Part shown: positions 1-64,000 of the stretch, piece after piece
Position numbering within the stretch: the stretch's first letter is position 1
Layout of the letters: every line of letters starts with the position of its first letter
Assembly (NCBI GenBank): GCA_913057775.1
Contig: CAJXOG010000003.1
Span: 248,001-312,000 of the forward strand
Direction of reading: 5' to 3'
DNA from: an uncultured Fodinibius sp.
GTDB taxonomy: Bacteria > Bacteroidota > Rhodothermia > Balneolales > Balneolaceae
Length of the DNA stretch: 64,000 nt
Position numbers and translations under genes: made by a program
Notes under the pieces: generated by a model
The model's database searches: none
The model's input: the letters and a program-made list of their open reading frames with translations, nothing else
Told to the model about the DNA's origin: nothing

Positions 1-1945
1 CGCCGCTCTTTTTGTAGGCTTCCACATCTTTTTTCGGATATCCGGCAAGCACTAAAATCGGTGGATTTTCAAGATTCGAAACAGCGTCAGCAATAGTTGG
101 GACAAGTTCTTTGTATTCCTCATCCGAGCTGCAAATCACAGCAATGTCGGGTTGTTGTTCTTTAATTGTATGAATAGCTTCGTCCGCATCCCCAAAACCA
201 ATGGGATCTTCGATGTGATAGCCGGCACAACCGAAGAGGTTGGCTGAAAAGGTTGCCCGCCCTTTGCGCCATTTCTTGTTGCCCAACGGCAGATTTAAAA
301 CCGTGGGTGTCGAATGGTGCCTTTCGGTAGCCAGACGCAATTCCTCAAATAACTGTGGGCCTCGATAAGGAGCTACAGTTCGGTATTTCTGTCTTCCAAA
401 ATCAAAGAGCCTATCGATCACATCAGCAATATTAGCATCCTGAGAAAAGGCCTCAGAAAGATATGATATAAGATTTTCGGCCTCACTTTCAATGTTACTA
501 TCTTCCGATCCTCGTAGGGCCATTGTTTGTTCAGTTTTTCCAATATCGTCGCTCATGTTTTCATCAGCGTTGGTATACTGGTTTGTACCTACAAATGTTC
601 GCCCTCTTTTGGCGATGGCCTGATTGCGCTGTTTTTGTGATTTTTGTATAGCTGATTGGACAGTACCATTTTCAATAGCTTTGAACAGGCCGCCTTCTGT
701 TTCAACGTCTTGAAAAATATTCCAGGCCTTTTCAGCAATTTTTTCAGTCAGCTTATCGATGTAGTAGGATCCCGCGGCCGGATCTTCAACTTTATTTAAA
801 TAAGCTTCCTCACTCAGAATTAGCTGTTGGTTACGGGCAATGCGTTCTGAAAACTCATTGGGCTGACGGAAATGTTCGTCAAAAGGTAATACTGTCAGGG
901 AATCACATCCCGCAATAGCACCGGCCATACTTTCGGTGGATGTACGCAGCATATTAGTATATGGATCATAGAGTGTTTTATTCCACCGGGAGGTTTCTCC
1001 ATGTAAATAGGCGGCGTTCGCTTCTGGATCTGCACCATATGCTTCAATCAGATTTTTCCAAAGCAGTCGGGCAGCACGGTATTTGGCAATTTCCAGAAAG
1101 TAGTTTGATCCTATTGAAAAGTTAAAAGATAATGACTGCACGGCATCCTCAATAGAAAGATCATTATCGGTTAATATTGCCAAATACTCTGAAGCCGCAG
1201 CCATGGCATATCCTAATTCCTGTGTGATGGTGGCACCGCTGTTGTGATAAAATCGTGCATCGACACCCAGCGGTCGAACGGTTGGCAGATTCTTAGCAAA
1301 AAATTGTGTGATATGATAGATATCACGCTCAATATCTTTTTTGTCTCTTGAGTAGTGTCCGTGCTGAAGCAGGTAGACAAAGGGATCATAGCTAAAGGTT
1401 GCCTGTACCTTTTGGGGATCAAGGTTTTGGGTTTGTATATCATTCCAAAGCATAGCCAGCAGCGCAGGAGAAGCCAAGCCTGTATCAAAATGGAGGGGAA
1501 TATTCTCCAGGGGAATTTCATTCAAAAGTGCTGCAAGATCGGACTGGCTTTGAATTGGCAATCCCTGAATATCACCATCGAGCATTCCTTCTGTACGGCG
1601 AAGGGTCATTTGAAATTGTAAGGCATCGGCCCCGCGATCGAGCGCATTACGGGCTGCTTTATTCGCTTCGGAAATATCATTCTCGAAAATGGGTTCCCGT
1701 ATTTCCCAACTGTTGGCTTCGGTGTTGGTATATGCTTTTGGGATGGGAGTGGGACGGTGAATATCGTCCATATCATCATTCCTGTAAAAGGGAAGCGGTT
1801 CAATGCCTTCGCCAGTTTTCCAGCGGAGCTTTTCTTTATAGTCGGCTCCCTTTAAATCTTTCTCAATGACTTCTTCCCATTCCTCAGTTGAAACGGGAGG
1901 AAATTCTTCGAAAAGCGATTGATTGGTAGAATCAGAGTTGCTCAT
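1..1945 (-). CDS. mutA: Methylmalonyl-CoA mutase small subunit (3' end cut by window)
   Basis: Reading the minus strand from the ATG at 1945 (protein begins MSNSDSTNQSLFEEFPPVS) gives one uninterrupted frame of 648 codons that runs off the left edge. The N-terminal part matches the TIM-barrel of the mutase family (EKDLKGADYKEKLRWKTGEG, then a stretch with TSRWNKTLYDPYTNMLRTS), and the distal part is a cobalamin-binding-like domain (VLAGYPEKDVEAYKK). In two-subunit mutases the small chain lacks the cobalamin histidine and pairs with MutB to convert methylmalonyl-CoA to succinyl-CoA in propionate and branched-chain catabolism. The large subunit should lie beyond the left edge. The start was chosen as the first ATG after the divergent promoter region shared with the acyl-CoA dehydrogenase. 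The small-subunit call is from overall resemblance and is fairly secure. Confidence 0.85.
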   Translation of the reverse strand, partial: MSNSDSTNQSLFEEFPPVSTEEWEEVIEKDLKGADYKEKLRWKTGEGIEPLPFYRNDDMDDIHRPTPIPKAYTNTEANSWEIREPIFENDISEANKAARNALDRGADALQFQMTLRRTEGMLDGDIQGLPIQSQSDLAALLNEIPLENIPLHFDTGLASPALLAMLWNDIQTQNLDPQKVQATFSYDPFVYLLQHGHYSRDKKDIERDIYHITQFFAKNLPTVRPLGVDARFYHNSGATITQELGYAMAAASEYLAILTDNDLSIEDAVQSLSFNFSIGSNYFLEIAKYRAARLLWKNLIEAYGADPEANAAYLHGETSRWNKTLYDPYTNMLRTSTESMAGAIAGCDSLTVLPFDEHFRQPNEFSERIARNQQLILSEEAYLNKVEDPAAGSYYIDKLTEKIAEKAWNIFQDVETEGGLFKAIENGTVQSAIQKSQKQRNQAIAKRGRTFVGTNQYTNADENMSDDIGKTEQTMALRGSEDSNIESEAENLISYLSEAFSQDANIADVIDRLFDFGRQKYRTVAPYRGPQLFEELRLATERHHSTPTVLNLPLGNKKWRKGRATFSANLFGCAGYHIEDPIGFGDADEAIHTIKEQQPDIAVICSSDEEYKELVPTIADAVSNLENPPILVLAGYPKKDVEAYKKSG

Positions 1946-2117
1946 AGTATGAATTTCGTCTTAGTTATAGCTCTTGAAAATAAAGAGCTTGCCGTTACTT
2001 TACTAACATTGTATTAAAGCATAAAATTGAGGATTACTTTTAGGCCGATATTTTGATTCTGAATCGCTATATTAAGAGCAAAATTTAGAATCCAACTGAA
2101 TATTAAGAGGCTATTCC

Positions 2118-3281
2118 ATGGAAAATGTAGACCAACAAATGCCCGCATTGACAACACTAACTGAAGATGAAAAAATGTTGCAGGAGGCGGCGCGAGATTT
2201 TGCAGAAAGCGTAATAAAGCCCAAAGTGCATGAGATGGATGAAAAGGCCAAGCTTGATCCCGACCTGATACAGGAGTTTTTTGATATGGGATTGATGGGA
2301 ATCGAAATCCCTGAAAGTTACAGCGGGGGCGGTGGGTCGTTTTTTATGTCGATTGTAGCGATTGAGCAAATTTCTCGCGTGGATGCTTCGGCGGGTGTAT
2401 TTATGGATGTGCAGAATACGCTGGTAAACAATGCCTTTCTGAATTTTGGAAGCGATGATATAAAGGAGCGTTATTTGCCGCAGTTGGCAACTGAAAAAGT
2501 GGGCGCTTACTGTCTGTCGGAAGCTGGTTCGGGCAGTGATGCTTTTGCACTTAAGGCATCGGCCAAAGAGGAAGGGGATCATTATGTGTTAAATGGGTCT
2601 AAGATGTGGATTACCAATGCTAATGAGGCGGATATCTTTTTGGTGTTTGCCACGGTAGATCCCGGTGAGGGATATAAGGGTATTACGGCATTTATTGTTG
2701 AGCGAGATTTTGAAGGCTTTTCGGTATCCAAAAAAGAAAATAAGTTAGGAATTCGAGCGAGCTCTACCTGTGAAATCTTGCTGGAAGACTGTAAGGTCCC
2801 CAAAGAAAATGTATTAGGTGAAGTTGGAAAAGGATACAAGGTTGCAATGGAAACGCTGAACGAGGGACGGATTGGCATTGGAGCGCAGATGATTGGTATT
2901 GCTCAAGGGGCACTGGATGCTACATTGGAGTATACCCAAGAGCGCGAACAGTTTGGCAAGGCAATTTCAGATTTCCAAGGCGTGCAGTTTCAGCTTGCAA
3001 AGATGGCAACGGATATTGAAACAGCGCGCTTGTTGGTTTATAATGCTGCACGAATGAAAGAGAATGGCGACAAGTTTCTGAAAGAGGCGGCCATGGCAAA
3101 GTACCATGCTTCCGAAGTTGCAGAAAATGTAACCTCTCAAGCAGTTGATCTGTTTGGTGGATATGGATATGTAAAAGAATATCCTGTTGAAAAATATTAC
3201 CGTGATGCGAAGATCGGAAAGATTTATGAGGGAACGTCCAATATGCAGCTCAATACTATTGCCAAACTTTTGCTGAAGTAA
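2118..3281 (+). CDS. Acyl-CoA dehydrogenase
   Basis: A 387-residue FAD-dependent acyl-CoA dehydrogenase of normal family length. It oxidises acyl-CoA to trans-2-enoyl-CoA and passes electrons to ETF. Both family signatures are visible: YCLSEAGSGSDAF in the middle of the protein and DLFGGYGYVKEYPVEKYYRD near the C terminus. The catalytic base is Glu371 in IYEGTSNMQLN, placed as in short-chain and branched-chain enzymes. The gene is divergent from mutA, so both may serve branched-chain amino acid or short-chain acid breakdown; substrate specificity cannot be read from the sequence. It is monocistronic, with a terminator just downstream. Confidence 0.93.
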   Translation: MENVDQQMPALTTLTEDEKMLQEAARDFAESVIKPKVHEMDEKAKLDPDLIQEFFDMGLMGIEIPESYSGGGGSFFMSIVAIEQISRVDASAGVFMDVQNTLVNNAFLNFGSDDIKERYLPQLATEKVGAYCLSEAGSGSDAFALKASAKEEGDHYVLNGSKMWITNANEADIFLVFATVDPGEGYKGITAFIVERDFEGFSVSKKENKLGIRASSTCEILLEDCKVPKENVLGEVGKGYKVAMETLNEGRIGIGAQMIGIAQGALDATLEYTQEREQFGKAISDFQGVQFQLAKMATDIETARLLVYNAARMKENGDKFLKEAAMAKYHASEVAENVTSQAVDLFGGYGYVKEYPVEKYYRDAKIGKIYEGTSNMQLNTIAKLLLK

Positions 3282-3309
3282 CAATGTGATATCCGAAAAT
3301 CAGATTAGA

Positions 3310-3343
3310 CCTTGGGAAGCTAACGGCTTCCTAAGGTTTTTTT
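3310..3343 (+). terminator. Rho-independent terminator after acyl-CoA dehydrogenase
   Basis: An 11-bp stem (CCTTGGGAAGC paired with GCTTCCTAAGG, one G-T wobble) with a short loop is followed by seven T. It lies 29 bases after the stop codon. Confidence 0.85.
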
Positions 3344-3528
3344 ATGGTAAGACATAAAGGCAATTTATTTTAATGTTAAAGTACTTTTCAGCTAAAATTC
3401 TTTAAGAAAAATGTAATTTGTCGGAATGATAGGGATTTGTATTGTTGTTGATAAGAAGTATTAAGGCAAGGTTGGCATATAAATCGACCATTATCATCTA
3501 TTAAACTAGGGTTAAGCAAATTTTTAAT

Positions 3529-4794
3529 ATGGAGTCACCAGATATTAATGCACTGAAAAAATGGTGCAAAGATGAAGAATCATTTCAAAAGGTTAAATCA
3601 TTTGTAGAAAATATTGTCGATGAGGGCAATGAATTAGAAAAAAGATTGAATCTACTTGAATCGGCAATAAGAAGTGATTACGATTCCATATTGATTACAG
3701 AACTGACCCTCGAAAAGCCGGGACCTAGAATTGTATATGTAAATGATGGCTTTTGCGAGATGACAGGCTATTCTAAGAAGGAGGTTATTGGTAAGACTCC
3801 ACGCATTCTCCAGGGGCCGAAAACCGACAGAGCCGTGTTGGATAAATTGAAGCGCCGATTAAAAGAGGGACGATCCTTTTTTGGTCAGGCTGTTAATTAC
3901 CGTAAAGATGGTTCAGAATTTGTTAACCAGTGGGATATTCATCCGCTGACTGATAAGGAGGGCAATGTAACGCACTGGGTTTCCTATCAGCACGATATAA
4001 CGGAACGCAAGCGTGCCGAGGAGCAACTTGTTGATCAAAAAGTTGAGTTTGACGGATTGCGCGAGGAATCGAAGCGCACAGTTGTTGATGTTGATGTGCA
4101 GGGCAATATCGTGATGGCGAACAAGGCGTTTCGCGAACTTGTTGGCTATGGAAAAGATGAATTAAAACAGATTAAGATTTGGGATCTTTTTCCTGATAAA
4201 TATATGAGCTCAATAAAGGGGCGTTTTGATAAAGAGGATGAGGATGTGTATTTCAACGATGAAGAGTTCAAGGGGATTATTAACCATAAAAATGGATTTC
4301 CTATTCAGGTTAAAGGAATGACATCTATTTTGGATCTTAAAGATCAAAAGCTGATTCGCGCAGAGATTGAAAACATTTCGCTTAAAAAGCGTATTATGGA
4401 CACGCTGAATAAGCGAAATAAGGATTTTGGTCGGGTCGTGCGCAGAGCCTCAGAATTCTCTTATAAAGTTGAGCTTAAAGATGAAAAACCTGTTTTTAAA
4501 ACAGTTTCGGAAGAATTTTCTAAGATAACGGGTCTTTCGGCTGATGCCGTTGTTGGAAAGGCCGATGCTGATAGTTTCATTCACCGGGATGATCTCGATA
4601 AATTTAATGCTCATCTGGAAAAAGTCCTTGAGGGAAAGGATTCTACCTGTGAATATCGCATCAAGAATCATGAGGGAGAATTTGTTGAAGTCTTGGATTA
4701 TGGCAAGCCCGAATGGGATCAGGATAATAAAAATGTGGTAACCGTTTGTTGTGCAGTTTCGGTTGATCCGGCCTACGAGGAGTCAAAAGTATAA
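3529..4794 (+). CDS. PAS-domain protein without visible output domain
   Basis: A 421-residue soluble protein made of PAS repeats. The first PAS (about residues 45-160) is LOV-like: it has the FCEMTGYSKKEVIGKTPRIL region and a C-terminal WVSYQHDITERKRAE cap. The photoactive cysteine of true LOV domains (usual NCRFLQ) is replaced by proline in GKTPRILQG, so flavin photochemistry is unlikely. A second PAS (about 175-285) and a third (about 300-415) follow. No kinase, cyclase, EAL/GGDEF or helix-turn-helix domain follows, so it may pass a signal by binding a partner. The hybrid kinase two genes downstream has no PAS of its own and is a candidate partner by proximity only. The ATG at 3529 gives a complete first PAS. 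Confidence 0.85.
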   Translation: MESPDINALKKWCKDEESFQKVKSFVENIVDEGNELEKRLNLLESAIRSDYDSILITELTLEKPGPRIVYVNDGFCEMTGYSKKEVIGKTPRILQGPKTDRAVLDKLKRRLKEGRSFFGQAVNYRKDGSEFVNQWDIHPLTDKEGNVTHWVSYQHDITERKRAEEQLVDQKVEFDGLREESKRTVVDVDVQGNIVMANKAFRELVGYGKDELKQIKIWDLFPDKYMSSIKGRFDKEDEDVYFNDEEFKGIINHKNGFPIQVKGMTSILDLKDQKLIRAEIENISLKKRIMDTLNKRNKDFGRVVRRASEFSYKVELKDEKPVFKTVSEEFSKITGLSADAVVGKADADSFIHRDDLDKFNAHLEKVLEGKDSTCEYRIKNHEGEFVEVLDYGKPEWDQDNKNVVTVCCAVSVDPAYEESKV

Positions 4795-4857
4795 CCTTAT
4801 ATTCTCTATAGTTATTCGTATTTTGGTAGTGTTGCAGATAACTATAAATATGGAATA

Positions 4858-5301
4858 ATGGCTGATATTCACGAAATACAACGGCAAATTATTAACGAGT
4901 TTAAAGCATTAAGCGATTGGACCGAACGTTATAAGCACATTATAAAACAGGGCCAAAATTTAGAACCGTTGGATGAGGACCACAAGATTGAAGAAAATTT
5001 AGTGCGCGGATGTCAATCCCAGGTGTGGCTGAACACACGTCTTGAGGACGGAAAAGTTATTTTTGAGGCTGACAGTGATGCCGCCATTACGAAAGGCCTT
5101 GTTGCATTGATGGTTCGCTTTTATTCCGGTGAGACGCCAGAAACCATCATAAATACCGATCCCACCTTTGTTAAAAAGATTGGTATGGAACAGCATTTAT
5201 CGCCGACCCGCTCAAATGGTTTGGCCTCAATGGTTAAGCAGATGAAAATTTATGCCATGGCTTACAAAACCAAAATGCAAAAAGAGCAGGCTAAGGCTTA
5301 A
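4858..5301 (+). CDS. sufE: SufE family sulfur acceptor protein
   Basis: A 147-residue SufE protein, the usual length. SufE takes persulfide sulfur from the cysteine desulfurase SufS and hands it to the SufBCD Fe-S scaffold in the cytoplasm. The active cysteine is Cys52 in the conserved RGCQSQVWL motif, and the C-terminal half has the family helices (LSPTRSNGLASMVKQMK). No other suf gene lies nearby, so it is an isolated member lying between two signalling genes. The start at 4858 leaves the usual N-terminal helix; no strong ribosome-binding site is visible. Confidence 0.93.
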   Translation: MADIHEIQRQIINEFKALSDWTERYKHIIKQGQNLEPLDEDHKIEENLVRGCQSQVWLNTRLEDGKVIFEADSDAAITKGLVALMVRFYSGETPETIINTDPTFVKKIGMEQHLSPTRSNGLASMVKQMKIYAMAYKTKMQKEQAKA

Positions 5302-5407
5302 GTCCCACCTTTTATTAGTTTCTTTTAATATCATTCGATAGCTATTTTCGTTTTATTATTCTTTAGTATTAGTTTTTTAGGAATAATATAAATAGCTGTT
5401 ATACCGA

Positions 5408-7246
5408 ATGTATTCATTATCGAGTATCAAAAAATTTGCCTTTGCCAAAGATCTGGTTCAAGACAAGATTGAACAGATTAATAGAACCGGCATTGTTGTA
5501 ATGCATCATGTGTCGTTTTCGCTGGCGGCAGTAGCTCTTTTATTTTTAATTGCCTTTCGTCTGAACGATTCCATTTCGATGTCGTGGTTTTTCATGAGCA
5601 TTAGTGTAGCTTTTGTGCTCATTCCTGTTTTGGCCCGCAAAGGATTTGAGAATACGGCAAAGTTTCTTCTATTAGCTTATATAAATATCTGTATTCTTAT
5701 TCTGAGTTCAGTTTTTGGCAAAGATATGCTAATACAGGCTTTTTACCTTCCTGCCTGTGGTTTAGCTATTTTGTTATTCGATAAAGATCACCAGCAATTG
5801 CGCAACATTGGGATTAGCATGGCAGTAGTGTGCTATATCGTGCTCGATTATGTGATTTTTGATCGTATCTACCTTACCGCTGATGAAGGAGTGATTGTAA
5901 AGTGGAGTATTCTGGGAGCGGCATTTATAACTACTTGGCTTACATTTAACAAGTTTTCGGAATCAAAAGAATTAGCTGAGGAGGAAACACAAAAACTGCT
6001 TAAAAAAACACAATCCCTTAATAAAGAATTGTTAGAAAAGAAGCAGCAGTTGGAAAAAAATGTAGAACAGCTTGAAAAGGCTAAGCAAAAAGCTGAGGAG
6101 GGATCAAAGGCAAAGTCTGAGTTTCTATCTACGATGAGTCACGAAATTCGCACTCCCATGAATGCGATTATTGGGATGACCAATTTGTTAGCAAAAGACA
6201 ATCCACGGGAAGATCAGGTTGAGCAGCTTGAGATCCTGGACTTTTCGTCTAAAACCTTGCTTTCACTTATTAATGATGTGCTTGATTTTTCAAAAATCGA
6301 GTCAGGAAAAATTGAGTTTGAAAACGTTGCATTTAATTTAGAAGATTTGTTAAATGGAGTATTAGAGAGTTTCCGATTTACCGCCGAAAAGAAAGATGTA
6401 CCTCTGTATCTCGATTTTGATGAAGACTTGCCCGAAACCATTGCTGGAGACCCAAATAGGCTAACACAGATTTTAAATAATCTTGTCAGCAATGCGGTTA
6501 AATTTACCGAAGAAGGAAGCGTTGGTATCATCGTAGAACTAAAAGAGCGTAATGATGACCAACTAAAAATTCTGTTTACGATCACTGACACCGGAATTGG
6601 AATTTCGGAAGATAAACAGGAAGAGATTTTTAAAAGTTTTACTCAAGAACAAAGTGATACCTCTCGTGTATTTGGCGGTACAGGTTTGGGGCTTACCATA
6701 AGCAAAAAATTGATTGATCTGCAAGATGGTACCATTGATTTGGAAAGTGAAAAAGGGAAGGGCAGTACGTTTTATGTAGAACTCCCCTTTAAAACAGAGG
6801 AACATGCAGATGAACAGCGATCCACCTTACGCCAGAATGAAGAAGAAATGCCGGAGTCTCTGCGTGGAACAAAAGTTATGCTGGTTGAAGATAATGCCAT
6901 CAACCAAAAGGTAATGATTCGATTCTTGGAAAAGTGGGAAATCGAGGTTGTAGTTGCTGAAGATGGAAAACAAGCAGTTGAAAAAATGAAAGAGCTTTCG
7001 TCTGTCAATTTAGTATTGATGGATCTCCAGATGCCAGAAATGGATGGCTATGAGGCAACGCGGAAAATTCGAGAGTTGGAAAATAAATATAAATCCAATG
7101 TCCCAATTATTGCTCTTACGGCAGCAGCGCTTAAAGAGGTTAAGGAAAAAGTATTTGCGTCAGGGATGAATGATTATTTAACAAAACCTTTTAATCCTCC
7201 GGAACTTCAAAAAAAGCTGGAGTTCTATATTTTAGACAAAGCGTAA
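5408..7246 (+). CDS. Membrane-bound hybrid histidine kinase
   Basis: A 612-residue sensor kinase. Residues about 35-185 form around six hydrophobic segments and are probably the sensor. Residues 190-240 are a charged coiled coil ([20 protein letters not shown]). The HisKA box [16 protein letters not shown] carries the phospho-acceptor His245. An ATPase domain follows with N box [14 protein letters not shown]1 ITDTGIGIS and G2 [11 protein letters not shown]. The C-terminal receiver domain (about 485-610) has Asp539 in [15 protein letters not shown] and a KPF motif near the end. No separate output regulator is adjacent, so phosphate may pass to an unlinked phosphotransfer protein. The signal sensed is unknown. 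Confidence 0.93.
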
Positions 7247-7250
7247 ATAA

Positions 7251-7457
7251 TTACTTTAGCGTAAAGCCAACCTTTATAACAACCTGCCACTGCGCAACGG
7301 TGCCATCTTCAATAGAACCACGTGTTTCAATAACTTCAAACCAGCCCATATCATCTACTGTTTTTGAAGCTTTCTCTATGGCATTTTCAACAGCATCTTC
7401 CAGCGATTTATTAGAGGTGCCTGTTAACTCAATCTTTTTATAGGTATGATTTTCCAT
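7251..7457 (-). CDS. Dodecin family flavin-binding protein
   Basis: A 68-residue dodecin. The family forms hollow dodecamers that bind flavins (or CoA) and protect the cell from free flavin. Visible family features are KKIELTGTSNKSLEDAVENAI, the strand with Trp39 in MGWFEVIETRGSI that stacks on flavin, and the ending QVVIKVGFTLK. It is convergent with the hybrid kinase, with only four bases between the two stop codons. Confidence 0.93.
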   Translation of the reverse strand: MENHTYKKIELTGTSNKSLEDAVENAIEKASKTVDDMGWFEVIETRGSIEDGTVAQWQVVIKVGFTLK

Positions 7458-7514
7458 TGGTCTATAATTTTATATCGGTTGATTAATTATAATATAATGG
7501 TAACTCCCTGTAAT

Positions 7515-7549
7515 AAAAAAGCGCTACCGGAAAGGCAGCGCTTTTAAAA
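7515..7549 (-). terminator. Terminator of the cold-shock gene
   Basis: A perfect 9-bp stem (AAAAGCGCT with AGCGCTTTT) lies between the cold-shock stop and the dodecin start. A-rich and T-rich flanks let it work in either direction; on the minus strand it ends the cold-shock transcript. Confidence 0.8.
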
Positions 7550-7572
7550 ATAATGATATCTGAAAGATAATC

Positions 7573-7782
7573 TTATATAGGAATCACCTCTTGTGCTTGT
7601 AGTCCTTTTTCTCCTTCCGCTACAGTGAATTCCACTTCTTGGCCTTCTTCTAATTTTTTATAGCCTTCCATTTCAATTTCACTGAAATGAACGAAAATAT
7701 CTTCGCCTTCTTCTCTGGTTATGAATCCATATCCTTTGCCATTATGGAACCATTTAACAGTTCCGACTTCACGTTCTGCCAT
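7573..7782 (-). CDS. Cold-shock domain protein
   Basis: A 69-residue single cold-shock domain with RNP1 (KGYGFITRE) and RNP2 (DIFVHFSEI) motifs, preceded by GTVKWFHNGKG. Such proteins bind single-stranded RNA and melt secondary structure. It is acidic, with a Glu-rich C-terminal half (YKKLEEGQEVEFTVAEGEKG). The region upstream to about 7870 could hold a long 5' leader as in other csp genes, but no defined structure was recognised. Whether it responds to cold cannot be told. Confidence 0.95.
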   Translation of the reverse strand: MAEREVGTVKWFHNGKGYGFITREEGEDIFVHFSEIEMEGYKKLEEGQEVEFTVAEGEKGLQAQEVIPI

Positions 7783-7973
7783 GATAAATCTCCGAAATTT
7801 TTTACTTCTTGTGCTACTTAAATGTTTAATAACGCCTTGCTAACGCATTAAATGGCGCTTAAGAGCCTAAGTATAGTATATTTTTTGGGGATTACCTACT
7901 ATATGTAAAATTTAGCATCTGATTTTTTTGATATTTTTACAAATCACTTTTTAAGGTCGGAATTCATTTAAAT

Positions 7974-8570
7974 ATGAAAAGACAACAACGTTTATTTGAG
8001 CACTATAATCCCATAGAAAATAGGCTGGGAAAATCTTTTTTTGAGGAGCTTCCAAGAAAGCCGGGCGTGTATAAAATGTATAGCGGATCAGGGGGTTTGC
8101 TATATGTAGGAAAGGCAAAAGATCTCAGGAATCGATTGTTAACTTACCGTCGCGCAAAGATGGGTACAACCTCACGAAAAAAGATTCGATTGATACGGAT
8201 GACGCACAATATTAATATCCAGATTTGTGAGTCAGAAAGAGAAGCACTACTGCTGGAAAACGAACTTATCCGTAAACATCAGCCTGAATTTAATCATGCC
8301 AAAAAGAGACCGGAAACGTATTATTTTATTGGGCTAAATAGAGAAGAAAAAAGTCTTCGGTTCAGTCTCAAGATGTATCAGCCCAAAATGAATTATGTTT
8401 ATGGGGCTTTCAAGGGACATCGGCTGGTACGTAAATCGATGGGTGGCATTATTCGAATGCTCTATATTTTAGAACATGATGTTGCTTCCGCTTTTGATTT
8501 ACCCAGCATATTGACCCAGAAATTAACGCCCATGCAGTACGATTTGCCGATTGATCAAAAAGAGAAATAA
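7974..8570 (+). CDS. GIY-YIG nuclease, stand-alone UvrC-type N-terminal domain
   Basis: A 198-residue protein whose N-terminal part is a GIY-YIG endonuclease domain: RKPGVYKMYSGSGGLLYVGKAKDLRNRLLTY supplies the GVY and YVG halves and the catalytic Arg, and a Glu lies in ALLLENELIRKHQPEFN. It is closest in form to the incision half of UvrC or the stand-alone Cho protein, without UvrC's UVR and RNase H-like domains. The C-terminal 80 residues are unassigned. It overlaps the next gene by its stop codon (TAATG), which suggests translational coupling. A DNA repair role is likely by family and not shown. Confidence 0.85.
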   Translation: MKRQQRLFEHYNPIENRLGKSFFEELPRKPGVYKMYSGSGGLLYVGKAKDLRNRLLTYRRAKMGTTSRKKIRLIRMTHNINIQICESEREALLLENELIRKHQPEFNHAKKRPETYYFIGLNREEKSLRFSLKMYQPKMNYVYGAFKGHRLVRKSMGGIIRMLYILEHDVASAFDLPSILTQKLTPMQYDLPIDQKEK

Positions 8571-8848
8571 TGAATAGTTTATGGAAAAATCTATTGGAGT
8601 TATTAAGAGGGCAAAGCACACTTTTTATGGATCAGGTTATAGAATTATGCAAAGATCGTGAATTATTGCAATCATTTTCGGGATCTATGATTTTGGATGA
8701 TCTGGATTCGCTGAAGTGGTCTTACAAACGGTGTTCATCCAGAAATTTTCAAATTAGTCAACAACTGGAATTGGATTCTCCCTTGATACCGCAAGAAAAG
8801 CTGGATGATTATCTTATTGAGGGGGTTTTTGAAAGGGACAATGATTAA
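8570..8848 (+). CDS. Small hypothetical protein coupled to the GIY-YIG nuclease
   Basis: A 92-residue unrecognised protein that is Leu-rich and acidic at the C terminus (DDYLIEGVFERDND). Its ATG overlaps the stop of the nuclease gene, so the two are probably made together. The last four bases overlap the convergent M20 peptidase gene. No signal peptide, membrane segment or known motif is visible. Confidence 0.65.
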   Translation: MNSLWKNLLELLRGQSTLFMDQVIELCKDRELLQSFSGSMILDDLDSLKWSYKRCSSRNFQISQQLELDSPLIPQEKLDDYLIEGVFERDND

Positions 8849-10005
8849 TCAAAGATGGGGGATTCTAAAAGTAAAAGCGTGAATAACGCGAGTCGGTCTA
8901 ATGTTTGTTCCAGAAATATTTTTTCGTGGTAGGCGTGTGCCCCTTCACCAACGGCTCCCATTCCGTCGATAGTAGGAGAATACAAATTTGAGAAATTTCC
9001 ATCCGAGGCTCCTCCGGACATTCCATCCTCTAATTCCAAATCGAGTTCTTGCCCCAGCTTTTGAGTAACCTCCCAGAGTTTTTTATTGGATTCATTTTTT
9101 TCCAGCGGCGGCCGATTAATGTCTCCGGTTACCGATAGCTCAACCCCATCAATTTCTGGCTTAAGATTATATAATTCTTCTTTTATTCGTTCCCCGTCTT
9201 CCTGTGTTGGTATTCGTACATCAACCACAGCCTTACTTTTTGCGGCAACAACATTCGAACGTTCTCCGCCTTCTATAGTTCCAACATTGACCGTAACACC
9301 GTTTGCCGGGTCGTTTAAACGAAAGATCTGTTGTACAATGTGGGAGAGCCCTAAAATAGCACTTACACCTTCTTCCGGGGCCAGGCCTGCATGGGACGGC
9401 TTTCCGTTAATTGATATTACAAAATCGCCCACACCTTTGCGCCGGGTTTTTATTTTGCCCTCTTTACCCAGTGAAGGTTCTAACACAAATGTTCGTTCTG
9501 CTAACTTGGCTTGCTCAATAATACGCTCTTTGGATTCCTCACTGCCGATTTCTTCATCCGAATTAATAAGAAATATGGGTTGTACTTTGGGGATTTTCTC
9601 CAGATAGTAAATAGCCTGTATCCCAAAAATCATCATGGCTATTCCCGATTTCATATCATATACTCCCGGTCCAGCTACGATATCGTCTTCGATGCTGAAG
9701 GGCATCTCGTTAAGGGTTCCTACATTCCAAACGGTATCGCAATGGCCAAGAACCAATTGAGTGGGCTTAGAGGGATCAAAATCATTAGGTTTGCAGAGCA
9801 ACTGTCCAGCTGTTTTATCTCCCTCAAAGTGGGTAACTGAATAATCTATATTTTTAAACTGTTCTGACAAAAGTTCCCAGACCATAGAGAATGTTTCTGG
9901 CTGATCGGATGGGGTTTCAATTTCAACCAGTGATTGAAGTAGAGATAGGAAATCTGCTTTGTGCTCGCTAATATACTTACGTATCAGTCGGGCTTGATCA
10001 GTCAT
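8845..10005 (-). CDS. M20 family metallopeptidase (glutamate carboxypeptidase-like)
   Basis: A 386-residue zinc peptidase of the M20 family, probably cytoplasmic because no signal peptide is seen. Metal ligands and catalytic residues are present: His88 and Asp90 in LVLGHCDTVWNVG, Asp117 in GPGVYDMKSG, Glu151/Glu152 in NSDEEIGSEES, and a late His in GAHAYHEKIF. A dimerisation domain lies between (about 190-290; GKPSHAGLAPEEG). The closest resemblance is to carboxypeptidase G2-like enzymes that release C-terminal glutamate, but the substrate is uncertain. Only three bases separate it from the upstream flavin reductase-like gene, so they likely share a transcript. Confidence 0.9.
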   Translation of the reverse strand: MTDQARLIRKYISEHKADFLSLLQSLVEIETPSDQPETFSMVWELLSEQFKNIDYSVTHFEGDKTAGQLLCKPNDFDPSKPTQLVLGHCDTVWNVGTLNEMPFSIEDDIVAGPGVYDMKSGIAMMIFGIQAIYYLEKIPKVQPIFLINSDEEIGSEESKERIIEQAKLAERTFVLEPSLGKEGKIKTRRKGVGDFVISINGKPSHAGLAPEEGVSAILGLSHIVQQIFRLNDPANGVTVNVGTIEGGERSNVVAAKSKAVVDVRIPTQEDGERIKEELYNLKPEIDGVELSVTGDINRPPLEKNESNKKLWEVTQKLGQELDLELEDGMSGGASDGNFSNLYSPTIDGMGAVGEGAHAYHEKIFLEQTLDRLALFTLLLLESPIFD

Positions 10006-10008
10006 ATC

Positions 10009-10623
10009 TTAGCGTTTAAACTCTTTTGGAAATGGGAACACATTACTTTCTTTAATGACACTGAATCGATTGGGATGCAAGTAAGCCAATAAAGGATTGT
10101 CATAGATCAATTGCCCTTCGCCAATCCCGTCACCAATTTTTCTACTCATTTTTTTGTTGATTCGAGCAGCCACAATTTCACCGACAATCAACTCCCATTC
10201 CCCAAACTTCCCAAGACATTCCGTTAGTTTACATTCTAACTGGAAATAAGAGTCCTTTACAAAGTATCCTTCAATTTTTTCTGCAGGGGTGGTGGGAATC
10301 TGGTCGAGTATGGGTTTGGAATCGTCATCCTCGCGTTGAGTGGCGGCTAAACTCGAGACCGTTAGTTGACTTGGTTTGGGATAGCTTACCGTGAACACTT
10401 TTTCGCGTTGAATATTTCGATAAGTATTTTTGCGCGGTGTTCCTATAAATCCAAAATGATTGCTAAACCCCATCGGCATGGCCATGTGTTTGGGAGCAAA
10501 ATTGTAGTTCCCGTCTTCTTCCTTGCTGCCAATAATGAGCAGTGAATATACCGTATAGGTACGACTCCAAACATCCTGCTCAACATCAAGTTCGATCATT
10601 TCGTTACTGTTTTCTTCGGTCAT
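10009..10623 (-). CDS. Flavin reductase-like domain protein
   Basis: A 204-residue protein of the flavin reductase/flavoredoxin family that binds FMN in a split-barrel. Family features are the APKHMAMPMGFSNHFGFIGTPR segment, NIQREKVFTVSYPKPSQ, and ECLGKFGEWELIVGEIVAARI near the C terminus. It is the second member of a run of minus-strand genes with the STAS protein upstream (five bases apart) and the M20 peptidase downstream. Electron donor and acceptor are unknown. Confidence 0.85.
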   Translation of the reverse strand: MTEENSNEMIELDVEQDVWSRTYTVYSLLIIGSKEEDGNYNFAPKHMAMPMGFSNHFGFIGTPRKNTYRNIQREKVFTVSYPKPSQLTVSSLAATQREDDDSKPILDQIPTTPAEKIEGYFVKDSYFQLECKLTECLGKFGEWELIVGEIVAARINKKMSRKIGDGIGEGQLIYDNPLLAYLHPNRFSVIKESNVFPFPKEFKR

Positions 10624-10628
10624 AGTAA

Positions 10629-10928
10629 TTACTTATTTGTATTTATAACATTGGGTTGCCAGCTATTGTCAAGTTCCAGGATCTCGAGTATCTCAAAAAA
10701 TTCTTCCGGTGGATCAATAAGTTTCAGCTGTTTTCCTTCTTGGTGCCATTGGTGCAAAAAAATAATGCCTTCACTGTCTATGAATTTGCACTTACTGAGA
10801 TCAATTTTGAGTACACGCGTATTATCATTGATATGATTTAGAATCATATTTTTGATCCACAGGTTGAATCCACCTCTTATCTTAATATTCAAGGTTGATC
10901 CTTCTTTATGTATGCTTGGAATACTCAT
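10629..10928 (-). CDS. STAS-domain protein (anti-anti-sigma factor-like)
   Basis: A 99-residue single STAS domain. The phosphorylation motif is intact: Ser52 in IDSEGIIFLHQ, the position that an anti-sigma kinase modifies in SpoIIAA or RsbV. Its start codon lies 23 bases inside the end of the upstream ATPase-GNAT gene, so the two are translationally coupled. This gene order is typical for a partner-switching pair. The sigma factor or other target is not in the window. Confidence 0.85.
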   Translation of the reverse strand: MSIPSIHKEGSTLNIKIRGGFNLWIKNMILNHINDNTRVLKIDLSKCKFIDSEGIIFLHQWHQEGKQLKLIDPPEEFFEILEILELDNSWQPNVINTNK

Positions 10929-12375
10929 CGGTAATAAACGATTTTATATGTTGACCAAATTCAGAGTGAACATCAACAAGATCAAAATTAAAGGGAATAC
11001 AAATTCTTTGCAGTCGCAGGTAATCCGATTCATTATGAAAGTAGGGAGCCAGCCCACAGTAAAAAAAGCCTAATCCATCGAGTTGTCCTAATTGTACCGG
11101 TGTAGCTGAATTTTCAAGCGGTAAATCTAAGTAGACAGCATTGGGATCTTCCTGCTCAATCAAGCTGTTCAGCATTTCTCGCAGTACTGAACGGAAATCG
11201 GGACCGTACTTTTTTACGACAATAAGCGCTGTAGAATCCGCATAATTTATGGTCAGCTCAGCATCCGATTTTTCGGCCATTTTATAATACTCGTGCTGTT
11301 TAGGAGTAATGGGAATATCAAGTAAATTGTAAGTTTCCAAGAGGATATCATGGTATTTTTTTGGCAAGTAAATTTCTTTCGACGTTGCATGCTTAAGTGG
11401 TAATACGTCAATGACAACAGAAACCGGCTGTGGATAATCTTCATCAAATCCTTTAAAAACCACATTTTGGGTTTCCAGGAGCATGAGTCCCGCCGATACA
11501 AATCCGAACTTTTTATTCACACGTTGACTTACCGGATGGATTGTAACCGCTTTACCAAACAGTGCATCAAAATGATGTTCGCGTGCTACTCTTATAAGGT
11601 GTTCCATCATACCGCTCATGATACCCTTTTTCCTGTAGCGGGGCGAAACGACAGCTTCTCCCACCTCAGCAATATTTGAGTCACTTTTCTTTAAAATGGC
11701 GAAATACCCCAACGCTTCTCCCTTATCACTGCGAGTAATAACCCCAAGCTTTTCTTTGCCCGCCAATGTCTGCTCAATTTTTTTGGGAAAGTAGAGGTCC
11801 TCTTTTGTATAAGAGTACTCATATGTGCGATAAATAAGCTTGGCAATATCTTCGGCATCACGGGGAACAATTTGTTTGATGTTATAGGAAATTTCAGAGA
11901 CGGTATCCTCAGGCTCTTTTGGTTTTTCTGCCCTGGATAACTCCAGAAGTTTGTCAATTTTATGAACATCAACCGACTTTTGTAACCTGAACTCCTTACC
12001 CTCTTTGCCACGGTTAATGAATAAGAATTCGTCGGTGAATCGACGGATAATTCGTAATCCCGCACCTTCAAAATTCCCCTCTTTTATAGCTTCTTGAGCA
12101 TTGTATCGGTGTTTGTCGGGATCGAAGGGTTCCCCCACCTCACTGGCAATAAGTTCGATATCCGAAAGTGTTTGCCGGAAAGTGAGCTCAAAAAAACCTT
12201 GGCTCTTGTCGGGATAAGCAAATAAAATGATATCAGTAATAAGTTCACTGACCGCAATAGTGAATTTAGTGGCTTCCTGTTCGGATAAACCACAATTTAG
12301 GCACCAGCTATAGGTGAAGTCGCAAATTGGATTTATTGCTTGTTCATCAGTTGATATATGAAATTGTATATCCAT
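10906..12375 (-). CDS. Anti-sigma-like HATPase fused to GNAT acetyltransferase
   Basis: A 489-residue multidomain protein. Residues 1-135 resemble an RsbW/SpoIIAB-type kinase domain: N box region AVSELITDIILFAYPD, G1-like VGEPFDPDKH, G2-like GAGLRIIRRFTDEF. The N-box asparagine that binds magnesium is replaced by aspartate. Residues about 165-310 are a GNAT acetyltransferase with the acetyl-CoA loop SPRYRKKGIMSGMMEHLI. Residues 330-489 may be a second, degenerate GNAT-like fold (VYLDLPLENS, then GFFYCGLAPYFHNESDYLRLQ). The downstream overlapping gene is a STAS protein with an intact serine. It probably acts in a stress or signalling switch whose output may be acetylation; this is inference. 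Confidence 0.85.
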   Translation of the reverse strand: MDIQFHISTDEQAINPICDFTYSWCLNCGLSEQEATKFTIAVSELITDIILFAYPDKSQGFFELTFRQTLSDIELIASEVGEPFDPDKHRYNAQEAIKEGNFEGAGLRIIRRFTDEFLFINRGKEGKEFRLQKSVDVHKIDKLLELSRAEKPKEPEDTVSEISYNIKQIVPRDAEDIAKLIYRTYEYSYTKEDLYFPKKIEQTLAGKEKLGVITRSDKGEALGYFAILKKSDSNIAEVGEAVVSPRYRKKGIMSGMMEHLIRVAREHHFDALFGKAVTIHPVSQRVNKKFGFVSAGLMLLETQNVVFKGFDEDYPQPVSVVIDVLPLKHATSKEIYLPKKYHDILLETYNLLDIPITPKQHEYYKMAEKSDAELTINYADSTALIVVKKYGPDFRSVLREMLNSLIEQEDPNAVYLDLPLENSATPVQLGQLDGLGFFYCGLAPYFHNESDYLRLQRICIPFNFDLVDVHSEFGQHIKSFITDEYSKHT

Positions 12376-12404
12376 TGATGTACCCTATGGTGAATGGTTT
12401 TTAT

Positions 12405-13061
12405 TTAATGTAGCATTTCTCCCACTATTATGCCTCTGAATATGAGATAAATACCAAAAGCTGCAGCCAAATATGGAATAAACTTATTAATACGCTGGCG
12501 CCAACCCACACTTACAAATCCCGGTGCCAAAGACATCATCAGCATTGCGGGAATCGTACCTAATCCAAATAAAGCCATAAACAGGCTGCCCTGAACAACA
12601 GAACCCGTGGTTACAGAGCCGGCTAATCCCACATAAACAAAACCGCAGGGTAACAATCCATTTAAAATACCAATGGTGAATAATGTGGTAGTGCCCCCCT
12701 TTTTAAATTGGGAGAGCATAAGTTTTTCAAGGCGATTAAATAATGTATTGATACCGACTTTTTGTTTCCATCCCTGGAAAGAATTAAACTGGAAAAGTGC
12801 GCCCGCAAGAATTAAAGCGCCCAGAAGTATTGATATTGATTGTTGAAGCCCTGCAAGGGCAATAGAGTGGCCAATAATGCCAAAGATAACCCCAAGAAGT
12901 GTATAGGTGAGTACTCGACCGATATTGTAGAGCAGGCGTCCTATGATGAGTGAGACCGTAGAATCGTTTTTTCCCGGCAGGGCCAGAGCAATGGGACCAC
13001 ACATACCAATACAATGGAAACTACCGAAAAAACCAATTGCCAGGGCCGACCAAATCTCCAT
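12405..13061 (-). CDS. SafE/TauE-like membrane protein (UreH/DsbD_2 type)
   Basis: A 218-residue inner-membrane protein with about six membrane segments. The N-terminal motif GFFGSFHCIGMCGPIALALPG carries the two conserved cysteines (C-x3-C in HCIGMCGP) typical of the family often called sulfite exporter TauE/SafE-like, found near cytochrome oxidase maturation genes and thought to move metal or reducing power. A second conserved stretch, GILNGLLPCGFVYVGLAGSV, has another cysteine. No cytochrome gene lies nearby here, so the role is open. It precedes the ATPase-GNAT gene by 29 bases and may head that transcript. Confidence 0.85.
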   Translation of the reverse strand: MEIWSALAIGFFGSFHCIGMCGPIALALPGKNDSTVSLIIGRLLYNIGRVLTYTLLGVIFGIIGHSIALAGLQQSISILLGALILAGALFQFNSFQGWKQKVGINTLFNRLEKLMLSQFKKGGTTTLFTIGILNGLLPCGFVYVGLAGSVTTGSVVQGSLFMALFGLGTIPAMLMMSLAPGFVSVGWRQRINKFIPYLAAAFGIYLIFRGIIVGEMLH

Positions 13062-13372
13062 AAAGTTTATTTTAAATAATTAATTAAATTCAGATAGTTC
13101 TTAGATTCGAAATTTGTTAACTATTTTAGTTGATGTACATTAATTCTGTTCACGTAGTTTTACTTTTTATTTTAGCTGTTTTTTAATGTTTTAATGATTT
13201 ATTTTTTTGACAGATTTTAAATTGCAGGTTACTTAAAGGGGGATCTGTGTAAATTATTTTATAGTAGATTTTTCTTAGAAACAATGTTGATTAATCTGGT
13301 ATTAAAGAAAATAATTAGTTCACGTGTTTTCTAACAGGGGACTTAGGGACTATTAAATCCAATCTTTTATAT
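13062..13372. other. Intergenic divergent promoter region
   Basis: 311 AT-rich bases between the SafE-like gene (leftward) and the Rrf2 regulator (rightward). No ORF of note, no RNA gene and no clear operator palindrome was recognised. It must contain both promoters. Confidence 0.4.
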
Positions 13373-13825
13373 ATGTTATTATCAAATGCTTGTGTATATG
13401 GTTTAAGAGCTTCAGTTTATTTGGCTGCGGTTTCGGATGATTCTTATGTATCTATCAAAAAAATTAGTAACGACCTCGATATTTCCCATCATTTTTTAAC
13501 AAAAGTATTACAACAACTTACCAGAGCAGACATGATGGAGTCGATGAAGGGACCAAAGGGGGGAGTTCGCTTGGTGAATTCTACTGATGAAATTACTTTG
13601 TTAGATATTGTTGCGGTCATTGATGGGATGGATATTTTAACCGAATGTGCGTTAGGCTTGCCGGGTTGCGGAACAGAGAAACCATGTCCGATCCACGATA
13701 AGTGGGCCGACACACGGGATGAAATTCGAAAAATGCTATCCAGTACATCACTGCAAGATCTGGTTGATGAAGGCAAATCTGGTAATCTGCGAATAACAGC
13801 TGACGGGAATTTCAAATGGATGTAA
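13373..13825 (+). CDS. Rrf2 family regulator with Fe-S type cysteines
   Basis: A 150-residue Rrf2 protein with an N-terminal winged helix (YVSIKKISNDLDISHHFLTKVLQQL, then GPKGGVRL wing). Three cysteines, Cys92, Cys99 and Cys105 in TECALGLPGCGTEKPCPIHDKW, match the cluster ligands of NsrR/IscR-type members. By family it senses NO, redox state or Fe-S supply and represses or activates genes accordingly. Its targets are not evident. The adjacent ATP-cone nuclease gene begins 32 bases downstream and may be co-transcribed. Confidence 0.92.
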   Translation: MLLSNACVYGLRASVYLAAVSDDSYVSIKKISNDLDISHHFLTKVLQQLTRADMMESMKGPKGGVRLVNSTDEITLLDIVAVIDGMDILTECALGLPGCGTEKPCPIHDKWADTRDEIRKMLSSTSLQDLVDEGKSGNLRITADGNFKWM

Positions 13826-13857
13826 GCTAACTTTTACAGAAAAAGAGAGGCGCAGTT

Positions 13858-14712
13858 ATGGGAAGCGTAAATGTTACGAAAGCTTCAGGAGGCACTGAAC
13901 CCTATGATGAATCCAAGCTGCGCCAATCTCTTGCGGGTGCTGGGGCAGATCAGGAGATAATTGATCGTATAGCTGATACCGTTGATCAAATGCTTTATGA
14001 CGGTATTTCCACCCAAAAACTTTATCGTGAAGCCTTCCGATTATTAAAACAGCATTCCAATCGCTTTGCCGGTCGGTATAAACTTAAAGAGGCCCTTTTT
14101 GAGTTGGGACCCACCGGATATCCCTTTGAAAAATTTACCGCAGAGCTGTTAAAAAGGTTGGGATATACGACTGAGGTCGGTCAGATTATCGAGGGAAATT
14201 GTGTCTCGCACGAGGTTGATGTTGTTGCTGAAAAAGGTGATGATTTTTTTATTGTAGAGTGTAAGTTCCACAATCGGAAAGATCATAAATGCAATGTACA
14301 AGTACCCTTGTATATCCAATCTAGGTTTGAGGATGTAAAGCGAAAGTGGAGCCGAAAGCCGGGCCACAAAGGAAAAAATCATCATGGTTGGGTGGTGACC
14401 AATACCCGTTTTACCAATGATGCCCAGCAATACGGTAAATGTATAGGGTTGAATTTATTAAGTTGGGATTATCCTGAAAATAAAGGACTTAAAGATCTGA
14501 TAAGTCGCGTAAATTTGCATCCGGTCACGTGTTTATCAACTTTGAGCAGTGATGAGAAGAAAAAATTTTTAGAACAGGATATCATATTTTGTCAGCAGTT
14601 GGCAGAGGATAAGAGCGTGCTCGATGAAATGGGTTGGGACAGTAGAAAATCCGGTAATATCTATCGAGAGGCCAAGGCCATTGCAACCTTTAACAACAAA
14701 ACGGATAAATAA
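13858..14712 (+). CDS. ATP-cone domain fused to Mrr-like nuclease
   Basis: A 284-residue protein. Residues 3-90 are an ATP-cone domain (VNVTKASGGTEPYDESKLRQSL, later KLYREAFRLLKQHSNRFAGRY), the nucleotide-sensing module better known from ribonucleotide reductases and NrdR. Residues about 95-210 form a PD-(D/E)xK nuclease-like domain (FEKFTAELLKRLGY, then HEVDVVAEKGDDFFIVECKF with the D and ExK residues). The C-terminal 70 residues are unassigned. A ribosome-binding site GAGAGGCG precedes the ATG. It may be a nuclease gated by ATP/dATP, in restriction or repair; the function is inferred from domains only. Confidence 0.87.
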   Translation: MGSVNVTKASGGTEPYDESKLRQSLAGAGADQEIIDRIADTVDQMLYDGISTQKLYREAFRLLKQHSNRFAGRYKLKEALFELGPTGYPFEKFTAELLKRLGYTTEVGQIIEGNCVSHEVDVVAEKGDDFFIVECKFHNRKDHKCNVQVPLYIQSRFEDVKRKWSRKPGHKGKNHHGWVVTNTRFTNDAQQYGKCIGLNLLSWDYPENKGLKDLISRVNLHPVTCLSTLSSDEKKKFLEQDIIFCQQLAEDKSVLDEMGWDSRKSGNIYREAKAIATFNNKTDK

Positions 14713-14822
14713 CGAAGTACAGATTAATTTTTGGTAGGAGCGGAAACGGTAATCGGTTCCAAACTTTTGCTCAACTTTTCGAACGAAAACATGCGTGTGG
14801 ATTGGGAAATATTATCCTGTAA

Positions 14823-14942
14823 AAGCAAGAATTTATTAAGTGGGTTGATAGAGTTACAGAGTCGCCTAAAAAAAATTTTCTGATCCACGGAGAACTACAG
14901 TCGCCGGATATGATGAGAGTAAAACTTAAAGATAAAAAATGA
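14823..14942 (+). pseudogene. C-terminal remnant of an MBL-fold RNA exonuclease-like protein
   Basis: No complete gene lies in 14713-15115, but the frame at 14823-14942 reads KQEFIKWVDRV followed by PKKNFLIHGELQ and ends in TGA. This resembles the end of beta-lactamase-fold/beta-CASP RNA exonucleases, where a helix of the type xELLDWL is followed by a strand with VHGE. The frame is closed by a stop just upstream, so only about 39 codons remain. I read it as a decayed gene end; the match is short and a search is needed to confirm it. Confidence 0.5.
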
Positions 14943-14981
14943 TGGATCGTCGGTATTTCCGAAATTTTTAATATCCATCAT
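14939..14981. repeat. Inverted repeat / possible hairpin
   Basis: Perfect 9-bp arms ATGATGGAT (14939-14947) and ATCCATCAT (14973-14981) enclose 25 bases that contain a smaller TCGG/CCGA pairing. It starts at the stop codon of the pseudogene remnant and may be its old transcript end; no T-run follows. Confidence 0.45.
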
Positions 14982-15115
14982 GTTGCACGTTGATTTTTGG
15001 ATTTTGAGCAAACTCTAAGCTGTAGAATTGAGAAAATCTTCATACTCCTTTCAAAGTAAAAGACTACTTTCGTCCGCAATGTTAATATCCAGATTATTTC
15101 AATTAGTTCATTCTT

Positions 15116-16117
15116 ATGATTTTCATCCATAATGAAGGTATTACTGATCCTCATCTAAACCTTGCGCTTGAAGAATATGCGCTCCGCAATTTTGATTACG
15201 ATAACGACTACCTGTTATTCTACATAAATGAGCCATCCATCATAATTGGTCGAAATCAGAACACGCTCGAGGAGATAAACCACGAATATGTGGAGGAAAA
15301 AGGAATCCATGTTGTCCGGCGTATCTCGGGCGGTGGAGCCGTATATCACGATACCGGGAACCTGAACTTTAGTTTTATCACGGATTATGACAAGAAGAGT
15401 CTTAACAATTTTGAAAAGTTCACCGCCCCGATTGTGCGCGTCCTTAATAAAATGGGAGTGGATGCTGAGCTTAGCGGACGTAATGATCTTCAGGTTGACG
15501 ATCGTAAAATCTCAGGAAATGCCCAGTTTTCGAGCGTAGATCGTATGTTTAGCCACGGTACGCTGCTGTATAACAGTGATCTGGACGAGGTGACTAATGC
15601 GCTGGATGTGAAGATGAGCAAAATCGAATCGAAGGGACATAAATCGGTGCGCAGCCGCGTGGCAAATATCAGCGAGTTTATGGATGAATCAATGGAAACT
15701 GCTACGTTCCGACAAAAGCTGTTGGAAGGGTTGTATGAGGATCGCGATGAATTTGAGACGTATCACCTAACGAAAGCCGAATGGGACGAAGTACATAGCC
15801 TTAAGGATGAGAAGTACGGACAGTGGGATTGGAATTTCGGAAAGTCACCCAAGTTTAACATCCAAAGAAGCCGCCGATTTGATGCCGGAGAAATTGATCT
15901 GCGACTGGATGTAGAAAATGGACATATCGATAATATTAAGATTTACGGTGATTTCTTTGGCAGCGAGCCGGTGGAGCAGCTCGAAAATTACTTACAGGGC
16001 GCACGGTATGATCGAACGGAAATTGAAAACCGGATTGAGCCTATAAACATAGAACAGTATTTCGGAGCGGTACCCAAACCCGAGTTTATTGAGCTGGTGT
16101 ACGGCGCGGATGAATAA
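15116..16117 (+). CDS. lplA: Lipoate-protein ligase
   Basis: A 333-residue lipoate-protein ligase A. It activates lipoate with ATP and attaches it to the lysine of E2 and GcvH proteins. Family motifs are the N-terminal DPHLNLALEEYALRN, IIIGRNQNTLEEIN, and the signature VVRRISGGGAVYHDTGNLNFS. A C-terminal accessory domain is present (KSPKFNIQRSRRFDAGEIDL), so it is the bipartite long form and not a LipB-type transferase. The next gene, a CoA-transferase, begins 19 bases later. Confidence 0.93.
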   Translation: MIFIHNEGITDPHLNLALEEYALRNFDYDNDYLLFYINEPSIIIGRNQNTLEEINHEYVEEKGIHVVRRISGGGAVYHDTGNLNFSFITDYDKKSLNNFEKFTAPIVRVLNKMGVDAELSGRNDLQVDDRKISGNAQFSSVDRMFSHGTLLYNSDLDEVTNALDVKMSKIESKGHKSVRSRVANISEFMDESMETATFRQKLLEGLYEDRDEFETYHLTKAEWDEVHSLKDEKYGQWDWNFGKSPKFNIQRSRRFDAGEIDLRLDVENGHIDNIKIYGDFFGSEPVEQLENYLQGARYDRTEIENRIEPINIEQYFGAVPKPEFIELVYGADE

Positions 16118-16136
16118 TTAAATTCAGGTAGCCCGC

Positions 16137-17210
16137 ATGGAATATATTTTTGAAGATTTGACCGTGGTCGAACTTGCCGGGGTGCTTGCCGGTCCTGCCG
16201 TAGGAAACTTTTTCTCTGAGCTTGGAGCAAAAGTCATCAAGGTTGAGAATAAACGAAGTGGCGGAGATGTGACCCGTCAGTGGCGTCAGCCGGGTGAACC
16301 ATCCAAAGGGCCGTCGGCCTACTTTTCATCGGTTAACTGGAATAAGGATTCCCTGTTGTTAGATCTCGGAGATACGGAGGATAAACAAAAAGTTATCGGG
16401 CTCATCGAAGAAGCAGATATCGTTATTACCAACTTTAAAAAAGGGGATGATAAAAAATTTGGACTAACGTTTGATGATCTGAAAGCAATAAATCCAACAA
16501 TAATACAGGGGCATATTTCCGGCTTTGGAACCGAAAGTGATCGTCTTGCCTATGATCTTATTCTGCAAGCCGAAACGGGCTTTATGTCGATGAATGGCCA
16601 ACCGGATAGTCCACCCACGAAGATGCCGCTGGCTCTTATTGATGTTCTGGCAGCTCATCAGCTCAAAGAGGGCATTTTATGTGCATTGCTAAAGCAAAAA
16701 GAAAAGCCGGATCAAGCTTTTCGCGTGGACGTAAGTCTATATGACAGTGCTATTGCATCCCTTATCAACCAGGCTACTAACTGGCTGATGAATGGAAAGG
16801 TGCCCCGGCGAATAGGCTCACTGCATCCCAATATTGCGCCGTACGGTGAAATATTTACCACTGCTGATGGGCGCCTGGTAACGTTGGCCATTGGGAGTGA
16901 CAGGCAATTCAATGACTTGTGTGATATTCTGGGAGCTGATGAATTAGCAGATCAGTTTGAGTATCAGCATAATGAAGCAAGAGTTGAGAACCGCAAAGCG
17001 TTATCAGACATCCTGAAAGAACATATTCGTAATTTTGAGGCTGATCTTTTTTTAGAAAAATGCCAGAACAACTTTGTGCCTGCTGCTGAAATCAAGAACC
17101 TGCAACAGGTATTTGAGTCTGACAAATCCCAGCGATTGCTATTAAAAGAAGAGAAAGAAGGACGGCAAACCATCCGACCAAAAACGACCGTTTTTAATAT
17201 TTGTCAGTAG
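16137..17210 (+). CDS. Class III CoA-transferase (CaiB/BaiF family)
   Basis: A 357-residue family III CoA-transferase, which moves CoA between carboxylic acids through an aspartyl-CoA thioester. The N terminus has VVELAGVLAGPAVGNFFSELGAKVIKVEN and the catalytic aspartate is probably Asp169 in PLALIDVLAAHQLKEGI. It is somewhat shorter than many members (usually about 380-400). Its substrate cannot be told; linkage to lipoate ligase suggests an operon and perhaps acyl-CoA metabolism. Confidence 0.9.
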   Translation: MEYIFEDLTVVELAGVLAGPAVGNFFSELGAKVIKVENKRSGGDVTRQWRQPGEPSKGPSAYFSSVNWNKDSLLLDLGDTEDKQKVIGLIEEADIVITNFKKGDDKKFGLTFDDLKAINPTIIQGHISGFGTESDRLAYDLILQAETGFMSMNGQPDSPPTKMPLALIDVLAAHQLKEGILCALLKQKEKPDQAFRVDVSLYDSAIASLINQATNWLMNGKVPRRIGSLHPNIAPYGEIFTTADGRLVTLAIGSDRQFNDLCDILGADELADQFEYQHNEARVENRKALSDILKEHIRNFEADLFLEKCQNNFVPAAEIKNLQQVFESDKSQRLLLKEEKEGRQTIRPKTTVFNICQ

Positions 17211-17219
17211 GATATTTAT

Positions 17220-17274
17220 AGAGTAAGTAATACTCTAAAAGTTGTAAACATATTTAGGATAACTTACTCTTTTA
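17220..17274. promoter_or_regulatory. Two competing hairpins before the Crp/Fnr gene
   Basis: The arm AGAGTAAGT (17220-17228) can pair with ACTTACTCT (17262-17270), followed by TTTT, or its first part AGAGTA can pair with TACTCT (17231-17236). The long form could be the terminator of the CoA-transferase gene; the two exclusive folds also resemble an attenuator. There is no direct evidence for either role. Confidence 0.4.
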
Positions 17275-17317
17275 TTCGTTATATTGTGGTTACTCCTTAA
17301 TTCACATGTAGCGAATT

Positions 17318-17941
17318 ATGAAGACGTCAACTGATTTACCATCTCTTATATCTGCACTTGAAGAAAATATGGATCTGCTGGATTTGGGCATAACGAAGCA
17401 TTTTGAGCCCGGTGATACCATTGTAACAGAAGATGCTCCAGTGCAATCCATACCGATTGTCACCAGCGGAAGTGTGAAGGTAATGCAATCTGATGACACC
17501 TATAGGGAGATGGTTTTGTATTATCTTCGCCCAGGAGAGACGTGCATTATGTCAATTTTGGCCGGATTGTATCATGATACAAGCAAGGTGAAGGCCGTTG
17601 CAGAGGAGGAGTCAGAAGTACTTTTTATTCCTATTGATAAAATTCACGAACTGATTCGAGAGCATCCCGAATGGCTAAATTATATTTTTCAGATTTATCA
17701 CAAACGGTTTGAGGAGCTGCTGGAGGTTGTGGATGCGGTGGCATTTAAAAAGATGGATGAGCGTCTTCTACAGTTTTTGCAGAAACGCTGCGAGGTGATG
17801 GAAACCGATACGCTGACGATGACGCATGATCAGCTGGCACAAGAGTTGGGAACGGCGCGGGAAGTGATATCTCGACTGCTGAAAAAGATGGAGGCTAAAG
17901 GGCTTGTCGAATTGGGAAGAAATAAAATTACCCTTATGTGA
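17318..17941 (+). CDS. Crp/Fnr family transcriptional regulator
   Basis: A 207-residue regulator with an N-terminal cyclic-nucleotide-binding-like barrel (KHFEPGDTIVTEDAPVQSIPIV) and a C-terminal winged helix-turn-helix (LTMTHDQLAQELGTAREVISRLLKKMEAKGLV). FNR-type N-terminal cysteines are absent and only one Cys is in the sensor domain (ETCIMSILAG), so it does not hold a classical FNR cluster. The following genes encode a thioredoxin, OsmC and Dps proteins, so it likely governs a redox or oxygen response. Confidence 0.92.
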   Translation: MKTSTDLPSLISALEENMDLLDLGITKHFEPGDTIVTEDAPVQSIPIVTSGSVKVMQSDDTYREMVLYYLRPGETCIMSILAGLYHDTSKVKAVAEEESEVLFIPIDKIHELIREHPEWLNYIFQIYHKRFEELLEVVDAVAFKKMDERLLQFLQKRCEVMETDTLTMTHDQLAQELGTAREVISRLLKKMEAKGLVELGRNKITLM

Positions 17942-18009
17942 TAAATATCACTGACATTGGATGAACAGTCAATTATAATAGCGTTCAACTTGAAATTCGA
18001 GACTTAACA

Positions 18010-18270
18010 ATGGATAAGTCATTAAAATATACCTTGCTGAATAACTGGCACCCCATGCGCTGGATTGCTCTTGGTGTTGGAGTGTTATTTGTGGCTATGG
18101 GCGCTTGGCATGCAGATGTTGTATCGCTGTTATTGGGTGGATTTTTCCTGTTCCAGGCAGCGACGAATACCGGATGTCTATGTGGAAATTGTGCCGTACC
18201 CGCTGGAGCAATGACCGAATCCGGCGGTAGCATTGACGACGTAGAATTCACGGAAATTAAAGAAGAGTAA
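18010..18270 (+). CDS. DUF2892/YgaP-type small membrane protein
   Basis: An 86-residue protein with two hydrophobic segments (about 15-55) and a Cys-containing tail (NTGCLCGNCAVPAG). It resembles the membrane part of YgaP-like proteins that accompany rhodanese or thioredoxin genes. The thioredoxin gene starts two bases after its stop codon, which supports a joint redox role at the inner membrane. Confidence 0.8.
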   Translation: MDKSLKYTLLNNWHPMRWIALGVGVLFVAMGAWHADVVSLLLGGFFLFQAATNTGCLCGNCAVPAGAMTESGGSIDDVEFTEIKEE

Positions 18271-18271
18271 T

Positions 18272-18598
18272 ATGGCTGAGACGACAAAAAAGAAAACGAC
18301 TTTCAATGATATTATTAACGGAGAAAAGCCGGTGGTGGTAGATTTTTATGCCGACTGGTGCGGACCTTGCAAAATGATGAATCCCATTCTAAAAGATTTG
18401 AAGAAGAGTATGGGTGATGCTATCAATATTATTAAGGTGGATGCGGAAAAGAATGCGGATGCTGCGATAAAGTATAATGTCCGCGGTGTACCAACACTGA
18501 TCCTTTTTAAAGATGGCCAGCTGCTTTGGCAACAGTCAGGAGTGGTGCAGGCCAAGCAGCTGGAACAGATTATTAATCAAAAAATAGGACAAAAATGA
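18272..18598 (+). CDS. Thioredoxin
   Basis: A 108-residue thioredoxin with the active site DWCGPCKMM (Cys30 and Cys33) and the cis-proline loop RGVPTLILFKDGQ. It reduces protein disulfides in the cytoplasm; no signal peptide is present. Its stop overlaps the start of the OsmC gene (ATGA), so it sits in the middle of a tightly coupled three-gene unit. Confidence 0.95.
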   Translation: MAETTKKKTTFNDIINGEKPVVVDFYADWCGPCKMMNPILKDLKKSMGDAINIIKVDAEKNADAAIKYNVRGVPTLILFKDGQLLWQQSGVVQAKQLEQIINQKIGQK

Positions 18599-19044
18599 GC
18601 GATAAAAAACACAAATACCAAGTAGATTTAGACTGGAAAGAGGGACGTATTGGTACGCTTAGTTCCCCTGAACTTGATGACAAGATTGAAGTGGCGACAC
18701 CACCTCAGTTCGACGGTGGTGTGGAGGGTATATGGTCGCCCGAACATCTTTTTGTCTCGTCGGTGAGCAGTTGCTTTATGACCACCTTTGTAGCCATTGC
18801 CGAATATTCAAAGCTGAAATTTGAAAATCTTGAAGTAAAAGCCACCGGCAAGCTCAGTAAAGAAGACGGAAAATTTGTGGTCTCAGAGATTACCTTGAAA
18901 CCTCAACTCACAATAACTGATGAGAAGTTTTACGATAAGGCCAAGCGCATAATGGAAAAGGCCGAAGAAGCTTGTCTGATTACCCGATCTATCAAAACAA
19001 AAATTCTTTTTGAACCCAAAGTGAATATTGCAGCACTTAATTAA
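18595..19044 (+). CDS. OsmC family peroxiredoxin-like protein
   Basis: A 149-residue OsmC/Ohr-like protein. Family features are the N-terminal strand GRIGTLSSPELDDKIEVATPPQFDGG, the SPEHLFVSSVSSCFMTTFVA segment with the first cysteine, and KAEEACLITRSIKTKI with the second. Such proteins reduce organic hydroperoxides with two cysteines. It overlaps the thioredoxin stop codon by four bases, and a thioredoxin partner would fit the chemistry. Confidence 0.92.
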   Translation: MSDKKHKYQVDLDWKEGRIGTLSSPELDDKIEVATPPQFDGGVEGIWSPEHLFVSSVSSCFMTTFVAIAEYSKLKFENLEVKATGKLSKEDGKFVVSEITLKPQLTITDEKFYDKAKRIMEKAEEACLITRSIKTKILFEPKVNIAALN

Positions 19045-19112
19045 GATTTGAGCAAAACGATTCTGAATAAAAAAGCAGAGATGCATTCTATTTAACCTAA
19101 GAACACATAATT

Positions 19113-19592
19113 ATGAGTGATTTAAATCAAATTGGCTTGGATAAAGCCGAATCAAAAGAGCTGGCAGAAAAACTTAATGAGCTTTTGGCCAACTATTCGA
19201 TATTCTATCAAAACACCCGTGGATATCACTGGAATATTAAAGGTGATGATTTCTTTGAGCTGCACGTGAAGTTTGAAGAGTTGTATAACGATTTGCTGGT
19301 TAAAATCGACGAGGTGGCGGAGCGTATTTTAACGCTCAATCATTCTCCAAATCACCGATATTCCGGTTATATTGAGAATTCTGATATTGAAGAAAGTAAT
19401 CACGTATCAGACGGCAAAACAGCGGTTCGGGAGATCTTAAATGCTTTTAAGGCTATTATCACACTGCAGCGAGAAATTCTCGAGCTATCTGATGAAGCCG
19501 GTGATGAAGGTACCAATGCCTTGATGAGCGATTATATCCGCGAGCAGGAAAAAGAAGTGTGGATGTATTCTTCGTACGTTGATGAAAACTAA
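19113..19592 (+). CDS. dps: Dps family ferritin-like DNA protection protein
   Basis: A 159-residue Dps protein that forms a dodecameric iron-storage shell and detoxifies peroxide with Fe(II). Ferroxidase residues are visible in YHWNIKGDDFFELHVKFEELYNDLLVKIDEVAER, with His, Asp and Glu in Dps spacing. The N-terminal tail is short and acidic, so direct DNA binding is uncertain. Its position after thioredoxin and OsmC completes an oxidative-stress cluster. Confidence 0.94.
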   Translation: MSDLNQIGLDKAESKELAEKLNELLANYSIFYQNTRGYHWNIKGDDFFELHVKFEELYNDLLVKIDEVAERILTLNHSPNHRYSGYIENSDIEESNHVSDGKTAVREILNAFKAIITLQREILELSDEAGDEGTNALMSDYIREQEKEVWMYSSYVDEN

Positions 19593-19612
19593 TGGATGGA
19601 ACGCCGTTACAG

Positions 19613-19652
19613 ATAAAGGTCTTTATGGTAATGCATGAAGGCCTTTATTATT
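19613..19652 (+). terminator. Probable terminator after dps
   Basis: An 11-bp stem (ATAAAGGTCTT with AAGGCCTTTAT, one wobble) around a 14-base loop lies 21 bases after the dps stop. The T-run is weak (TATTATTT). Confidence 0.55.
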
Positions 19653-19701
19653 TAAATACCCTGATTGACCAACAATTTTTAAATCATTAATCAAATTTTT
19701 T

Positions 19702-20088
19702 ATGTCCTATTATTATAGCAAAACATTAGATCTTTCTTTTGAGGATGCGATCGATAAAACAACGGAAGCACTCAGCGAGGAAGGGTTTGGCGTTCTTACC
19801 GAAATCGACATAAAGGCCACCCTTAAAAAGAAGCTGGATGTTGATTTTAAGAAGTATCAGATTTTGGGCGCTTGTAATCCGCTGTTGGCCCACAAAGCCC
19901 TTTCGGCTGAAGATCACATTGGGTTAATGCTGCCTTGCAACGTGATTGTGCAGGAGCATGAAAACGGAGAGGTCGAAGTTTCTGCCGTGGATCCCATTGC
20001 TTCTATGCAGGCCATTGAGAACGATGAACTTGGGGAGATAGCTCAAGAGGTTCGCAATCTGCTAAAAAAAGTGATAGATAACCTGTAG
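19702..20088 (+). CDS. DUF302 family protein
   Basis: A 128-residue DUF302 protein. It has the family core DAIDKTTEALSEEGFGVLTEIDIKATLKKKL and YQILGACNPLLAHKALSAEDHIGLMLPCNVIV. DUF302 proteins have a compact alpha/beta fold and often sit with redox or metal genes; their chemistry is unknown. It ends ten bases from the convergent FabH-like gene. Confidence 0.9.
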   Translation: MSYYYSKTLDLSFEDAIDKTTEALSEEGFGVLTEIDIKATLKKKLDVDFKKYQILGACNPLLAHKALSAEDHIGLMLPCNVIVQEHENGEVEVSAVDPIASMQAIENDELGEIAQEVRNLLKKVIDNL

Positions 20089-20098
20089 CTCAGGCAGG

Positions 20099-21181
20099 CT
20101 ATGGTGTTTTGTAAACCACCGAGTTGATATTCATGCCTGCGCCAACGGATGATAAAACGATCACATCCCCGGAACGTATTTGATGGTCGTCCATCTGGCC
20201 GCGTAAAATAAGATCAAGCAAGGTGGGGACTGTGGCAACAGAGGTATTTCCAAGCCACGAGATAGTCATGGGCATCACATCATCCGGCACATCCTCCTTG
20301 CCGTAAAGTTTACCCAGCCGTTGTAAAATGGCTTGATCCATTTTGGCGTTGGCTTGGTGGATAAGCACTTTATGAACATCATCAAAATCGAGGTTGGCTT
20401 TTTCCAGACTCTTTTTCACAAGGTCGGGCACGTTGGTTAGCGCATATTGATACAGCTTACGTCCGTCCATGTGCATATATAAGGTATTATCATCTGCTTC
20501 GGGATCGAAAGGAGGTTCCATCCGCAAAAAGTAGGCTTCCTCTTTGGCATCAGTACGAGCGGCATGACTTAGAATGCCGATTTCTTCGTCTGATTTTTGG
20601 GATTCCAACACCGTAGCACCGGCCCCATCAGCATAAATCATGCTGTCCCGGTCATTGGGATCACAGATGCGCGAAAGCGTTTCGGTACCAATAACAAGGC
20701 AACTCGAGGCGTCTCCGCTTTGCAGGTAGTAGTTCGACTGTATGATTCCCTGTGTCCAGCCCGGACATCCAAAAGGGAGATCGTAGGCTACACAGTTGGG
20801 ATTTTCGATCTCCAGTATTTGTTTAACCCGCGAAGCCAGGCTGGGCACCATATCGGTAACAGGGATATCGGCACGGACATCCCCAAAATTGTGGCCTACA
20901 ATAATATAGTCCAGCTCTTCGTGATCAAGACCGGCATTATTGAGTGCTTTTGCTCCAGCCTGAGCTGCCATATCAGAAGCAAGAACATCGTCGGCTGCAA
21001 AACGACGTTCTTTAATACCCGTAATTTCCTCAAACTTTTGGATAGTCTCCTTATTTGATTTGTCGAATGGAGATCCATCCGCATTTAAAAATGTCCGGTT
21101 CAAAAAATCGTTGTTTGTGACTTTTTTAGGAGGGATATATGAGCCGGTGCCGGTTATTATAGAACGGTAGGAATTAGCCAT
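20099..21181 (-). CDS. Beta-ketoacyl-ACP synthase III-like enzyme
   Basis: A 360-residue FabH-like thiolase-fold enzyme. The Cys-His-Asn triad is present: Cys139 in YDLPFGCPGWTQGI, His in VLIHQANAKMDQAIL and Asn in SWLGNTSVATVP. It condenses an acyl-CoA starter with malonyl-ACP, or makes a related short-chain ketide. The context around Cys139 (FGCPGW) differs from the usual ACAGF of housekeeping FabH and the gene stands outside a fab cluster, so it may serve a special lipid or starter unit. Confidence 0.9.
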   Translation of the reverse strand: MANSYRSIITGTGSYIPPKKVTNNDFLNRTFLNADGSPFDKSNKETIQKFEEITGIKERRFAADDVLASDMAAQAGAKALNNAGLDHEELDYIIVGHNFGDVRADIPVTDMVPSLASRVKQILEIENPNCVAYDLPFGCPGWTQGIIQSNYYLQSGDASSCLVIGTETLSRICDPNDRDSMIYADGAGATVLESQKSDEEIGILSHAARTDAKEEAYFLRMEPPFDPEADDNTLYMHMDGRKLYQYALTNVPDLVKKSLEKANLDFDDVHKVLIHQANAKMDQAILQRLGKLYGKEDVPDDVMPMTISWLGNTSVATVPTLLDLILRGQMDDHQIRSGDVIVLSSVGAGMNINSVVYKTP

Positions 21182-21470
21182 AATTTGCGATTCAATTATA
21201 GTAGTAAAGTATTAATAATGTCCTTTTATATTGATGTTGTATTGTGGTTATATTTTTGCCGAACTGCAAAAAGAAATAGCTCAAAATTATTAAATTAGTC
21301 TTTAAAGGTCTTTTTTTCTGCAGTCTTCATATCACTTACATATTAAAGTGATTATTTCGAGCTGATTTTGAGAGTTTTTACATTGTGGTATGCGTAGATA
21401 CCCTTGTATTTAGAAGAGATTTCAAATCACCTCATTGACAACAATTTAACTACTTTAAGATCCTAATTTT

Positions 21471-22754
21471 ATGTCTTATAAAGACAAGTACACCACTGCT
21501 GAAGAAGCTGTAAAACTTATTAATTCCGGAGATCGCGTTTTTATCCACAGCGTGGCCGCTGCTCCGCAGCCGCTTATTGATGCCATGACGGGTCGTGCCC
21601 CCGAACTTGAGAATGTAGAAATTGTTCACTTGCATACCGAGGGGGAAGCGCCGTATGTAAAGCCGGAATACAGCGACACTTTTCATACCGATGCCTTTTT
21701 TGTGGGGGCTAACGTTCGAAAGGCTGTTAACGAAGGCAGTGCCGATTATTTACCTATTTTTCTAAGCGAGGTTCCGGGCCTGTTCCGCCAAAATATTATG
21801 CCCATTGATATTGCACTTGTGCAGGTTTCTCCACCCGATAAACACGGCTACTGCTCGCTGGGAGTTTCGGTGGATGCCACACGTGCCGCTCTGCAGGAGG
21901 CAAAACGAGCTATTGCTTTGGTGAATCCGAACATGCCGCGCACACACGGAGACGGTATTTTTCATGCCAGTCGGTTTAATGCTTTGGTAGAGGATGAAGG
22001 ATCACTTCACGAATTAAATATCCCGGAGCCCAATGAGGTAGAAAGAAAAATCGGTCAAAATTGTGCAGATCTGGTAGAAAATGGAGCTACGTTACAGATG
22101 GGCATCGGCGCTATTCCAAATGCCGTATTAGAGGCGCTTGACGGACATAAGGATTTGGGTATCCATACCGAGATGTTCTCTGACGGGGTTATGGATCTTG
22201 TTGAAAAAGGTGTAATTAATGGGAAGGAGAAGGCCACCCATCCCGAAAAAATTGTAGCCAGCTTTGTAATGGGAAGCCGGGAGCTCTATGATTTTATGGA
22301 TGATAATCCGATGATTGCAATGCTTGATGTGGAGTATGTGAATGATACTGCGGTGATACGACGAAATCCCAAAGTGACGGCCATAAACAGCGCTGTAGAA
22401 GTTGATATTACCGGCCAGGTATGTGCTGATTCTATTGGAACCTATCACTATTCGGGTGTTGGGGGACAGATGGACTTTATACGCGGTGCGTCACTCAGCG
22501 AAGGCGGTAAGCCGATTATTGCGCTTCCATCGACCACAAGAAAAGGGGAAAGTAAAATTGTGCCGTACCTTAAGCAGGGTGCCGGCGTTGTAACTACGCG
22601 GGCGCACGTTCATTACGTAGTTACAGAGTATGGCGTGGCCAACCTGTATGGCAAGAATATGCGTGATCGGGCGAAAGCACTTATTGATATTGCTCATCCT
22701 GATCATCGCGAAGAGTTGGATAAAGCTGTTCGCGAGCGTTTTAAGCACGTGTGA
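21471..22754 (+). CDS. Acetyl-CoA hydrolase/transferase family (4-hydroxybutyrate CoA-transferase-like)
   Basis: A 427-residue class I-type CoA-transferase that works through a glutamyl-CoA intermediate. The likely catalytic glutamate is Glu234 in GIHTEMFSDGVMDLVE. The N-terminal half has DRVFIHSVAAAPQPLIDAM and VQVSPPDKHGYCSLGVSVD; the C-terminal half has the CoA-binding region VVTEYGVANLYGKNMRDRAKALI. It could use acetate, butyrate or 4-hydroxybutyrate. It is monocistronic between a divergent promoter region and a strong terminator. Confidence 0.92.
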   Translation: MSYKDKYTTAEEAVKLINSGDRVFIHSVAAAPQPLIDAMTGRAPELENVEIVHLHTEGEAPYVKPEYSDTFHTDAFFVGANVRKAVNEGSADYLPIFLSEVPGLFRQNIMPIDIALVQVSPPDKHGYCSLGVSVDATRAALQEAKRAIALVNPNMPRTHGDGIFHASRFNALVEDEGSLHELNIPEPNEVERKIGQNCADLVENGATLQMGIGAIPNAVLEALDGHKDLGIHTEMFSDGVMDLVEKGVINGKEKATHPEKIVASFVMGSRELYDFMDDNPMIAMLDVEYVNDTAVIRRNPKVTAINSAVEVDITGQVCADSIGTYHYSGVGGQMDFIRGASLSEGGKPIIALPSTTRKGESKIVPYLKQGAGVVTTRAHVHYVVTEYGVANLYGKNMRDRAKALIDIAHPDHREELDKAVRERFKHV

Positions 22755-22789
22755 CGTCATTTTCAAAAATAACGTAATATAATAGCACT

Positions 22790-22824
22790 AAGCTCCATCT
22801 ATTAGCATTAGATGGAGCTTTTTT
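22790..22824 (+). terminator. Terminator after CoA-transferase
   Basis: A perfect 10-11-bp stem (AGCTCCATCT with AGATGGAGCT) with a 9-base loop is followed by six T. Confidence 0.92.
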
Positions 22825-22863
22825 ATGTCATAGATAACAGAAAATACCGGTATAAGATATAAC

Positions 22864-22901
22864 TATTAACTTTGTTTAGTATTTTATAAACAAAGTTAAT
22901 A
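22864..22901. promoter_or_regulatory. Operator palindrome, site 1 (before operon A)
   Basis: Perfect 15-bp arms (22864-22878 and 22887-22901) with an 8-base spacer. The core is TTGTTTA-N8-TAAACAA. It lies 37 bases before the start of the first gene of the translocase operon, whose last gene encodes a GbsR/MarR regulator. Five related cores occur later in the window. Confidence 0.75.
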
Positions 22902-22938
22902 AGTTGTGATTCTTATATTTTGATTCTGAGTATTTCCC

Positions 22939-25671
22939 ATGAATATCACAGAAACCGGCAACAATTTTCGTGCACTTTTTTCACTTGATCCCGAGGTAAA
23001 AACTCGGGCATTGTTGATGTTTGTGTACAACTTTGTGTTGCTCAATACGCTTTACTTGTTAAAACCGGTGCGTGACAGCTTATTCCTCGAGCAGGTCGGG
23101 GCCTATAATTTACCATTCGTCTTTATTTTAACGGCCATTGCTGTTATTCCGATTTCGATTGGTTATTCACGGCTTTCTAAGCGGCACTCTGTTGGATGGA
23201 TTGTCTCAGCCATAACACTCTTTCTGGCAGCCAATTTATTTGTCATCTGGTTTTTTATAGAGATGAATAATGTCTGGTTGTACTATGGATTTTATGTCTG
23301 GGTCAGTATTTACAGCGTATTAATAACCTCTCAGTTTTGGCTGTTTGCCAATACCATTTTTAATTCAGTGCAGTCGAAAAAGATTTTTGGCTTCTTAAGT
23401 CTTGGCGCTATAGCAGGCGGCGTTTCAGGGGGAGAACTTACAGCTATACTTGTCAACAGGCTGTCGCTGCAACCAGAATCGTTGCTCTTGATATCAGCGA
23501 TCATAATAGTAGGGACTACTCCACTGGTGTGGTTGATTCTCAAAAAGAATGACAGTTCCGGGTTATCAAAAACTGATAAAAATGAGTTTGCAAAAGCTGA
23601 TAAGTCAATTCCGGGCAATCCCTTACAAGAGATTTTATCTCACAACCATCTGCTGCTTATTGTAGCTCTTATTGCAGTGACCGTAATGGTGACAACACTT
23701 ATCGATTATCAGTTTAAGACGGTGGCTGAGGCAGCTTACACAACTGAAGCAGCGCTGACCAGTTTTATGGGAAAATTTTATGGTCGAGTTAGCTTAATAG
23801 CACTACTTATACAGCTTTTTATAGGTACCATTTTCACCAAAAAGTATGGCGTGTCCGGTTCTCTTCTGTTGTTGCCCCTTGCGTTGCTAATCAGCGCGGG
23901 CGGGATGTTGCTCATACCCGGATTAGTAGCGGGTACCATCAGTCGGGGCGTCGATCAAACGCTAAAGCATTCTATTGACCGTACCGGTCGCGAGCTGCTA
24001 TTTGTACCTCTCCCCAAAGAGCTAAAGAATCGGGTAAAGGTTTTTATTGATCTGTTTGTTGATCACGGTGCCCAGGGTCTTACGGGATTGTTACTTTTAG
24101 GGCTAACATTCGGGTTGGATCTCAATGTGCAAGAGATATCAGTAGTGGTAGTTACATTGCTTGTTGCGTGGGTAGTGATTGCAAAGATGGCCGGCAACTC
24201 GTACGTGGATGTATTCCGCAATAGGTTGAAGCAGAAAGTTAAGGGCGGCTGGAGTAAAAGCCGTAAAAAGAGAAGTCGTTTTGAAGAGGCTAATAAAGAA
24301 AGTATCCAAAAGCTATTAAAGAGCGACGAGGAAACAGATGTGCTTTGGGCCTTGGATGTGATGCGCAAACAGGAGCTAGAAGTAGATCAGGATTTACTTA
24401 TCAGAAATCTAAAACACTCCAGTTGTAAGGTACGCATCAACGCTGTGCAATTGTTGCGTGAGCGGGAGCTTGGTGAATGGGTGGATGAGGTGATGGATTT
24501 AGCCTATGACAAGGATGCCGATGTACGCATGGAAGCAATCCGATATGTATACCAATTTTATGAAGGAGATCGCCTGGAAAAACTAACTGTTGGATTACAT
24601 CACGATGATGCCCGAGTACAGGCGGTTGCCATGGCTCTTATTGCCGAAGAGGGTGATGAAGATGAGAAGAAACTTATTACCGATGAGTTATTATATGAGG
24701 CGGTACATTTTGAGGGTGAAAATGGTCATGAGCTCCGTAAGCAATCTGCTAAACTATTGGGCGAAATATATGATCGTGATCATGCTTATTTGCTAAAAGA
24801 ACTGCTTAATGATGAAAACCCATCCGTAGTAAAACAAGCCATTGAAAGCACAGGTAAAACGCAGGATCGACGTTTTGTTCATGACTTGCTACTGTTGATG
24901 GGTAACGGAATTTATCGGAAAGCAGTAGAACAAGCGCTCAGAGAGTACGGCAGCCGGATATACGGAACCATGTACGATCACATGATAGATTCACATTTGC
25001 CGGTGTCAACACGGCGATACATTCCATGGCTATTTTCTCAAACAGTGAGCGAGGATTCATGGGATATTCTTAAGATGAGTCTAAAATTCTGTTCCATTCC
25101 CATCCGACATGGTGTTGTTAAGGCATTGCTTCGGATACGCAAACATCGTCCGGAGTTTCGGGTATCGGATGAGATTATTGCCCAGAATATAGAGCGAGAG
25201 ATAGAACGATATTCAAAGATTAAGAAAGCCCTTTCTTTCTACCAAAGCGGAAAGGTTACGCTATCTGAGGAGGCAGATAAAATACTGGAATATGAGATTG
25301 AACAGACGTTCGAAAATGTTTTCAGGTTACTGAGTTTGAATAATGAAATCGAGGATATTGATAATGCATACAAAGCAATTGTGGGTGACAATCTGGGACT
25401 GAGGTCTGATGCAATCGAATTTATTGAGAACCTCACAATGTGGGATGTGCGCAAGTTGGTGATCCCTATTTTGGAAAACTATCATGCTGATAGCTGGCCG
25501 AAAAATAGTTTTAGCAAGGCACTTACCGATACCGAAGATGTACTCATTTTCCTAAAAGAAATCTGTCACGCAGAACTCGAGGAAAAGCTAACCCCCAACC
25601 TTGAGGATAAGAAAGCGTCAGACCAAAAGTCCAAGGTAGTAAAGAAATCAAATATTGAGGTCGAGGAATAG
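22939..25671 (+). CDS. Npt-type nucleotide translocase with C-terminal HEAT repeats (copy A)
   Basis: A 910-residue inner-membrane protein. Residues about 15-425 form around twelve membrane segments and match the ATP/ADP (NTP/NDP) translocase family of organelles and intracellular bacteria (LYLLKPVRDSLFLEQVGAYNLPFVFILTA, later RTGRELLFVPLPKELKNRVKVFIDLFVDHGAQG). Residues about 455-760 are helical HEAT-like repeats with pattern VRxxAxxxL (for instance SSCKVRINAVQLLRERELGE). The tail is charged. Family members exchange nucleotides across the inner membrane; direction and substrate here are unknown. It heads an operon with an outer-membrane barrel, a kinase-like lipoprotein and a phosphoesterase, so export of nucleotide to the periplasm is an attractive inference. 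Confidence 0.88.
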   Translation: MNITETGNNFRALFSLDPEVKTRALLMFVYNFVLLNTLYLLKPVRDSLFLEQVGAYNLPFVFILTAIAVIPISIGYSRLSKRHSVGWIVSAITLFLAANLFVIWFFIEMNNVWLYYGFYVWVSIYSVLITSQFWLFANTIFNSVQSKKIFGFLSLGAIAGGVSGGELTAILVNRLSLQPESLLLISAIIIVGTTPLVWLILKKNDSSGLSKTDKNEFAKADKSIPGNPLQEILSHNHLLLIVALIAVTVMVTTLIDYQFKTVAEAAYTTEAALTSFMGKFYGRVSLIALLIQLFIGTIFTKKYGVSGSLLLLPLALLISAGGMLLIPGLVAGTISRGVDQTLKHSIDRTGRELLFVPLPKELKNRVKVFIDLFVDHGAQGLTGLLLLGLTFGLDLNVQEISVVVVTLLVAWVVIAKMAGNSYVDVFRNRLKQKVKGGWSKSRKKRSRFEEANKESIQKLLKSDEETDVLWALDVMRKQELEVDQDLLIRNLKHSSCKVRINAVQLLRERELGEWVDEVMDLAYDKDADVRMEAIRYVYQFYEGDRLEKLTVGLHHDDARVQAVAMALIAEEGDEDEKKLITDELLYEAVHFEGENGHELRKQSAKLLGEIYDRDHAYLLKELLNDENPSVVKQAIESTGKTQDRRFVHDLLLLMGNGIYRKAVEQALREYGSRIYGTMYDHMIDSHLPVSTRRYIPWLFSQTVSEDSWDILKMSLKFCSIPIRHGVVKALLRIRKHRPEFRVSDEIIAQNIEREIERYSKIKKALSFYQSGKVTLSEEADKILEYEIEQTFENVFRLLSLNNEIEDIDNAYKAIVGDNLGLRSDAIEFIENLTMWDVRKLVIPILENYHADSWPKNSFSKALTDTEDVLIFLKEICHAELEEKLTPNLEDKKASDQKSKVVKKSNIEVEE

Positions 25672-25672
25672 C

Positions 25673-26950
25673 ATGCGACTACAGAATAGAATAATTAGCT
25701 TAGTGGCCATCAAGGCATGGGTTTTATCACTAATGCTTGTCATCGGGATGATGTATCCCGGTACTGTATTTGCGCAATCCGGCGATTCCTTGAAAGCTGA
25801 TAGTGAAGATCCCAATATGGTGCCTTATAAAACAGAGCGTAGCGTAGGCCACCATATTTTAGCGGCTCCATCGTATCTGCTGCACTGGGTTAGTCGGCCG
25901 TTAGGCTACGGGGTAAAATATGCCGAAGAGAATTTTCCTCATTGGTTTCAAGGAGAACGAGGTCCCTACGGATTTTTGCCGCTGGTAGAGATCGGGGGCG
26001 AAGAAGGGTTTGCTGCCGGCGCGCTTCTGTATCATGATCATCTATTTTTTAAAGATCACAGAGCGAGGGCAGAAATTTTATTTGGTTCACAAGTATATAA
26101 CGAGTTTGAAATACAATACCAGGTACCTATTAAAGGCATTGAAAATAGCAGCCTGACTTTTGAGGGAGAGTATGAAAATGCTCCCGAGCGTTCATATTAT
26201 GCAGATAACCGCAATGAAGATTTAAGTTATGCCAGTGAATTCGGAAGCATAGAATTGACCTATAAACAGCAGGTAAATAGCTGGTTACAAACCCAAATTA
26301 AGGCGGGTTATCGGGATCGGACTATCAAAACGAGCAGGTATGAAGATGATCTTGATGAGCGGATTCCCTTGTCGCTGCTTGGAAATAGCAAGCTGTTTTC
26401 TGTGGGCAACCGCTGGATATTCAACTATAAAAATGGACGCAAGCGAACGTTGAATGGAACACAGTATGTTGTGGGCGGTAATTGGACGCAATCTGCGGAA
26501 ACGCACTCCCTCAGCTTTATCGAATATTACGGAGAGATCCACCACTTTGTACCTGTATCTATCTTGCCAGAGACACGGCGGCTGGGATTAAAAATGCAGC
26601 TGCACAAGCAAGAGAATTTGGCTTCTCGCAGAATACCGTTCTACGAGCTTAATTCATTGGGGGGTACCCACAATTTACGGGGCTTTCCAAGCAATCGGTT
26701 TCGGGCGCAGGGTAAGCTTCAGCTAACGGCCGAATACCGCTACCCGATCTGGGATTTTCTGGATATGGTGATTTTTGTGGATGAAGGTCAGCCGTTTAAT
26801 AAATACAGTGATCTTTCGTTCGGAGATTTTAGATCCTCTTATGGCTTTGGGTTTCATTTGCTTTCGGATAACGGTCTTGCTTTTCGATCAGAATTTGCTT
26901 TCAGCAATGAAGGCGGACGATTCATCATCAGTATAACGCCTAATTTCTAA
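25673..26950 (+). CDS. Omp85-type outer-membrane barrel without POTRA (copy A)
   Basis: A signal peptide (hydrophobic run ending near VFAQ) leads to a barrel of about 425 residues. The Omp85 barrel signature is present: LGGTHNLRGFPSNRFRAQG holds the RGF motif, then EYRYPIWDF, VIFVDEGQPF and a final phenylalanine in IISITPNF. No POTRA domain is present, so it is a compact BamA/TamA-like barrel. I chose ATG 25673, two bases after the preceding stop and with GAGGA upstream, over an ATG at 25655 that overlaps the translocase gene. A homologue lies at 34625. Confidence 0.85.
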   Translation: MRLQNRIISLVAIKAWVLSLMLVIGMMYPGTVFAQSGDSLKADSEDPNMVPYKTERSVGHHILAAPSYLLHWVSRPLGYGVKYAEENFPHWFQGERGPYGFLPLVEIGGEEGFAAGALLYHDHLFFKDHRARAEILFGSQVYNEFEIQYQVPIKGIENSSLTFEGEYENAPERSYYADNRNEDLSYASEFGSIELTYKQQVNSWLQTQIKAGYRDRTIKTSRYEDDLDERIPLSLLGNSKLFSVGNRWIFNYKNGRKRTLNGTQYVVGGNWTQSAETHSLSFIEYYGEIHHFVPVSILPETRRLGLKMQLHKQENLASRRIPFYELNSLGGTHNLRGFPSNRFRAQGKLQLTAEYRYPIWDFLDMVIFVDEGQPFNKYSDLSFGDFRSSYGFGFHLLSDNGLAFRSEFAFSNEGGRFIISITPNF

Positions 26951-28656
26951 TGATTTCTTTTTTGAATATTTATCGATCTCATATTGTAATTATAATCACG
27001 CTGTTAGCTATGAGTATTCTCCAGGGATGTTCATCCACGAAGCCATATGCCGAAGATGCTATAAAAACATTTGATCCTGACACCACACGAATTGATCGTC
27101 CCGAAGAGCAGCCACAATACCAATACTGGGATCGTATTGATAACACTATTTTCCATCAGCTCGAAAAGCCGTTGGATTTGAATCGTACGGTACGATTTGT
27201 TGGACGTAAGCTGGGCGTTAGTGATAAACGTCAGGCCGATAATGTGAATAAGCTGGATGAAGTTCCTGAATCGAGCTGGTACACCCGGCGTCACTATTTT
27301 AATGAAATGAGTCCCAAAGAATTGGCTTCCGGACCCAATACCGTTGCGCCTGATACGGCGGGGTCATGGACGATATTCAAAGCCAAGTTAGAGGGCGCTA
27401 ACTCAGGATTTTTTATTGAGGACGAAAACGAAAATCGCTACCTCATAAAATTTGACGGCTACGACTATCCAGAATTAACGACCGCTGCAGAAGTGATTGG
27501 AACCAAGGTTTTCTACGCAGCAGGCTATACTGTTCCAGAATCGGTAATCACCTATTTTGATCCCAATAAAGTAAGTATCAAGGAAGGTGTTACTGTTGAG
27601 GAAGACGGAGAAAAACGACCCATGACAATGGAGGATTATCGCGCCATTGTTGCAAAACGTCCCGTTAATGAGGAGGGCAAAATTCGGGCGTTAGCCAGCA
27701 AATTTGTAGCCGGAATTCCGGTGGGGCCATGGAATTTTGAGGGCACGGTAAAAGGCGATCCCAACGACCGGGTGGCGCATGAGCACCGGCGGGAGCTGCG
27801 CGGCATGCGGGTAATCAGTTCGTGGCTTAATGATACCGATCGGCGCGATGCCAATACCATGGCGGTATACAACGATAGCGGCTATATTGATCATTACGTG
27901 CAGGATTTTGGCAATACGCTTGGTGCTAACGGCACATCTATTCATCAACCCATACAGGGACAGGCCTATTTGATTGATCCCCGGTATATGATGGTTTCAG
28001 CCTTTTCTTTGGGAGGATATATCACTCCCTGGGAAACGATTGAAGTCGATGTTCCATATCCGGCGGCGGGTTATTTCAGAGCTGATGTTTTTAAGCCCGG
28101 TCGCTGGGTGCCGACGCATCCGCTGCCACCGTTTGAGAATATGACGTTGCGCGATTCTTTCTGGGGGACTAAGCACGTGATGAGTTTCTCCAATGAAGAT
28201 ATCCGAGCCATTGTAGCAACAGGAAAATATTCTAATCCCAAAGCCGAAGAATATATTGCGGAAACACTGATTGCCCGCCGCGATAAAATCGGGCACTACT
28301 GGTTTGCAAAGATTAATCCGCTGGATCGGTTTGAGGCAGAAATAGTGATTAATACTCTCAGACTTTCTTTTGATGACTTGGCCGTGAGTGGCAATTTAGT
28401 AGATGCTTCTGGTCATCAGTATCAGGGGCAGATTAAGGTGGGGCAAAAAATATTGGTTGATAAACTGAAGGCGAATAAGCCGGAGTTTACGATAGAATTG
28501 AATGAAGCTATCCCAAACAGAGATCAAAAAATGGTACTCAACTTTGTTATTCAAGCAAAGGGAGAATTCCTTGCCGGAAATGGTAAAACAGTGACAGTGT
28601 ATATTGAGATCCAAAATGATGAAAGCAGGGTAGTGGGCATTCAGCGTGAAGAGTAA
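26950..28656 (+). CDS. Predicted outer-membrane lipoprotein with kinase-like motifs (copy A)
   Basis: A 568-residue protein with a lipoprotein signal (SILQGC, lipid Cys27), overlapping the barrel stop by one base. It has no family I can name, but motifs follow a protein-kinase/HipA-like order: Lys167 in NRYLIKFDGYDYP, Glu181 in LTTAAEVIGTKVF, a hinge-like RALASKFVAGIPVGP, Asp297 and Asn302 in WLNDTDRRDANTMAV (D-x4-N, as in catalytic loops), and Asp319 in VQDFGNTLG. The spacing from N to DFG (17) is near that of HipA and lipid kinases. A homologue at 35938 keeps all of these. I infer an extracytoplasmic kinase-fold protein; activity and substrate are unknown, and the C-terminal 100 residues look like a beta-rich tail. 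Confidence 0.75.
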   Translation: MISFLNIYRSHIVIIITLLAMSILQGCSSTKPYAEDAIKTFDPDTTRIDRPEEQPQYQYWDRIDNTIFHQLEKPLDLNRTVRFVGRKLGVSDKRQADNVNKLDEVPESSWYTRRHYFNEMSPKELASGPNTVAPDTAGSWTIFKAKLEGANSGFFIEDENENRYLIKFDGYDYPELTTAAEVIGTKVFYAAGYTVPESVITYFDPNKVSIKEGVTVEEDGEKRPMTMEDYRAIVAKRPVNEEGKIRALASKFVAGIPVGPWNFEGTVKGDPNDRVAHEHRRELRGMRVISSWLNDTDRRDANTMAVYNDSGYIDHYVQDFGNTLGANGTSIHQPIQGQAYLIDPRYMMVSAFSLGGYITPWETIEVDVPYPAAGYFRADVFKPGRWVPTHPLPPFENMTLRDSFWGTKHVMSFSNEDIRAIVATGKYSNPKAEEYIAETLIARRDKIGHYWFAKINPLDRFEAEIVINTLRLSFDDLAVSGNLVDASGHQYQGQIKVGQKILVDKLKANKPEFTIELNEAIPNRDQKMVLNFVIQAKGEFLAGNGKTVTVYIEIQNDESRVVGIQREE

Positions 28657-28677
28657 ACGAATTAAAAAATTATATCG

Positions 28678-29829
28678 ATGAAGAAGTATATCATAATTTT
28701 AGTGGTTTTAACTATTGTTGCAGGATGTGTGTCTACTAAACCACCTTCTGCCGATAGTGTTCCGGTTGTGGAAAATAGTGCGCAGCCCGATGAGAGTGAT
28801 CGATTGTATTCGGTGTTTTTGGTTGGTGATGCGGGTGATGCTTCACTGAATCCGCTGGAGCCGAGCTTGTCGGTATTGCGTGAGAAATTGCAACAGACAG
28901 GAGAAAATAGTGCGGTCGTTTTTTTAGGAGATAATGTATATCCGCATGGGCTGCCTCGAGAAGATCACCGCAAGCGACAGCGAGCAGAAAAACGCTTGCA
29001 GGCACAATTTAAATCAGTAGAAAATTATGAGGGCGAAGTCATATTTTTGTCGGGTAATCACGATTGGAATTCCAGCCGTAAAAAAGGATTACAAGCGGTG
29101 AATCGACAAGAACGTTTTGTAGAGGAATCGCTAAATCGTGGTAATGTTTTTCTGCCGGATGGAGGGTTGCCCGGACCGTCCGTGTTAGAAGCGGGAAATG
29201 ATGAATTTAAGCTGTCGATTATTGCATTGAACACACAGTGGTGGTTGTATCCCCATAAAAAGCCGGGGGCTGAAACGGAAGCCGAATATGAATCAACGAA
29301 AGAGCAGGTGATCCGGGATCTAAAGAAAGCTGTTGCTGATACTACGGTTGATCAAGTGTTGGTGGTGGGGCACCATCCAATGTATTCGAATGGAACAAAC
29401 GGGGGTAAATTTCCCTTGAAAACACACTTGTTGCCACCGGTTGGAGGATCGCTATATGTGTTGTATCGTAATATTTTTGGTACGGCACAGGATATTTCCT
29501 CACGAAAGTACGGTAAATTTAAGGAGCAGTTGACGACTGTTTTTGCCGAGCGTAATCCATTGATTTACGCTTCGGGCCACGATCACAGCCTGCAGTACAT
29601 CACTTTTGATGATGAGCGACGCAACCAACATTATATCATCAGCGGATCAGGGACGGTTACGAGTTATGTCAAAAATCCCGAGTTACCCAACTTTGGTATC
29701 CAGCAGAAAGGATTTTCAGCACTGCATTATTATAAGAAGGGCATTTGGATTGAATTTTGGAATGAGCAAGGCAAAAGACTTTTTGAACAAGAAATTACCT
29801 CGATTCATAAAAAAGAATGGGCAAAATAA
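28678..29829 (+). CDS. Metallophosphoesterase lipoprotein (copy A)
   Basis: A 383-residue calcineurin-like phosphoesterase with a lipoprotein signal (TIVAGC, Cys17). The two-metal motifs are all present in order: GDAGD, VFLGDNVYP, LSGNHDWNSS, VVGHHPMYSN and SGHDHSLQY. It hydrolyses phosphate esters outside the cytoplasm; the substrate is unknown. Its relatives in Bacteroidota are often found with, or fused to, Omp85-like barrels, and here a barrel gene lies two genes upstream. It starts 21 bases after the kinase-like lipoprotein and may oppose it. Confidence 0.9.
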   Translation: MKKYIIILVVLTIVAGCVSTKPPSADSVPVVENSAQPDESDRLYSVFLVGDAGDASLNPLEPSLSVLREKLQQTGENSAVVFLGDNVYPHGLPREDHRKRQRAEKRLQAQFKSVENYEGEVIFLSGNHDWNSSRKKGLQAVNRQERFVEESLNRGNVFLPDGGLPGPSVLEAGNDEFKLSIIALNTQWWLYPHKKPGAETEAEYESTKEQVIRDLKKAVADTTVDQVLVVGHHPMYSNGTNGGKFPLKTHLLPPVGGSLYVLYRNIFGTAQDISSRKYGKFKEQLTTVFAERNPLIYASGHDHSLQYITFDDERRNQHYIISGSGTVTSYVKNPELPNFGIQQKGFSALHYYKKGIWIEFWNEQGKRLFEQEITSIHKKEWAK

Positions 29830-29844
29830 ATAAAGGGTAGAAGT

Positions 29845-30336
29845 ATGGAAGCTACAGATGAAAAGGTCTATGAGAAAAAGAAGGCTTTTGTAGAAGAAGT
29901 GAGCCTCATTTTTGAGCAGCAGGGTCATTCTCGAATCAGTGGGCAAATTTTGGGCTGGCTGCATGTTTGCAAGCCACCGGAGCAGTCGTTTAGTGACTTA
30001 GTTGAGCATTTGAATGTGAGCAAAGCCTCAATCAGCAATATGACCCGATTGCTTATGCAGGCGGGATTTATTGAAAAAGTGCGTATGCCCGGTGAACGCC
30101 AAACCTATTTTAAACTTGTTGACCATGCCTGGTGCAAGGTGATGGAAAGGCATCTCGAGAACATGAAGAAGCTGCGCGATATCTCGGCAAAATACCTTGC
30201 CGAATTGAATGCCGAAAGAGAGACAGAAATCGATCGGCTGAATGAAATGCATGATTTCTACGATTTTGTTACTGAGAATTTTCCGGAATCAATTGAAGCA
30301 TATAAAAAGAGCTGTCGGAGCAACGGGCAGCAGTGA
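29845..30336 (+). CDS. GbsR/MarR family regulator (copy A)
   Basis: A 163-residue winged-helix protein of the GbsR type. The DNA-binding part is GRISGQILGWLHVCKPPEQSF-like followed by LNVSKASISNMTRLLMQAGFIEKVRMPGERQTYF; the second half is a helical dimerisation region. It is the last gene of the translocase operon, 15 bases after the phosphoesterase, and closely resembles the protein at 33624. Its likely target is the palindrome before the operon (22864-22901), giving autoregulation. The effector is unknown. Confidence 0.9.
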   Translation: MEATDEKVYEKKKAFVEEVSLIFEQQGHSRISGQILGWLHVCKPPEQSFSDLVEHLNVSKASISNMTRLLMQAGFIEKVRMPGERQTYFKLVDHAWCKVMERHLENMKKLRDISAKYLAELNAERETEIDRLNEMHDFYDFVTENFPESIEAYKKSCRSNGQQ

Positions 30337-30356
30337 TGGGTAATATGGATCACTTT

Positions 30357-30557
30357 CTAAACGGCTTTTTCGTCAAGAATTTTTTTAAACGAATCTTCCA
30401 GGTTGGCATCTATGATACTCTTTGCCAGCTGATGCAATTGCACTTTTCCAAGATTTGATAGTACCACTCGACTTTGAGCAGTTTCCGGCGCTTGCGATAT
30501 AAAAATGGAATCGGTGTCAATATTTATTTGAAACTTGTAGTCTGTTTGGTTAGCCAT
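30357..30557 (-). CDS. Small hypothetical protein
   Basis: A 66-residue soluble protein, unrecognised (NTDYKFQI-like N terminus, ending FKKILDEKAV). It is convergent with operon A and 17 bases downstream of another hypothetical gene on the same strand. Residues 5-30 look beta-stranded and 35-60 helical. Confidence 0.55.
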   Translation of the reverse strand: MANQTDYKFQINIDTDSIFISQAPETAQSRVVLSNLGKVQLHQLAKSIIDANLEDSFKKILDEKAV

Positions 30558-30574
30558 AATACAAACAAAATATC

Positions 30575-30967
30575 TTACCTTTTTTGATCTGTATTTAGGT
30601 TTGAAAAAAAGAACTGTCCCTGTTTGGGTACATTTGGAATTTCCTCGGAACTATTGGGTCGCCGTGCATCCTTAAATCTGCCTTTTTCGGTATTGGCATA
30701 TGCTAAAGCATCAGGTAACTCAAAAAAGCGCTTTAAGACCGTTTTGGATTTGTCTTGCACTTTTACCTGAACCTCATACATTTTCCCTTTGTCTTTGACA
30801 TCGGTCTTATCTATCCACAAGTATATCCACCGTTCATCCGGAGTAATACGAACAGTTGCTTTTTCTTTCCAATTACGTTCGGTAATCTCTTTTGCAATAT
30901 TTTCAGGATCAATGCCAAACAATGGATCTTTGCTACTTGCCATTTTCCTGCTTGTTATTTCTGCCAT
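30575..30967 (-). CDS. Hypothetical protein
   Basis: A 130-residue soluble protein that I do not recognise. It has a beta-rich centre (ATVRITPDERWIYLWIDKTDV) and a charged C-terminal tail. It lies between a 66-residue hypothetical gene and the broken VWA gene, all on the minus strand, in a region of decayed genes. Confidence 0.55.
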   Translation of the reverse strand: MAEITSRKMASSKDPLFGIDPENIAKEITERNWKEKATVRITPDERWIYLWIDKTDVKDKGKMYEVQVKVQDKSKTVLKRFFELPDALAYANTEKGRFKDARRPNSSEEIPNVPKQGQFFFSNLNTDQKR

Positions 30968-31009
30968 ATCTTCTGACTGTTTTGGTTAAAAATCGCCACA
31001 ATCTATTAG

Positions 31010-31638
31010 CTATTCTTTCGAATCTTCAGGCTCAGGTTCTTTGCGGTAGCTTGCGGTTAACTCTGAGGAGTTATCATAGGCCTTGCGTGTTCCTTCGCCT
31101 GAGGCTTCAAAATTAAACGTATTTTCAGCTTTGATTCCAATGCCCCCGGCTTCGGCAAAAGCGTCCTGATTGGCGCCGCCATAGATAAATTCCCAAGAGT
31201 ACTTCGACTCCTGATGCTCGATCATCTCTTTCACCTGATCCTTGTTGTAATCCGAGCTGGCGTTTTCATCCCATCCGTTAGAATAAATACGATTACATTC
31301 TCAGGTTTCTCTGATTCCGGGAGTGAATCCAGACGTTGACCAACACGATCCACGGTTCGCCCAACGGCATCCAGCAGCGCCGTCATGCCTGAAGGCTGAT
31401 AGGTTTGTCCTGTAAGGTCGTCAACCTCATTGATATCTTTTCCGTCATGGATTAGCTGATACCGGTCGTCAAACAAAGCGAAGGTCACATTGGCCTCGCG
31501 ATCAATGTTTCGCTGCTGTTCCAGGAAGGAATTGAATCCGCCAATGGCATTTTCCTTGATGGTGTCCATGGATCCTGATTTGTCTATGATTAATACAAGT
31601 TCATCTCTATCCATAATATTATCAACTCTTGGTTTCAA
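31010..31638 (-). pseudogene. VWA-domain protein broken by a one-base frameshift
   Basis: The first 120 codons (from 31638, or the internal ATG at 31614) encode a von Willebrand A domain with MIDAS motif DKSGSMD, GGFNSFLEQQ, PSGMTALLDAVG and VIFILTDGM. After that the frame runs into an unrelated tail and stop. In the next frame the expected VWA end continues: DENASSDYNKDQVKEMIEH, then KYSWEFIYGGANQDAFAEAG to a stop at 31010. Restoring one base near 31265-31268 (ATGAAAACGCC against an expected ATGGAAAACGCC) rejoins the two into about 209 residues. It could be a real null mutation or a sequencing error. Confidence 0.8.
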
Positions 31639-31702
31639 TTATGATGTAAGTTAGCTGAGCATCTTATTTATCAAATTTACTATGGGTCCTTTAAATATAT
31701 AG

Positions 31703-31933
31703 CGTACACTGTCAGATTATGTCAGGTGGATTTTAAGTAGTTCTTTTAGACATTATAGTTCTAAAATTGAAGCTCATAATCATCCCAGTGACAATCTACA
31801 GCCATCCGGATCGGACAGAAAGCTCATTGAACGGATAAAGAAATCGGGTGAGTTGCTGGGGATTACCCTGAAGGATCATATTATCCTAACTGCTTATGAT
31901 TATGTCTCATTTCGGGCCAAAGGGATGCTATAA
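31703..31933 (+). pseudogene. radC remnant (JAB-domain C terminus)
   Basis: The plus frame ending in TAA at 31931-31933 reads AHNHPSDNLQPSGSDRKLIE, then LLGITLKDHIILTAYDYVSF. This is the end of RadC-family proteins, including the HNHPSG metal-binding motif (here HNHPSD) and the family's DHxI and YVSFRE elements (here YVSFRAKGML). Upstream the frame stays open only to about 31703 and grows unlike RadC. Two thirds of the gene are missing. RadC genes often travel with mobile elements. Confidence 0.75.
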
Positions 31934-32108
31934 TCGGCTTTTTCGGGAAAAGGGGAGGGCGACCTTCTCTTTTAGATTACGACTTTAGAATCTGTTTCTG
32001 TTATCCTATTTATCAAAATTTCGAAAATTTCCTATTTGTGTACTCTCCTTAATCTTTTGTATATACCTCTTTAACCATGTATCTAAAACAAATAAACAAA
32101 ATATCACT

Positions 32109-32300
32109 ATGGATGAAAGCACAGGTAGTCTCTTCGATCAAATGAAAGAAGAGTGGGAAAAGTTAGAAGAAAATCACGAAGACTTCGATCAAAAGGATAA
32201 TAAAGCTGCTGGTCGTAGAGCCAGGAAAGCTGCCAATAACTTGAAGAAGTTGTTGACGCCCTACAAGAAAGCTTCTGTAGATGAAGCCAAAGAGATTTAG
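32109..32300 (+). CDS. Histone H1-like small basic protein
   Basis: A 63-residue protein with an acidic helical N-terminal half and a basic second half (DNKAAGRRARKAANNLKKLL, then TPYKKASVDEAKE). The pattern K-A-A-G-x-R-x-R-K-A fits the small histone H1/Hc1-like proteins common in Bacteroidota, which bind nucleic acid. The gene is isolated and followed by a terminator. Confidence 0.65.
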   Translation: MDESTGSLFDQMKEEWEKLEENHEDFDQKDNKAAGRRARKAANNLKKLLTPYKKASVDEAKEI

Positions 32301-32323
32301 GGAGAAGATCGTATAAGAGTTCG

Positions 32324-32358
32324 AAAAGGGATGCGGATTATTCTGTATCCCTTTTTTT
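32324..32358 (+). terminator. Terminator after the H1-like gene
   Basis: A stem AAAGGGATGCGG with CTGTATCCCTTT (two wobbles) is followed by a T-run of seven. Confidence 0.75.
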
Positions 32359-32867
32359 AGTTTTAAAATTGTGCTGATGAAGAAAGAGCGCGATCAGATA
32401 AAAGAGGGAGCATCACTGAGCAGATCGGGAAGCTCAAACAGGAAAAGCTGGTGATGGACTGGACGGTATAGCATATTTATTAGGAGTTGGGAGCCAGTAA
32501 CAAATACGATGGTTGCCGTAAATTAGTTCGAGTAGCTACATTATGAGCTCAAATTTGCTTCAATGAGCCCAGAGAGTTCCCAGAATTTTTTTATTATCCC
32601 TAAAATTCATTCATTATTTTGCAAATAAAAAAAGCCTCTAACTTGTTGACAGTCAGATATTTAGTAGAGAGTACGCCTGAGAGGATTCGAACCCCTAACC
32701 TCCTGATCCGTAATCTATGCGATATATTCCTGTGCGCGAAATGGGCCGCGATTTTGGGATTCTATGTAGTACTTTTTGTAGTACCGAAGGGGAATGGTGG
32801 GAAATGTTTTCCCGATTATCTTACTATTCACTAATGTATGAATACTGGACTTAGTCCAAACAAATTT
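32359..32867. other. Non-coding stretch of the decayed island
   Basis: Apart from the tRNA-like fragment, I see no gene in this stretch. The longest open frame overlaps the antisense of the tRNA fragment and is not a gene. Degenerate coding scraps may be present but none was recognised. Confidence 0.5.
32672..32722 (-). other. 3' fragment of tRNA-Arg(ACG)-like gene, possible att site
   Basis: Read on the minus strand, this gives an anticodon-loop-like TTACGGA, a variable region, the T arm AGGGGTTCGAATCCTCT (five pairs, one wobble), a 7-base acceptor strand CAGGCGT and discriminator A. The 5' half with the D arm is missing and the anticodon stem is imperfect. tRNA 3' ends are duplicated when integrating elements insert, so this is probably a left-over attachment site. 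Confidence 0.65.
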
Positions 32868-33491
32868 TCAGAAAATTATTCCAATATTTATGGGCAAGTA
32901 TTGGGTACGACGGCTCTCGAAAAAAGCGGTTGTGTATTTAATTTCTACAAATGCCGATACCTTTCTGCCAACGAGGTAATTGATCCCAATAGCTGAATTT
33001 GCCCCAAATGTTGCTTCAGAATCGGAGTCAACCGTGAATGTATTTGTAGAAGTAGTCACATCTACATCACTTCGAACGGAGCGGAAAAAACCTCCTCCTA
33101 TTTTGAAATATGGTGTGACTCTGTTATCAAAGGTTTCATAGTTAAAAATCACATTCCCCATTATAGTCCCGATTTCTGATGCCCCACCATCAAGGCTTGT
33201 ATTAGAATTTAAGTTTAAGTCGCTTCTAAAACCTGACTCGTCGAATGCAAAGCGATGGTAGGATCCATAGAGTTGCAGAGTTACTCTTGGATTAATTTTA
33301 TAGCCAACACCCATTCCTCCACCAGGTCCTATATGCCAACCGCGATTAAATCCATCCGGGCTAACAGGTACAGCTATACCTGTATTAATTGAGATTTGTA
33401 TTCTATTCTCATTTTGAGTTTGCGCCACTGACACCTGTGATTGAAATGCCAGCAAGAATATGAGGAGTATGCAACATTTTATTGATTTCAT
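32868..33491 (-). CDS. Small outer-membrane beta-barrel protein
   Basis: A 207-residue protein with a signal peptide (cleavage likely after VSVAQ) and alternating beta strands, ending in LPINIGIIF with terminal Phe. It resembles the 8-strand PorT/OmpW-like barrels of Bacteroidota, without a recognisable specific family. It is divergent from the second GbsR gene and shares with it a region holding an operator-like palindrome (33551-33570). Confidence 0.75.
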   Translation of the reverse strand: MKSIKCCILLIFLLAFQSQVSVAQTQNENRIQISINTGIAVPVSPDGFNRGWHIGPGGGMGVGYKINPRVTLQLYGSYHRFAFDESGFRSDLNLNSNTSLDGGASEIGTIMGNVIFNYETFDNRVTPYFKIGGGFFRSVRSDVDVTTSTNTFTVDSDSEATFGANSAIGINYLVGRKVSAFVEIKYTTAFFESRRTQYLPINIGIIF

Positions 33492-33550
33492 TACTTACTT
33501 ATTTAGTTTAATGGCAGGATGAACTTCTTTATACGTTAAAATATTTATTA

Positions 33551-33570
33551 TGTTCAGTATAAACTAAATA
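33551..33570. promoter_or_regulatory. Operator-like palindrome, site 5
   Basis: TGTTCA-GTATAAAC-TAAATA matches the shared core TGTTTA-N8-TAAACA at 10 of 12 positions. It lies between the small barrel gene (leftward) and the second GbsR gene (rightward, 54 bases away), as expected for autoregulation. Confidence 0.5.
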
Positions 33571-33623
33571 TTTTTTATATTTTTAATCTTACAGAATCCA
33601 ATTAGCCTAAATACCTATATTTT

Positions 33624-34103
33624 ATGTCTGCAGACGATACGTATAAACAGAAAAAGCAATTTGTTGAGGAAGTAAGCTTGCTTATTGAGGAAAGCGGGAA
33701 ACCTCGGATATCAGGTCAAATAATGGGGTGGCTTATGGTATGTGACCCACCTGAGCAATCATTTTCTGATTTAGTAGAGCACCTCGAAGTCAGCAAGGGA
33801 TCCGTCAGCAATATGACTCGTATGCTAGTACAATCGGGACTCATTGAAAAAGTGCGGCTACCAGGCGAACGACAAATACACTTCAGGATCAAAGAAGGTG
33901 CATGGGTAGATGTGCTGGAAAAGGAACTTGAGTCTATCAATTCCTTGAAAAACATTTCGGACAAGGGGCTAAAGATTTTGAAAAAGGAGCCAGGTACTGA
34001 TAAATCTCGTCTTAAGGAGATGAATAAGTTTTACAAATTTGCAGAAAAAAATCTGCCACGCCTCATCGAAGAATATAAAGAAGAACATTTTGATCAGGTT
34101 TGA
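33624..34103 (+). CDS. GbsR/MarR family regulator (copy B)
   Basis: A 159-residue paralogue of the regulator at 29845. Shared stretches include RISGQI(L/M)GWL, PPEQSFSDLVEHL, VSK(A/G) and GLIEKVRLPGERQ, so the DNA-contacting helix is nearly the same (SKGSVSNMTRMLVQSG here). It precedes the second barrel/kinase-like/transporter set and probably controls it. The similar recognition helices suggest that both regulators could read the same palindromes. Confidence 0.9.
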   Translation: MSADDTYKQKKQFVEEVSLLIEESGKPRISGQIMGWLMVCDPPEQSFSDLVEHLEVSKGSVSNMTRMLVQSGLIEKVRLPGERQIHFRIKEGAWVDVLEKELESINSLKNISDKGLKILKKEPGTDKSRLKEMNKFYKFAEKNLPRLIEEYKEEHFDQV

Positions 34104-34142
34104 GCAAAAAGGTATCCATGTAAGGGGTTTAATACTAACTAC

Positions 34143-34517
34143 TTATATACAAAGCTCCCAGATATCACGCACCCTTAGACCAATTTTCTCACACCAATTT
34201 TGTATCCCTTGTTTGTTATCAGGTTCTGTTACAATAATTAAATGGGAGGAATGCATGATACTCTTGGATATTGCCACCAGATCCCTTTTCATTGTGCCAA
34301 GGTGAGAGGTATCGTTTGTGGCAAAAGAAAAGATGAATTTTTGATTATTTTTTCTTGCTGTCACAAAATCAGTGTCAGCCGTTGAAAGTGATAGCATGCC
34401 TTTCTTAACAAAGTGATATCTATTTCTTACAGAAATATGTGAATATGCCTGCTCATCTAGTTTGGTAATAAGCCTTCGTAGCTTATGGTTACGACTATAG
34501 GTTCCAGTTGCTTGCAT
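34143..34517 (-). CDS. Hypothetical protein
   Basis: A 124-residue unrecognised protein from ATG 34517; a GTG at 34556 would add 13 residues. Coding looks plausible, with alternating strands and helices (TARKNNQKFIFSFATNDTSH, then HSSHLIIVTEPDNKQGIQNW). It is antisense-oriented between the second GbsR gene and the second barrel gene. It could also be a spurious frame or a remnant. Confidence 0.4.
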   Translation of the reverse strand: MQATGTYSRNHKLRRLITKLDEQAYSHISVRNRYHFVKKGMLSLSTADTDFVTARKNNQKFIFSFATNDTSHLGTMKRDLVAISKSIMHSSHLIIVTEPDNKQGIQNWCEKIGLRVRDIWELCI

Positions 34518-34583
34518 AGAGAATATATATTTATCAGAGATTGCTAAAAGTAACACCCATACGTTATTAAAATATATAAAATT

Positions 34584-34614
34584 TGTTTATTATGCACTAA
34601 ACATTATAAACAAA
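34584..34614. promoter_or_regulatory. Operator palindrome, site 2 (before arm B)
   Basis: TGTTTA-TTATGCAC-TAAACA (34584-34603) is a full match to the shared core. The left arm can also pair as TTTGTTTAT (34582-34590) with ATAAACAAA (34606-34614), so two overlapping palindromes are present. It ends about ten bases before the probable start codon of the barrel gene. Confidence 0.7.
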
Positions 34615-34624
34615 GTAGAACATC

Positions 34625-35914
34625 TTGTCTGTACCTTCAACCTGTAGCTCGATTCTTGTCATTTGCCTCGGAATGTGGCTATTCTTTCCTCCTGATGTAA
34701 ATGGCACTACAGTAAAGGAACAGAAAAATCCAGCCGTTGCAGATACTACGACCTCAGATAAGAATAATCCCAACAGCATTCCTTATGCTTCGAGCCGTAC
34801 GTTTGGTGAACATCTATTGGCACTGCCTTCGTACCTGCTACACTGGACTACCAGGCCCATAGGATATGGCGTCAAATTCCTGGAGCGAGAATTCCCAGAA
34901 CTCTTTGAACTGAAAGTGCCTAATTCCGGCATTGCACCCTATTTTGAAACCGGAAGTAAAAATGCGAAAATAGCATACGGTATAATTGCTTATCATAAAA
35001 ACTTTTTAAGCCCGGGTAATGAACTGCGATTTCATGGTCTCTTTGGATCTGAGAGCTATAATTCGTTTGAGCTGGACTATGCAATATCAACGTTTTTGGC
35101 TGGAGAGTTAGAAATCGATGCTTCCTACGCCAATAATCCGGAACAATCGCTGTACGGCGGCAACAATTCAACTCTGGAAGAGAAGCAATTATTTTCAGCT
35201 GAAGAGCTTGAGGGATCGCTGGCCTACAAGCAGCAGGTCAGCCCTATCCTGGGGCTACGCCTTAACAGCTCGTTCAAGAAGCTTACTATCGGCCAGGGAG
35301 ATGTTGACGACAGTCCCGGCGGGCCTATTGCAGACCGCATGCTGGGTACCACTTCTTTGGTTACCATTGGCGGTTCTGCCAGCTATGACTTTACAAAGGG
35401 GAAACCCCGTACCTATTTGGGACCTCGCATAGCTGCGGGCCTCGACTGGAGCCAGTCAATTAATAGTACAGACTTCCGTTTTTTGACTTATACAATTGAA
35501 TGGGATCACTTTTTGCCCGTTTTTTTCCTGCCCAAAACACGGCGACTTGCTTTTAAAAGCCGATTGCAAAAAGTAGAACCATTGAAAAATAGTGGAGTTC
35601 CATTTTTTGAATATCCAACTCTGGGAAGCAATCAGGATCTGCGCGGGTTTACGGGCAATCGATTTCGGGATGACGGTTCGCTTCTGCTAACGCTCGAATA
35701 CCGGTATCCCATCTGGGATTTTGCAGACCTCGTTTTATTTGTTGATGAAGGACAAGTATTCGACTCCTATTCTGATATTCATATTAGCGATTTCCACACC
35801 GATTACGGCTTTGGGTTCCATATTATTTCCGGGGGTGGATTTTCCTTCAGAACCGAGTTTGCCTTCAGTAATGAAACCTCGCGTTTTATTTTATCGGTAA
35901 CTCCAAATATTTAG
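34625..35914 (+). CDS. Omp85-type outer-membrane barrel without POTRA (copy B)
   Basis: A 429-residue paralogue of the barrel at 25673: LPSYLLHWTTRPIGYGVK, then LGSNQDLRGFTGNRFRDDG, EYRYPIWDFADLVLFVDEGQ and the C-terminal FILSVTPNI. The barrel carries the RGF motif and no POTRA domain. The start is uncertain: the frame opens after a stop at 34616, and the only early start is TTG 34625, which gives a short signal sequence (SSILVICLGMWLFF); the next ATG is at residue 17. The gene therefore begins almost against the operator. It is followed 23 bases later by the kinase-like lipoprotein gene. Confidence 0.82.
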   Translation: MSVPSTCSSILVICLGMWLFFPPDVNGTTVKEQKNPAVADTTTSDKNNPNSIPYASSRTFGEHLLALPSYLLHWTTRPIGYGVKFLEREFPELFELKVPNSGIAPYFETGSKNAKIAYGIIAYHKNFLSPGNELRFHGLFGSESYNSFELDYAISTFLAGELEIDASYANNPEQSLYGGNNSTLEEKQLFSAEELEGSLAYKQQVSPILGLRLNSSFKKLTIGQGDVDDSPGGPIADRMLGTTSLVTIGGSASYDFTKGKPRTYLGPRIAAGLDWSQSINSTDFRFLTYTIEWDHFLPVFFLPKTRRLAFKSRLQKVEPLKNSGVPFFEYPTLGSNQDLRGFTGNRFRDDGSLLLTLEYRYPIWDFADLVLFVDEGQVFDSYSDIHISDFHTDYGFGFHIISGGGFSFRTEFAFSNETSRFILSVTPNI

Positions 35915-35937
35915 GTTATTTAATTTTAGAACTACGG

Positions 35938-37635
35938 ATGCATCACACTAACAAACTATTACAAACAATCGGTATCGGCGCGGTCGTGCTTTTATTATTG
36001 GGATGCGCAGGCAGCCGCCCCTATACATTAGGACCGGTCAAGACCTTTGATCCCGATACCTCCGCCATACCCGAACCCGATGAAAAAGAGCAGTACCAGT
36101 ACTGGGACCGCATTGACAATACTACCTTCCATCAGCTTGAAAAACCCCTAGACCTTAATCGAACATTCCGATTTGCCGGTCGCATGTTGGGAGTCGCAGG
36201 TGACCGCCAGGCCGACAACGTGAATCACCTGGATCAAGTGCCGGAATCCAGCTGGTACAGCTACCGGCATTATCATAATCCCATGACGCCGAAAGAGCTG
36301 GCAAGGGGGCCAAACACCGTGCAACCGGATACGGCAAGGGAGTGGACCATTTTTCGGGGAAAGCTGGAGGGAGCAAACTCAGGCTTTTTTATTGAAGACG
36401 CCAACGGCAACCGCTTTCTGATAAAATTTGATGGTTATAAGTACCCGGAACTGACTACGGCTGCGGAAGTTATCAGCACAAAAATATTTTATGGAGCAGG
36501 CTACTACGTCCCGGAGTCCACGATAACTTATTTTGATCCCGAAAATGTAAGGATTGGAGAGGGCGTTAAAGTCAGTGTTGATGGAGAAACGCGGCCGATG
36601 ACCCGGCAGGATTATTTAGACATTATAAAAAAGCGGCCTCGTAACAAGGATGGTAAAATCCGGGCCCTTGCAAGCAAATTCGTGGACGGGCGTCCGGTAG
36701 GGCCCTGGGGCTTCGAGGGAACACGGAATGACGACCCCAATGATCGGGTACTGCATGAGCACCGGCGGGAACTGAGAGGCATGCGTGTTATCAGTTCCTG
36801 GTTAAATGATACCGACCGCAGAGATGCCAACACGATGTCGGTTTATACCTCGGAGAGCTATATCAAACACCTCGTTCAGGATTTTGGCAACACGCTGGGT
36901 GCCAACGGCACAAGTATCCACACCCCTATTTATGGCCAGGCATATCTTATTGATCCTCGATACATGGCCCTTTCGGCGGTGGCTTTGGGCGGTTACGTGC
37001 GCCCCTGGGAGCAAGTTGAGCCGGAGGTTCGCTATCCGGCCGTGGGCTATTTTAAAGCTGAACCGTTCCAGCCAGGCCACTGGGTGCCTGTCCATCCGCT
37101 GCCGGCATTCGAAAATATGACGCTGCGCGATGCATTCTGGGGAGCAAAAATTGTAATGAGTTTCAGTAACGAGGATATCCGGGCTATGGTGGAAACCGGA
37201 CAAATATCTAATCCGGAAGCGGAAGAATATTTAGTGCAAACCCTGATAGACAGACGTGATAAAATTGGTCGCTATTGGTTTCGACGCATAAATCCTGTTG
37301 CCAAATTCCATGCACGTATTGACAACCAAAAACTGGTTCTCCAATTTGATGATTTGGGAGTTACGGGCAACGTTTTTTCATCGTCGAGCTCCCATTATAG
37401 GTATAACGTATTACATGCAGACAAGGTATTACAAAAGGGGGAGAGGGTAAACGATTCGGCAATCGAAATTCCGCTACAGATGGGTCCTGAAAAGAATAGG
37501 AAAGCTCCGTTGGTTGTACAGATTCAGATTACAACGCACAGGCCGGGATCGGATATCATCGCCAAAGAAACGCGTGTATTTGTTGCGCTTGAAGACGAAG
37601 GACCGCGAATCGTAGGTGTTGAAAGAGAAGAATAA
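35938..37635 (+). CDS. Predicted outer-membrane lipoprotein with kinase-like motifs (copy B)
   Basis: A 565-residue close paralogue of the protein at 26950, with lipoprotein signal LLLLGC (Cys23). All kinase-like positions are kept: Lys163 in NRFLIKFDGYKYP, Glu177 in LTTAAEVISTKIF, Asp293 and Asn298 in WLNDTDRRDANTM, Asp315 in VQDFGNTLG, and the hinge-like RALASKFVDGRPVGP. Divergence is concentrated in the C-terminal 100 residues. Conservation of exactly these positions between paralogues supports a functional nucleotide-binding site. The gene lies between a barrel gene and a nucleotide transporter gene, as in copy A. Confidence 0.75.
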   Translation: MHHTNKLLQTIGIGAVVLLLLGCAGSRPYTLGPVKTFDPDTSAIPEPDEKEQYQYWDRIDNTTFHQLEKPLDLNRTFRFAGRMLGVAGDRQADNVNHLDQVPESSWYSYRHYHNPMTPKELARGPNTVQPDTAREWTIFRGKLEGANSGFFIEDANGNRFLIKFDGYKYPELTTAAEVISTKIFYGAGYYVPESTITYFDPENVRIGEGVKVSVDGETRPMTRQDYLDIIKKRPRNKDGKIRALASKFVDGRPVGPWGFEGTRNDDPNDRVLHEHRRELRGMRVISSWLNDTDRRDANTMSVYTSESYIKHLVQDFGNTLGANGTSIHTPIYGQAYLIDPRYMALSAVALGGYVRPWEQVEPEVRYPAVGYFKAEPFQPGHWVPVHPLPAFENMTLRDAFWGAKIVMSFSNEDIRAMVETGQISNPEAEEYLVQTLIDRRDKIGRYWFRRINPVAKFHARIDNQKLVLQFDDLGVTGNVFSSSSSHYRYNVLHADKVLQKGERVNDSAIEIPLQMGPEKNRKAPLVVQIQITTHRPGSDIIAKETRVFVALEDEGPRIVGVEREE

Positions 37636-37652
37636 TTCATAATCTATTCCCG

Positions 37653-39153
37653 ATGCAAACTCCTGGCTTTTTACGGCGGCTACAACAGCAGTTTTTCGAT
37701 ATCCGAAAGAACGAATGGCCGCGGGCCCTGGCCCTATCCCTTTTCTTCTTTTTGGTTATTGCGATATTCTGGGTGCTCAAGCCCATCAAGAAGGGAGCGC
37801 TGATAGGTTATTATAAGCAGGACGCCCTGCAGCTGCTGGGGCTTAGTTTTGGAGGGGCCGAGGTGGAGCAGCTGGCCAAGGTGGTAAACATGATTGTGGT
37901 TTTTGGGGTCGTAGTGCTTTTTACGCTCCTCATACGTCGTTTTAAACGTCAGCAGGTGGTATACATATTTTGTGGGCTGATAAGCGTTGGACTTATCTAC
38001 TTTGGCTTTGCACTCACGAGTCCGGAGGCCATCGATGCGTGGACGTTCTACGTATTCGGCGATATTTTTAACTCAGTTATGGTCGCCACCTTTTGGGCTT
38101 TTGCCAACGATGTGAACAATCCGCAGGAATCGAAGCGGTTATATGGAATCATTGGCTTGGGCGGTGTTGTGGGGGGGCTTTTTTGGATCTACCTTTGTCA
38201 GCGCCCTGGTGGATGTAGACGGCGCCCGGACGCTTCTTTCCCGTTCATTTGGCAGCCTCAACATCGCTGAAAAGCTACAGCGCGGTTTTATGGAAGTGGT
38301 CTTTCCCATTTACGAATACGTTATCCAATTTAGCAGGTGGTTTAACAGGCAGTTAGGATATACCGGCTATGCCGATCAAATGCTGGGACGACAAAGCTTG
38401 CTGCTTGTTTGCATAATTGCGATGCTTATTATTGCACTGTTAACCTATTATGTAAATGCTCGATCTCCCGTAGTTGAGGAGGATAAAACTGACACAGAAG
38501 AGAAAAAGTCGGTGAATGCTGCCCTCGAAGGTGCAAAAATGGTGTTCAGTTCGCGTTATCTGTTGGCTATTCTAAGCATTATTGGGTTTTACGAGATTAT
38601 TTCCAATATAATTGAGTTCCAGCTCTCGGCGGCGGTAGAAATCTCAGCTATGCAGGGGACCGAAATTGATGCTTTTTTTGGCACCTATGGCCTGTTAATT
38701 GGCGTTGTGTCCATATCCGTACAGCTTTTTGCCACTCCCTATGTGATGAATAAAAAGAGCATAGCTATGGCTTTAATGGTGTTGCCGGTTGTTGATTTCG
38801 TCCTTTCCATCGGATTTCTGGCCGTGCCGGTGTTATGGGTTGCGGCAGCACTATCCATAAGTGATAATTCGCTGTACTATTCTATTACGCAATCAGCCAA
38901 AGAGTCGCTCTATACCCCTACCTCCCGCGATGTCAAATACAAGGCTAAGGCGTTTATCGATATGTTCGGGCAGCGTTCAGCCAAAGTTTTAGCAGTGGTG
39001 TTGAATCTTGTTGTAGCCGCATTTGTGGGCATCGAAAATGTACGCTGGCTATCGATTGTCACACTTCTTATTATTGCGGGATATTTTGTTGTGGTGCGTT
39101 ATGCCGGTGAAGAGTTCAAAAAACGTAGTACTGACACGAAAGATAGTTCTTGA
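37653..39153 (+). pseudogene. Npt-type nucleotide translocase without HEAT domain, frameshifted
   Basis: Two overlapping frames together make one translocase-like membrane protein of about 500 residues. The first (from ATG 37653) gives FWVLKPIKKGALIGYY and LYGIIGLGGVVGG, then derails at a run of seven G (38171-38177). The second frame continues with FFGSTFVSALVDVDGARTLL and later YTPTSRDVKYKAKAFIDMFG to the stop at 39151-39153. Removing one G restores the reading (GGVVGGFFGSTFVS). The run could be a slippage (phase-variable) site, a null mutation or a sequencing error. Unlike the copies at 22939 and 43249 it has no HEAT repeats. Confidence 0.8.
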
Positions 39154-39257
39154 TTAATACCCTGTCGCGGCTCAATGCTGGTTACCAATGACTCAATTTA
39201 ACTATAGTTCTGGCTTATCCCCTTGTCATTAGTTATTTACCTATTTGGATACAGGCA

Positions 39258-40373
39258 TTAGTTGTTTGACGAAGGTTGGTTGTTATCCGTATCTTGCAGT
39301 TTGTCGGGCTTACTCTCTTGATTTTTGAATACCAGCGTTCGATATGGGAACGGAATTTCTATCCCTTCTTCGTCGAAACGCTTCTTTATGGATTGGTATA
39401 AATCGAGTCGCATGTTGAAGCCCGCAGGGTAATTTCGGGCCCATACCCATGCGCGCAGGTTCACCGAGCTGTCGCCAAAACCGATGACTTTGGCACGCAC
39501 GGCTGGTTCTTCCCTTTTTAACTCGGATTCTGAGCGGTTATCATAGAAATATGGATGATTCATGGCCTCTTCCTGCATGATAGCCAATGCTTTATCGACA
39601 TCAGAATCATAGCTAATGCCTATCTCAATCCACTCACAAATTTTGCGTTCTTCCAAATTGTAATTAATGATCTGCTCTTTGTTGATGATGGCGTTGGGTA
39701 TAACAATGCGTTTGTTTTGAAAGTTATTGACTACGGTGTGGCGCAGGGTGATGTCCTCAACCTGGCCCACTACCGTATTGATTTTTACCGTATCGCCCAC
39801 CCGAAACGGCTTGGTAATAACGATAAACGTACCGCTGACAATATTCCCCAATACCTCCTGCGAGGCAATTCCAATCACCACGGCAATGACACCCGCCCCG
39901 GCCAGTGCCGATTGTGCCGCGCTGCGCAGCCCGGGAATAGAAAAGGCGATGAGGATAGCGCCAAAAAGGAAGATGCCAAAGCTGGCCAGATAGCGGAAAA
40001 ACTTATACGAGGTCGGATCTTTTTCCTCTGCTTCGCTGTATTTGGTGATGCGTTTATCGACCAAGCTGAGGACGACGGCATTTGCAATCACGCATGTCAC
40101 AATAACCAGCCCGATCCAGACCGACCGTATGAGGTGGCCAGTTATGGTTTCGTACATCTCCCTCCCGAAGAATGCGTAACTGCACAAGAAAAGCGCCACC
40201 AGCCATACGACTACCAGCAGCGTGCGGCGGATAGTGCGAATGTAACGGGGCAGTGTTTCGGTTTCTCGAAGGTACCGCTGTTCATAAAAGCGGGCCGACC
40301 GGTTGATCAAAAAATGAAGAAGAAAGCTGGCGCCGATCACCGAAGCCAGCCAGATGAGTGCCGTGGTATTCAT
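39258..40373 (-). CDS. MscS family mechanosensitive channel
   Basis: A 371-residue channel with about four membrane segments. The pore helix and beta domain match MscS: GAGVIAVVIGIASQEVLGNIVSGTFIVITKPFRVGDTVKIN, followed by VVNNFQNKRIVIPNAII and a C-terminal FPYRTLVF. It opens under membrane tension to release solutes. The C-terminal tail is charged and disordered-looking. It lies convergent to the frameshifted transporter and downstream of the SpoIIAA-like genes. Confidence 0.92.
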   Translation of the reverse strand: MNTTALIWLASVIGASFLLHFLINRSARFYEQRYLRETETLPRYIRTIRRTLLVVVWLVALFLCSYAFFGREMYETITGHLIRSVWIGLVIVTCVIANAVVLSLVDKRITKYSEAEEKDPTSYKFFRYLASFGIFLFGAILIAFSIPGLRSAAQSALAGAGVIAVVIGIASQEVLGNIVSGTFIVITKPFRVGDTVKINTVVGQVEDITLRHTVVNNFQNKRIVIPNAIINKEQIINYNLEERKICEWIEIGISYDSDVDKALAIMQEEAMNHPYFYDNRSESELKREEPAVRAKVIGFGDSSVNLRAWVWARNYPAGFNMRLDLYQSIKKRFDEEGIEIPFPYRTLVFKNQESKPDKLQDTDNNQPSSNN

Positions 40374-40406
40374 TTTGTACTATATGGCTGTATTATAAAT
40401 TTATGA

Positions 40407-40530
40407 GGGCTTTGCAAAACATACTATGTCATCCTGAATTCAGTTCAGGATCTTGTTTTAAGAAGTTAGCGGGCAGTATAGATTCTGAAACAAGTCCAGA
40501 ATGACACCCTTATTTAGTTTTGCAAAGCCC
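40407..40530. repeat. MITE-like element with 14-bp terminal inverted repeats
   Basis: Perfect terminal repeats GGGCTTTGCAAAAC (40407-40420) and GTTTTGCAAAGCCC (40517-40530) enclose a second, imperfect inverted pair: TGTCATCCTGAAT...CAGGATCT and its complement ending in CCAGAATGACA. The whole 124 bases could fold into one hairpin. It carries no gene. A related core occurs at 43037-43161. Confidence 0.7.
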
Positions 40531-40538
40531 CCTTTATC

Positions 40539-40895
40539 TTATTCCTGCACCCAGCGTTTAGCTGTTTCTTTTTCGTCGAAGGGGAAGGCTTTGACATCTA
40601 CCTTGGTGAGTACATCACCCAGGGTTGAGCCTTTCTGCAGCCATTTTTTATCGGTTATAAGGGCCTCTTTCTCGAAGCGGTCGAAGTTGCCGATCGCAAA
40701 TTTGAGATCTTTGAAAAAGGCTTCGGCCGAAAATCCTTCAAAAGAGGTTAATTCGATGTACAGGCTCACTTTCTCATGATCTTGCATCTTTTTTTCCATC
40801 AGGGCCGTAAGGGCGTCAAATTCCTGTCCGGTAATTTTGCCATCTACATTAATTCCTACTACGTGGTCTGCGTCTACGTCGATAAAAGTTAACAT
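40539..40895 (-). CDS. SpoIIAA-like (STAS/SEC14 fold) protein 3
   Basis: A 118-residue SpoIIAA-like protein (MLTFIDVDADHVVGINVDGKITGQEFDAL, ending ETAKRWVQE). The family shares the fold of STAS and SEC14 domains but lacks the phosphorylated serine motif, and its function is mostly unknown. It is the last of three tandem paralogues. Confidence 0.87.
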   Translation of the reverse strand: MLTFIDVDADHVVGINVDGKITGQEFDALTALMEKKMQDHEKVSLYIELTSFEGFSAEAFFKDLKFAIGNFDRFEKEALITDKKWLQKGSTLGDVLTKVDVKAFPFDEKETAKRWVQE

Positions 40896-40922
40896 AAGTT
40901 AGGTGTATTTTGAGGTTGTTGG

Positions 40923-41282
40923 TTATTCCTGAATCCACTTTTTCGCTTCCTCCTGCTCATCAAAGGAAAACACCTTTACGTTCATATCGGGACCAATTTT
41001 ATTGCCGAAGCCGGCCCACTTTTTTACCCATTTCTTTTCGGTGACCACCGCCTGCTTTGCAAAGCGATTCCAGTTTTTGATGCCGAATTTAAGATCTTCA
41101 ATCAGTCCTTTCAGGGAGATGCCCTTAAAGGAAACCAGTTCGATATAAATGCGAATATCACCGTAATCTTCCACTATTTGATTCATCCGCTTAGTCACCG
41201 CATCAAACTCTTGGGTGTCGATGGTTCCATCCAGTCGAATTCCAATAACGTTGGTGGCGTTTAAGTCAATAAATGTCAACAT
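40923..41282 (-). CDS. SpoIIAA-like (STAS/SEC14 fold) protein 2
   Basis: A 119-residue paralogue of its two neighbours (MLTFIDLNATNVIGIRLDGTIDTQEFDAV, ending EEAKKWIQE). Gaps of 27 and 24 bases indicate a single transcript with genes 1 and 3. Confidence 0.87.
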   Translation of the reverse strand: MLTFIDLNATNVIGIRLDGTIDTQEFDAVTKRMNQIVEDYGDIRIYIELVSFKGISLKGLIEDLKFGIKNWNRFAKQAVVTEKKWVKKWAGFGNKIGPDMNVKVFSFDEQEEAKKWIQE

Positions 41283-41306
41283 TAGAAAATATCTTATTTC
41301 GTATTG

Positions 41307-41663
41307 TTACTTAATCCACTCCATAGCATCGCTTTTATGATGGAGTGAAAACGTTTTTAAGCTCAAACCGTTTTTAGATCGTTCGTTAAATGCATTCCAG
41401 TTCTTCAAACACCAGAAGTCTGAAATCAGGGCCAAACGTTCGAGCCGGTGCCCGCTTTTAAGACCGACTTTCAGTTCATCGATGAGGGAAGAAAGCGTAA
41501 CCCCCATGAGAGAAACAATCTCGATATACAGTTGAGGCATAGCATGATTCTGCAGCCTTCGTTCAATTATAGTAGTTACCGCTTTAAACTCCTGCATTGA
41601 AATTTTGCCGTCAATTCTGATGCCTATTATATTGTCTGTATCAGTATTAATAAATGCGAGCAT
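41307..41663 (-). CDS. SpoIIAA-like (STAS/SEC14 fold) protein 1
   Basis: A 118-residue first member of the triplet (MLAFINTDTDNIIGIRIDGKISMQEFKAV, ending KSDAMEWIK). It is the most diverged and starts 24 bases downstream of a shared-core palindrome (41687-41706), so the triplet is probably controlled with the envelope system. Confidence 0.85.
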   Translation of the reverse strand: MLAFINTDTDNIIGIRIDGKISMQEFKAVTTIIERRLQNHAMPQLYIEIVSLMGVTLSSLIDELKVGLKSGHRLERLALISDFWCLKNWNAFNERSKNGLSLKTFSLHHKSDAMEWIK

Positions 41664-41686
41664 AATAGCAGGTTGTTTTTTCAGTA

Positions 41687-41706
41687 TGTTTAATATAAGC
41701 TAAACA
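41687..41706. promoter_or_regulatory. Operator palindrome, site 3 (before SpoIIAA-like triplet)
   Basis: TGTTTA-ATATAAGC-TAAACA matches the shared core completely. It sits between the phosphoesterase stop and the first SpoIIAA-like start, both on the minus strand. Confidence 0.65.
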
Positions 41707-41779
41707 AAATAAAAATATCAGTGCCAGTTGTTTTTATTCTTTTTCTTCTGATAGTTGAACAAGAAGTAATTTCATGCAT

Positions 41780-43048
41780 TTACGGCTGGGAATATAATAT
41801 TTTGCGAAATACAACCTTTCCCTTCGGTCGATTATCGTCAGGTATCCAAAACGAGAGCACCGTCTTATGTTGCCAGATATCGATGCGGGCAAATCCCTTG
41901 TGCTGATAGGCAAAACCGGCCGACTTTGCCCGCCGTACGTAATCGTTGACTGTTCCGCTGCCACTTATTATATAGTGCTGGTCGTTTATATGATGATATT
42001 GCATACTGTGATCATGCCCGGAGGCGTAGGTCAGGTTGGGGGCTTGCTCAAATATACGAGTCAGTTGTTCCTGGAGCTGGCTGTATTGTTTGCCGGCTAT
42101 ATCCTGATGAAAGCCCACTGTTTTGCGGTACAATGGAAGTATAGAGCCAAATCCTGGCAGCGGCACATACAGTGCCGGGTGAATCTCTTGCAAGGGAAAC
42201 AGGTGTTTTTCCCATGAGAAATATCCGCCGTGATTTCCGTTGCTGTACATGGGATGGTGACCTGCCACAAATATTTGACGGTCTTTGTGTTGGGTGACCA
42301 ATGAGTCTACGGCCTGCACAACTGTTTCTTTGCTTCCGGGTTCACATTCTTGAAGACCCGGCTTTTGGTGCCCGTATAACCACCATTCCGTATCCAAAAT
42401 GAGCAATACGCTGGAGGAGCCGAGCTGTACTTCAACAGGCCCCGGGCACCCATTGTTGGGGAGAAAAAAGGCATTTCCTGTTGCCGCCGACTCAATATAA
42501 GCTTCCTGACGTTGTATAGCCTGCAGCCCGTTTTTGCGGCCGTTGTTCCAGTCGTGATTGCCCGGAATAAAAATAGCTTTGCCCTTGTAATTCTGGAAAA
42601 CTTGCAGCTGTGTGTTTATACGTCGCTCAGATTGGGCCCTTTTGGGATGCCCTTGGGGGCGCAAGCCGTTGTTATAAATATTATCTCCCAGAAAAATTAC
42701 GGCGGATTGCTCACCGGCTTTATTCAGTTGGTACTGTAAAATTTGAAGGGATGGCTCCAGCGGATCTGCCGAAGGATCTCCGGTATCCCCGATAAAAAAG
42801 AGAGTAAAGTGAGTACTATCCGTGCTGATCACATCTGAGTTGTTTTCGGGTCGATCCACCTCATTTTGGTAGTAAGGAGCGCTGGCCCCGCATCCCACGA
42901 AATAAACCGATACAATGACTAGGGAAAGCTTGGGCAGTAGTTGAAGGGCTAATTTCCGAAATTTGTCAACGCTACGTTCTGCTTTAAATAGATGCACGAT
43001 AATATTTTTTATAAAGCGTTTACCGATTAAAAGTAGCCTTTGTGTCAT
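41780..43048 (-). CDS. Metallophosphoesterase lipoprotein (copy C)
   Basis: A 422-residue paralogue of the phosphoesterase at 28678. Metal-binding motifs are intact: GDTGD, VIFLGDNIY, PGNHDWNNG, VAGHHPMYSN and SGHDHSMQY. The lipobox YFVGC puts the lipid cysteine at residue 53, which is late. The ATG at 43048 lies inside a dispersed repeat (GATGACACA), so it may be fortuitous; a GTG at codon 18 would leave a more ordinary 35-residue signal. The true start is therefore unresolved. Confidence 0.85.
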   Translation of the reverse strand: MTQRLLLIGKRFIKNIIVHLFKAERSVDKFRKLALQLLPKLSLVIVSVYFVGCGASAPYYQNEVDRPENNSDVISTDSTHFTLFFIGDTGDPSADPLEPSLQILQYQLNKAGEQSAVIFLGDNIYNNGLRPQGHPKRAQSERRINTQLQVFQNYKGKAIFIPGNHDWNNGRKNGLQAIQRQEAYIESAATGNAFFLPNNGCPGPVEVQLGSSSVLLILDTEWWLYGHQKPGLQECEPGSKETVVQAVDSLVTQHKDRQIFVAGHHPMYSNGNHGGYFSWEKHLFPLQEIHPALYVPLPGFGSILPLYRKTVGFHQDIAGKQYSQLQEQLTRIFEQAPNLTYASGHDHSMQYHHINDQHYIISGSGTVNDYVRRAKSAGFAYQHKGFARIDIWQHKTVLSFWIPDDNRPKGKVVFRKILYSQP

Positions 43049-43161
43049 CGTGAACTTGTTTCAGGATCTCGTAGAGCCTCTATCTTAGCTATTGGATCTC
43101 AATCAATCAGCGCTTCGTGCCACCGTGAGATCCCGGATCGGGGTCCGGGATGACACAGAGG
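43037..43161. repeat. REP-like dispersed inverted repeat
   Basis: Ends CCTTTGTGTCATC (43037-43049) and GATGACACAGAGG (43149-43161) are inverted with one mismatch. Inside are GTGAACTTGTTTCAGGATCT and GGATCGGGGTCCGGGATGACA, which resemble the inner core of the element at 40407. It reaches into the apparent 5' end of the phosphoesterase gene. Confidence 0.6.
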
Positions 43162-43248
43162 GTATTTCTATCTTTTTGAGGCATTTAATCTAATCGATAA
43201 ACACGTTCTTATTGTTTTCAAATAGTGGCGAATATGTTGGTAAAGGTG

Positions 43249-45933
43249 TTAGTCTATCATTTGTATGTGACGATTTAGTTGCGGGTGGGAAAGACTCCGC
43301 AGGTATTCTTTAGCTTCGTTGAGCGTGTAAATCGAAGATTCCAGGTTATGGCTGTGTAAATCCTCGGTTTGTATAAACTCTAAAAGCGGAAGCAGCTCCT
43401 GTTTTAATTCCCAGCTAATGATATTTTCAACAAACTCAATTGAATCTGCTCGCAAGGCTTTGTTTTCACTATCTATACCTTTGTACGCATTGTAAATATC
43501 CTCTGAATTATACAACAGTCCCAATAACCTAAATATATTCTCCAGGGCTTGTTCAATTTCTTCTGAGAGCAGCTTATAGAAGCTAATTGCGTCACTGCTT
43601 ATACTGTGATGATTTAACAATTTTAGGCTCTTTGAAAGATTTACATACCGATCTTTTTCAGTCAGGATCGATTGTTGTAAAGAACTCTTATCTACTGATA
43701 TATCACTGTTGTTATTCTGTATCTTATTCAGAGCCCTTATAACAGCATGTCTTACGCTTATTTTACATCGGTCCATACTGATCTGAAGGACATCGAAAGC
43801 CACCTGTGAACCATTAATGGTTAAGATTGGTGGAATCGAAAGTTGTACTGATTCTGGTAACTGATCATCAGTGAGATAGTCAAAAAGAGTGCCTAAAATT
43901 CTCTCACCATATAATGACAAGGCTTGTTGTGCATGATTCTTAAATGTTTCATCTTCCAAAAAAGTAAGCAGTTTGGGAACAAAGATTCGATCACCGGATT
44001 GTCCGGCACTGATGATCGCCTTTTTTACCACGGGAGGGGTACTCTCGTGCAGTAGTGTTTCCAAAAGAGGTTTCCTCGTCTCGTTATATACTTTCCCCAA
44101 CACACGAGCCGTCTCGTATTTCAATTCTTTTTGTGATTCACCCTGGTACAAAACGGCCTGTTCAAGTATTTCGGTTGTTAATATGGAACGTTCATGCTCC
44201 CCGCCGTCTTTCGCGATAAGACCCAAAGCTGCAGCTCTTATTTTGGCATCTTGGTGATAGAGGCCCTCCTCAAGAATTTCTAACTTGCTGGCTTCATATT
44301 TCTGAGGGTCGTAAAAGTGATACACATAGCGGGCGGCCTCCAGACGGACTTTTGGATCCGGATCTTCGAGCAGTTCTGCCACCTCTTCTATGTAGCCATC
44401 GATCTTTTGACTTCTAAACACCTTCAAGCATTGAATTCTGATGGAATCATTGGGATGTTCGAGCAGTTGCAGCAATGTTTCTTCGGGAACTTGTTTTATT
44501 TCATTGTTAGCCTCGATCTCTTTTAGAGAAGTTAGGATCTTTGAGATATCCTCACTTTGCAAATAGTTAAACAAATACTGCAGGCTAAAGTCGGAATCAC
44601 TTTTTTGATTTTTAGGTGTAGAAGCGCCTACTTTTTCTTCAAGAGAGTTGCGAAATTCATTGATGTATGATTGCTTGATCCAGAGGGCAAGTATAAGCCA
44701 AATAATAATCAAGCCTGCAACAACAATGGCAAGCTGTTGAACGGTAAACGAAAAAACGAGCGTTAACAAAAGTAGCATCAAGCCTGCCATCCCCTGTGCT
44801 CCGTGATCTACAAAAAGGTCAATAAACACTTTGGTCCGCTTTTTAAGGTTGAGATCTACTGGTAAAAAAAGGAGTTCTCGTCCGGTACGGTCTACAGAAT
44901 GCTTCAAGCTTTGTTCAGCTCCTCTCAACATGGTGGCGGCAACGAGTCCAGGCCAAACAAGCAACCCAACCGACCCCAACAGTAGGAGGCTTGGTAGAAT
45001 GGCTACTGCTCCTCCAACGCCCTGCCACTTGATGAACTTTGGGGCCAAAAAAGATTGTATCAGAAGGGCAATAATACTTACTCGGCCATAAAACTGTCCC
45101 ATAAATGCGGTAAGACTACTATTGGTCGTATAGGTTTGGGAGGCAATCGTTTTAAATTGGTAATCGATGATGGTAGTGGCAATTACCGAAAGGGCAATAA
45201 TCCCCATAATGAGTAGTAGGTGTTTGGAACGCAATACCTGTTGAAATAGCGAGAATGACAGGGCCGATTTTTTTGTGACTTTCTCTTCATGAACCATGGC
45301 CTCAGTGTTATCTGAGCTGTTGGCTTGTAGACGAACAATTTGAACAATGCCCATTGTTGACAAAAGAATGGCAGCTCCTATTAGCAGAAGGTTTTGAGGG
45401 ACCACACCAAGTACATTTACCAAAAAACCAGTAATTTCTCCACCGGTGATCGATCCCAGAATGGCCCCTGCACTAAGTAACGTAAAAATTCTTTTTGCTT
45501 GGGTTGAAGTAAATATGGCATTGGCAACGAGCCAGAATTGCGAGGTTATTAGCACACTATATATGCTTACCCAAATATAAAGCACATAGTACACAATGCT
45601 TGAATCGAACTGAAGCAGCCACCACATAATTATCAGGTTTACAACCAAGAACAAGGTGATAGAATGTACCAGCCATCCCAAAATCATTTTTTTAGATAAT
45701 TTGGAATAGGCCAGAGAAATGGGAATAACGGCACCGGCGGTAAGGATAAACACCCAGGGTAACTGCTGGAACCCCATTTCTGTTAAGAAAAGACTGTCTC
45801 GAACTGGTTTCAATAGATAAAGGATATTCAACAGCAAAAAATTATATAGAAACATCAGTCCGGCAGTTTTAGCCTCATCCGGTTTTATATTGAGGATTGC
45901 TGATATTTTTTTTCTAATCTGTATGTTAGTCAT
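43249..45933 (-). CDS. Npt-type nucleotide translocase with HEAT repeats (copy C)
   Basis: An 894-residue paralogue of the protein at 22939. The membrane half has LYLLKPVRDSLFLTEMGFQQLPWVFILT and RTGRELLFLPVDLNLKKRTKVFIDLFVDHGAQG; the second half has HEAT-like repeats (for instance EDPDPKVRLEAARYVYHFYD). Around twelve membrane segments are expected in the first 430 residues. By family it exchanges nucleotides over the inner membrane. It is 200 bases upstream of the phosphoesterase gene on the same strand, with the REP-like repeat between. Confidence 0.88.
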   Translation of the reverse strand: MTNIQIRKKISAILNIKPDEAKTAGLMFLYNFLLLNILYLLKPVRDSLFLTEMGFQQLPWVFILTAGAVIPISLAYSKLSKKMILGWLVHSITLFLVVNLIIMWWLLQFDSSIVYYVLYIWVSIYSVLITSQFWLVANAIFTSTQAKRIFTLLSAGAILGSITGGEITGFLVNVLGVVPQNLLLIGAAILLSTMGIVQIVRLQANSSDNTEAMVHEEKVTKKSALSFSLFQQVLRSKHLLLIMGIIALSVIATTIIDYQFKTIASQTYTTNSSLTAFMGQFYGRVSIIALLIQSFLAPKFIKWQGVGGAVAILPSLLLLGSVGLLVWPGLVAATMLRGAEQSLKHSVDRTGRELLFLPVDLNLKKRTKVFIDLFVDHGAQGMAGLMLLLLTLVFSFTVQQLAIVVAGLIIIWLILALWIKQSYINEFRNSLEEKVGASTPKNQKSDSDFSLQYLFNYLQSEDISKILTSLKEIEANNEIKQVPEETLLQLLEHPNDSIRIQCLKVFRSQKIDGYIEEVAELLEDPDPKVRLEAARYVYHFYDPQKYEASKLEILEEGLYHQDAKIRAAALGLIAKDGGEHERSILTTEILEQAVLYQGESQKELKYETARVLGKVYNETRKPLLETLLHESTPPVVKKAIISAGQSGDRIFVPKLLTFLEDETFKNHAQQALSLYGERILGTLFDYLTDDQLPESVQLSIPPILTINGSQVAFDVLQISMDRCKISVRHAVIRALNKIQNNNSDISVDKSSLQQSILTEKDRYVNLSKSLKLLNHHSISSDAISFYKLLSEEIEQALENIFRLLGLLYNSEDIYNAYKGIDSENKALRADSIEFVENIISWELKQELLPLLEFIQTEDLHSHNLESSIYTLNEAKEYLRSLSHPQLNRHIQMID

Positions 45934-46002
45934 CCTAAAAACGGGTAGCTGGAAAATTATTAGCTGCTGTTACGTTACATTAAAAATACTTCATCATATA
46001 AT

Positions 46003-46032
46003 AAAAGCCGCACCTGTCAAAGTGCGGCTTTT
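46003..46032 (-). terminator. Terminator, first of two hairpins
   Basis: A perfect 11-bp stem (AAAAGCCGCAC with GTGCGGCTTTT) lies between the propeller-barrel gene and the translocase gene, both on the minus strand. It is the likely end of the propeller-barrel transcript. Confidence 0.8.
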
Positions 46033-46043
46033 CATCAAGAGAG

Positions 46044-46069
46044 ACGATAGTCGGGTTGACTATCGTTTT
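46044..46069. terminator. Second hairpin
   Basis: A perfect 9-bp stem (ACGATAGTC with GACTATCGT) and a 5-base loop are followed by TTTT on the plus strand. It could stop plus-strand transcription; on the minus strand it lacks a T-run. Confidence 0.55.
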
Positions 46070-46118
46070 AGGGATATGTCAGTAGGTACTGACTGTTCGG
46101 GGTACAAAATACAATGAA

Positions 46119-46155
46119 ATTCATTATGTTCATTATATAATAAACAAAATGAATT
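46119..46155. promoter_or_regulatory. Operator palindrome, site 4
   Basis: TGTTCA-TTATATAA-TAAACA (46127-46146) matches the shared core at 11 of 12 positions, and the flanks extend the symmetry to ATTCATT (46119-46125) and AATGAAT (46149-46155). It lies upstream of the translocase start at 45933, with two hairpins in between. Confidence 0.6.
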
Positions 46156-46196
46156 ATTATTCCAATCTTATTTTTTGCAATAAATGTGGATTTGAT

Positions 46197-49136
46197 TCAA
46201 AACGGAATAGCCGAACGCAGGCCAAAGTAAAATTGTGGAGAGTCTGAATTGGTTAAGGCTTTTGCAAAGCCCATTGAATAACTAAATGCAAAATCGTCAC
46301 TAAGCCGAAACACCCTTTTAATTTCTACTCCAGTACTAAATCGGTGTTCGGTAAAATCGGTTTTGCCTCGTTGGCGTGCATCCCACAAAATACCACCCTC
46401 CGTAAATACAGCAAGAGATGTTCGTGCCGGTGGTATGAAACCCAGCAGACGTTTGGTAGAGTTGAGCCTTAAAGGGATGCGATACTCCAAGGTTCCGGTT
46501 ACTAATTTATCTCCCAATACGGTTGCATCATATCCTCTAATTCGTTGATCTACACCGGGTGATTCTTCTCCCAAAAATTCAGGTAATCCAAAGTTCGGGC
46601 TTGAACTTTCAGTTAGACCGATATAATCACGCCCAACCGATTCTCCACTTTGTAATATTCCCCGACCGTTTAAATATATGGTATGGCTATTTCCCAAGGG
46701 GAAAATTTTATATCCCGTTAGGTCTAACCGGACAAATCGGGAGCCAGATCCGAGTAGTTTGTCAGAAGCCGTAAAAAGGGCACGAGCCCCCGCTCCGTCA
46801 ATGGGGTGGATTACATTATGGCGATAGGGTTCGTAATTTCGCCACGCTAATCCCAGTCGCAAATCGATCTGTGAGTCATCGGTATTTTTAAAGGCAAGCT
46901 CCGGGTGGTGGCGGGCAAGTGAAGAGTCTGAATAATAATCAAAACTCATATGCCGAACCATAGCCCCGAAATACCAATCTGTTGTGAGTGAGCTCCAGGA
47001 TGGGATACGCCATAACGACTTAACGCTTACAACATCTGACGTTTGGGTTTCCAGAGATTTGCCGAACCATTCTGACGCAGCTGGCAGGTGTGTCCAGTTC
47101 ACCTGCAACTGTGGTCTGAACATATTGTTCGTATAGGAGGCAAAAAAAGAAGATTTCTTAAAGAACGAAGGGGCCGAAAAGGTTCCCCCAACTGTTAATT
47201 CGTGGGTTCTCATTGGCTCTATAAAGCGTATGATACCAAACAGCCCATAACCTCCCAGATTTAGATAGTAGGGCAGCAAAAATGCTCGGTCAAAGCGGGT
47301 ATTGGTTATGCTGTTATACTCGTACAATGTATTACTTTGGGAGTTGGATGAGTTACTTGCGGCCGAAAGCGTTGATTTATCGTTTGTATTTATACCTTGT
47401 GATACCGATGTATCTATGTTATCCAGACCCTGTTTATCCGCGTTGAAACCAAGAATACTAAACCCTTTTTGGGATAGATAACTTCGTGCTACGAGCATTT
47501 TGTCTCTTTCGGGTAGCTCTATGGCCTCCAATAGATCAATGCCTGTATAGGATTGGGTTAGCGGAGTTATTTGACGCAGACTGGAACCAGTAAAGGTTGC
47601 TCTGAAGATGTTGGTGATACCGTTAGCAATGCCGTTGAAATAAACGGTATAGCCATTTTCCCCCCATTGGCCATTGACCGATGTTTGGGTTTTTATACCC
47701 AAATCTGTAATTGAATTCGACGTAATATTATAAGTCGCTAACCGGTATTCTTGACCATCAGTAGAATATGAGATGAGCAGTATTGGTTTGCTTGGGTGCC
47801 AATCGAGATAGCCAATAGTCATCTGAGAATCAAAGGCCTTTAAGAATCTATTTGACTCCAAGGGGAGGTTTCGTAGATAAATAGAGTCTTGGCCGTCTTT
47901 CTTAGAAACGTAAGCAATCTGGTTGCCATCAGGCGAAAAAGTAGGCAGTAGTGCGTGCTTTTGATCCGTAAGTTGGTGTATGTTGGAATTTTGGATATTA
48001 GTAATAAACAGTTCATTGTGGTAGTTGCCATGGTCGCCAAAAATCCTTTTGGAATATACCAGCTGATCTTCTGTAGGGCTCCAGGTCATTTTAGGATGGA
48101 AAATACCTTTTTCCAGAATGGTTGACTCTTGAGAGTCCCGATTGGGATGTTTAATAATCGTTAGTTTTTGCAGCAGTCTTCCCGATTCGGGAAGAGCGAT
48201 TGTTGAAACAAAGGTACCGTTATGGTTAATCTTGAGACCAGTATAGTTACCTGGAGATATAAATTCGAAACTGCTGTTTAATTCTGAGTCTAAAGATCGA
48301 TTATTATCCGGTATCAGAGATTTCTGTTTTTCTTCCCATTCTTTTGTGAAGTTATTATATGACTGACCGCTGACTTGTTTAAAAGCAGGATCAAAGTTGA
48401 AATAGTCAACATTGTCCCACAAAATTGAACGCCGATAATTGTAAAGCGCCGACAGTGAATCTGCTGTATAACGATCTTCAAACCTTTGTAGCTGGGAACG
48501 TCCCATCATGATATTGTTAAACTCTTCGGAGGCCGAACTAATATGTTTTCGATTTGTAAGCCAATAACTTCGGCTCCAGCGTTTATCAAATGTTGTTTCA
48601 GCGGGTTCTGTAAGATAGGCCGGAAGTCCGTTTGACCATGGCTCTTGCGTAGGTCGTGAAAAAAAATATTGCCAGGCTCCAATATCGGAGGCTTTCAGCT
48701 TTTGCTGAAAAGCGATAGCAACCTCATAGCGAATAAGTTGCCTGAGTGATTGACGCATACCCGTTAAGTTGGTCATATAAGCATTGGTGTGCCAGATACT
48801 CTTATAGGAATCGATTGAAACAGCTCTGGCACTACTGGTGAGTTCATCCTCATCATTGATATACAGTTCAATTTTATCTTCTGGACTAATACCGAGCTTT
48901 TTATGGTAATCTCTATATGCTTCTTCGGCGTATTTGATTGCCACATCTCGCAAATTCGTTTTTCCCTCGGGGTAAGTGATTATAAAATGATCTGATTCTA
49001 CTACTTTCCATTTAAGGGTAGAATTATTTCCAAAATTCTCTGGGACATCTTGTGATAAAAGATTTTGTGGGGAATAAATTAAAGAGAAGACAAAAATGAG
49101 GAGCGTCAAGGTACACGTTTTTTTAAGGTATGTCAT
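46197..49136 (-). CDS. Surface-associated propeller-barrel protein with degenerate peptidase domain
   Basis: A 979-residue protein with a signal peptide (ends near LLSQD). Residues 40-190 resemble a gluzincin peptidase module (VVESDHFIITYPEG, later RQLIRYEVAIAFQQ and PWSNGLPAYLTEP), but the zinc motif HExxH reads YEVAI and the downstream WFxEGLAEY-like motif has lost its glutamate, so it is probably inactive. Residues 300-590 are TolB/PD40-type propeller repeats (FSPDGNQIAYVSKKDGQDS). The C-terminal 350 residues form an Omp85-like barrel with DQRIRGYDATVLGDKL and final IPF. It lies downstream of the efflux operon and upstream of translocase copy C. Confidence 0.82.
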   Translation of the reverse strand: MTYLKKTCTLTLLIFVFSLIYSPQNLLSQDVPENFGNNSTLKWKVVESDHFIITYPEGKTNLRDVAIKYAEEAYRDYHKKLGISPEDKIELYINDEDELTSSARAVSIDSYKSIWHTNAYMTNLTGMRQSLRQLIRYEVAIAFQQKLKASDIGAWQYFFSRPTQEPWSNGLPAYLTEPAETTFDKRWSRSYWLTNRKHISSASEEFNNIMMGRSQLQRFEDRYTADSLSALYNYRRSILWDNVDYFNFDPAFKQVSGQSYNNFTKEWEEKQKSLIPDNNRSLDSELNSSFEFISPGNYTGLKINHNGTFVSTIALPESGRLLQKLTIIKHPNRDSQESTILEKGIFHPKMTWSPTEDQLVYSKRIFGDHGNYHNELFITNIQNSNIHQLTDQKHALLPTFSPDGNQIAYVSKKDGQDSIYLRNLPLESNRFLKAFDSQMTIGYLDWHPSKPILLISYSTDGQEYRLATYNITSNSITDLGIKTQTSVNGQWGENGYTVYFNGIANGITNIFRATFTGSSLRQITPLTQSYTGIDLLEAIELPERDKMLVARSYLSQKGFSILGFNADKQGLDNIDTSVSQGINTNDKSTLSAASNSSNSQSNTLYEYNSITNTRFDRAFLLPYYLNLGGYGLFGIIRFIEPMRTHELTVGGTFSAPSFFKKSSFFASYTNNMFRPQLQVNWTHLPAASEWFGKSLETQTSDVVSVKSLWRIPSWSSLTTDWYFGAMVRHMSFDYYSDSSLARHHPELAFKNTDDSQIDLRLGLAWRNYEPYRHNVIHPIDGAGARALFTASDKLLGSGSRFVRLDLTGYKIFPLGNSHTIYLNGRGILQSGESVGRDYIGLTESSSPNFGLPEFLGEESPGVDQRIRGYDATVLGDKLVTGTLEYRIPLRLNSTKRLLGFIPPARTSLAVFTEGGILWDARQRGKTDFTEHRFSTGVEIKRVFRLSDDFAFSYSMGFAKALTNSDSPQFYFGLRSAIPF

Positions 49137-49155
49137 GAGACAATATAAATGACTT

Positions 49156-49196
49156 AAAAAAAGAAAGCGCCAAGTGGTTGGGACTCACTTGGCGCT
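49156..49196 (-). terminator. Terminator of the RND efflux operon
   Basis: A perfect 11-bp stem (AGCGCCAAGTG with CACTTGGCGCT) is followed, on the minus strand, by TTCTTTTTTT. It lies 18 bases after the permease stop. Confidence 0.9.
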
Positions 49197-49213
49197 AATA
49201 TTTGTCGTAAGTA

Positions 49214-52200
49214 TTAGACTAAGCTATTTTTCCATTGCCTAATTTTACGTTTGCTTTGCACGCCAATGTAATACATCGAGGGCACCAGAAATAATGTTAG
49301 AAAGGTTGCAAAGCCCAGCCCGTAGATAATTGTCCAGGCCAGAGCACCCCAAAACGCAGCACTGTCACCGCCAAAGTAAATATTGGGATCAAGGCTTGAG
49401 AACAGGCCATAAAAGTCGATATTAAAACCAATGGCCAGTGGAATCAGTCCAAGTATGGTAGAAGCAGCGGTAAGAATTACAGGGTTGAGACGGGTTTTTC
49501 CAGCTTCGATTACGGCTTCATGAAGTTCTTTTCCTTCATTTCGCAGAATATCGGTATAATCGACAAGAATAATACCATTCTTCACCACAATACCAGCCAC
49601 GGCGATAATCCCCATTCCCGTGAGTACCACTGAGATATCCATGCCGAATGTGGCAAACCCAATAAAGACACCGATTAAACTAAATACAACTTGGGACATA
49701 ATAATCAGTGGCTTGCCAATAGAGTTAAACTGGGCCACGAGTGTTAGGAATATAAGACCTACCGCTGCAAGCAAAGCTATACTTAAGAAATTCATGGTTT
49801 CAGCTTGATCTTCTTGCTGGCCGGTTAGTGAAACTGAATATCCTTCCGGCACGTCAAAATCATTCAATGCTTGTCGAATTTGGGTATTTATTTCGTTGGC
49901 GTTGTATCCTTCAATTACATTCGAGGATAGCGTGACTATGCGCTGCAGATCAATACGGTTAATCGCACCATAACTTGTTGTATGCTTTGCATTAGCAACA
50001 GCAGAAATAGGTATCATGCCGTTAGACGTTGGGATTTGCATATTCAACAATTGTGTAATGTTTGTGCGATCTTCCTTTTGGGCGCGAAGGGTGATATCAT
50101 ATTCATCCTCACCTTCGCGGAACGTTGAAATGGGCGATCCCAAAAGAGCTGTTCTAATTTGTCCACCCAGCTGTGCGTTATTAATATTGTAGCTGTTGGC
50201 TTTCACTTCATTGATATCCACTACAATTTCGGGGTTATTAACCTGTAGGTCTGATTTTAGCTCTTCTATGCCTGCAATTTCTTGTGCGGCGATGTGATTT
50301 TGCAAGCGGTTTGAAAGAGTCACGAGCTGATCAAAATCCTCTCCTGCGATTTCAATATTTACCGGCTTTCCCGTGGTAGGCCCAGACTGCTCCTGCTCGA
50401 CTACAATCTCGGCTCCCGGTATTCCCTGCATGTTATTTCGGATCTCGCTGAGTATGTTCTGCGTAGAAACTCCCTGCCGTTGCTGGTAGTCCACAAATGA
50501 GACGGTAACCTTACTTTTATTAGGGCTTTGTGTTTTGTCCATGTCGGAAGGAGCCGCGGCCCCCACAGCTACGTTTGATATTACCGATTTGACGACGGGG
50601 TTATCCTTTCCAACAACTTCAAATACCCGATCTTCTATTTCTTTCGTTACTTCGTTGGTAACATCCAGATCGGTACCGACCGGCATTTGATTATATATGT
50701 ACACAAAGTTTGGTTCACTTTCAGCGAAAAAGACCACTTTGGGAGAAACAATGCCAAGCAAAACGACACTGAAAACAAGTCCTAATACGGCGCTTCCGAG
50801 TGTGTACCAAGGGCGATTTCCTTCCAATATCCATGCGATTGATTTTTGATAATTCTGCTGAATCCAGGGCAATACGTATTCATTGAACTTGGCAATCATT
50901 GGGGTGAGTACAAAGCGTTCAAGTAGATAAAGAGCAAATAAGAATATAAGCAGGTTGGCTACGAAAAAGTTGCCGATCAGATAAAAGATCCCTGCAAGTG
51001 CGCCGAAGACGCCCGCGCCGATCCAAAGCCCTCTGTTACTCTCATCATCACTGCTTTTCTGTCCATTCTCACCCTCTTGTTCCATAAATGATGCGGCAAA
51101 AACCGGATTCATCACCAAGGCCACCACGAGTGAGGCTGCCAGCGTCAGGATCATTGTAATGGGCAGGTAAATCATAAATTTACCAATAATGCCGCCCCAG
51201 AAAAGCAGCGGTACAAAGGGGGCAATGGTCGTAAGTGTACCGGTAATCACCGGTAGAGCAATTTCGCCCGCGGCCCGTTTAGCTGCTTCAATTTTTCCAT
51301 AGTTACCTTTATTAATGTACCTATAGATGTTCTCTACGATCACAATGGCGTTGTCAACAACAATACCAAGTCCTAGAATAAGTGCAAAAAGGACAACCAT
51401 ATTAATACTGAAACCCAGGGAGGGCATCACTGCAAAGGCAATGAGCGATGACAGCGGAATGGCCAGCCCCACATAAATAGCATTTTCTACGCCCATGATG
51501 AACATCAGGACCAGTACGACGAAGAGGAAACCCATGATTACAGTATTGAACAGGTTAGATACACTTTCGCGCGTATCGTCGGATCGATCACCGGTATAGG
51601 TAATCTTTAATCCTTCCGGTAAGCTTGTTTGTTGCAACTCCTCGATGGTTGCACGCGTTCGATCGGTAGCTTCAATCAGGTTGGCGCCGCCCTGTTTTTT
51701 TACATTCAGTGTAAGAACCGTTTCGCTATTCAGCCGCGCATAGCTCTCACGATCGGCAAATCCGCCCTTTATTTCTGCTATGTCTTTTAGGTAGACATCC
51801 TTACCGTTTGCATTCTGAAGTATCAGATTGTTCAAATGCTGGGCACTATCTACTTTTCCATCTACGCGAACGGCATGTTCCATTCGTCCGATATCGAGTC
51901 CACCTCCGGAAATTGTTACATTTTTTTGAGATACAGCTTGCTGAATCTGCGGGAAGGTGATACCGGTTCCCTGCATTTTGGCCATATCCGTATTAATCTG
52001 TATCTCACGTTCAAGTCCACCTATAATTTGTGCCTCATTTATCCCTTGCAGGCTTTCAACCTCATCTTGGATATCTTTGGCATATTCTTTTAGTTCTACA
52101 ACATCAAAATTTCCTGATAAATTGACGTTTAGAATAGGTTGATCAGAGGGGTTTATATCATCCACTGAGGGTTCTTGGGTAAGTTGTTGTGGAAGTTCGC

Positions 52201-52564
52201 TTCGGGCTTTTTCCACGGCATCATTAACCTCCTGCTGGGCAACAAGCTGATCTTTGCTTGTTTCAAACTCTACTGTAATTACTGAAGTTGCCTGCTTGGA
52301 GACGCTGCTTATCTCATCAACCCCATCAATCCCTCTTAGTTCCTGCTCGATGGGTCGCGTGATAAGATTTTCGACATCTGCAGGTGAAGCGCCGGCATAA
52401 ATCGTGACTATGTTAAACGTAGGGATCTGAACTTCCGGAAACTGCTCTTTGGGCAGTGTTAAGTAAGAGAAAACGCCGATGAGGGTAATCAGTACGGTAA
52501 GCAGATAAACGGTAGTTCGATTGTCTATCGACAGACTCGAAATTTTAAATTCTTTAAAGCTCAT
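49214..52564 (-). CDS. RND efflux transporter permease
   Basis: A 1116-residue inner-membrane RND permease that works with a periplasmic adaptor and a TolC-like channel. The N terminus has the usual first membrane helix and porter domains (FSYLTLPKEQFPEVQIPTFN), and TM4 reads GLGIVVDNAIVIVENIYRY, with DN where AcrB has DD. A second hydrophobic pair inserted mid-protein (around residues 505-545, ending YLLERFVLTP) is unusual for AcrB. The substrate is not evident. It is the last gene of a TetR-TolC-adaptor-permease operon. Confidence 0.93.
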   Translation of the reverse strand: MSFKEFKISSLSIDNRTTVYLLTVLITLIGVFSYLTLPKEQFPEVQIPTFNIVTIYAGASPADVENLITRPIEQELRGIDGVDEISSVSKQATSVITVEFETSKDQLVAQQEVNDAVEKARSELPQQLTQEPSVDDINPSDQPILNVNLSGNFDVVELKEYAKDIQDEVESLQGINEAQIIGGLEREIQINTDMAKMQGTGITFPQIQQAVSQKNVTISGGGLDIGRMEHAVRVDGKVDSAQHLNNLILQNANGKDVYLKDIAEIKGGFADRESYARLNSETVLTLNVKKQGGANLIEATDRTRATIEELQQTSLPEGLKITYTGDRSDDTRESVSNLFNTVIMGFLFVVLVLMFIMGVENAIYVGLAIPLSSLIAFAVMPSLGFSINMVVLFALILGLGIVVDNAIVIVENIYRYINKGNYGKIEAAKRAAGEIALPVITGTLTTIAPFVPLLFWGGIIGKFMIYLPITMILTLAASLVVALVMNPVFAASFMEQEGENGQKSSDDESNRGLWIGAGVFGALAGIFYLIGNFFVANLLIFLFALYLLERFVLTPMIAKFNEYVLPWIQQNYQKSIAWILEGNRPWYTLGSAVLGLVFSVVLLGIVSPKVVFFAESEPNFVYIYNQMPVGTDLDVTNEVTKEIEDRVFEVVGKDNPVVKSVISNVAVGAAAPSDMDKTQSPNKSKVTVSFVDYQQRQGVSTQNILSEIRNNMQGIPGAEIVVEQEQSGPTTGKPVNIEIAGEDFDQLVTLSNRLQNHIAAQEIAGIEELKSDLQVNNPEIVVDINEVKANSYNINNAQLGGQIRTALLGSPISTFREGEDEYDITLRAQKEDRTNITQLLNMQIPTSNGMIPISAVANAKHTTSYGAINRIDLQRIVTLSSNVIEGYNANEINTQIRQALNDFDVPEGYSVSLTGQQEDQAETMNFLSIALLAAVGLIFLTLVAQFNSIGKPLIIMSQVVFSLIGVFIGFATFGMDISVVLTGMGIIAVAGIVVKNGIILVDYTDILRNEGKELHEAVIEAGKTRLNPVILTAASTILGLIPLAIGFNIDFYGLFSSLDPNIYFGGDSAAFWGALAWTIIYGLGFATFLTLFLVPSMYYIGVQSKRKIRQWKNSLV

Positions 52565-52582
52565 TATAAGTCAGGTGTGTAT

Positions 52583-53641
52583 TTAATTTTCTTTTAGCGA
52601 GATGGGGGATTGGTCGCTCAGGGCATTATAACCCACGGTGACAAGCCGGTCGCCGGGTTGTAGACCTTCTTCAATTAAAACCTGGTCATTGTAACCCAGT
52701 CCCATTTTAACGGGTTGTTTGCTCGCAACCCAATGGGGATTCCCTTTTTTCGCGAGGTACACAAAGGGTTCTCCATCTGGCTGCTGGACCACGTTGAGTG
52801 GAACCACAATTTCGCCCATCTTGGTAACATCGTTGATGCGCAGCTTCGCAAGCATATTAGGACGAACCATCCCATCCAGATTTGAAATGTAGACCTCTAT
52901 TGAGAACGTGCGGTTCGAAGGATCAATAACCTTGCTCACCACATCTATGGTTTTCGAAATTTGTCTATCCAAGCTTGGGAAACTAATTGTTACACTATCG
53001 GTCCGATCAACACGAGTTATGTAAGCTTCAGATAGTTCTGCAGTAACCTTTAACGCTTCTGCATTGGCAATTTGGAATGCCGGTTGAGAAGGCATGGCAG
53101 TTTCTCCTTCCTTAAGAATAACTCTGTTAACGGTGCCCCCGATGGTTGCCCGAATAGTGTAATAGTCGAACTGTTCTTGTAGCGTGGCCAGCTGATTCTC
53201 CAGGGATTGTACCTGGTTTTTGGTACGTAAAAACTCAATTTCAGAGCCTATATCTTGTTCCCGGAGATTCTTTTGCCGTTGGTAGACCGTTTGGGCAAGC
53301 TCCAACTGCGTTTTGATCTCCGCAATTTGACTTCGGGTGACTTCCCCATCTAAGGTGGCAAGAATATCCCCTTTCTCAACGACATCTCCGGCATCGACTT
53401 TCACTGATTCCACAGTGGCCGTTGTTTTAGGGGATATCATAATTGTCTTGTCCGAATTCACAGTCCCCTGTATATCCAAAAAGTGCTGAAATGTTGTTTG
53501 TGTGATGTCCTTGGTAAAAACAGGCACCGCATTTTTTGCAGATGCATTCTTCTGTTCGGTAGTGGTAGAATCACCGCAAGAACTTAGCAGTACAAGCAGT
53601 GATACCATCGTAATTAACTGTTTCATTTTGGTAGCTTTCAT
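52583..53641 (-). CDS. RND periplasmic adaptor (membrane fusion) lipoprotein
   Basis: A 352-residue adaptor with lipobox LLVLLSSC (Cys22). Barrel-sandwich halves are VESVKVDAGDVVEKGDILATLDGE and the matching later half YTIRATIGGTVNRVILKEGE, separated by a helical hairpin (about residues 110-150). A beta-barrel and membrane-proximal domain follow (VVPLNVVQQPDGEPFVY). It bridges the permease and the TolC-like protein. It starts two bases after the TolC stop. Confidence 0.93.
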   Translation of the reverse strand: MKATKMKQLITMVSLLVLLSSCGDSTTTEQKNASAKNAVPVFTKDITQTTFQHFLDIQGTVNSDKTIMISPKTTATVESVKVDAGDVVEKGDILATLDGEVTRSQIAEIKTQLELAQTVYQRQKNLREQDIGSEIEFLRTKNQVQSLENQLATLQEQFDYYTIRATIGGTVNRVILKEGETAMPSQPAFQIANAEALKVTAELSEAYITRVDRTDSVTISFPSLDRQISKTIDVVSKVIDPSNRTFSIEVYISNLDGMVRPNMLAKLRINDVTKMGEIVVPLNVVQQPDGEPFVYLAKKGNPHWVASKQPVKMGLGYNDQVLIEEGLQPGDRLVTVGYNALSDQSPISLKEN

Positions 53642-53643
53642 TT

Positions 53644-55188
53644 TTATTGAAGTTCGATTTTTTCTTGTAATTCTGATGGATCCTGGCTTACAAATGGGAC
53701 CTTACCGATAGCCTGATCGTACTGAGCTTTTGCTATGAGATAGCTAAATACCATTTGCGAATAGGCCAATTCCGACTCGCGCAGTTGCAATTCAGCATCA
53801 TTGAGTTCCTGCTGAGAACCCAATCCATTTTGATATCGTTTTAACGCCCGTTCATATCCTTGTTGGGCTTGATCCAGGGCTTGCCTGCGCGCCGTTGCCG
53901 TTTGAAGGGCCTCACGGATATCTCCTGTGGCCGTAACAATTTCTTTTTGTGCACCTTGTTTAGCCTGATATTCTTGTAGCTTAAGGTCTTTAAGCTGTAT
54001 CTTTGCCTGTTGGATACTGGCATCACGACTAAATCCCTGAAAAATTGGGAGGCTCACATTAAGCATTAAGGTCTGAGATCTAGCCCGGCTCTGCTCAGTT
54101 CCGAAAACATTAGGAGTGCCGGGTTCAGAGGCGGTCCATTGCAGGTTATAGGATGTAGAAATGGTAGGTAAGTATCGACTCTGCTGGGCTTTGATCTGTT
54201 TGTTCTGAAGCTTTTGCTGAACGTTCAATGCCCGAAGATCGCCTCTGAGCTGCAGGGCTTTGTTCAAGAGTAGCGAATCGGCAGCTCCCAACCGTAATTC
54301 TGTCATACTGCTGACCTTCTTGAGATCTCTGTTTTGTGGAACACTGGCCGTAGCATCTTTAATATCAAATTCCTTGAGACTTCCGGTTACGCCCAGCTCT
54401 AATCCAACAGGAACCCCCATAGCATCCAACAGGTTATTAGTCGCATCTTCAACAGCAAATTCAGCTTGCGTAATTTGGGGTTGCTGGTTGCTCACTTGTA
54501 CTTCCAACTGCTGGACAGCATATTCATCCACAAATCCTTGCTCAAGGCGCTTTCGAGTATCTGCTAAATTCTCCTTCAATCGCTGTAGCCGATCACGTTG
54601 TATCCGCAGCCGTTCTTCTGCTATAAGAACCTGGTAAAATGCTTGACGTGTCTGTGTAACAATTTGTTGTGTAGTAGCACGCAAGTTTTCTGATTGTGCC
54701 GTTTTGAACAGCTTAGAACTACTAACACCTACAAATGCCCGGCCGTTAAAAATTGTTTGCGTAGCTGTTACTCCACCTGACCAATTATTGTCTGTGCCGA
54801 AAGCTACCGGAACTAAATTATTAGGATCTCCATCAGGATTAAACACAACTTCAGGAATAAAATTTACTGGTACTTGCAGGTTTCTTGTATAGTTAGCTGA
54901 GGCCGTTATTTCGGGCAACACTTCACTCCAGGCTGTGCGAACTTGCTGGTTGGCATCTTTGATTGATAGTAAAGAACGTTTGATCTGGGTGTTATTGGCA
55001 AGTGCGATCTGTATTGCCTGTGTAATGGTAATGGATTTATTCATCCGCAGAGTATCAGAAGGGCTTTTGATATTTTGCCCGTACAACGTTGATATACTTA
55101 CGCCCATAACCAAGACAACAGATAACAAAACTGATCGAATCTGTGTGGTCCAGAAATTGTAGTTCTTGTTGGTAGTTTGTGTTGCCAT
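53644..55188 (-). CDS. TolC family outer-membrane efflux protein
   Basis: A 514-residue TolC-like protein with a signal sequence (LVMGVSISTLYGQ) and two repeats of long helices plus strands (QAIQIALANNTQIKRSLLSIKDANQQVRTAWSEVLP; later the QNGLGSQQELNDAELQLRESELAY repeat). It forms the trimeric outer-membrane duct. It follows the TetR gene by 20 bases. Confidence 0.93.
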   Translation of the reverse strand: MATQTTNKNYNFWTTQIRSVLLSVVLVMGVSISTLYGQNIKSPSDTLRMNKSITITQAIQIALANNTQIKRSLLSIKDANQQVRTAWSEVLPEITASANYTRNLQVPVNFIPEVVFNPDGDPNNLVPVAFGTDNNWSGGVTATQTIFNGRAFVGVSSSKLFKTAQSENLRATTQQIVTQTRQAFYQVLIAEERLRIQRDRLQRLKENLADTRKRLEQGFVDEYAVQQLEVQVSNQQPQITQAEFAVEDATNNLLDAMGVPVGLELGVTGSLKEFDIKDATASVPQNRDLKKVSSMTELRLGAADSLLLNKALQLRGDLRALNVQQKLQNKQIKAQQSRYLPTISTSYNLQWTASEPGTPNVFGTEQSRARSQTLMLNVSLPIFQGFSRDASIQQAKIQLKDLKLQEYQAKQGAQKEIVTATGDIREALQTATARRQALDQAQQGYERALKRYQNGLGSQQELNDAELQLRESELAYSQMVFSYLIAKAQYDQAIGKVPFVSQDPSELQEKIELQ

Positions 55189-55208
55189 ACTATTAATATT
55201 GTTATGTT

Positions 55209-55865
55209 TTAATTACTTGTTTGAATGCCTTTAATCTGTACGTCCAGAAACTGCCTGATCATGGTCTCCATATTCATCTCAAGATCCTGCAGCATTTTTT
55301 GCAGGTGATGCTGCGAGCGCACCTGGTAAAGCTGCATCATCCCGCGCATGGATCCCCAAATTTGAACGGCCAACAGTTTAGGCTCCATTTGATTGGTGAT
55401 GGAGCCATCTTGCATACCAATCTGGATAGCACGCGTTAAATACATGAGTAGCTGGCGGCCAATTTCCTCACACTCTTGAGCAGGTTCATTTTCTTCAAGT
55501 TTTTCTTCATTAATCACCGACTCGTAGTAAATGAGAGCCTTGGTGTAATTAGGATTACTCGTAATAAATGAGAGGAAACTATCTCCAAGATCTTTAACAA
55601 GTTCGATACCCTGCTGATCTTGTTGCATTACATGAAGAAAGCGATCATTCAGTTTTTGTAGTCCCTTTTTATTTATTGCAAGATAAAGCGCTTCCTTATG
55701 CGAAAAATACAAGTACAATGTACCCTTGCTGAGCTCAGCCTCCTCAGCAATTTCATCCATGGTGGCTTGCTGAAATCCTTTTCTTTCGATTACAGTCTCT
55801 GCTGCACTGATAATTTGTGTGCGGCGTCGTTGCTGTTCGCGTTTTTTTCGGTCTTCGGTACTCAT
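55209..55865 (-). CDS. TetR family regulator
   Basis: A 218-residue TetR repressor. The helix-turn-helix is AAETVIERKGFQQATMDEIAEEAELSKGTLYLYFSHKEALYLAI; the rest is a helical ligand-binding domain. It is the first gene of the efflux operon and probably represses it. A shared-core palindrome lies in the intergenic region upstream (56018-56037), divergent to the patatin gene; the source of that site's regulator is open. Confidence 0.93.
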   Translation of the reverse strand: MSTEDRKKREQQRRRTQIISAAETVIERKGFQQATMDEIAEEAELSKGTLYLYFSHKEALYLAINKKGLQKLNDRFLHVMQQDQQGIELVKDLGDSFLSFITSNPNYTKALIYYESVINEEKLEENEPAQECEEIGRQLLMYLTRAIQIGMQDGSITNQMEPKLLAVQIWGSMRGMMQLYQVRSQHHLQKMLQDLEMNMETMIRQFLDVQIKGIQTSN

Positions 55866-56017
55866 TTATGACCTTTGGTTATTTATTACCTGCTTTTCTA
55901 AAGCGATTTAACATGCCTTTAAACAACAAAGGCTCACTTTCGAGACAATCCATTCCAGCTTTATATAACCTGTATGGTTATTTTACTGACTTGAATTCAT
56001 AGAGCTGTAATTTAATA

Positions 56018-56037
56018 AGTTTATTATGTATTAAACA
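56018..56037. promoter_or_regulatory. Operator palindrome, site 6
   Basis: AGTTTA-TTATGTAT-TAAACA matches the shared core at 11 of 12 positions. It lies between the TetR gene (leftward) and the patatin gene (rightward), 153 and 117 bases from the start codons. Confidence 0.55.
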
Positions 56038-56153
56038 AATTAAATTTACTATTTTGTTTCATAACGCTCCTTGCCCCATAGTTATATTAACGTTTAGCAG
56101 AAACGAGCATGGAGTAGAGGCTAAAAAGAACTCCGAATTGAGATATTCATTCT

Positions 56154-58370
56154 ATGTTACACTACCGAATAATGCCTTTTGCCTTTGTTCTGAGTTGTTG
56201 TCTGTTTTTCGGCATGATTTCACATATTCAGGCCCAGGAAATACAAAATGAGGATCAAAAACCAGTTAAAATTGGTCTTGCGCTTAGTGGTGGTGGTGCC
56301 AAAGGTTTTGCCCATATTGGTGTGCTAAAAGTGTTGGAAAAAGCTGGCATTGTAGTAGATGTCGTATCCGGCACGAGTATGGGCGCGGTGATAGGCGGAC
56401 TCTACTCCATCGGTTACACCCCGGCCCAGCTCGAAGATATTGCCCTGAACAATGACTGGAATGAGCTTTTCAATGAATCCCCGTCTCGGAGATTCCAATC
56501 CATGATTCAAAAAGTGCAGAATAACAGGCTAATCCTGTCTGTTCCATACCGCAATGGTAATATAGGTTTACCCCGTGGGCTGATTGATGGGCAGAAAATT
56601 GGCTTGCTTTTAAATCAGCTCACCCTTTCTTACCATAATGTAGTTGATTTCCGAGATCTACCCATTCCCTTTGCCTGCGTAGCCACCAATCTAAATACAG
56701 GCGAAGGGGTCCGCCTTGAAAGCGGCTACCTGCCCGAAGCCATCCGCGCAAGCATTGCCATCCCCAGTATATTTCAACCGGTTACCATAGACAGTACGAT
56801 TTATATTGACGGTGGCATAGCACGCAATATTCCGGCGTCCGATGCCCGCGCACTTGGAGCCAATTTTGTTATTTCTTCGGATGTAGGAGAACCCATTGAA
56901 CCGGCAGACAGTTTACATACGTTTGTTGATGTTTTGATACAGTCGGTCGGTTTTGGCAGAAAAAAATCGGATAAAGAACAGATAAGGGAAACAGATTTAT
57001 TGATTCAGCCTGACATATCGAACTATTCCACTTTTGATTTTGATAAAGCGGCAGAATTAATTGAAATCGGAGAAGAGGCGGCAAGGAAAATGCTTTCCCG
57101 CTTGCAAGCCCTGGGAGATTCCAGGTCCAAATCCACTAAAAAATCATTTTCGGAAGTACAGGACAGTATCGTAATCAGTAAAATTAATATAGAGGGTGCT
57201 AATGATTATTTGAGAAAGAGCCTCAAAACGTCTCTGACTATCAAAGAATCGGAAAGCCTGTCCGTCAGAAAACTGTCAGAGGAGATGGAAAAAATATATA
57301 GTTCGGGTCATATTGATAGTCTCAGCTACCGTGTTTCGCCCGATCCACATGCTAGCGGATCTATCTTGACGATCCGCATTTCGGCAGCCAAGTCCAATAC
57401 AATCGGTTTCGGGGCACGCTACGACAGCCAATATAAAGCTTCGCTTCTGTTTAACGGGTCCTTCAACAAAATATTTACAGAGGGAGATGCACTCGTGACT
57501 GACCTGCGGCTTGGAGAACAGCTTCAGTTGCGGACCAGCTATGCTCTGCCTTACACCCTTTATCCCGAATCCGGATTAAACGTGCAGGCCCAGGCCATCA
57601 GAACAACGGTAGATATTTTTCAAGAAAACAAGATTATTTCATCTATAAATGTGGAATCGATTACTCTGGACGTTCAAACTGGCGTTGAGCTCTTTCGGAA
57701 TGTTGCTATTGCCACGGGAATCCATACGGAAGTCTATAATATCAATCAGGCTATTGGCGAAGTATTTTTATTTGATAATGTAGATGGATTGTTGACCACC
57801 CAATTTTTTCTTTATGGCGATTCGTTTGATCGTGCCTACTTCCCTTCGAAAGGAAATAAGCTGCTCATCAGGTCTGAATTTTCAGATACCCGGTGGGGCA
57901 GCGGCCTCACGTTTGCACAACATATTGGTAACTGGGAATTCCGCTTGCCTTTGACTCCGGATGTGTCTCTGCTATCTCGGTTAACGGCAGGGCGAACCTT
58001 TGCGGGTGAGCAAGTTCTGCCGCTTCATTATCAATTTTACAGCGGCGGAGCGATTCCCATTTCCATTTTCGCGGAACGGCAATATCCCCTTTTGGGCTAT
58101 GAGGTCCAGGAACTCAGGGGCGACAATCTCCGGGCTGTAGAAACAGGCGTGCAGTTCCAAATCCGAAAGAATGCCTTTCTGCAGCTTAAATGGAATGCCG
58201 CAAGTGTAAGTGATGATTGGGAGTGGGCGATCGCATCATCTGATTTTAAGTCGGGAATTGGAGTCTCAGCGGGAGGTAAGACTTTAATTGGACCAATTGA
58301 ATTGACGGTTATGACCCAAGATTTTGGTGGTCCTTATGCACTGAGGATCAACGTTGGTCACACGTTTTAG
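56154..58370 (+). CDS. Patatin-like phospholipase fused to an outer-membrane barrel
   Basis: A 738-residue protein with a signal peptide (ends near IQAQE). The patatin catalytic features are complete: oxyanion loop ALSGGGAKGFAHIGVL (about 44-58), nucleophile Ser75 in SGTSMG, and Asp219 in YIDGGIARNIP. After a POTRA-like segment (about residues 340-420) the C-terminal half is an Omp85-type barrel (IGFGARYDSQYKASL at the start, ending RINVGHTF). The layout is that of type Vd autotransporter-like patatins such as PlpD, which hydrolyse lipids at or beyond the cell surface. It is divergent from the TetR-efflux operon. Confidence 0.9.
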   Translation: MLHYRIMPFAFVLSCCLFFGMISHIQAQEIQNEDQKPVKIGLALSGGGAKGFAHIGVLKVLEKAGIVVDVVSGTSMGAVIGGLYSIGYTPAQLEDIALNNDWNELFNESPSRRFQSMIQKVQNNRLILSVPYRNGNIGLPRGLIDGQKIGLLLNQLTLSYHNVVDFRDLPIPFACVATNLNTGEGVRLESGYLPEAIRASIAIPSIFQPVTIDSTIYIDGGIARNIPASDARALGANFVISSDVGEPIEPADSLHTFVDVLIQSVGFGRKKSDKEQIRETDLLIQPDISNYSTFDFDKAAELIEIGEEAARKMLSRLQALGDSRSKSTKKSFSEVQDSIVISKINIEGANDYLRKSLKTSLTIKESESLSVRKLSEEMEKIYSSGHIDSLSYRVSPDPHASGSILTIRISAAKSNTIGFGARYDSQYKASLLFNGSFNKIFTEGDALVTDLRLGEQLQLRTSYALPYTLYPESGLNVQAQAIRTTVDIFQENKIISSINVESITLDVQTGVELFRNVAIATGIHTEVYNINQAIGEVFLFDNVDGLLTTQFFLYGDSFDRAYFPSKGNKLLIRSEFSDTRWGSGLTFAQHIGNWEFRLPLTPDVSLLSRLTAGRTFAGEQVLPLHYQFYSGGAIPISIFAERQYPLLGYEVQELRGDNLRAVETGVQFQIRKNAFLQLKWNAASVSDDWEWAIASSDFKSGIGVSAGGKTLIGPIELTVMTQDFGGPYALRINVGHTF

Positions 58371-58476
58371 TAAACTCTCTTTATACATTTGATCCTTTAT
58401 TAAAACTGACTTCTTAATCCGGAAAGCAGGTTTGTTAATATTCATTCAATGACTAGCTTTAAGTTTTAGCATATAG

Positions 58477-58524
58477 TACTTCCCAATATTATACCCAATT
58501 GGGAAGGTATAAAACTGGGAAGTA
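58477..58524. repeat. Three-arm inverted repeat
   Basis: CTTCCCAAT (58479-58487) pairs perfectly with ATTGGGAAG (58498-58506), while TACTTCCCA (58477-58485) pairs perfectly with TGGGAAGTA (58516-58524). It lies at the junction between the patatin gene and the viral-like region and could be a terminator-like structure, a protein site or an element end. Confidence 0.5.
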
Positions 58525-58543
58525 AAGCATCCATTTTTTAACC

Positions 58544-58903
58544 CTAAGAAATTCTTAGAATTTTTTTGAAAAAACCACCAACGCGAATTAATATTCGCCC
58601 CCCGAATTGATCAATTAAATTTCGTAATTCATTGATCAATAGATCTAGCAATCGCTCACGTTCTCTTGCAGAAAGCTTGCTACCCTCCTCACTTTTAGGA
58701 TCGGAATATTGGACATACAAGCGAAGAATGTCTTGGGCTTTTTCAAATAGACCACGGATTTGAACCGAGGCTGACAGTGCAATTATACCAAGAATAACCA
58801 CCCCAATTTCGGCCAAGTTATTTGGAGCCATTAGGCCTGATAGCCAATCTGTGCTTAGTAGAACTATTGTGGAAATGAATAAGAAAGATAGTATTGTAAT
58901 CAT
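58544..58903 (-). CDS. Small membrane protein of the viral-like region
   Basis: A 119-residue unrecognised protein with an N-terminal hydrophobic segment, a second one at 30-50 and a long charged helix (LSARERERLLDLLINELRNL). It overlaps the upstream gene by four bases (ATGA). It could be a holin or structural membrane protein. Confidence 0.65.
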   Translation of the reverse strand: MITILSFLFISTIVLLSTDWLSGLMAPNNLAEIGVVILGIIALSASVQIRGLFEKAQDILRLYVQYSDPKSEEGSKLSARERERLLDLLINELRNLIDQFGGRILIRVGGFFKKILRIS

Positions 58904-59355
58904 CGTTTTTTCTTTGATTTATGGGGTTTGTATTGGGAAATATCTTTGGCTTCGATTTTGAGATCAGAGTAGTCATCATCAAACAAGGAGTTTCTGTAAT
59001 CTTGATTCTTCTGAATTTGCTTAAGCCATTTCGAACCTAAAACCTTAGCTTGTTGGTCGGATAACCCTTCTCCTTTTCCTTTTAACAGGTCATCGACAGG
59101 ATTGATCTGCGTGGCTCCCGATGATATAGCGATCATTCCGTATAGATATCCGATTATCTCCAGGATGGAGAGAATGAGCAGTAGGGTGGTATCAATTCCG
59201 GATGCAGACAACCGGCCGGTAGACAAGAGACCAGAAATAGTCAGGCTAGCGATGCCACTTTTTACGATTCCCTTTCCCTTTTCAGGGGTTTTGCTTTTGT
59301 AAAGTCCAATTAAGGTGGGAACTGCTTTAATGATCGGCGATAGAATCTTTAGCAT
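58900..59355 (-). CDS. Small membrane protein of the viral-like region
   Basis: A 151-residue unrecognised protein with hydrophobic segments near 35-50 and 58-80 and a basic tail (HKSKKKR). Two membrane helices and a charged end would fit a holin-like role; this is inference. It overlaps its upstream neighbour by 29 bases. Confidence 0.65.
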   Translation of the reverse strand: MLKILSPIIKAVPTLIGLYKSKTPEKGKGIVKSGIASLTISGLLSTGRLSASGIDTTLLLILSILEIIGYLYGMIAISSGATQINPVDDLLKGKGEGLSDQQAKVLGSKWLKQIQKNQDYRNSLFDDDYSDLKIEAKDISQYKPHKSKKKR

Positions 59356-59686
59356 CAGTAGTGTCCTCTTTGGTTAGGGGTTTTAATCGATTGAGTCGAC
59401 GAGGGATGATTTCAAATTCAATGGATCGAATTCGCTGGTTATGATCGTCAAAGCGTCCGTCCGTTCGCTGGACATGGGCTTCCAGGCTCTTTTCCAATTT
59501 GCTTAGGTTGTCAGCCTGGACTTTTACTTTCTCGCTGATGCCAATCATAAGCTCATACCATTTCTTTATTTCAGCGGTCTGGTTATTGATGGAATCGTAG
59601 ATGCCGGTCAGAAACAAGCAAATAATCGTGGTGACGATCAGCTCCTTGTACTTTTGGAAAAACCCATTGGTTTGTGAGTTGCTCAT
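59327..59686 (-). CDS. Membrane-anchored coiled-coil protein
   Basis: A 119-residue protein with one membrane segment (VTTIICLFLTGIYD) followed by a coiled coil (KVQADNLSKLEKSLEAHVQR). Small anchored coiled-coil proteins like this accompany phage lysis genes. It overlaps the peptidase gene by four bases. Confidence 0.65.
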   Translation of the reverse strand: MSNSQTNGFFQKYKELIVTTIICLFLTGIYDSINNQTAEIKKWYELMIGISEKVKVQADNLSKLEKSLEAHVQRTDGRFDDHNQRIRSIEFEIIPRRLNRLKPLTKEDTTDAKDSIADH

Positions 59687-60216
59687 GGCCCGTACCTCTT
59701 TATCGCTTCATCCAGCGTTATGGATTGCTTGTTTGATTTGCAGTAAAAGTGGCCACTGGAAAGCGACTGGTAATAATACTGTCCATTGATTCGCAGCCAC
59801 CGTAACGGGCGACGGGACCGCCCGTTTCCTGCCCACCCGTCTACGTGCAAACCGATAGCCGGTACGTTGTTACGTTCTTTGTTGGTGTAGGTCCAATCAA
59901 AGTACAAGCCTACGCCGTTAAATCCCCAAGTAGTAGCGAGAAGCCAGTGCCGGAGAGCAGATGGTTGACTCGTAAGCCACTGGTCAAACAGCAGGACATC
60001 AAAGGCAAGACCACGCCCGTGGGACTTCGGATCTCCTTTACGCCAAGCCGAGGAAATAAGGATGGAGATGCCGTGCCACTGGCGCCAAGCTAGAAAAGAC
60101 CGTAAAAAGCCTATGTCCATGCGATGGATGGTGCCGGGACCTTGTACTTCGAATTCGGAGATAGAAAAGTGATTGCCATAACTGTCGAGGAGGGCTAAGT
60201 AATCATTTCTGTTCAT
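59683..60216 (-). CDS. M15-type peptidase, probable endolysin
   Basis: A 177-residue protein with the zinc residues of the M15 fold: His66 and Asp73 in KSHGRGLAFDVL and His124 in IGLHVDGWAG. Such enzymes cut D-amino-acid bonds in peptidoglycan. No signal peptide is present, so export would need a holin. The flanking genes encode small membrane proteins, which fits a lysis module. Confidence 0.75.
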   Translation of the reverse strand: MNRNDYLALLDSYGNHFSISEFEVQGPGTIHRMDIGFLRSFLAWRQWHGISILISSAWRKGDPKSHGRGLAFDVLLFDQWLTSQPSALRHWLLATTWGFNGVGLYFDWTYTNKERNNVPAIGLHVDGWAGNGRSRRPLRWLRINGQYYYQSLSSGHFYCKSNKQSITLDEAIKRYGP

Positions 60217-60217
60217 G

Positions 60218-60466
60218 TTAGTTTCCTCTTGTGGCTATGGTGAGAAGGAGAATGAGCGCAGCTGCTCCGGCTATTTTATAGCTGGTCGGTATTTCGCCGT
60301 TGATGTATTTTTTGGCTTCGCTGATAAGATCTTTCTGGGTTTCAGGAGCCTTAGCTTCTCCGAGTCCCGCGCTGCAGCCGCAATCGGGCTGGGTGACAGT
60401 TGCCCCGCCCGAAAGTCCATTGCCGGCGCATCCACAGGGGTGTTCGTTTACAAAAGAGGTTTCCAT
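60218..60466 (-). CDS. Small Gly/Cys-rich protein with C-terminal membrane segment
   Basis: An 82-residue protein with a Gly- and Cys-rich front (HPCGCAGNG, then QPDCGCSAGLG) and a C-terminal hydrophobic helix (IAGAAALILLLTIA). It is unrecognised and may be a virion or membrane-associated protein. Confidence 0.6.
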   Translation of the reverse strand: METSFVNEHPCGCAGNGLSGGATVTQPDCGCSAGLGEAKAPETQKDLISEAKKYINGEIPTSYKIAGAAALILLLTIATRGN

Positions 60467-60492
60467 AGTATTTCACCTGAATGTTTGAGTTA

Positions 60493-60942
60493 TTAAAAGA
60501 GGATTTTCCAAAGAAGCAGGCTGCCTGCAATTCCACCACCAGCCAAAGCCACATGGGTTTTGTTTACCTGCATGCCGCCAATGCTAAAAGTGCCCGCTAG
60601 GATATCCTTGTGGGAATTAGGCTGCTGCTTGCTGACAGATTTGTTTGTGTTTTTAGGTTTAGAGGTCGGCTTCGACTGCTTAGTAGTGGGTTTCTTAACT
60701 GTGTTGAAATTTAGCTTGGGAGGAGCAGGTATTGGATTTTTGTCAATAACCGGCCGAGGTAAAAGAACAGGCTTTGGTTTTGGGATAGGTCGTGGCCGTA
60801 TTCGTGGTTTAATTTCCCGGCCTCGATTGCGCGGCATAGGTTCATCCAGGACCGGGCGAAGCATAGTTGGTCGCGTCGGCATTCGTCCCAATCCTTGGGC
60901 TTCATCGAGTTCTTCGTAGAGGTAACGTGATTCAGTGTTCAT
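60493..60942 (-). CDS. Pro/Lys/Arg-rich protein with C-terminal membrane segment
   Basis: A 149-residue protein with a basic, proline-rich middle (KPRIRPRPIPKPKPVLLPRP) and a hydrophobic end (LAGGGIAGSLLLWKILF). It overlaps the transglycosylase gene by four bases. It could be a membrane-anchored structural or spike-associated protein of a virus; there is no known family. Confidence 0.6.
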   Translation of the reverse strand: MNTESRYLYEELDEAQGLGRMPTRPTMLRPVLDEPMPRNRGREIKPRIRPRPIPKPKPVLLPRPVIDKNPIPAPPKLNFNTVKKPTTKQSKPTSKPKNTNKSVSKQQPNSHKDILAGTFSIGGMQVNKTHVALAGGGIAGSLLLWKILF

Positions 60943-61499
60943 GGGCGTTGGGTGGTCATATAGTTATAAGTTGCAAAGGCTATAGCGGCCATAGGAAGGA
61001 CGTATATGGACAAGCTAGTTGCTGTGGAGAGACCGATGAGCTGGCCGATGAGCTGTTTACGCCCCAGCACATCTTGGCTGTAATCCCGGCCGGTAGTAAC
61101 GGAATCTGGTGGTAAGCCCGCGTAAATAGCAGTTTGTACTCTGTTTGGGCCGGCGTTATAGGCGGCAACGGCTTGGGCAGTATTTCCGTTGAACTGCCTG
61201 AGCAGTTTGGCCAGATACTCAGTGCCATAATCAATATTGGCTTGGTGGTCAAAGGGGCTGTGATTCTCGGTAAACCCGGGATGATATCGCCGGTCAATCT
61301 GCATGATTCCGATGCCATTGCCCCAGTCTCCAGTGCCATCAGCTGACAGGGCCAGTCCCATGCGACTCTCTCGGGAAGCCACAGCCAGTAGCAGTGCCAG
61401 GGGCACGCCGTATCGCCTGGAGGCATCAGCGAAATATCCCATGAGGCCACGAATCCGGACGTAGGTAAGCTCGGCCGATATCGAAAAAGAACTGGTCAT
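60939..61499 (-). CDS. Lytic transglycosylase with C-terminal membrane segment
   Basis: A 186-residue SLT-type transglycosylase. The catalytic glutamate is Glu44 in AVASRESRMGLA, followed by GIGIMQIDRRYHPG and VAAYNAGPNRVQTAI. It cleaves the peptidoglycan glycan chain. The end is hydrophobic (IYVLPMAAIAFATYN), so it is membrane-anchored, as in PRD1-like viruses whose entry enzyme is a membrane-bound transglycosylase. It abuts the 496-codon virion-like gene. Confidence 0.85.
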   Translation of the reverse strand: MTSSFSISAELTYVRIRGLMGYFADASRRYGVPLALLLAVASRESRMGLALSADGTGDWGNGIGIMQIDRRYHPGFTENHSPFDHQANIDYGTEYLAKLLRQFNGNTAQAVAAYNAGPNRVQTAIYAGLPPDSVTTGRDYSQDVLGRKQLIGQLIGLSTATSLSIYVLPMAAIAFATYNYMTTQRP

Positions 61500-62950
61500 T
61501 ACACCACCATCTTAATCTTGTAGTTAACCTTGCGCATTTGTCCGGCCATGATGGTAAACTGATCGGCAGGGGCTAGGGCTTTACGAGCAACTAACTTGGG
61601 TACCCACTCATCATAATCGTCTCCACGGTTGGCGTAAATACCTACCTCCTTTATGGTGATGTCGGTAGTGCCCCTGTTTTCAAACACACGCGCCAGGTTG
61701 AAGTGCGCTTCATTATTGACCTCATCAATGGTTACCTGGTCATCGATGAGCATGCCGTGATGGATGAGCTCCCCGTCTCCGCTGCCATGGGTAATACCTC
61801 CGAGGTTATAAGGAGTCTCTTGCGTGGCATCGGGAGAAAGGTCAGCGTCTGTCATAGAGACAAATTTGTTGCTTTGGCCCAGCCGGAGTCCCAGGTGCCA
61901 CCCTTTATTGACTTCCGAAGCCCGGCGCTCTAGGGAGGTCATTGAGGTTCCACCCCCACCGATACACATCAGGTCCCGCCAGTTGGTATTGGTGTTTTCG
62001 ACCGCTTGTTTTCGTAGTGCTCCCACAAATTCAGCGGTGAACCCCCCGTTGGAACCATTGAGGTCGGTATCTTGGTTGAAGTTTTCAAGCTCAAACCGGC
62101 ACTCGTAGTCCAAGGTCAGCGTTTTGCCATTCGGCAGATTCAGGGCTGCCGGCAGCACATCGCGGGCATAGAGGGTGGCAATGGTGTTGATTTCATGGCG
62201 GTTGACATTGATGTGCGTCATCAGCCCCATTTCTGTGATAGCTAGGTCACCCCCGGATCCATTTGTAAACGGGGCCGACACGGTAAAGACGCTTTTCTGC
62301 TGGTCGGTAACCACGCCGGAAACCGATCGTGCCCCACGAGTCAGTAGTGCGTCAATGGGATTATGAAGGCCCACATCAGAGATGCTTACCGGGCGGCCGC
62401 CTTGCCCGATGGTCGGTAAGATAACGCGAAAAGGTGGGCAGTAGCTTTCGGTGGTCGTAATAGGGTGATAGTGTTTGGCAATGACTTTCGCCTGGTCTGG
62501 GGCGTACGTCGCCGGATCAAAATTCGTAGGTGCGTCTTTGAGGCGTATGTAGTAGTCGCCATGGGTGCTTTCAACTTCCCAGGTGCCGTTGATCTGTGGG
62601 ACCGAGCTGCACCCCCAGATGTGTACCCACACCGGCTCCTCGCCGTTGGGATTGACCCCATGCATGCCGCTGAATATATATTGCAAGTAGTACTGACTGT
62701 AGATTTCCAGGGCCCCATCAACGATTTGCATAGACGTTATTTTCCCGTCCTGCACGTAATCGTCCCCGGGGCTAATCAGGCGATTGGTTTTGCCGCCGTG
62801 CATCATCCCGTGGACGTCGCGCAGGAGGTTGCCCACGAACGACTCGCAGTGCATCCGAAACAGGTGCTCCCCGTCGATGCTCACGTTGCAAAACAGGTCC
62901 ATCCCTGATTTCGGGGTGCCAATGGAAAGGGTTTGATTGATGGTATTCAT
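61499..62950 (-). CDS. Virion-like structural protein
   Basis: A 483-residue protein that is beta-rich, without signal peptide. Sequences such as MGLMTHINVNRHEIN and IKEVGIYANRGDDYDEWVPKLVARKAL are the style of phage fibre or capsid-associated proteins with repeated 'genuine feature' loops. I chose ATG 62950 because the earlier ATG (62989) overlaps the previous gene. The exact role is not known. Confidence 0.6.
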   Translation of the reverse strand: MNTINQTLSIGTPKSGMDLFCNVSIDGEHLFRMHCESFVGNLLRDVHGMMHGGKTNRLISPGDDYVQDGKITSMQIVDGALEIYSQYYLQYIFSGMHGVNPNGEEPVWVHIWGCSSVPQINGTWEVESTHGDYYIRLKDAPTNFDPATYAPDQAKVIAKHYHPITTTESYCPPFRVILPTIGQGGRPVSISDVGLHNPIDALLTRGARSVSGVVTDQQKSVFTVSAPFTNGSGGDLAITEMGLMTHINVNRHEINTIATLYARDVLPAALNLPNGKTLTLDYECRFELENFNQDTDLNGSNGGFTAEFVGALRKQAVENTNTNWRDLMCIGGGGTSMTSLERRASEVNKGWHLGLRLGQSNKFVSMTDADLSPDATQETPYNLGGITHGSGDGELIHHGMLIDDQVTIDEVNNEAHFNLARVFENRGTTDITIKEVGIYANRGDDYDEWVPKLVARKALAPADQFTIMAGQMRKVNYKIKMVV

Positions 62951-62954
62951 AGGG

Positions 62955-63506
62955 TCAGCTAATAATGGTAATAGGGTTGGTGGTGGCATTGCTGCTGGTG
63001 GCTCCCGTCAGCTCCGACAGGTTTGCATTCGTTGTTAATCCACTTGTAATAGATTGCGAGGTCGCTTCCGGCTGGTGGTCTGCACGTATATTCGTCGCTG
63101 GGGCGCAGGCCAGATACCCTTCTTGCCCATCAATAGGTTGCAGCTCCAAGATGACCTGGCCGATCGGAGACTGGGTAGTCCGCTGGACATCATCAGGCGT
63201 AATGACCGAATAAATACGAGATTGGCCGACCTGCCCACCTGCGGTCTTGGATCGAACCCGGAAGTAATGGCGGGCATCCAGGTAGGTGATGGGGAAATAG
63301 AGCGTGTGATAACGGACCATCTCCCCGGGCTCGCGGTGATATTCAGGGGTGGTTGCCAGATTCTCGGGATCTAGGCCCCAATCCATCTGGGATGAGGCTT
63401 TTTTGCCGGTGGCCCAAGATACCTGGATAGAGCCGTCGACCAGCATGCCGCTGACGACCCGCATTTTAAATCCTTCGGAAAACTCTTTGCCGGTAATTTC
63501 GCTCAT
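62955..63506 (-). CDS. Fibronectin type III-like protein of the viral-like region
   Basis: A 183-residue protein with an FN3-like beta-sandwich (GSIQVSWATGKKASSQMDWG, then YLDARHYFRVRSKTAGG) that often serves as an adhesion module in phage tails and capsids. The C-terminal third is Ser/Thr/Ala-rich. It is two bases from the next upstream gene. Confidence 0.65.
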   Translation of the reverse strand: MSEITGKEFSEGFKMRVVSGMLVDGSIQVSWATGKKASSQMDWGLDPENLATTPEYHREPGEMVRYHTLYFPITYLDARHYFRVRSKTAGGQVGQSRIYSVITPDDVQRTTQSPIGQVILELQPIDGQEGYLACAPATNIRADHQPEATSQSITSGLTTNANLSELTGATSSNATTNPITIIS

Positions 63507-63507
63507 G

Positions 63508-63927
63508 CTAGGTGGTCCAGAAGATTTCGGTTACGAGAGCTTTCGAGGTTTCCAGGGCTCCGCTAGTCTCATCCCACAGGCCCATCATGCCGCCTTTGTA
63601 CAGCTCCTTGAACTGGCGCTCGTCCATGTGCAGGGTTTCCCCGGGCTTCAGCCGAAATGTATAGTACATGTCGTCGATACGATTTTCGTCCAGGGCGACC
63701 ATAAACTCACCATCGCTGCTATTTTGGATGATGACGCCCAGACGCATGGGGTTACCATTTACGAGTTTGACAGGACTTGCCCCCTGCTTGAGGACCGGGG
63801 AAATAGAGGTCCCAATACGTCCGGCGGGTCCGATCCCGATGGAAGGTGCATTTACCTTGAGTTGATCCAGTAGACTATCCATTTTTTGGGTGAGCTCGCA
63901 AAGCGACTGGATGAGGTTGTTCCACAT
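63508..63927 (-). CDS. Hypothetical protein of the viral-like region
   Basis: A 139-residue protein with a short helical start and a beta-rich second half (VIIQNSSDGEFMVALDENRI, then FRLKPGETLHMDERQFKEL). Such small structural proteins are common in virions. No specific family is recognised. Confidence 0.6.
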   Translation of the reverse strand: MWNNLIQSLCELTQKMDSLLDQLKVNAPSIGIGPAGRIGTSISPVLKQGASPVKLVNGNPMRLGVIIQNSSDGEFMVALDENRIDDMYYTFRLKPGETLHMDERQFKELYKGGMMGLWDETSGALETSKALVTEIFWTT

Positions 63928-63930
63928 TGG

Positions 63931-64000
63931 TTATACCTCCAGCGGGTTGGCATCGGACTTCTGCACCACGTAGGACTCGCACAAGAAACTTACGCTAGCC
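63931..64000 (-). CDS. 3' end of another viral-like gene (5' end outside window)
   Basis: Read on the minus strand, the frame gives ASVSFLCESYVVQKSDANPL and then EV before TAA (stop at 63931-63933). It is followed three bases later by the next gene's ATG, in line with the close packing of this region. Only 23 codons are visible. Confidence 0.55.
   Translation of the reverse strand, partial: ASVSFLCESYVVQKSDANPLEV

Follow-up and report, generated by a model that had tools for sequence, protein, structure and literature searches.

A fusion gene in the window (the whole stretch of 64,000 nucleotides analysed here) joins an RsbW-like ATPase to a GNAT domain and a conserved C-terminal domain, and overlaps a gene for a STAS-only protein. 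Judging from the sequences of this locus and its relatives, we consider it somewhat probable that the two products form a partner switch that gates an acetyltransferase-like enzyme, with an ATPase that, in the clade of fusions to which the window protein belongs, is a weak kinase or not a kinase. The enzyme is the candidate target of the switch because it shares a chain with the ATPase and because unfused versions of the parts are linked in operons.

Table 1: Features of the fusion locus and the genes downstream of it, in window positions.
Feature	Position	Strand	Basis
Fusion protein, 489 aa: RsbW-like ATPase, GNAT and C-terminal domain	10906..12375	-	ORF; AlphaFold2 model
RsbW/SpoIIAB-like ATPase domain, residues 1-136	11968..12375	-	HATPase_c_2; structure comparison
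N-box core E44-L-I-T-D48: Asn to Asp, Glu retained	12232..12246	-	alignment to B. subtilis RsbW 6m36
E79: Glu in place of G1-box Asp	12139..12141	-	alignment to 6m36 RsbW; clade counts
G2 loop G104-A-G-L107, intact in the window protein	12055..12066	-	alignment
GNAT domain, residues 162-333	11377..11892	-	Acetyltransf_1; structure comparison
GNAT motif A R248-K-K-G-I-M253; Met at last position, not Gly/Ala	11617..11634	-	alignment
C-terminal domain, residues 334-489	10909..11376	-	model; strand/helix order resembling second half of GNAT fold
STAS-only protein, 99 aa; start codon within fusion gene	10629..10928	-	ORF
STAS Ser52, putative phospho-acceptor	10773..10775	-	alignment with Ser of RsbV MDS motif
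Flavin-reductase-like protein, 204 aa; 5 bases downstream of STAS	10009..10623	-	PF01613; co-occurrence
M20-family hydrolase, 386 aa; 3-base gap after flavin-reductase-like gene	8845..10005	-	PF01546/PF07687; co-occurrence

The initial annotation had described an RsbW-like ATPase joined to a GNAT domain, and both assignments are borne out by Pfam matches over cut-off: HATPase_c_2 at residues 10-133 (46.2 bits against 27.4) and Acetyltransf_1 at residues 177-292 (40.3 bits against 20.7). Fold comparison used an AlphaFold2 model from 66 sequences (mean pLDDT 92.2), which replaced an earlier model from 13 sequences with a poor ATPase domain. The ATPase domain aligns with RsbW (6m37; Z 17.4, rmsd 1.6, 115 residues aligned) and SpoIIAB (1th8; Z 17.3), and residues 162-333 align with many GNATs at Z of about 13. 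GNAT motif A has the consensus R/Q-x-x-G-x-G/A; its last position is Met in 30/30 rows of the window protein's clade and F, L, M, R, Q or A in 29 others. The further GNAT-like part that had also been noted is real and conserved as a domain, and it is the kinship with GNAT that profile comparison leaves without support: hhalign of the C-terminal domain against the first GNAT was not significant, an unrelated ATPase-domain control scored equally well, and fold comparison of the fusion barely covered these residues. A second, degenerate GNAT was thus not confirmed.

In RsbW-type kinases, the N-box Asn is a Mg ligand and the G1-box Asp contacts adenine. Alignment to RsbW upholds the reported change of the N-box Asn to Asp and reveals a second substitution absent from the initial annotation, E79. 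To place both changes, we counted residues over 30 distinct fusions of one clade that spans Balneolaceae to Desulfurobacteriaceae (clade A), over 29 fusions outside it and over 25 solo RsbW rows. Within clade A, the N-box residue is Asp in 28 fusions and Asn in the other two, and the catalytic Glu44 is present in all 30; 29 fusions have Glu at position 79, and 22 retain the second Gly of the G2 loop, the other eight having GA[SAC]. Outside clade A, the N-box residue is Asn in 22 fusions, another residue in 7 and never Asp; the Glu44 position is Glu in 26/29; and at the G1 position 18 fusions have Asp and 9 have Glu, every one of these 9 with an N-box Asn. The solo rows, which are those in already fetched loci and not a random sample, and which include L085_3233, a truncated copy of the L001 gene, are canonical at the N-box, Glu and G1 positions throughout. 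The underlying 59-row tree omits L046 (200-residue key the same as that of L050), L057 and L121 (truncated at contig ends), L114 (ORF caller missed the right frame) and copies of one gene under several locus ids.

Across these sequences, the change to an N-box Asp is old, extends over the clade and does not reflect decay of the window copy, because Asp occurs in 28/30 clade-A fusions against 0/29 other fusions and 0/25 solo rows. By the same counts, the G1 Glu is the more widespread substitution and is not strictly paired with the N-box Asp; an origin of the two as a pair is ruled out by the nine fusions that combine Glu with Asn. One clade-A member, L018:1486-2964, has the canonical Asn and Asp, and its tree neighbours have Asp and Glu. 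Its placement inside clade A on the tree tends to disfavour the canonical pair as the ancestral state.

The overlapping STAS gene with an intact serine, another element of the initial annotation, holds up: the two ORFs share 23 bases and Ser52 falls on the Ser of the RsbV MDS motif. Taken alone, the window STAS protein scores under both Pfam cut-offs (25.2 of 29.2 bits and 22.3 of 22.6 bits). Among 13 orthologues, 11 match STAS_2 and 8 match STAS at E 0.01, and the family profile aligns with RsbV positions 4-99 at E 0.009, with the two Ser residues matched. In 29/31 clade-A loci, the fusion is followed by a STAS ORF that overlaps it; the remaining two loci stop at a contig end. The acceptor position in these proteins is Ser in 22/29 and Thr in 7/29, never Asp, Asn or Ala, and the preceding residue is Asp (19/29) or Asn (10/29). 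Lys follows the acceptor in 8/8 members with a GA[SAC] ATPase loop and in 0/21 others, a match that counts as one correlated event because the eight members form one subclade.

Does the clade-A ATPase phosphorylate this partner? Asn347 of EnvZ is presumably the N-box Asn, and N347D would then be the same Asn-to-Asp change. Dutta and Inouye (1996), as cited in three papers, call that variant kinase-minus and phosphatase-plus in their title. Together with the N-box counts, this title makes plausible the earlier suggestion that the ATPase may bind without phosphorylating; the invariant Glu (30/30) and Ser/Thr acceptor (29/29) would fit a living kinase equally well. On these data, Asp48 speaks against kinase activity, and E44 and the invariant Ser/Thr speak for it.

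The strongest alternative accordingly keeps the gating and makes the ATPase a working Ser/Thr kinase: Asp48 would bind Mg, E44 would act as the base, Ser52 would be phosphorylated and a PP2C encoded in the genome would reset the switch. We regard this as a serious possibility, somewhat short of an even chance. The conserved E44 and acceptor argue for it, although the Ser/Thr may merely cap a helix, and so does the occurrence of the G1 Glu alongside a normal N-box in nine other fusions, yet the N-box Asp, the relaxed G2 loop in 8/30 clade-A members and the EnvZ precedent, known from its title, point the other way. Similarly, the genome holds five SpoIIE-type PP2C genes, and related loci carry a canonical solo RsbW with PP2C, but none of the five lies on the window's contig. 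Elsewhere in the same genome, STAS, RsbW and PP2C genes form a locus of their own, in which RsbW is canonical (G000:C12, about 12500-15000; loci L001, L085 and L091). The PP2C genes and this locus may serve the fusion switch or others.

Support for gating of an enzyme also comes from relatives in which the parts are separate. The GNAT and C-terminal parts occur alone, as a protein of about 340 aa, in the phylum of L054 (titled Deltaproteobacteria), which also holds fusions with mostly canonical ATPases. In profile searches that scored the best five candidates per genome, 50/297 genomes of this phylum reach E 1e-20 or better, and in four of these the match is confined to the ATPase part. Fused and unfused enzymes fall on two sides of one branch (SH-aLRT 100). 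We sampled 60 regions around part of the listed matches, chiefly those near the top of the lists. A solo RsbW gene lies within 2 kb and on the same strand for 7/38 unfused enzyme genes; six of these seven loci also have STAS, and the regions of five contain a PP2C gene. Fused enzymes outside clade A have STAS within 2 kb in 6/27 cases, four of them with solo RsbW as well. Within 1.5 kb of enzyme genes, there are 13 STAS genes and 11 solo RsbW genes in 178 kb, against one and none, respectively, in the 447 kb farther away in the same regions. PP2C genes show no enrichment at that distance (1 near, 7 far), and those of the deltaproteobacterial operons are placed further downstream. No STAS or RsbW gene lies within 2 kb of the other 31/38 unfused enzyme genes and no STAS gene within 2 kb of the other 21/27 fused enzymes outside clade A, so the enzyme often works without an adjoining switch.

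One of these operons, L170, encodes in order molybdenum hydroxylase subunits, an MFS transporter, the enzyme, STAS, RsbW, an NMT1-like binding protein and a Cache-HAMP PP2C. By length, order and opening residues, L168 and L190 resemble it (Pfam was run on one L168 aminotransferase only), L184 does so save for a different-looking transporter, and L169 and L197 do so in part. Neither Pfam (at 1e-3) nor NCBIfam (at 0.01) gives a match for the unfused L170 enzyme, and its GNAT assignment therefore rests on the profile used to search the phylum. The gene sets of L170:2343-11955, L168, L184 and L190 are possibly complete partner switches, from sensor to enzyme. Elsewhere, L178:5968-10191 contains a tandem array of four unfused genes for the double-domain acetyltransferase-like enzyme.

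These loci allow a broader reading, which we advance tentatively and think rather doubtful as a whole: partner switches with a tandem-domain acetyltransferase as their direct output would be widespread, with separate enzyme/STAS/RsbW/PP2C forms and with fused forms in which kinase and enzyme share a chain; in clade A, the kinase would now be a non-phosphorylating docking domain, leaving a phosphorylation-independent, two-protein STAS switch.

Conservation and gene order bear on what the enzyme does. Full-length orthologues of the fusion are present in 13/38 genomes, the window's own included, and the closest named full-length relatives are Aliifodinibius records (90% and 82% identity), which makes a Balneolaceae host very likely. 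Against the 90% orthologue, dN/dS is 0.033 for the ATPase, 0.052 for the GNAT and 0.037 for the C-terminus, with dS above 1 in the fusion domains and close to saturation; the linker gives 0.29 and STAS 0.113. All three fusion domains are under purifying selection, and the spread of full-length orthologues together with the low domain dN/dS argues that the fusion is not a chance product. Orthologues of the M20 hydrolase (E <=1e-40) and the flavin reductase (E <=1e-15) occur in exactly the same 13/38 genomes and in 0/25 others. Both genes lie downstream in 22/22 Balneolaceae rows, with L009 as the locus that stands for the window, and in one Rhodothermales record. M20 is present, with no flavin reductase detected, in three further Bacteroidetes records; in the three Desulfurobacteriaceae or Thermovibrio records that include flanking sequence, neither gene was detected. 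As the metabolic genes were not detected in parts of clade A and STAS is kept, gene order across the clade indicates that STAS is the constant partner of the fusion and the metabolic genes are additions. No relatives came from viral contigs, and PHROGs returned generic acetyltransferase matches only; PADLOC gave no match at 0.01, thus no sign of a known defence system. Matches to MRP1 were taken as chance.

The strict co-occurrence with metabolic genes favours a third explanation, a constitutive two-gene complex: an acetyltransferase of an amino-acid or osmolyte pathway, acting with M20, would have the ATPase relic and STAS as its structural subunits, and nothing would be switched. Weak, sub-cut-off matches to beta-lysine and amino-acid N-acetyltransferases agree with such a role, as does the loss of the N-box residue in other ways in 7/29 other fusions. 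We nevertheless find this explanation unlikely: the STAS acceptor position is conserved, and some unfused relatives adjoin regulatory modules, among whose genes is one for a Cache-HAMP PP2C.

That the switch would gate acetylation and not a sigma factor, as first proposed, gains genomic support from the unfused enzyme genes beside RsbW (7/38, mostly with STAS too), from the linkage of fusion and STAS across phyla and from the sigma factors of the genome. A single protein exceeds the cut-off for Sigma70 region 3; it has regions 1.2, 2, 3 and 4, scores best with RpoD models, though under the RpoD cut-offs, and reaches 111.8 of 234.35 bits with the SigB/SigF/SigG model. A second, weak region-3 match is a LacI-type repressor. 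No SigB-type sigma factor was found in the genome by this region-3 search (ECF sigma factors lie outside its scope), and a scan of the six neighbouring genes revealed no sigma factor of any kind. An ordinary anti-sigma switch that still controls a sigma factor, with an incidental GNAT, would fit the RsbW fold and STAS partner but is very improbable with one RpoD-like region-3 factor in the genome and none in those six genes.

For the favoured reading, in which the switch gates the enzyme and the clade-A ATPase is weak or not a kinase, we start from the observed anatomy, conservation and linkage and from the region-3 search, which turned up no SigB-type sigma factor, and infer the following mechanism. 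The RsbW-like domain, tied to the enzyme, would serve as its docking and nucleotide-sensing part. The STAS protein would bind this domain and alter the state of the adjoining GNAT domain, and acetylation, should the domain prove active, would thereby be switched on or off. The substrate is probably small, and the M20 hydrolase and flavin-reductase-like protein would take part in handling it; the M20 neighbour leads us to guess at a small N-acylated compound. In clade A, the N-box Asp, added to an older or separately arisen G1 Glu, would have made the ATPase weak or non-phosphorylating, in which case the switch may be reset through binding, nucleotide state or another kinase.

Like the B. subtilis RsbW/SpoIIAB-RsbV/SpoIIAA-PP2C systems, the window system has the ATPase fold, a STAS partner and a conserved Ser, and some relatives of the enzyme lie near a full STAS-RsbW-PP2C set, as in B. 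subtilis partner switching. By contrast, the window ATPase is fused to an acetyltransferase-like enzyme and has an N-box Asp and a G1 Glu, no SigB-type sigma factor was found in its genome and its contig has no PP2C match. GNAT N-acetyltransferases joined to regulatory domains exist, for example cNMP-regulated Pat; both combine a GNAT with an attached sensor, which in the window protein is an RsbW-like ATPase with a STAS partner. The review PMC8256260 describes SypA/SypE, BtrV/BtrW, RbaV/RbaW and HmpV/HmpW as non-canonical STAS-only systems, mostly with unknown targets. As presented there, they share with the window system a STAS/kinase pair and an output other than classical sigma release, but in the window system and its relatives the candidate enzymatic output is fused or encoded by the next gene. 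Rv1364c of M. tuberculosis (structure 3ke6; PMC9138534) also has partner-switch parts in one chain, but it has no acetyltransferase and is linked to sigma F.

Among the matches listed in open-licence PMC text, titles and abstract openings, we recognised no description of an RsbW-GNAT or STAS-GNAT system; the parts are known, and their arrangement as an enzyme-output partner switch appears to be undescribed in that text. With a candidate target either on the same polypeptide or encoded by the adjacent gene, a non-sigma output of a partner switch becomes directly testable, and the natural N-box Asp clade with its two Asn members offers a test of whether STAS binding is kept after phosphorylation is lost.

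Two other features of the window lie outside the locus. At 13858-14712 (+), one protein joins an N-terminal ATP-cone to an Mrr-type restriction endonuclease domain, and at 60001-64000 the GC content rises to 0.529, compared with 0.38-0.48 in the remainder of the window.

Follow-up and report, generated by a model that had tools for sequence, protein, structure and literature searches.

Our data show that six intergenic sites in a 64,000-nt stretch of DNA (the window) from a Balneolaceae genome, a relative of Fodinibius/Aliifodinibius with 3,113,415 bases (3.11 Mb), share a long palindromic element, and that a motif built from other genomes places these sites at ranks 1 to 6. Very probably, they belong to a local circuit that joins a drug-efflux pump, a nucleotide-translocase-like (NTT) envelope operon and the regulators themselves, and that is conserved in related bacteria. 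The original prediction of a shared operator and a local regulon is thus supported. As an explanation of the whole, we hold with good confidence that the sites act as operators of two regulators, GbsR1 and GbsR2, in a merged, autoregulated circuit of local repression.

A long palindromic element at six intergenic sites

The operator had been described as TGTTTA-N8-TAAACA, with six core positions. A pattern scan of the window confirms that all six sites exist, each with an 8-base spacer and each outside genes (table 1). Five of the core coordinates were right, and the first core has to be moved by one base, from 22872-22891 to 22873-22892. That the sites share an operator is also borne out, but the real element is longer, i.e. 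a four-box palindrome of about 38 bp with the half-site consensus wATTnAnTwtGTTTAnTA. Across the 19 sites of the GbsR1/2 class, the half-site reads n-t-a-T-T-n-A-n-T-t-t-G-T-T-T-A-n-T-a-n and holds 21.9 bits, with most of the information in the inner-box GTTTA and the outer-box TT and A. Each half contains two TTnA boxes (outer wATTnA, inner GTTTA) as direct repeats 9 bp apart, with the inner box pair separated by 8 bp. At the level of sequence, such direct repeats suggest either two bound dimers or one dimer with extended contacts. In operator 1, perfect 15-bp arms flank 8 bases, and operator 5 is a 38-bp palindrome of 91%.

Table 1. Operators and neighbouring genes in the window, with the core position and the E-value in the 40-column profile search for each operator.
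Feature	Position	Strand	Remarks
Operator 1	22864..22901		core 22873-22892, exact; E 1.2e-5
NTT_A, TLC ATP/ADP-carrier-like protein with HEAT repeats	22939..25671	+	Pfam TLC, HEAT_2
OMP_A (Omp85-like barrel), LPP_A (lipoprotein), MPE_A (calcineurin-like phosphoesterase)	25655..29829	+	Pfam
GbsR1, GbsR/MarR-type regulator	29845..30336	+	Pfam MarR; last gene of NTT_A operon
Operator 2	33542..33579		core 33551-33570, 2 mismatches; E 0.046; 26.6 bits with relatives-only matrix
GbsR2, GbsR/MarR-type regulator	33624..34103	+	Pfam MarR
Operator 3	34575..34612		core 34584-34603, exact; E 1.1e-4
Arm B operon, OMP_B-LPP_B-NTT_B	34625..39153	+	Pfam; reading frames
Three SpoIIAA-like genes	40539..41663	-	Pfam PF11964
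Operator 4	41678..41715		core 41687-41706, exact; E 1.8e-4
NTT_C, translocase C	43249..45933	-	Pfam TLC, HEAT
Operator 5	46118..46155		core 46127-46146, 1 mismatch; E 5.6e-5
Efflux operon: TetR (55209-55865), TolC-like, MFP, RND permease (49214-52564)	49214..55865	-	Pfam/NCBIfam
Operator 6	56009..56046		core 56018-56037, 1 mismatch; E 3.9e-4
Patatin-Omp85 gene	56154..58370	+	Pfam Patatin, Omp85_2; divergent from TetR operon

Counted by itself, the bare core is at chance level, so that the short pattern says little, whereas the clustering of the sites and the longer element say much. With up to two mismatches, the bare 20-mer has 8 matches in the window versus 5.3 expected from shuffles, which is not significant; with up to one mismatch, it occurs at 15 places in the genome versus 20 for a reversed control, i.e. 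without enrichment. However, 5 of these 15 places lie in the window, as do three of the four exact cores in the genome, which fall within 19 kb. A chance cluster of AT-rich palindromes would be in keeping with both chance-level counts, but is already contradicted by the ranking with an independent motif and also by the conservation described below, which makes it almost vanishingly improbable.

Over the whole genome, a 40-column sequence profile built from 13 sites (both strands) has its six best matches at the window sites (E 1.2e-5 to 0.046, against 0.3 for the locus that follows), a ranking that is partly circular since the six sites are themselves among the 13. With the window sites left out, a matrix from eight sites, all in other genomes, still puts them at ranks 1 to 6 (43.5, 38.7, 36.7, 33.9, 26.6 and 24.2 bits) with the next match at 10.1 bits, and the top score in 20 simulated windows was 21.0. 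In a comparison of intergenic with coding matches, as had been proposed, seven of the ten places outside the window with up to one mismatch to the core sit in open frames of 260-990 bases, and none of the ten reaches the top six when scored for the extended element. Weak profile matches in four genomes (G005, G008, G016, G052), like additional matches in G003 and G032, were rejected; they lie in or near unrelated genes and have E-values near chance. One training site (L050:6694), which overlaps the start of an ORF and has a low score of 12.8 bits, is probably not a real site either.

At 22864-22901, 46118-46155, 56009-56046 and their counterparts, each site has outer arms that mirror one another even at bases in which the sites disagree (permutation p about 5e-5 for a set of 13 sites, some of them related, and 0.04 for the six in the window). 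This symmetry goes beyond what sequence recognition would need and perhaps reflects palindrome-correcting mutation. It is also what would be expected if the palindromes were hairpin or cruciform elements, or small repeats spread by copying, rather than protein-binding sites. Such elements, however, would hardly show box sequences conserved besides the symmetry, a position at operon starts that is conserved over genera, a presence that follows the regulator gene and only six copies in the genome, and we regard this explanation as extremely unlikely.

Co-occurrence of the element with GbsR genes

The two regulator proteins, which are 55-57% identical, both score above the Pfam MarR cut-off with a winged helix-turn-helix near the N-terminus, and both carry the recognition helix SNMTR. 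The predicted structure of GbsR2 (pLDDT 93.9) has the helix and strand order of this domain. The family profile matches 4NB5 (E 2.5e-31) and Mj223 (1KU9; E 2.3e-13), the template structure for GbsR, and in a Foldseek search with the GbsR2 model 1KU9 (E 6e-7, TM 0.63) is outranked only by 4NB5 and 5JBR; the overall fold of Mj223, including its C-terminal dimerisation helices, is present. With the NCBIfam equivalog for CudC, a choline regulator of the GbsR type, GbsR1 reaches 20.7 bits against a cut-off of 218, which shows that it is related but does not place it in CudC.

In other genomes the element is found at corresponding places. It precedes the GbsR1-carrying NTT_A operon in G002 and G003, where the arms of operator 1 are nearly identical and GbsR1 occupies the same position in the operon with 80% identity. 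In eight other genomes (G009, G024, G029, G032, G035 and L138-L140) a counterpart of operator 6 stands just before tetR of a TetR-TolC-MFP-RND operon that has GbsR2 adjacent to it. The gbsR2 promoter itself carries the element in the window, in G009 and in a Gracilimonas metagenome-assembled genome (MAG). In a Balneola sp., in Gracilimonas mengyeensis, in the Gracilimonas MAG and in a MAG labelled Spirochaetaceae, the element lies behind GbsR2 and before the next gene. On the contig of the latter (L142:1-1011), the end of an RND-like permease lies upstream of GbsR2 and the operator; the contig's placement perhaps reflects a binning error or a transfer.

Since tetR immediately follows operator 6 and its counterparts, the TetR protein of the RND operon might be the actual binder, with the GbsR genes as bystanders. 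Homologues of tetR and their TolC genes are present in nearly all members of the genus; at all ten tetR loci without an adjacent GbsR2 (L100-L109), however, the element is absent, whereas it does occur before the NTT_A operon, before gbsR2 and before distant gbsR genes with no neighbouring tetR. The NTT operons of seven genomes in which GbsR1/2 is absent or located elsewhere (G001, G005, G006, G008, G011, G013, G021) do not have the element either. Its absence from TetR and NTT operons without GbsR1/2 nearby points to GbsR rather than TetR as the binder and leaves binding by TetR very unlikely. Thus, an independently derived motif finds the sites, and these are present together with the regulator and missing where it is missing; for those genomes whose training sites were picked near GbsR genes, this co-occurrence is partly circular. 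Together with the autoregulatory position of the sites, this co-occurrence and the absence of sites where the regulator is absent strongly support binding of the sites by the GbsR-like proteins, which are well ahead of any other candidate as far as sequence comparison can tell.

The association even extends to more distant GbsR genes. The profile contained no sequence of this class, and its only matches in G012, G022 and G041 are 36-59 bp upstream of a GbsR gene whose product is 32-35% identical to GbsR2. Each of the twelve distant GbsR genes examined (28-36% identity) is preceded by GTTCA-N8-TGAAC, in ten cases within 32-59 bp, and a second match is present within the same 2-3.5 kb at none of the 12 loci. 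The element of this sister class is a plainer repeat, GTTCATTTAGTTCA-N8-TGAAC-N4-TGAAC. Its fourth inner-box base is C in all distant-class sites versus T in 33 of the 38 half-sites of the GbsR1/2 class, and this change from TTTA to TTCA accompanies a change of the recognition helix from SNMTR in GbsR1/2 to mostly SGTxK/R, with G012 as an exception that combines an SNSTR helix with GTTCA boxes. At most of the loci read, the distant GbsR heads an operon for a LolA-like protein, two ABC permeases and an ATPase (names taken from translations); in the Balneolales loci L060, L061 and L063-L067, this order is conserved, with FtsX-like permeases and GTTCA-N8-TGAAC upstream of gbsR.

Target operons and the proposed circuit

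The six sites differ in how firmly they can be connected to the genes assigned to them in the original prediction: sites 1, 2 and 6 have conserved target associations, sites 3 and 4 are assigned by position alone. NTT_A, OMP_A, LPP_A, MPE_A and GbsR1 form one operon, the gene order of which is kept in G002 and G003, and operator 1 ends 37 bp before the NTT_A start codon. With the site at the same place in both relatives, its assignment to this translocase operon is well supported. The counterparts before GbsR2 in G009 and the Gracilimonas MAG support that of operator 2 to gbsR2, the start codon of which follows after 44 bp; operator 2 is among the weakest of the six sites.

Operator 6 lies between the TetR-TolC-MFP-RND operon and the divergent patatin gene and had been linked to the patatin/TetR pair, and thereby to a surface phospholipase. 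Conservation gives no support to the patatin gene as a target, since it adjoins the site only in this genome and other genes do so in G009 and G024. Rather, the site is conserved foremost as an operator of the efflux operon, a target that had gone unnamed; gene order in this operon and the adjacent GbsR2 are both kept in relatives. Beyond the patatin gene, the stretch 58544-63927 consists of small, mostly minus-strand genes with a phage-like look, and the product of 59683-60216 resembles an M15-type peptidase.

The sites at arm B and the SpoIIAA-like triplet are confined to this genome. Operator 3 stands directly before arm B, with 21 bp from its core to the start codon, but has no counterpart in other genomes, although in G005 the orthologous arm-B operon comes without GbsR1/2 as well as without a site. 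Operator 4 lies 14 bp before the first SpoIIAA-like gene (core to start codon, 23 bp), but the SpoIIAA-like genes of other GbsR-bearing genomes have no site nearby. Arm B also contains an apparent frameshift in NTT_B (38120-38200), with overlapping frames at 37653-38270 and 38143-39153 that split at a run of seven G, a C and six T, where the homologues in G005 and G013 appear to have one frame; this would appear to be a sequencing error, a pseudogene or a frameshift.

Control of translocase C by operator 5 is doubtful. This operator lies between the end of a TolB/OMP-like gene and NTT_C, 193 bp from the latter, and the intervening DNA contains hairpins (46003-46110), one of them terminator-like, as well as a separate sigma-70-like promoter sequence (46020-45993). 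Repression of NTT_C from such a position is hard to picture. The minus-strand stretch 45994-46112 (119 nt) has three hairpins and folds strongly (z -7), and its last, terminator-like hairpin overlaps a promoter-like sequence TTGACA-16-TATGAT; in a consensus promoter scan, matches were no commoner than in shuffles. We rejected the idea that this stretch encodes a small RNA under GbsR control: in G009, the homologous stretch (77%) comes right after the RND stop codon and no operator separates the two, so that the end region of the RND operon is the better reading. Short matches to it in nearly all genomes (E about 0.1) were discounted as chance, and an Rfam search of the window gave no match.

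It is possible, though less likely than a wider one, that the working regulon is confined to a conserved core of gbsR2, the TetR-RND operon and the NTT_A-GbsR1 operon, with sites 3, 4 and 5 being bound but controlling little. Such a confinement would fit with the restriction of counterparts in other genomes to sites 1, 2 and 6 and with the hairpins that cut off site 5 from NTT_C. However, sites 3 and 4 agree with the motif and are less than 25 bp away from start codons, and only few genomes hold both the regulator and the arm-B or SpoIIAA-like genes, which makes non-conservation weak evidence.

What we consider most likely is a local circuit in which the regulators repress efflux and envelope operons as well as their own genes. 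From the observations above we infer binding, repression, cross-binding and ligand release along the following lines. GbsR2 would repress its own gene and the TetR-TolC-MFP-RND operon, and GbsR1 would repress the NTT_A operon by feedback. As their recognition helices are nearly the same, both paralogues probably bind all six sites. Two ancestral modules would thus have merged in this genome, with arm B and the SpoIIAA-like triplet drawn in as further operons, and release of the repressor would depend on a ligand. Operators 3 and 4 are almost adjacent to start codons, so that a protein bound there would lie over the promoter or the start of the transcript, which fits with steric repression; taken together with the known repressors of the GbsR type, this favours repression with ligand release, but the GbsR proteins may activate instead. 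Choline or glycine betaine, for which the GbsR subfamily has an aromatic cage as inducer site, is an unlikely ligand, since there are no osmoprotectant genes near the six sites in the window.

Relation to known regulators and translocases

Local repressors of the TetR and MarR families such as AcrR, MtrR, MarR and MepR are encoded beside the efflux operons that they control. The circuit proposed here is similar in that the regulator gene adjoins an efflux operon, but differs in that a GbsR-type protein is added to the operon's own TetR and that the same operator occurs at an NTT-HEAT/Omp85 operon.

GbsR, OpuAR and OpcR of Bacillus are dimeric, winged-helix repressors of the MarR type that control transporter operons (PMC6207618, PMC7396694). 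Common features are the Mj223 (1KU9) fold and an operator located at the promoter or downstream of the transcription start. In contrast, GbsR of B. subtilis has as its operator an AT-rich inverted repeat in which 4 bp separate the half-sites, whereas the element described here has an 8-bp inner spacer and an outer box pair, and the Bacillus targets are osmoprotectant genes, none of which were seen at our sites. GbsR-type proteins studied so far are repressors, with CydE and CioR repressing their own operon (PMC7396694, PMC6096048, PMC11837568), which parallels the autorepression predicted here. The CydE footprints TATTTCAGAAATTTCTGAAAGTTCA and GGGATGCGCATATGCAAAT, however, are unlike our element, and CydE and CioR target cytochrome bd. 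For a third class of GbsR (L018, L038, L039, L040, L044, L045; about 30% identical, recognition helix SKGPISQI), some loci have a different palindrome near the gene; it is of the type GTTTGAAATATTTCAAAC and recalls the footprint of CydE. In G000, no cytochrome bd genes were seen beside third-class GbsR.

Thus, GbsR-type regulators are known, but the operator and the targets found here are without description in the GbsR-type literature cited, and none of the papers in the collection searched joins GbsR with Bacteroidetes regulons or with RND. In a survey of the GbsR family, the gene neighbourhoods of Bacteroidetes members gave no consistent regulated process (PMC6207618). An operator that is found across genera, with a clade-specific base change that tracks the recognition helix, offers a testable answer, i.e. 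efflux and envelope-export operons. More tentatively, the GbsR proteins of Balneolales could represent a separate subfamily of envelope and efflux repressors with a four-box operator for two cooperating dimers, in which a GTTTA clade would control RND and NTT-HEAT operons and a GTTCA clade an export operon with LolA-like protein and ABC permeases, in response to an envelope signal unrelated to osmoprotectants.

Finally, the part of the NTT-HEAT study considered here leaves open the roles of these translocase-like proteins of free-living bacteria and describes no regulator or operator for them; the fusion architecture given there matches NTT_A and NTT_C (PMC5381601). The circuit proposed here provides a regulatory handle on such proteins, as an inducer of the RND pump should also induce them.

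Follow-up and report, generated by a model that had tools for sequence, protein, structure and literature searches.

The window, a 64,000-nucleotide stretch from an uncultured Fodinibius sp., encodes two lipoproteins with a predicted kinase fold, along with two Omp85 barrels, NTT/TLC ATP/ADP-type carriers and calcineurin-like phosphoesterase lipoproteins (Table 1). We consider it probable that these genes specify an envelope phosphorylation module, in which an extracytoplasmic kinase lipoprotein is fuelled by an NTT carrier. The computed support consists of the fold, the catalytic register, the export signal, the Omp85 pairing and the co-occurrence with NTT carriers and phosphoesterases; from it we infer catalysis, substrate, direction of transport and complex formation. 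ATP is regarded as absent from the periplasm, and kinases are therefore unexpected there. The preliminary description had read one of these genes as an extracytoplasmic kinase-like lipoprotein, which the export signal and the predicted fold now support. The genomic context, which that description did not include, is the most informative part.

Lipoprotein signal and catalytic residues

The N-terminus of kinase 1 (MISFLNIYRSHIVIIITLLAMSILQGC27-SSTKPY) has the lipoprotein form, with a lipobox cysteine after a hydrophobic signal peptide; this Cys27 is retained in all except about 4 of 58 relatives. Under the Lol rule a Ser at +2 predicts the outer membrane, and the +2 Ser of kinase 1 predicts such a placement from sequence. 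The reading frame, which encodes 568 aa, and the lipobox are as first described, and so are Lys167, Glu181, Asp297-x4-Asn302 and Asp319-Phe-Gly (D297-RRDA-N302 in the catalytic loop, D319-FG at the metal site). The paralogue at 35938 was said to keep every named residue while diverging at its C-terminus, and this is what we find, with 74% identity between the copies over residues 36-462 and 30% over residues 463-568. The host of these two copies is a salt-loving bacterium.

Conservation was counted in a 58-sequence alignment, in which relatives are 28-84% identical to the window copy. Lys167 is kept in 56 sequences, Asp297 and Asn302 each in 55, and Asp319 in 57. All four are among the 38 of 427 columns conserved at 94% or more, and the chance of drawing four named columns all from those 38 is p ~6e-5. 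Thus, conservation of these catalytic residues (55-57 of 58) exceeds chance. Two features of the original motif hold only in part: the Asp of the DFG at 319 is constant, whereas its Phe-Gly is not (relatives have DMG, DFA and DFD), and Glu181 is present in both window copies and in 43/58 sequences but replaced by Ala or Ser in 14/58, a distant sub-clade. Members of the family are recorded here from Balneolaceae, KSB1, Calditrichota and one further class-mate genus, the wider survey being a single contig scan with narrow peptides; a search of a plasmid collection found no relatives.

Table 1. Features of the kinase-Omp85-NTT region, in window coordinates.
Feature	Position	Strand	Basis or remark
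NTT/TLC ATP/ADP-type carrier fused to HEAT repeats, 910 aa	22939..25671	+	PF03219, E 1e-14; HEAT_2, E 2e-18
Omp85-family outer-membrane barrel, no POTRA match	25655..26950	+	PF01103, E 8e-14, 52.3 bits
Lipoprotein kinase 1, 568 aa	26950..28656	+	Lipid anchor and HipA/FAM20-clan kinase domain predicted, then C-terminal Ig/FnIII-like domain
Signal peptide and lipobox to Cys27	26950..27030	+	Sequence; Cys conserved in relatives
Kinase domain, residues 36-462	27055..28335	+	AlphaFold model, pLDDT 90.6; fold search
Lys167, beta-3 lysine	27448..27450	+	Alignment, model, profile register
Glu181, helix-C glutamate	27490..27492	+	Alignment, model, profile register; absent from distant sub-clade
Asp297-x4-Asn302, catalytic loop	27838..27855	+	Alignment, model, profile register
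Asp319-Phe-Gly, metal-binding Asp	27904..27912	+	Alignment, model, profile register
C-terminal Ig/FnIII-like beta-sandwich, residues 463-568	28336..28653	+	Fast-diverging
Calcineurin-like metallophosphoesterase lipoprotein, just downstream of kinase 1	28678..29829	+	PF00149, E 2e-8; lipobox
MarR-like regulator (possible), after module 1	29845..30336	+	Pfam, context
Second Omp85 barrel, directly upstream of kinase 2	34625..35914	+	PF01103, E 7e-10, 39.4 bits
Paralogous lipoprotein kinase 2, 565 aa	35938..37635	+	Every catalytic residue retained
Short NTT/TLC carrier, two frames (37653-38270, 38143-39153)	37653..39153	+	PF03219
Second calcineurin-like metallophosphoesterase lipoprotein, adjoining third carrier	41780..43048	-	Lipobox
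Third NTT/TLC carrier with HEAT repeats, 894 aa	43249..45933	-	PF03219

Predicted fold and closest known kinases

An AlphaFold model of residues 36-462, built from the deep 58-row alignment, has a kinase fold (pLDDT 90.6, pTM 0.91) and supersedes one from 17 alignment rows (pLDDT 60, poor C-lobe). As modelled, the Lys lies at the end of beta-3, the Glu in helix C, the Asp-x4-Asn in the loop that follows helix E, and the metal Asp after the next hairpin, that is, in kinase order and on the expected structural elements. In the fold search, the best 28 solved-structure VIA rows are atypical kinases only (Z 15.0 to 8.8), including CtkA (15.0), FAM20C (12.9), PI4KII-alpha (12.4), CotH (12.1), HipT (10.9), MavQ (10.5), HipA (9.8), actin-fragmin kinase and the bacterial kinase complex 7vkb. 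Foldseek ranks FAM20 first (4kqa, E 8e-5), then CtkA (E 1e-4), with low TM-scores (0.55 or less), and therefore the relation to any single solved family is distant. Where a kinase family was missing from the match lists, this was not taken as evidence on the fold. Structure prediction had been proposed as a check of the kinase reading; together, model and fold search return a high-confidence predicted bilobal fold of the HipA/FAM20/CotH/PI4KII clan.

The kinase lipoprotein scores below the cut-off of every Pfam and NCBIfam model, and we therefore regard the family as undescribed, in agreement with the initial view that it is neither FAM20 nor CotH. No paper describing the family or an NTT-kinase-Omp85 module was found in a literature search of published, mainly open-access papers. 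The family's nearest sequence-profile relative and best fold match lie among HipA/HipT, HipA_2 and Helicobacter pylori CtkA. An hhalign comparison with 23 HipA_2 kinases (probability 89%, E 2e-6, 201 columns) pairs Lys167, Glu181, Asp297..Asn302 and Asp319 with the HipA_2 K, E, D-x4-N and D, identifying a homologous catalytic core. The best of the 58 sequences reaches 17.5 bits against a Pfam cut-off of 27 for HipA/HipA_2 (PF07804, PF20613), and the window copies have no such match. Unlike the HipA group, the kinase lipoprotein is predicted to be exported, has no HipB-like partner, lies in an Omp85/NTT context and carries an extra N-terminal segment and a C-terminal beta-sandwich. A cytoplasmic toxin with a HipB-type antitoxin does not fit the lipoprotein signal and the upstream Omp85 gene (54/55 loci).

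The secretory-pathway kinases FAM20A/B/C likewise are kinases outside the cytosol (here by prediction), and FAM20 is the second-best fold match (5yh0, Z 12.9, rmsd 4.6, 262 residues). Sequence identity to FAM20 is 9-11%, none of the 58 sequences has a PF06702 match, and unlike FAM20 the kinase lipoprotein is bacterial, is predicted to be lipid-anchored and shares an operon with the gene of an outer-membrane barrel. CotH proteins (PF08757), also among the fold matches, are bacterial atypical kinases that phosphorylate spore-coat proteins. They resemble FAM20C (PMC12189002). Membership in CotH was rejected, with no Pfam match in 58 sequences and an hhalign probability of 0.1% from full-length alignments, in which extra domains weaken the test. 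Other Balneolaceae commonly carry CotH genes; the window's genome has no CotH match. Sequence searches of the PDB (phmmer, profile) gave chance armadillo-repeat matches only, at residues 398-426.

Genomic context

The stop codon of the first Omp85 barrel touches the start codon of kinase 1, and both barrels score above the PF01103 cut-off of 24 bits. Across 55 loci, an Omp85 gene lies directly upstream of the kinase on the same strand in 54, and the sole exception is a frameshifted kinase gene. POTRA domains of the BamA/TamA type have no Pfam match in either barrel. The pairing resembles the patatin-Omp85 protein PlpD, in which an Omp85 barrel is tied to an extracytoplasmic enzyme, and relatives include phosphoesterase-Omp85 and patatin-Omp85 fusions. 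Unlike in PlpD, the kinase is a separate lipoprotein and its barrel lacks a POTRA match.

All carriers in the window exceed the PF03219 cut-off of 21 bits (22939, 54.7; 37653/38143, 42.9/56.1; 43249, 64.3). An NTT gene lies within 6.5 kb of the kinase in 19 of 32 loci, with none nearby in the other 13. Counted by genome as both / kinase only / NTT only / neither, kinase and PF03219 co-occur in Balneolaceae (12/2/1/77, p 3e-12), KSB1 (13/3/5/61, p 9e-9) and Calditrichota (6/1/0/33, p 2e-6); these p-values ignore phylogeny, except in the comparison within the window's genus, where kinase and NTT occur in the same 7 of 12 genomes (p 0.001). In the Calditrichota kinase-only exception, a custom profile places an NTT beside the kinase. 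A kinase without a PF03219 match occurs in G034 and some KSB1 genomes, and an NTT without a kinase in 5 KSB1 genomes and several Bacteroidota. The NTT proteins of the module are divergent. Major et al. 2017 (PMC5381601) described both the NTT-HEAT architecture found among them and the adjoining cyclic-nucleotide-binding protein; that paper leaves open the role of NTTs in free-living bacteria, reports one NTT that carries NAD and, in its accessible text, makes no mention of a link to an envelope kinase.

Phosphoesterase lipoproteins recur beside the kinase or the NTT in Balneolaceae, KSB1 and Calditrichota. The MarR-like protein is a possible regulator of the module, and a MarR-like paralogue (33624-34103) precedes the second module. 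PADLOC gave no defence match for the kinase, Omp85 or phosphoesterase; its weak match to the HEAT repeats of the carrier was judged not meaningful.

Proposed mechanism and alternatives

Since the kinase gene adjoins an Omp85 gene at nearly every locus, and frequently also carriers and an exported phosphatase-like lipoprotein, the context suggests envelope phosphorylation with ATP pumped out. The kinase, a predicted member of the HipA/FAM20/CotH/PI4KII clan, would be lipid-anchored, the probable site being the outer membrane, next to the barrel encoded upstream or complexed with it. ATP would be bound between the two lobes via Lys167, Glu181 and Asp319 with metal, and phosphate transfer would rely on Asp297 as the catalytic base, with Asn302 providing the second metal ligand. 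The most likely acceptor would be a surface or outer-membrane protein, modified at Ser/Thr; a glycolipid is less likely. The NTT/TLC carriers could swap cytoplasmic ATP for periplasmic ADP, an exchange that would answer the lack of periplasmic ATP, and the calcineurin-like lipoprotein may reverse the phosphate mark or clear nucleotide products. Points against this reading are that the NTT is not universal, that the helix-C Glu is lost in a sub-clade and that the NTT proteins are divergent. The complete ATP-fuelled system, in which an inner-membrane exchanger exports ATP to the periplasm, outer-membrane or surface molecules are phosphorylated by a lipid-anchored, Omp85-paired kinase of a new family and the phosphate is removed again by a lipoprotein phosphoesterase, is a more tentative proposal, to which we give somewhat less than an even chance.

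The kinase could instead act on a lipid or glycan (an acceptor lipid, a lipid A sugar or a surface polysaccharide, as PI4KII or MavQ do), with the barrel or the phosphoesterase working on the same molecule. PI4KII-alpha and MavQ nearly tie with protein kinases in the fold search, and a patatin-like phospholipase-Omp85 gene adjoins some members (L147). However, the protein kinases CtkA, FAM20 and HipT/HipA rank equal or higher, the profile matches HipA_2, a set of HipA-like kinases whose substrates are largely unknown, and no lipid-binding feature was found in the kinase lipoprotein. We hold this reading to be unlikely, if the most serious of the alternatives.

We judge it improbable that the protein is a pseudokinase or ATP-sensing scaffold, which would bind a nucleotide or partner and regulate the barrel without phosphotransfer. 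It would fit the fact that Omp85, not NTT, is the most conserved partner (54/55 vs 19/32), and that the Omp85 partner is still present in sub-clades that lack Glu181 or all three of K, D and N. Against it, the four catalytic residues are found in 95-98% of 58 divergent sequences, both window copies included, and an NTT is nearby more often for full-motif than for degenerate members (18/26 vs 1/6, p 0.03). No NTT adjoins the paralogues that lack K, D and N (L036, L038, L039), and G217, the one sampled genome in which the only copy is of this kind, has no NTT match.

Slightly less probable again is nucleotide scavenging, in which the NTT would import outside nucleotides, the lipoproteins and barrel would bind and process extracellular ATP and the kinase fold would serve as a nucleotide receptor. 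NTTs of intracellular bacteria import ATP (PMC5381601), and the phosphoesterase could process nucleotides. Binding alone, however, would not need a catalytic Asp-x4-Asn, the hosts are free-living with their own ATP synthesis, and ATP/ADP import by exchange brings no net nucleotide gain.

Kinase folds can also catalyse other ATP-dependent transfers, such as AMPylation by SelO. Glutamylase activity on a kinase fold is known as well (PMC7948968), yet adenylyl or glutamyl transfer of the SelO or SidJ type using periplasmic ATP is very improbable here, with the catalytic-loop Asp and metal Asp in the ordinary kinase/HipA register and no sign of a flipped nucleotide.

If the ATP-fuelled phosphorylation module is real, bacteria would have a parallel to the FAM20 kinases of the Golgi, equipped with an ATP transporter of its own, and the retention of NTT carriers by free-living bacteria would be explained. 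The kinase-carrier operon brings both into one module, which makes the kinase and the role of the NTT directly testable. If right, the proposal gives the Gram-negative envelope a further, energy-dependent level of modification, either of lipids or of proteins after translation.

A lipoprotein family with a predicted kinase fold

Kinase 1 begins with a lipoprotein signal that ends in LQGC27, the clean lipobox of the preliminary description, and it carries Lys167, Glu181, Asp297-RRDA-Asn302 and Asp319-Phe-Gly where they had been placed (residue numbers are those of kinase 1). Its paralogue, kinase 2, keeps every one of these residues, and the C-terminal ends diverge as claimed (30% identity over residues 463-568 versus 74% over 36-462). 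Neither protein matches a Pfam or NCBIfam model, and a search of the genome recovered these two copies only.

A first structure model of the kinase, from 17 alignment rows, was poor; a model of residues 36-462 from 58 rows has a mean pLDDT of 90.6 and a pTM of 0.91. The anticipated kinase fold is predicted, with secondary-structure elements in kinase order. K167 (model residue 132) lies at the end of strand 128-132, E181 (146) inside helix 141-155, D297 and N302 (262 and 267) between helix 246-258 and strand 268-272, and D319 (284) just after strand 278-282. The best match in structural alignment to solved structures is CtkA (Z 15.0, rmsd 4.2, 235 residues), followed by FAM20C (12.9), PI4KII-alpha (12.4), CotH (12.1), actin-fragmin kinase (11.0), HipT (10.9), MavQ (10.5) and HipA (9.8), and atypical kinases fill the first 28 rows of the list. 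Foldseek ranks FAM20 (E 8e-5) and CtkA (E 1e-4) at the top, with low TM-scores. The C-terminal 100 residues resemble Ig/FnIII-like sandwiches, a common fold.

Relatives were identified in 14 of 92 genomes of the Balneolaceae, to which the window's genome belongs, 16/82 of the KSB1 group and 7/40 of the Calditrichota group, as well as in one genus of another family within the same class; the survey covered some phyla and some incomplete MAGs, so absences are soft. In an alignment of 58 non-redundant sequences (the relatives being 28-84% identical to the kinase region of the window), Lys167 is conserved in 56, Asp297 and Asn302 each in 55, Asp319 in 57 and Glu181 in 43, Ala or Ser replacing it in a distant sub-clade. 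The positions after Asp319 vary (DFG, DMG, DFA, DFD), and nearly all relatives retain the lipobox Cys. Three loci, L036, L039 and, by a separate alignment, L038, have lost Lys167, Asp297 and Asn302 together, and their ORFs look like pseudokinases. They form a clade of one genus of the same class and retain the Omp85 partner. Computation thus supports kinase 1 as a lipoprotein with a predicted atypical-kinase fold and conserved catalytic residues.

Relationship to known kinases

Sub-threshold matches to HipA_2 or HipA_C occur in several relatives and, in the cases inspected, cover the N-lobe (best E 0.0026, 17.5 bits versus a cut-off of 27). When 23 HipA_2 kinases were gathered, aligned and compared with the family profile to profile, the probability was 89% over 201 columns (single-comparison E 2e-6), pairing YLIKF with YVLKF, AAEVIG with IAELIG, WLNDTDRRDANT with TNxDRTxxNTN, and VQDFGNTL with LIDHGASL. 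This evidence for the catalytic register does not depend on the structure model. Against CotH, the same comparison failed. HipA_2 kinases are nearest in sequence, although their defining cut-off is not reached, and FAM20 and CotH resemble the family in idea, as kinases outside the cytosol; no defining sequence cut-off of either is reached, which agrees with the earlier assignment to another family. Within the HipA/FAM20/CotH clan, the window kinase is best regarded as a new family. Many Balneolaceae in which the new family is absent carry several CotH kinases (3-5 per genome), while nothing in the genome of the window matches CotH; the two kinds are possibly alternative envelope kinases.

A lipid kinase is the less favoured reading of the window kinase's activity: the closest relatives by profile and fold are mainly protein kinases, and we therefore prefer a protein kinase, although the fold scores of PI4KII and MavQ are only slightly lower.

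Genomic context

Of the 55 kinase genes with enough flank, 54 are immediately preceded on the same strand by an Omp85 barrel gene; the remaining kinase gene is frameshifted, with its Omp85 upstream of the break. Within the window, the stop codon of Omp85 touches the start codon of the kinase. The family, outside Pfam and NCBIfam coverage, is thus paired with an Omp85 barrel. In one genome, G067, a frameshift breaks the kinase gene (L138:5097-6852; also L028, L030), and Omp85, two NTTs and phosphoesterases are still present. Near a kinase-Omp85 pair of a Calditrichota-group genome lies a patatin-like phospholipase-Omp85 (PlpD-like; L147:8812-10989).

Features of the window and of related loci (L-handles, other genomes)
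Feature	Position	Strand	Remark
NTT carrier with HEAT	22939		window
Kinase 1	26950-28656	+	568 residues
Calcineurin-like phosphoesterase	28678		window; lipobox
MarR-like regulator	29845-30336		just after module 1
MarR-like regulator, paralogue	33624-34103		just before module 2
Kinase 2, paralogue of kinase 1	35938-37635	+	all named catalytic residues kept
NTT carrier, frame-split	37653/38143		window
Calcineurin-like phosphoesterase	41780		window; lipobox
NTT carrier with HEAT	43249	-	window
Small protein directly 3' of NTT-HEAT carrier	L004:12838-13266, L015:12988-13416, L099:1747-2187, L107:12407-12844, L138:15292-15720		five modules
Phosphoesterase lipoprotein-Omp85 fusion	L135:12192-15989, L137:8690-12454, L140:11404-15207		~1266 aa; same-family genomes, beside NTT carriers

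Genes of the ATP/ADP-type carrier family (NTT/TLC, here NTT; PF03219) occur within 6.5 kb of the kinase in 19/32 loci, often paired, one short and one HEAT-fused. The short NTT that follows kinase 2 falls into two reading frames, broken around the run GGGGGGGCTTTTTT at 38171-38184 by either a sequencing or assembly slip or a real frameshift; relatives (e.g. L004:8696-10033) carry it as a single ORF. The small protein of L004, the one tested of five, is a cyclic-nucleotide-binding protein, a neighbour also seen beside other NTT-HEAT genes by Major et al. 2017 (PMC5381601).

Kinase and PF03219, searched in the same genomes, co-occur in the Balneolaceae (12 both, 2 kinase only, 1 NTT only, 77 neither; p 3e-12), KSB1 (13, 3, 5 and 61; p 9e-9) and Calditrichota (6, 1, 0 and 33; p 2e-6), p-values that treat genomes as independent. 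In the Calditrichota exception, G473, a purpose-built profile places an NTT beside the kinase. Within genera, both genes occur in the identical 7/12 genomes of the window's genus (p 0.001), and they coincide in genus g11 (3/4; p 0.005). Fourteen control genomes have no PF03219 match; in a wider sample of the phylum, seven further genomes carry PF03219 without the kinase, so the carrier has other uses too. An NTT is nearby in 18/26 loci with full-motif kinases versus 1/6 with degenerate ones (p 0.03; split made by hand), and there is no PF03219 match in G217, a genome whose sole copy lacks K, D and N.

At loci of KSB1 and Calditrichota, a second group of calcineurin-like phosphoesterase lipoproteins adjoins the kinase. 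In other Balneolaceae a phosphoesterase lipoprotein is fused to Omp85 (L135, 1266 aa), which lends support to the idea of such lipoprotein enzymes acting on or at these barrels. The two MarR-like regulators look to have been duplicated together with the modules.

A literature search covering mainly open-access journal articles found no paper describing this kinase family or an NTT-kinase-Omp85 module. Known NTTs are nucleotide carriers, many of them exchangers, and a 2017 study left open what they do in free-living bacteria (PMC5381601). Computation links the kinase family to ATP/ADP-type carriers and phosphoesterase lipoproteins. We infer that the NTT carrier would export ATP in exchange for ADP, and that the kinase would use this ATP to phosphorylate a substrate in the envelope.
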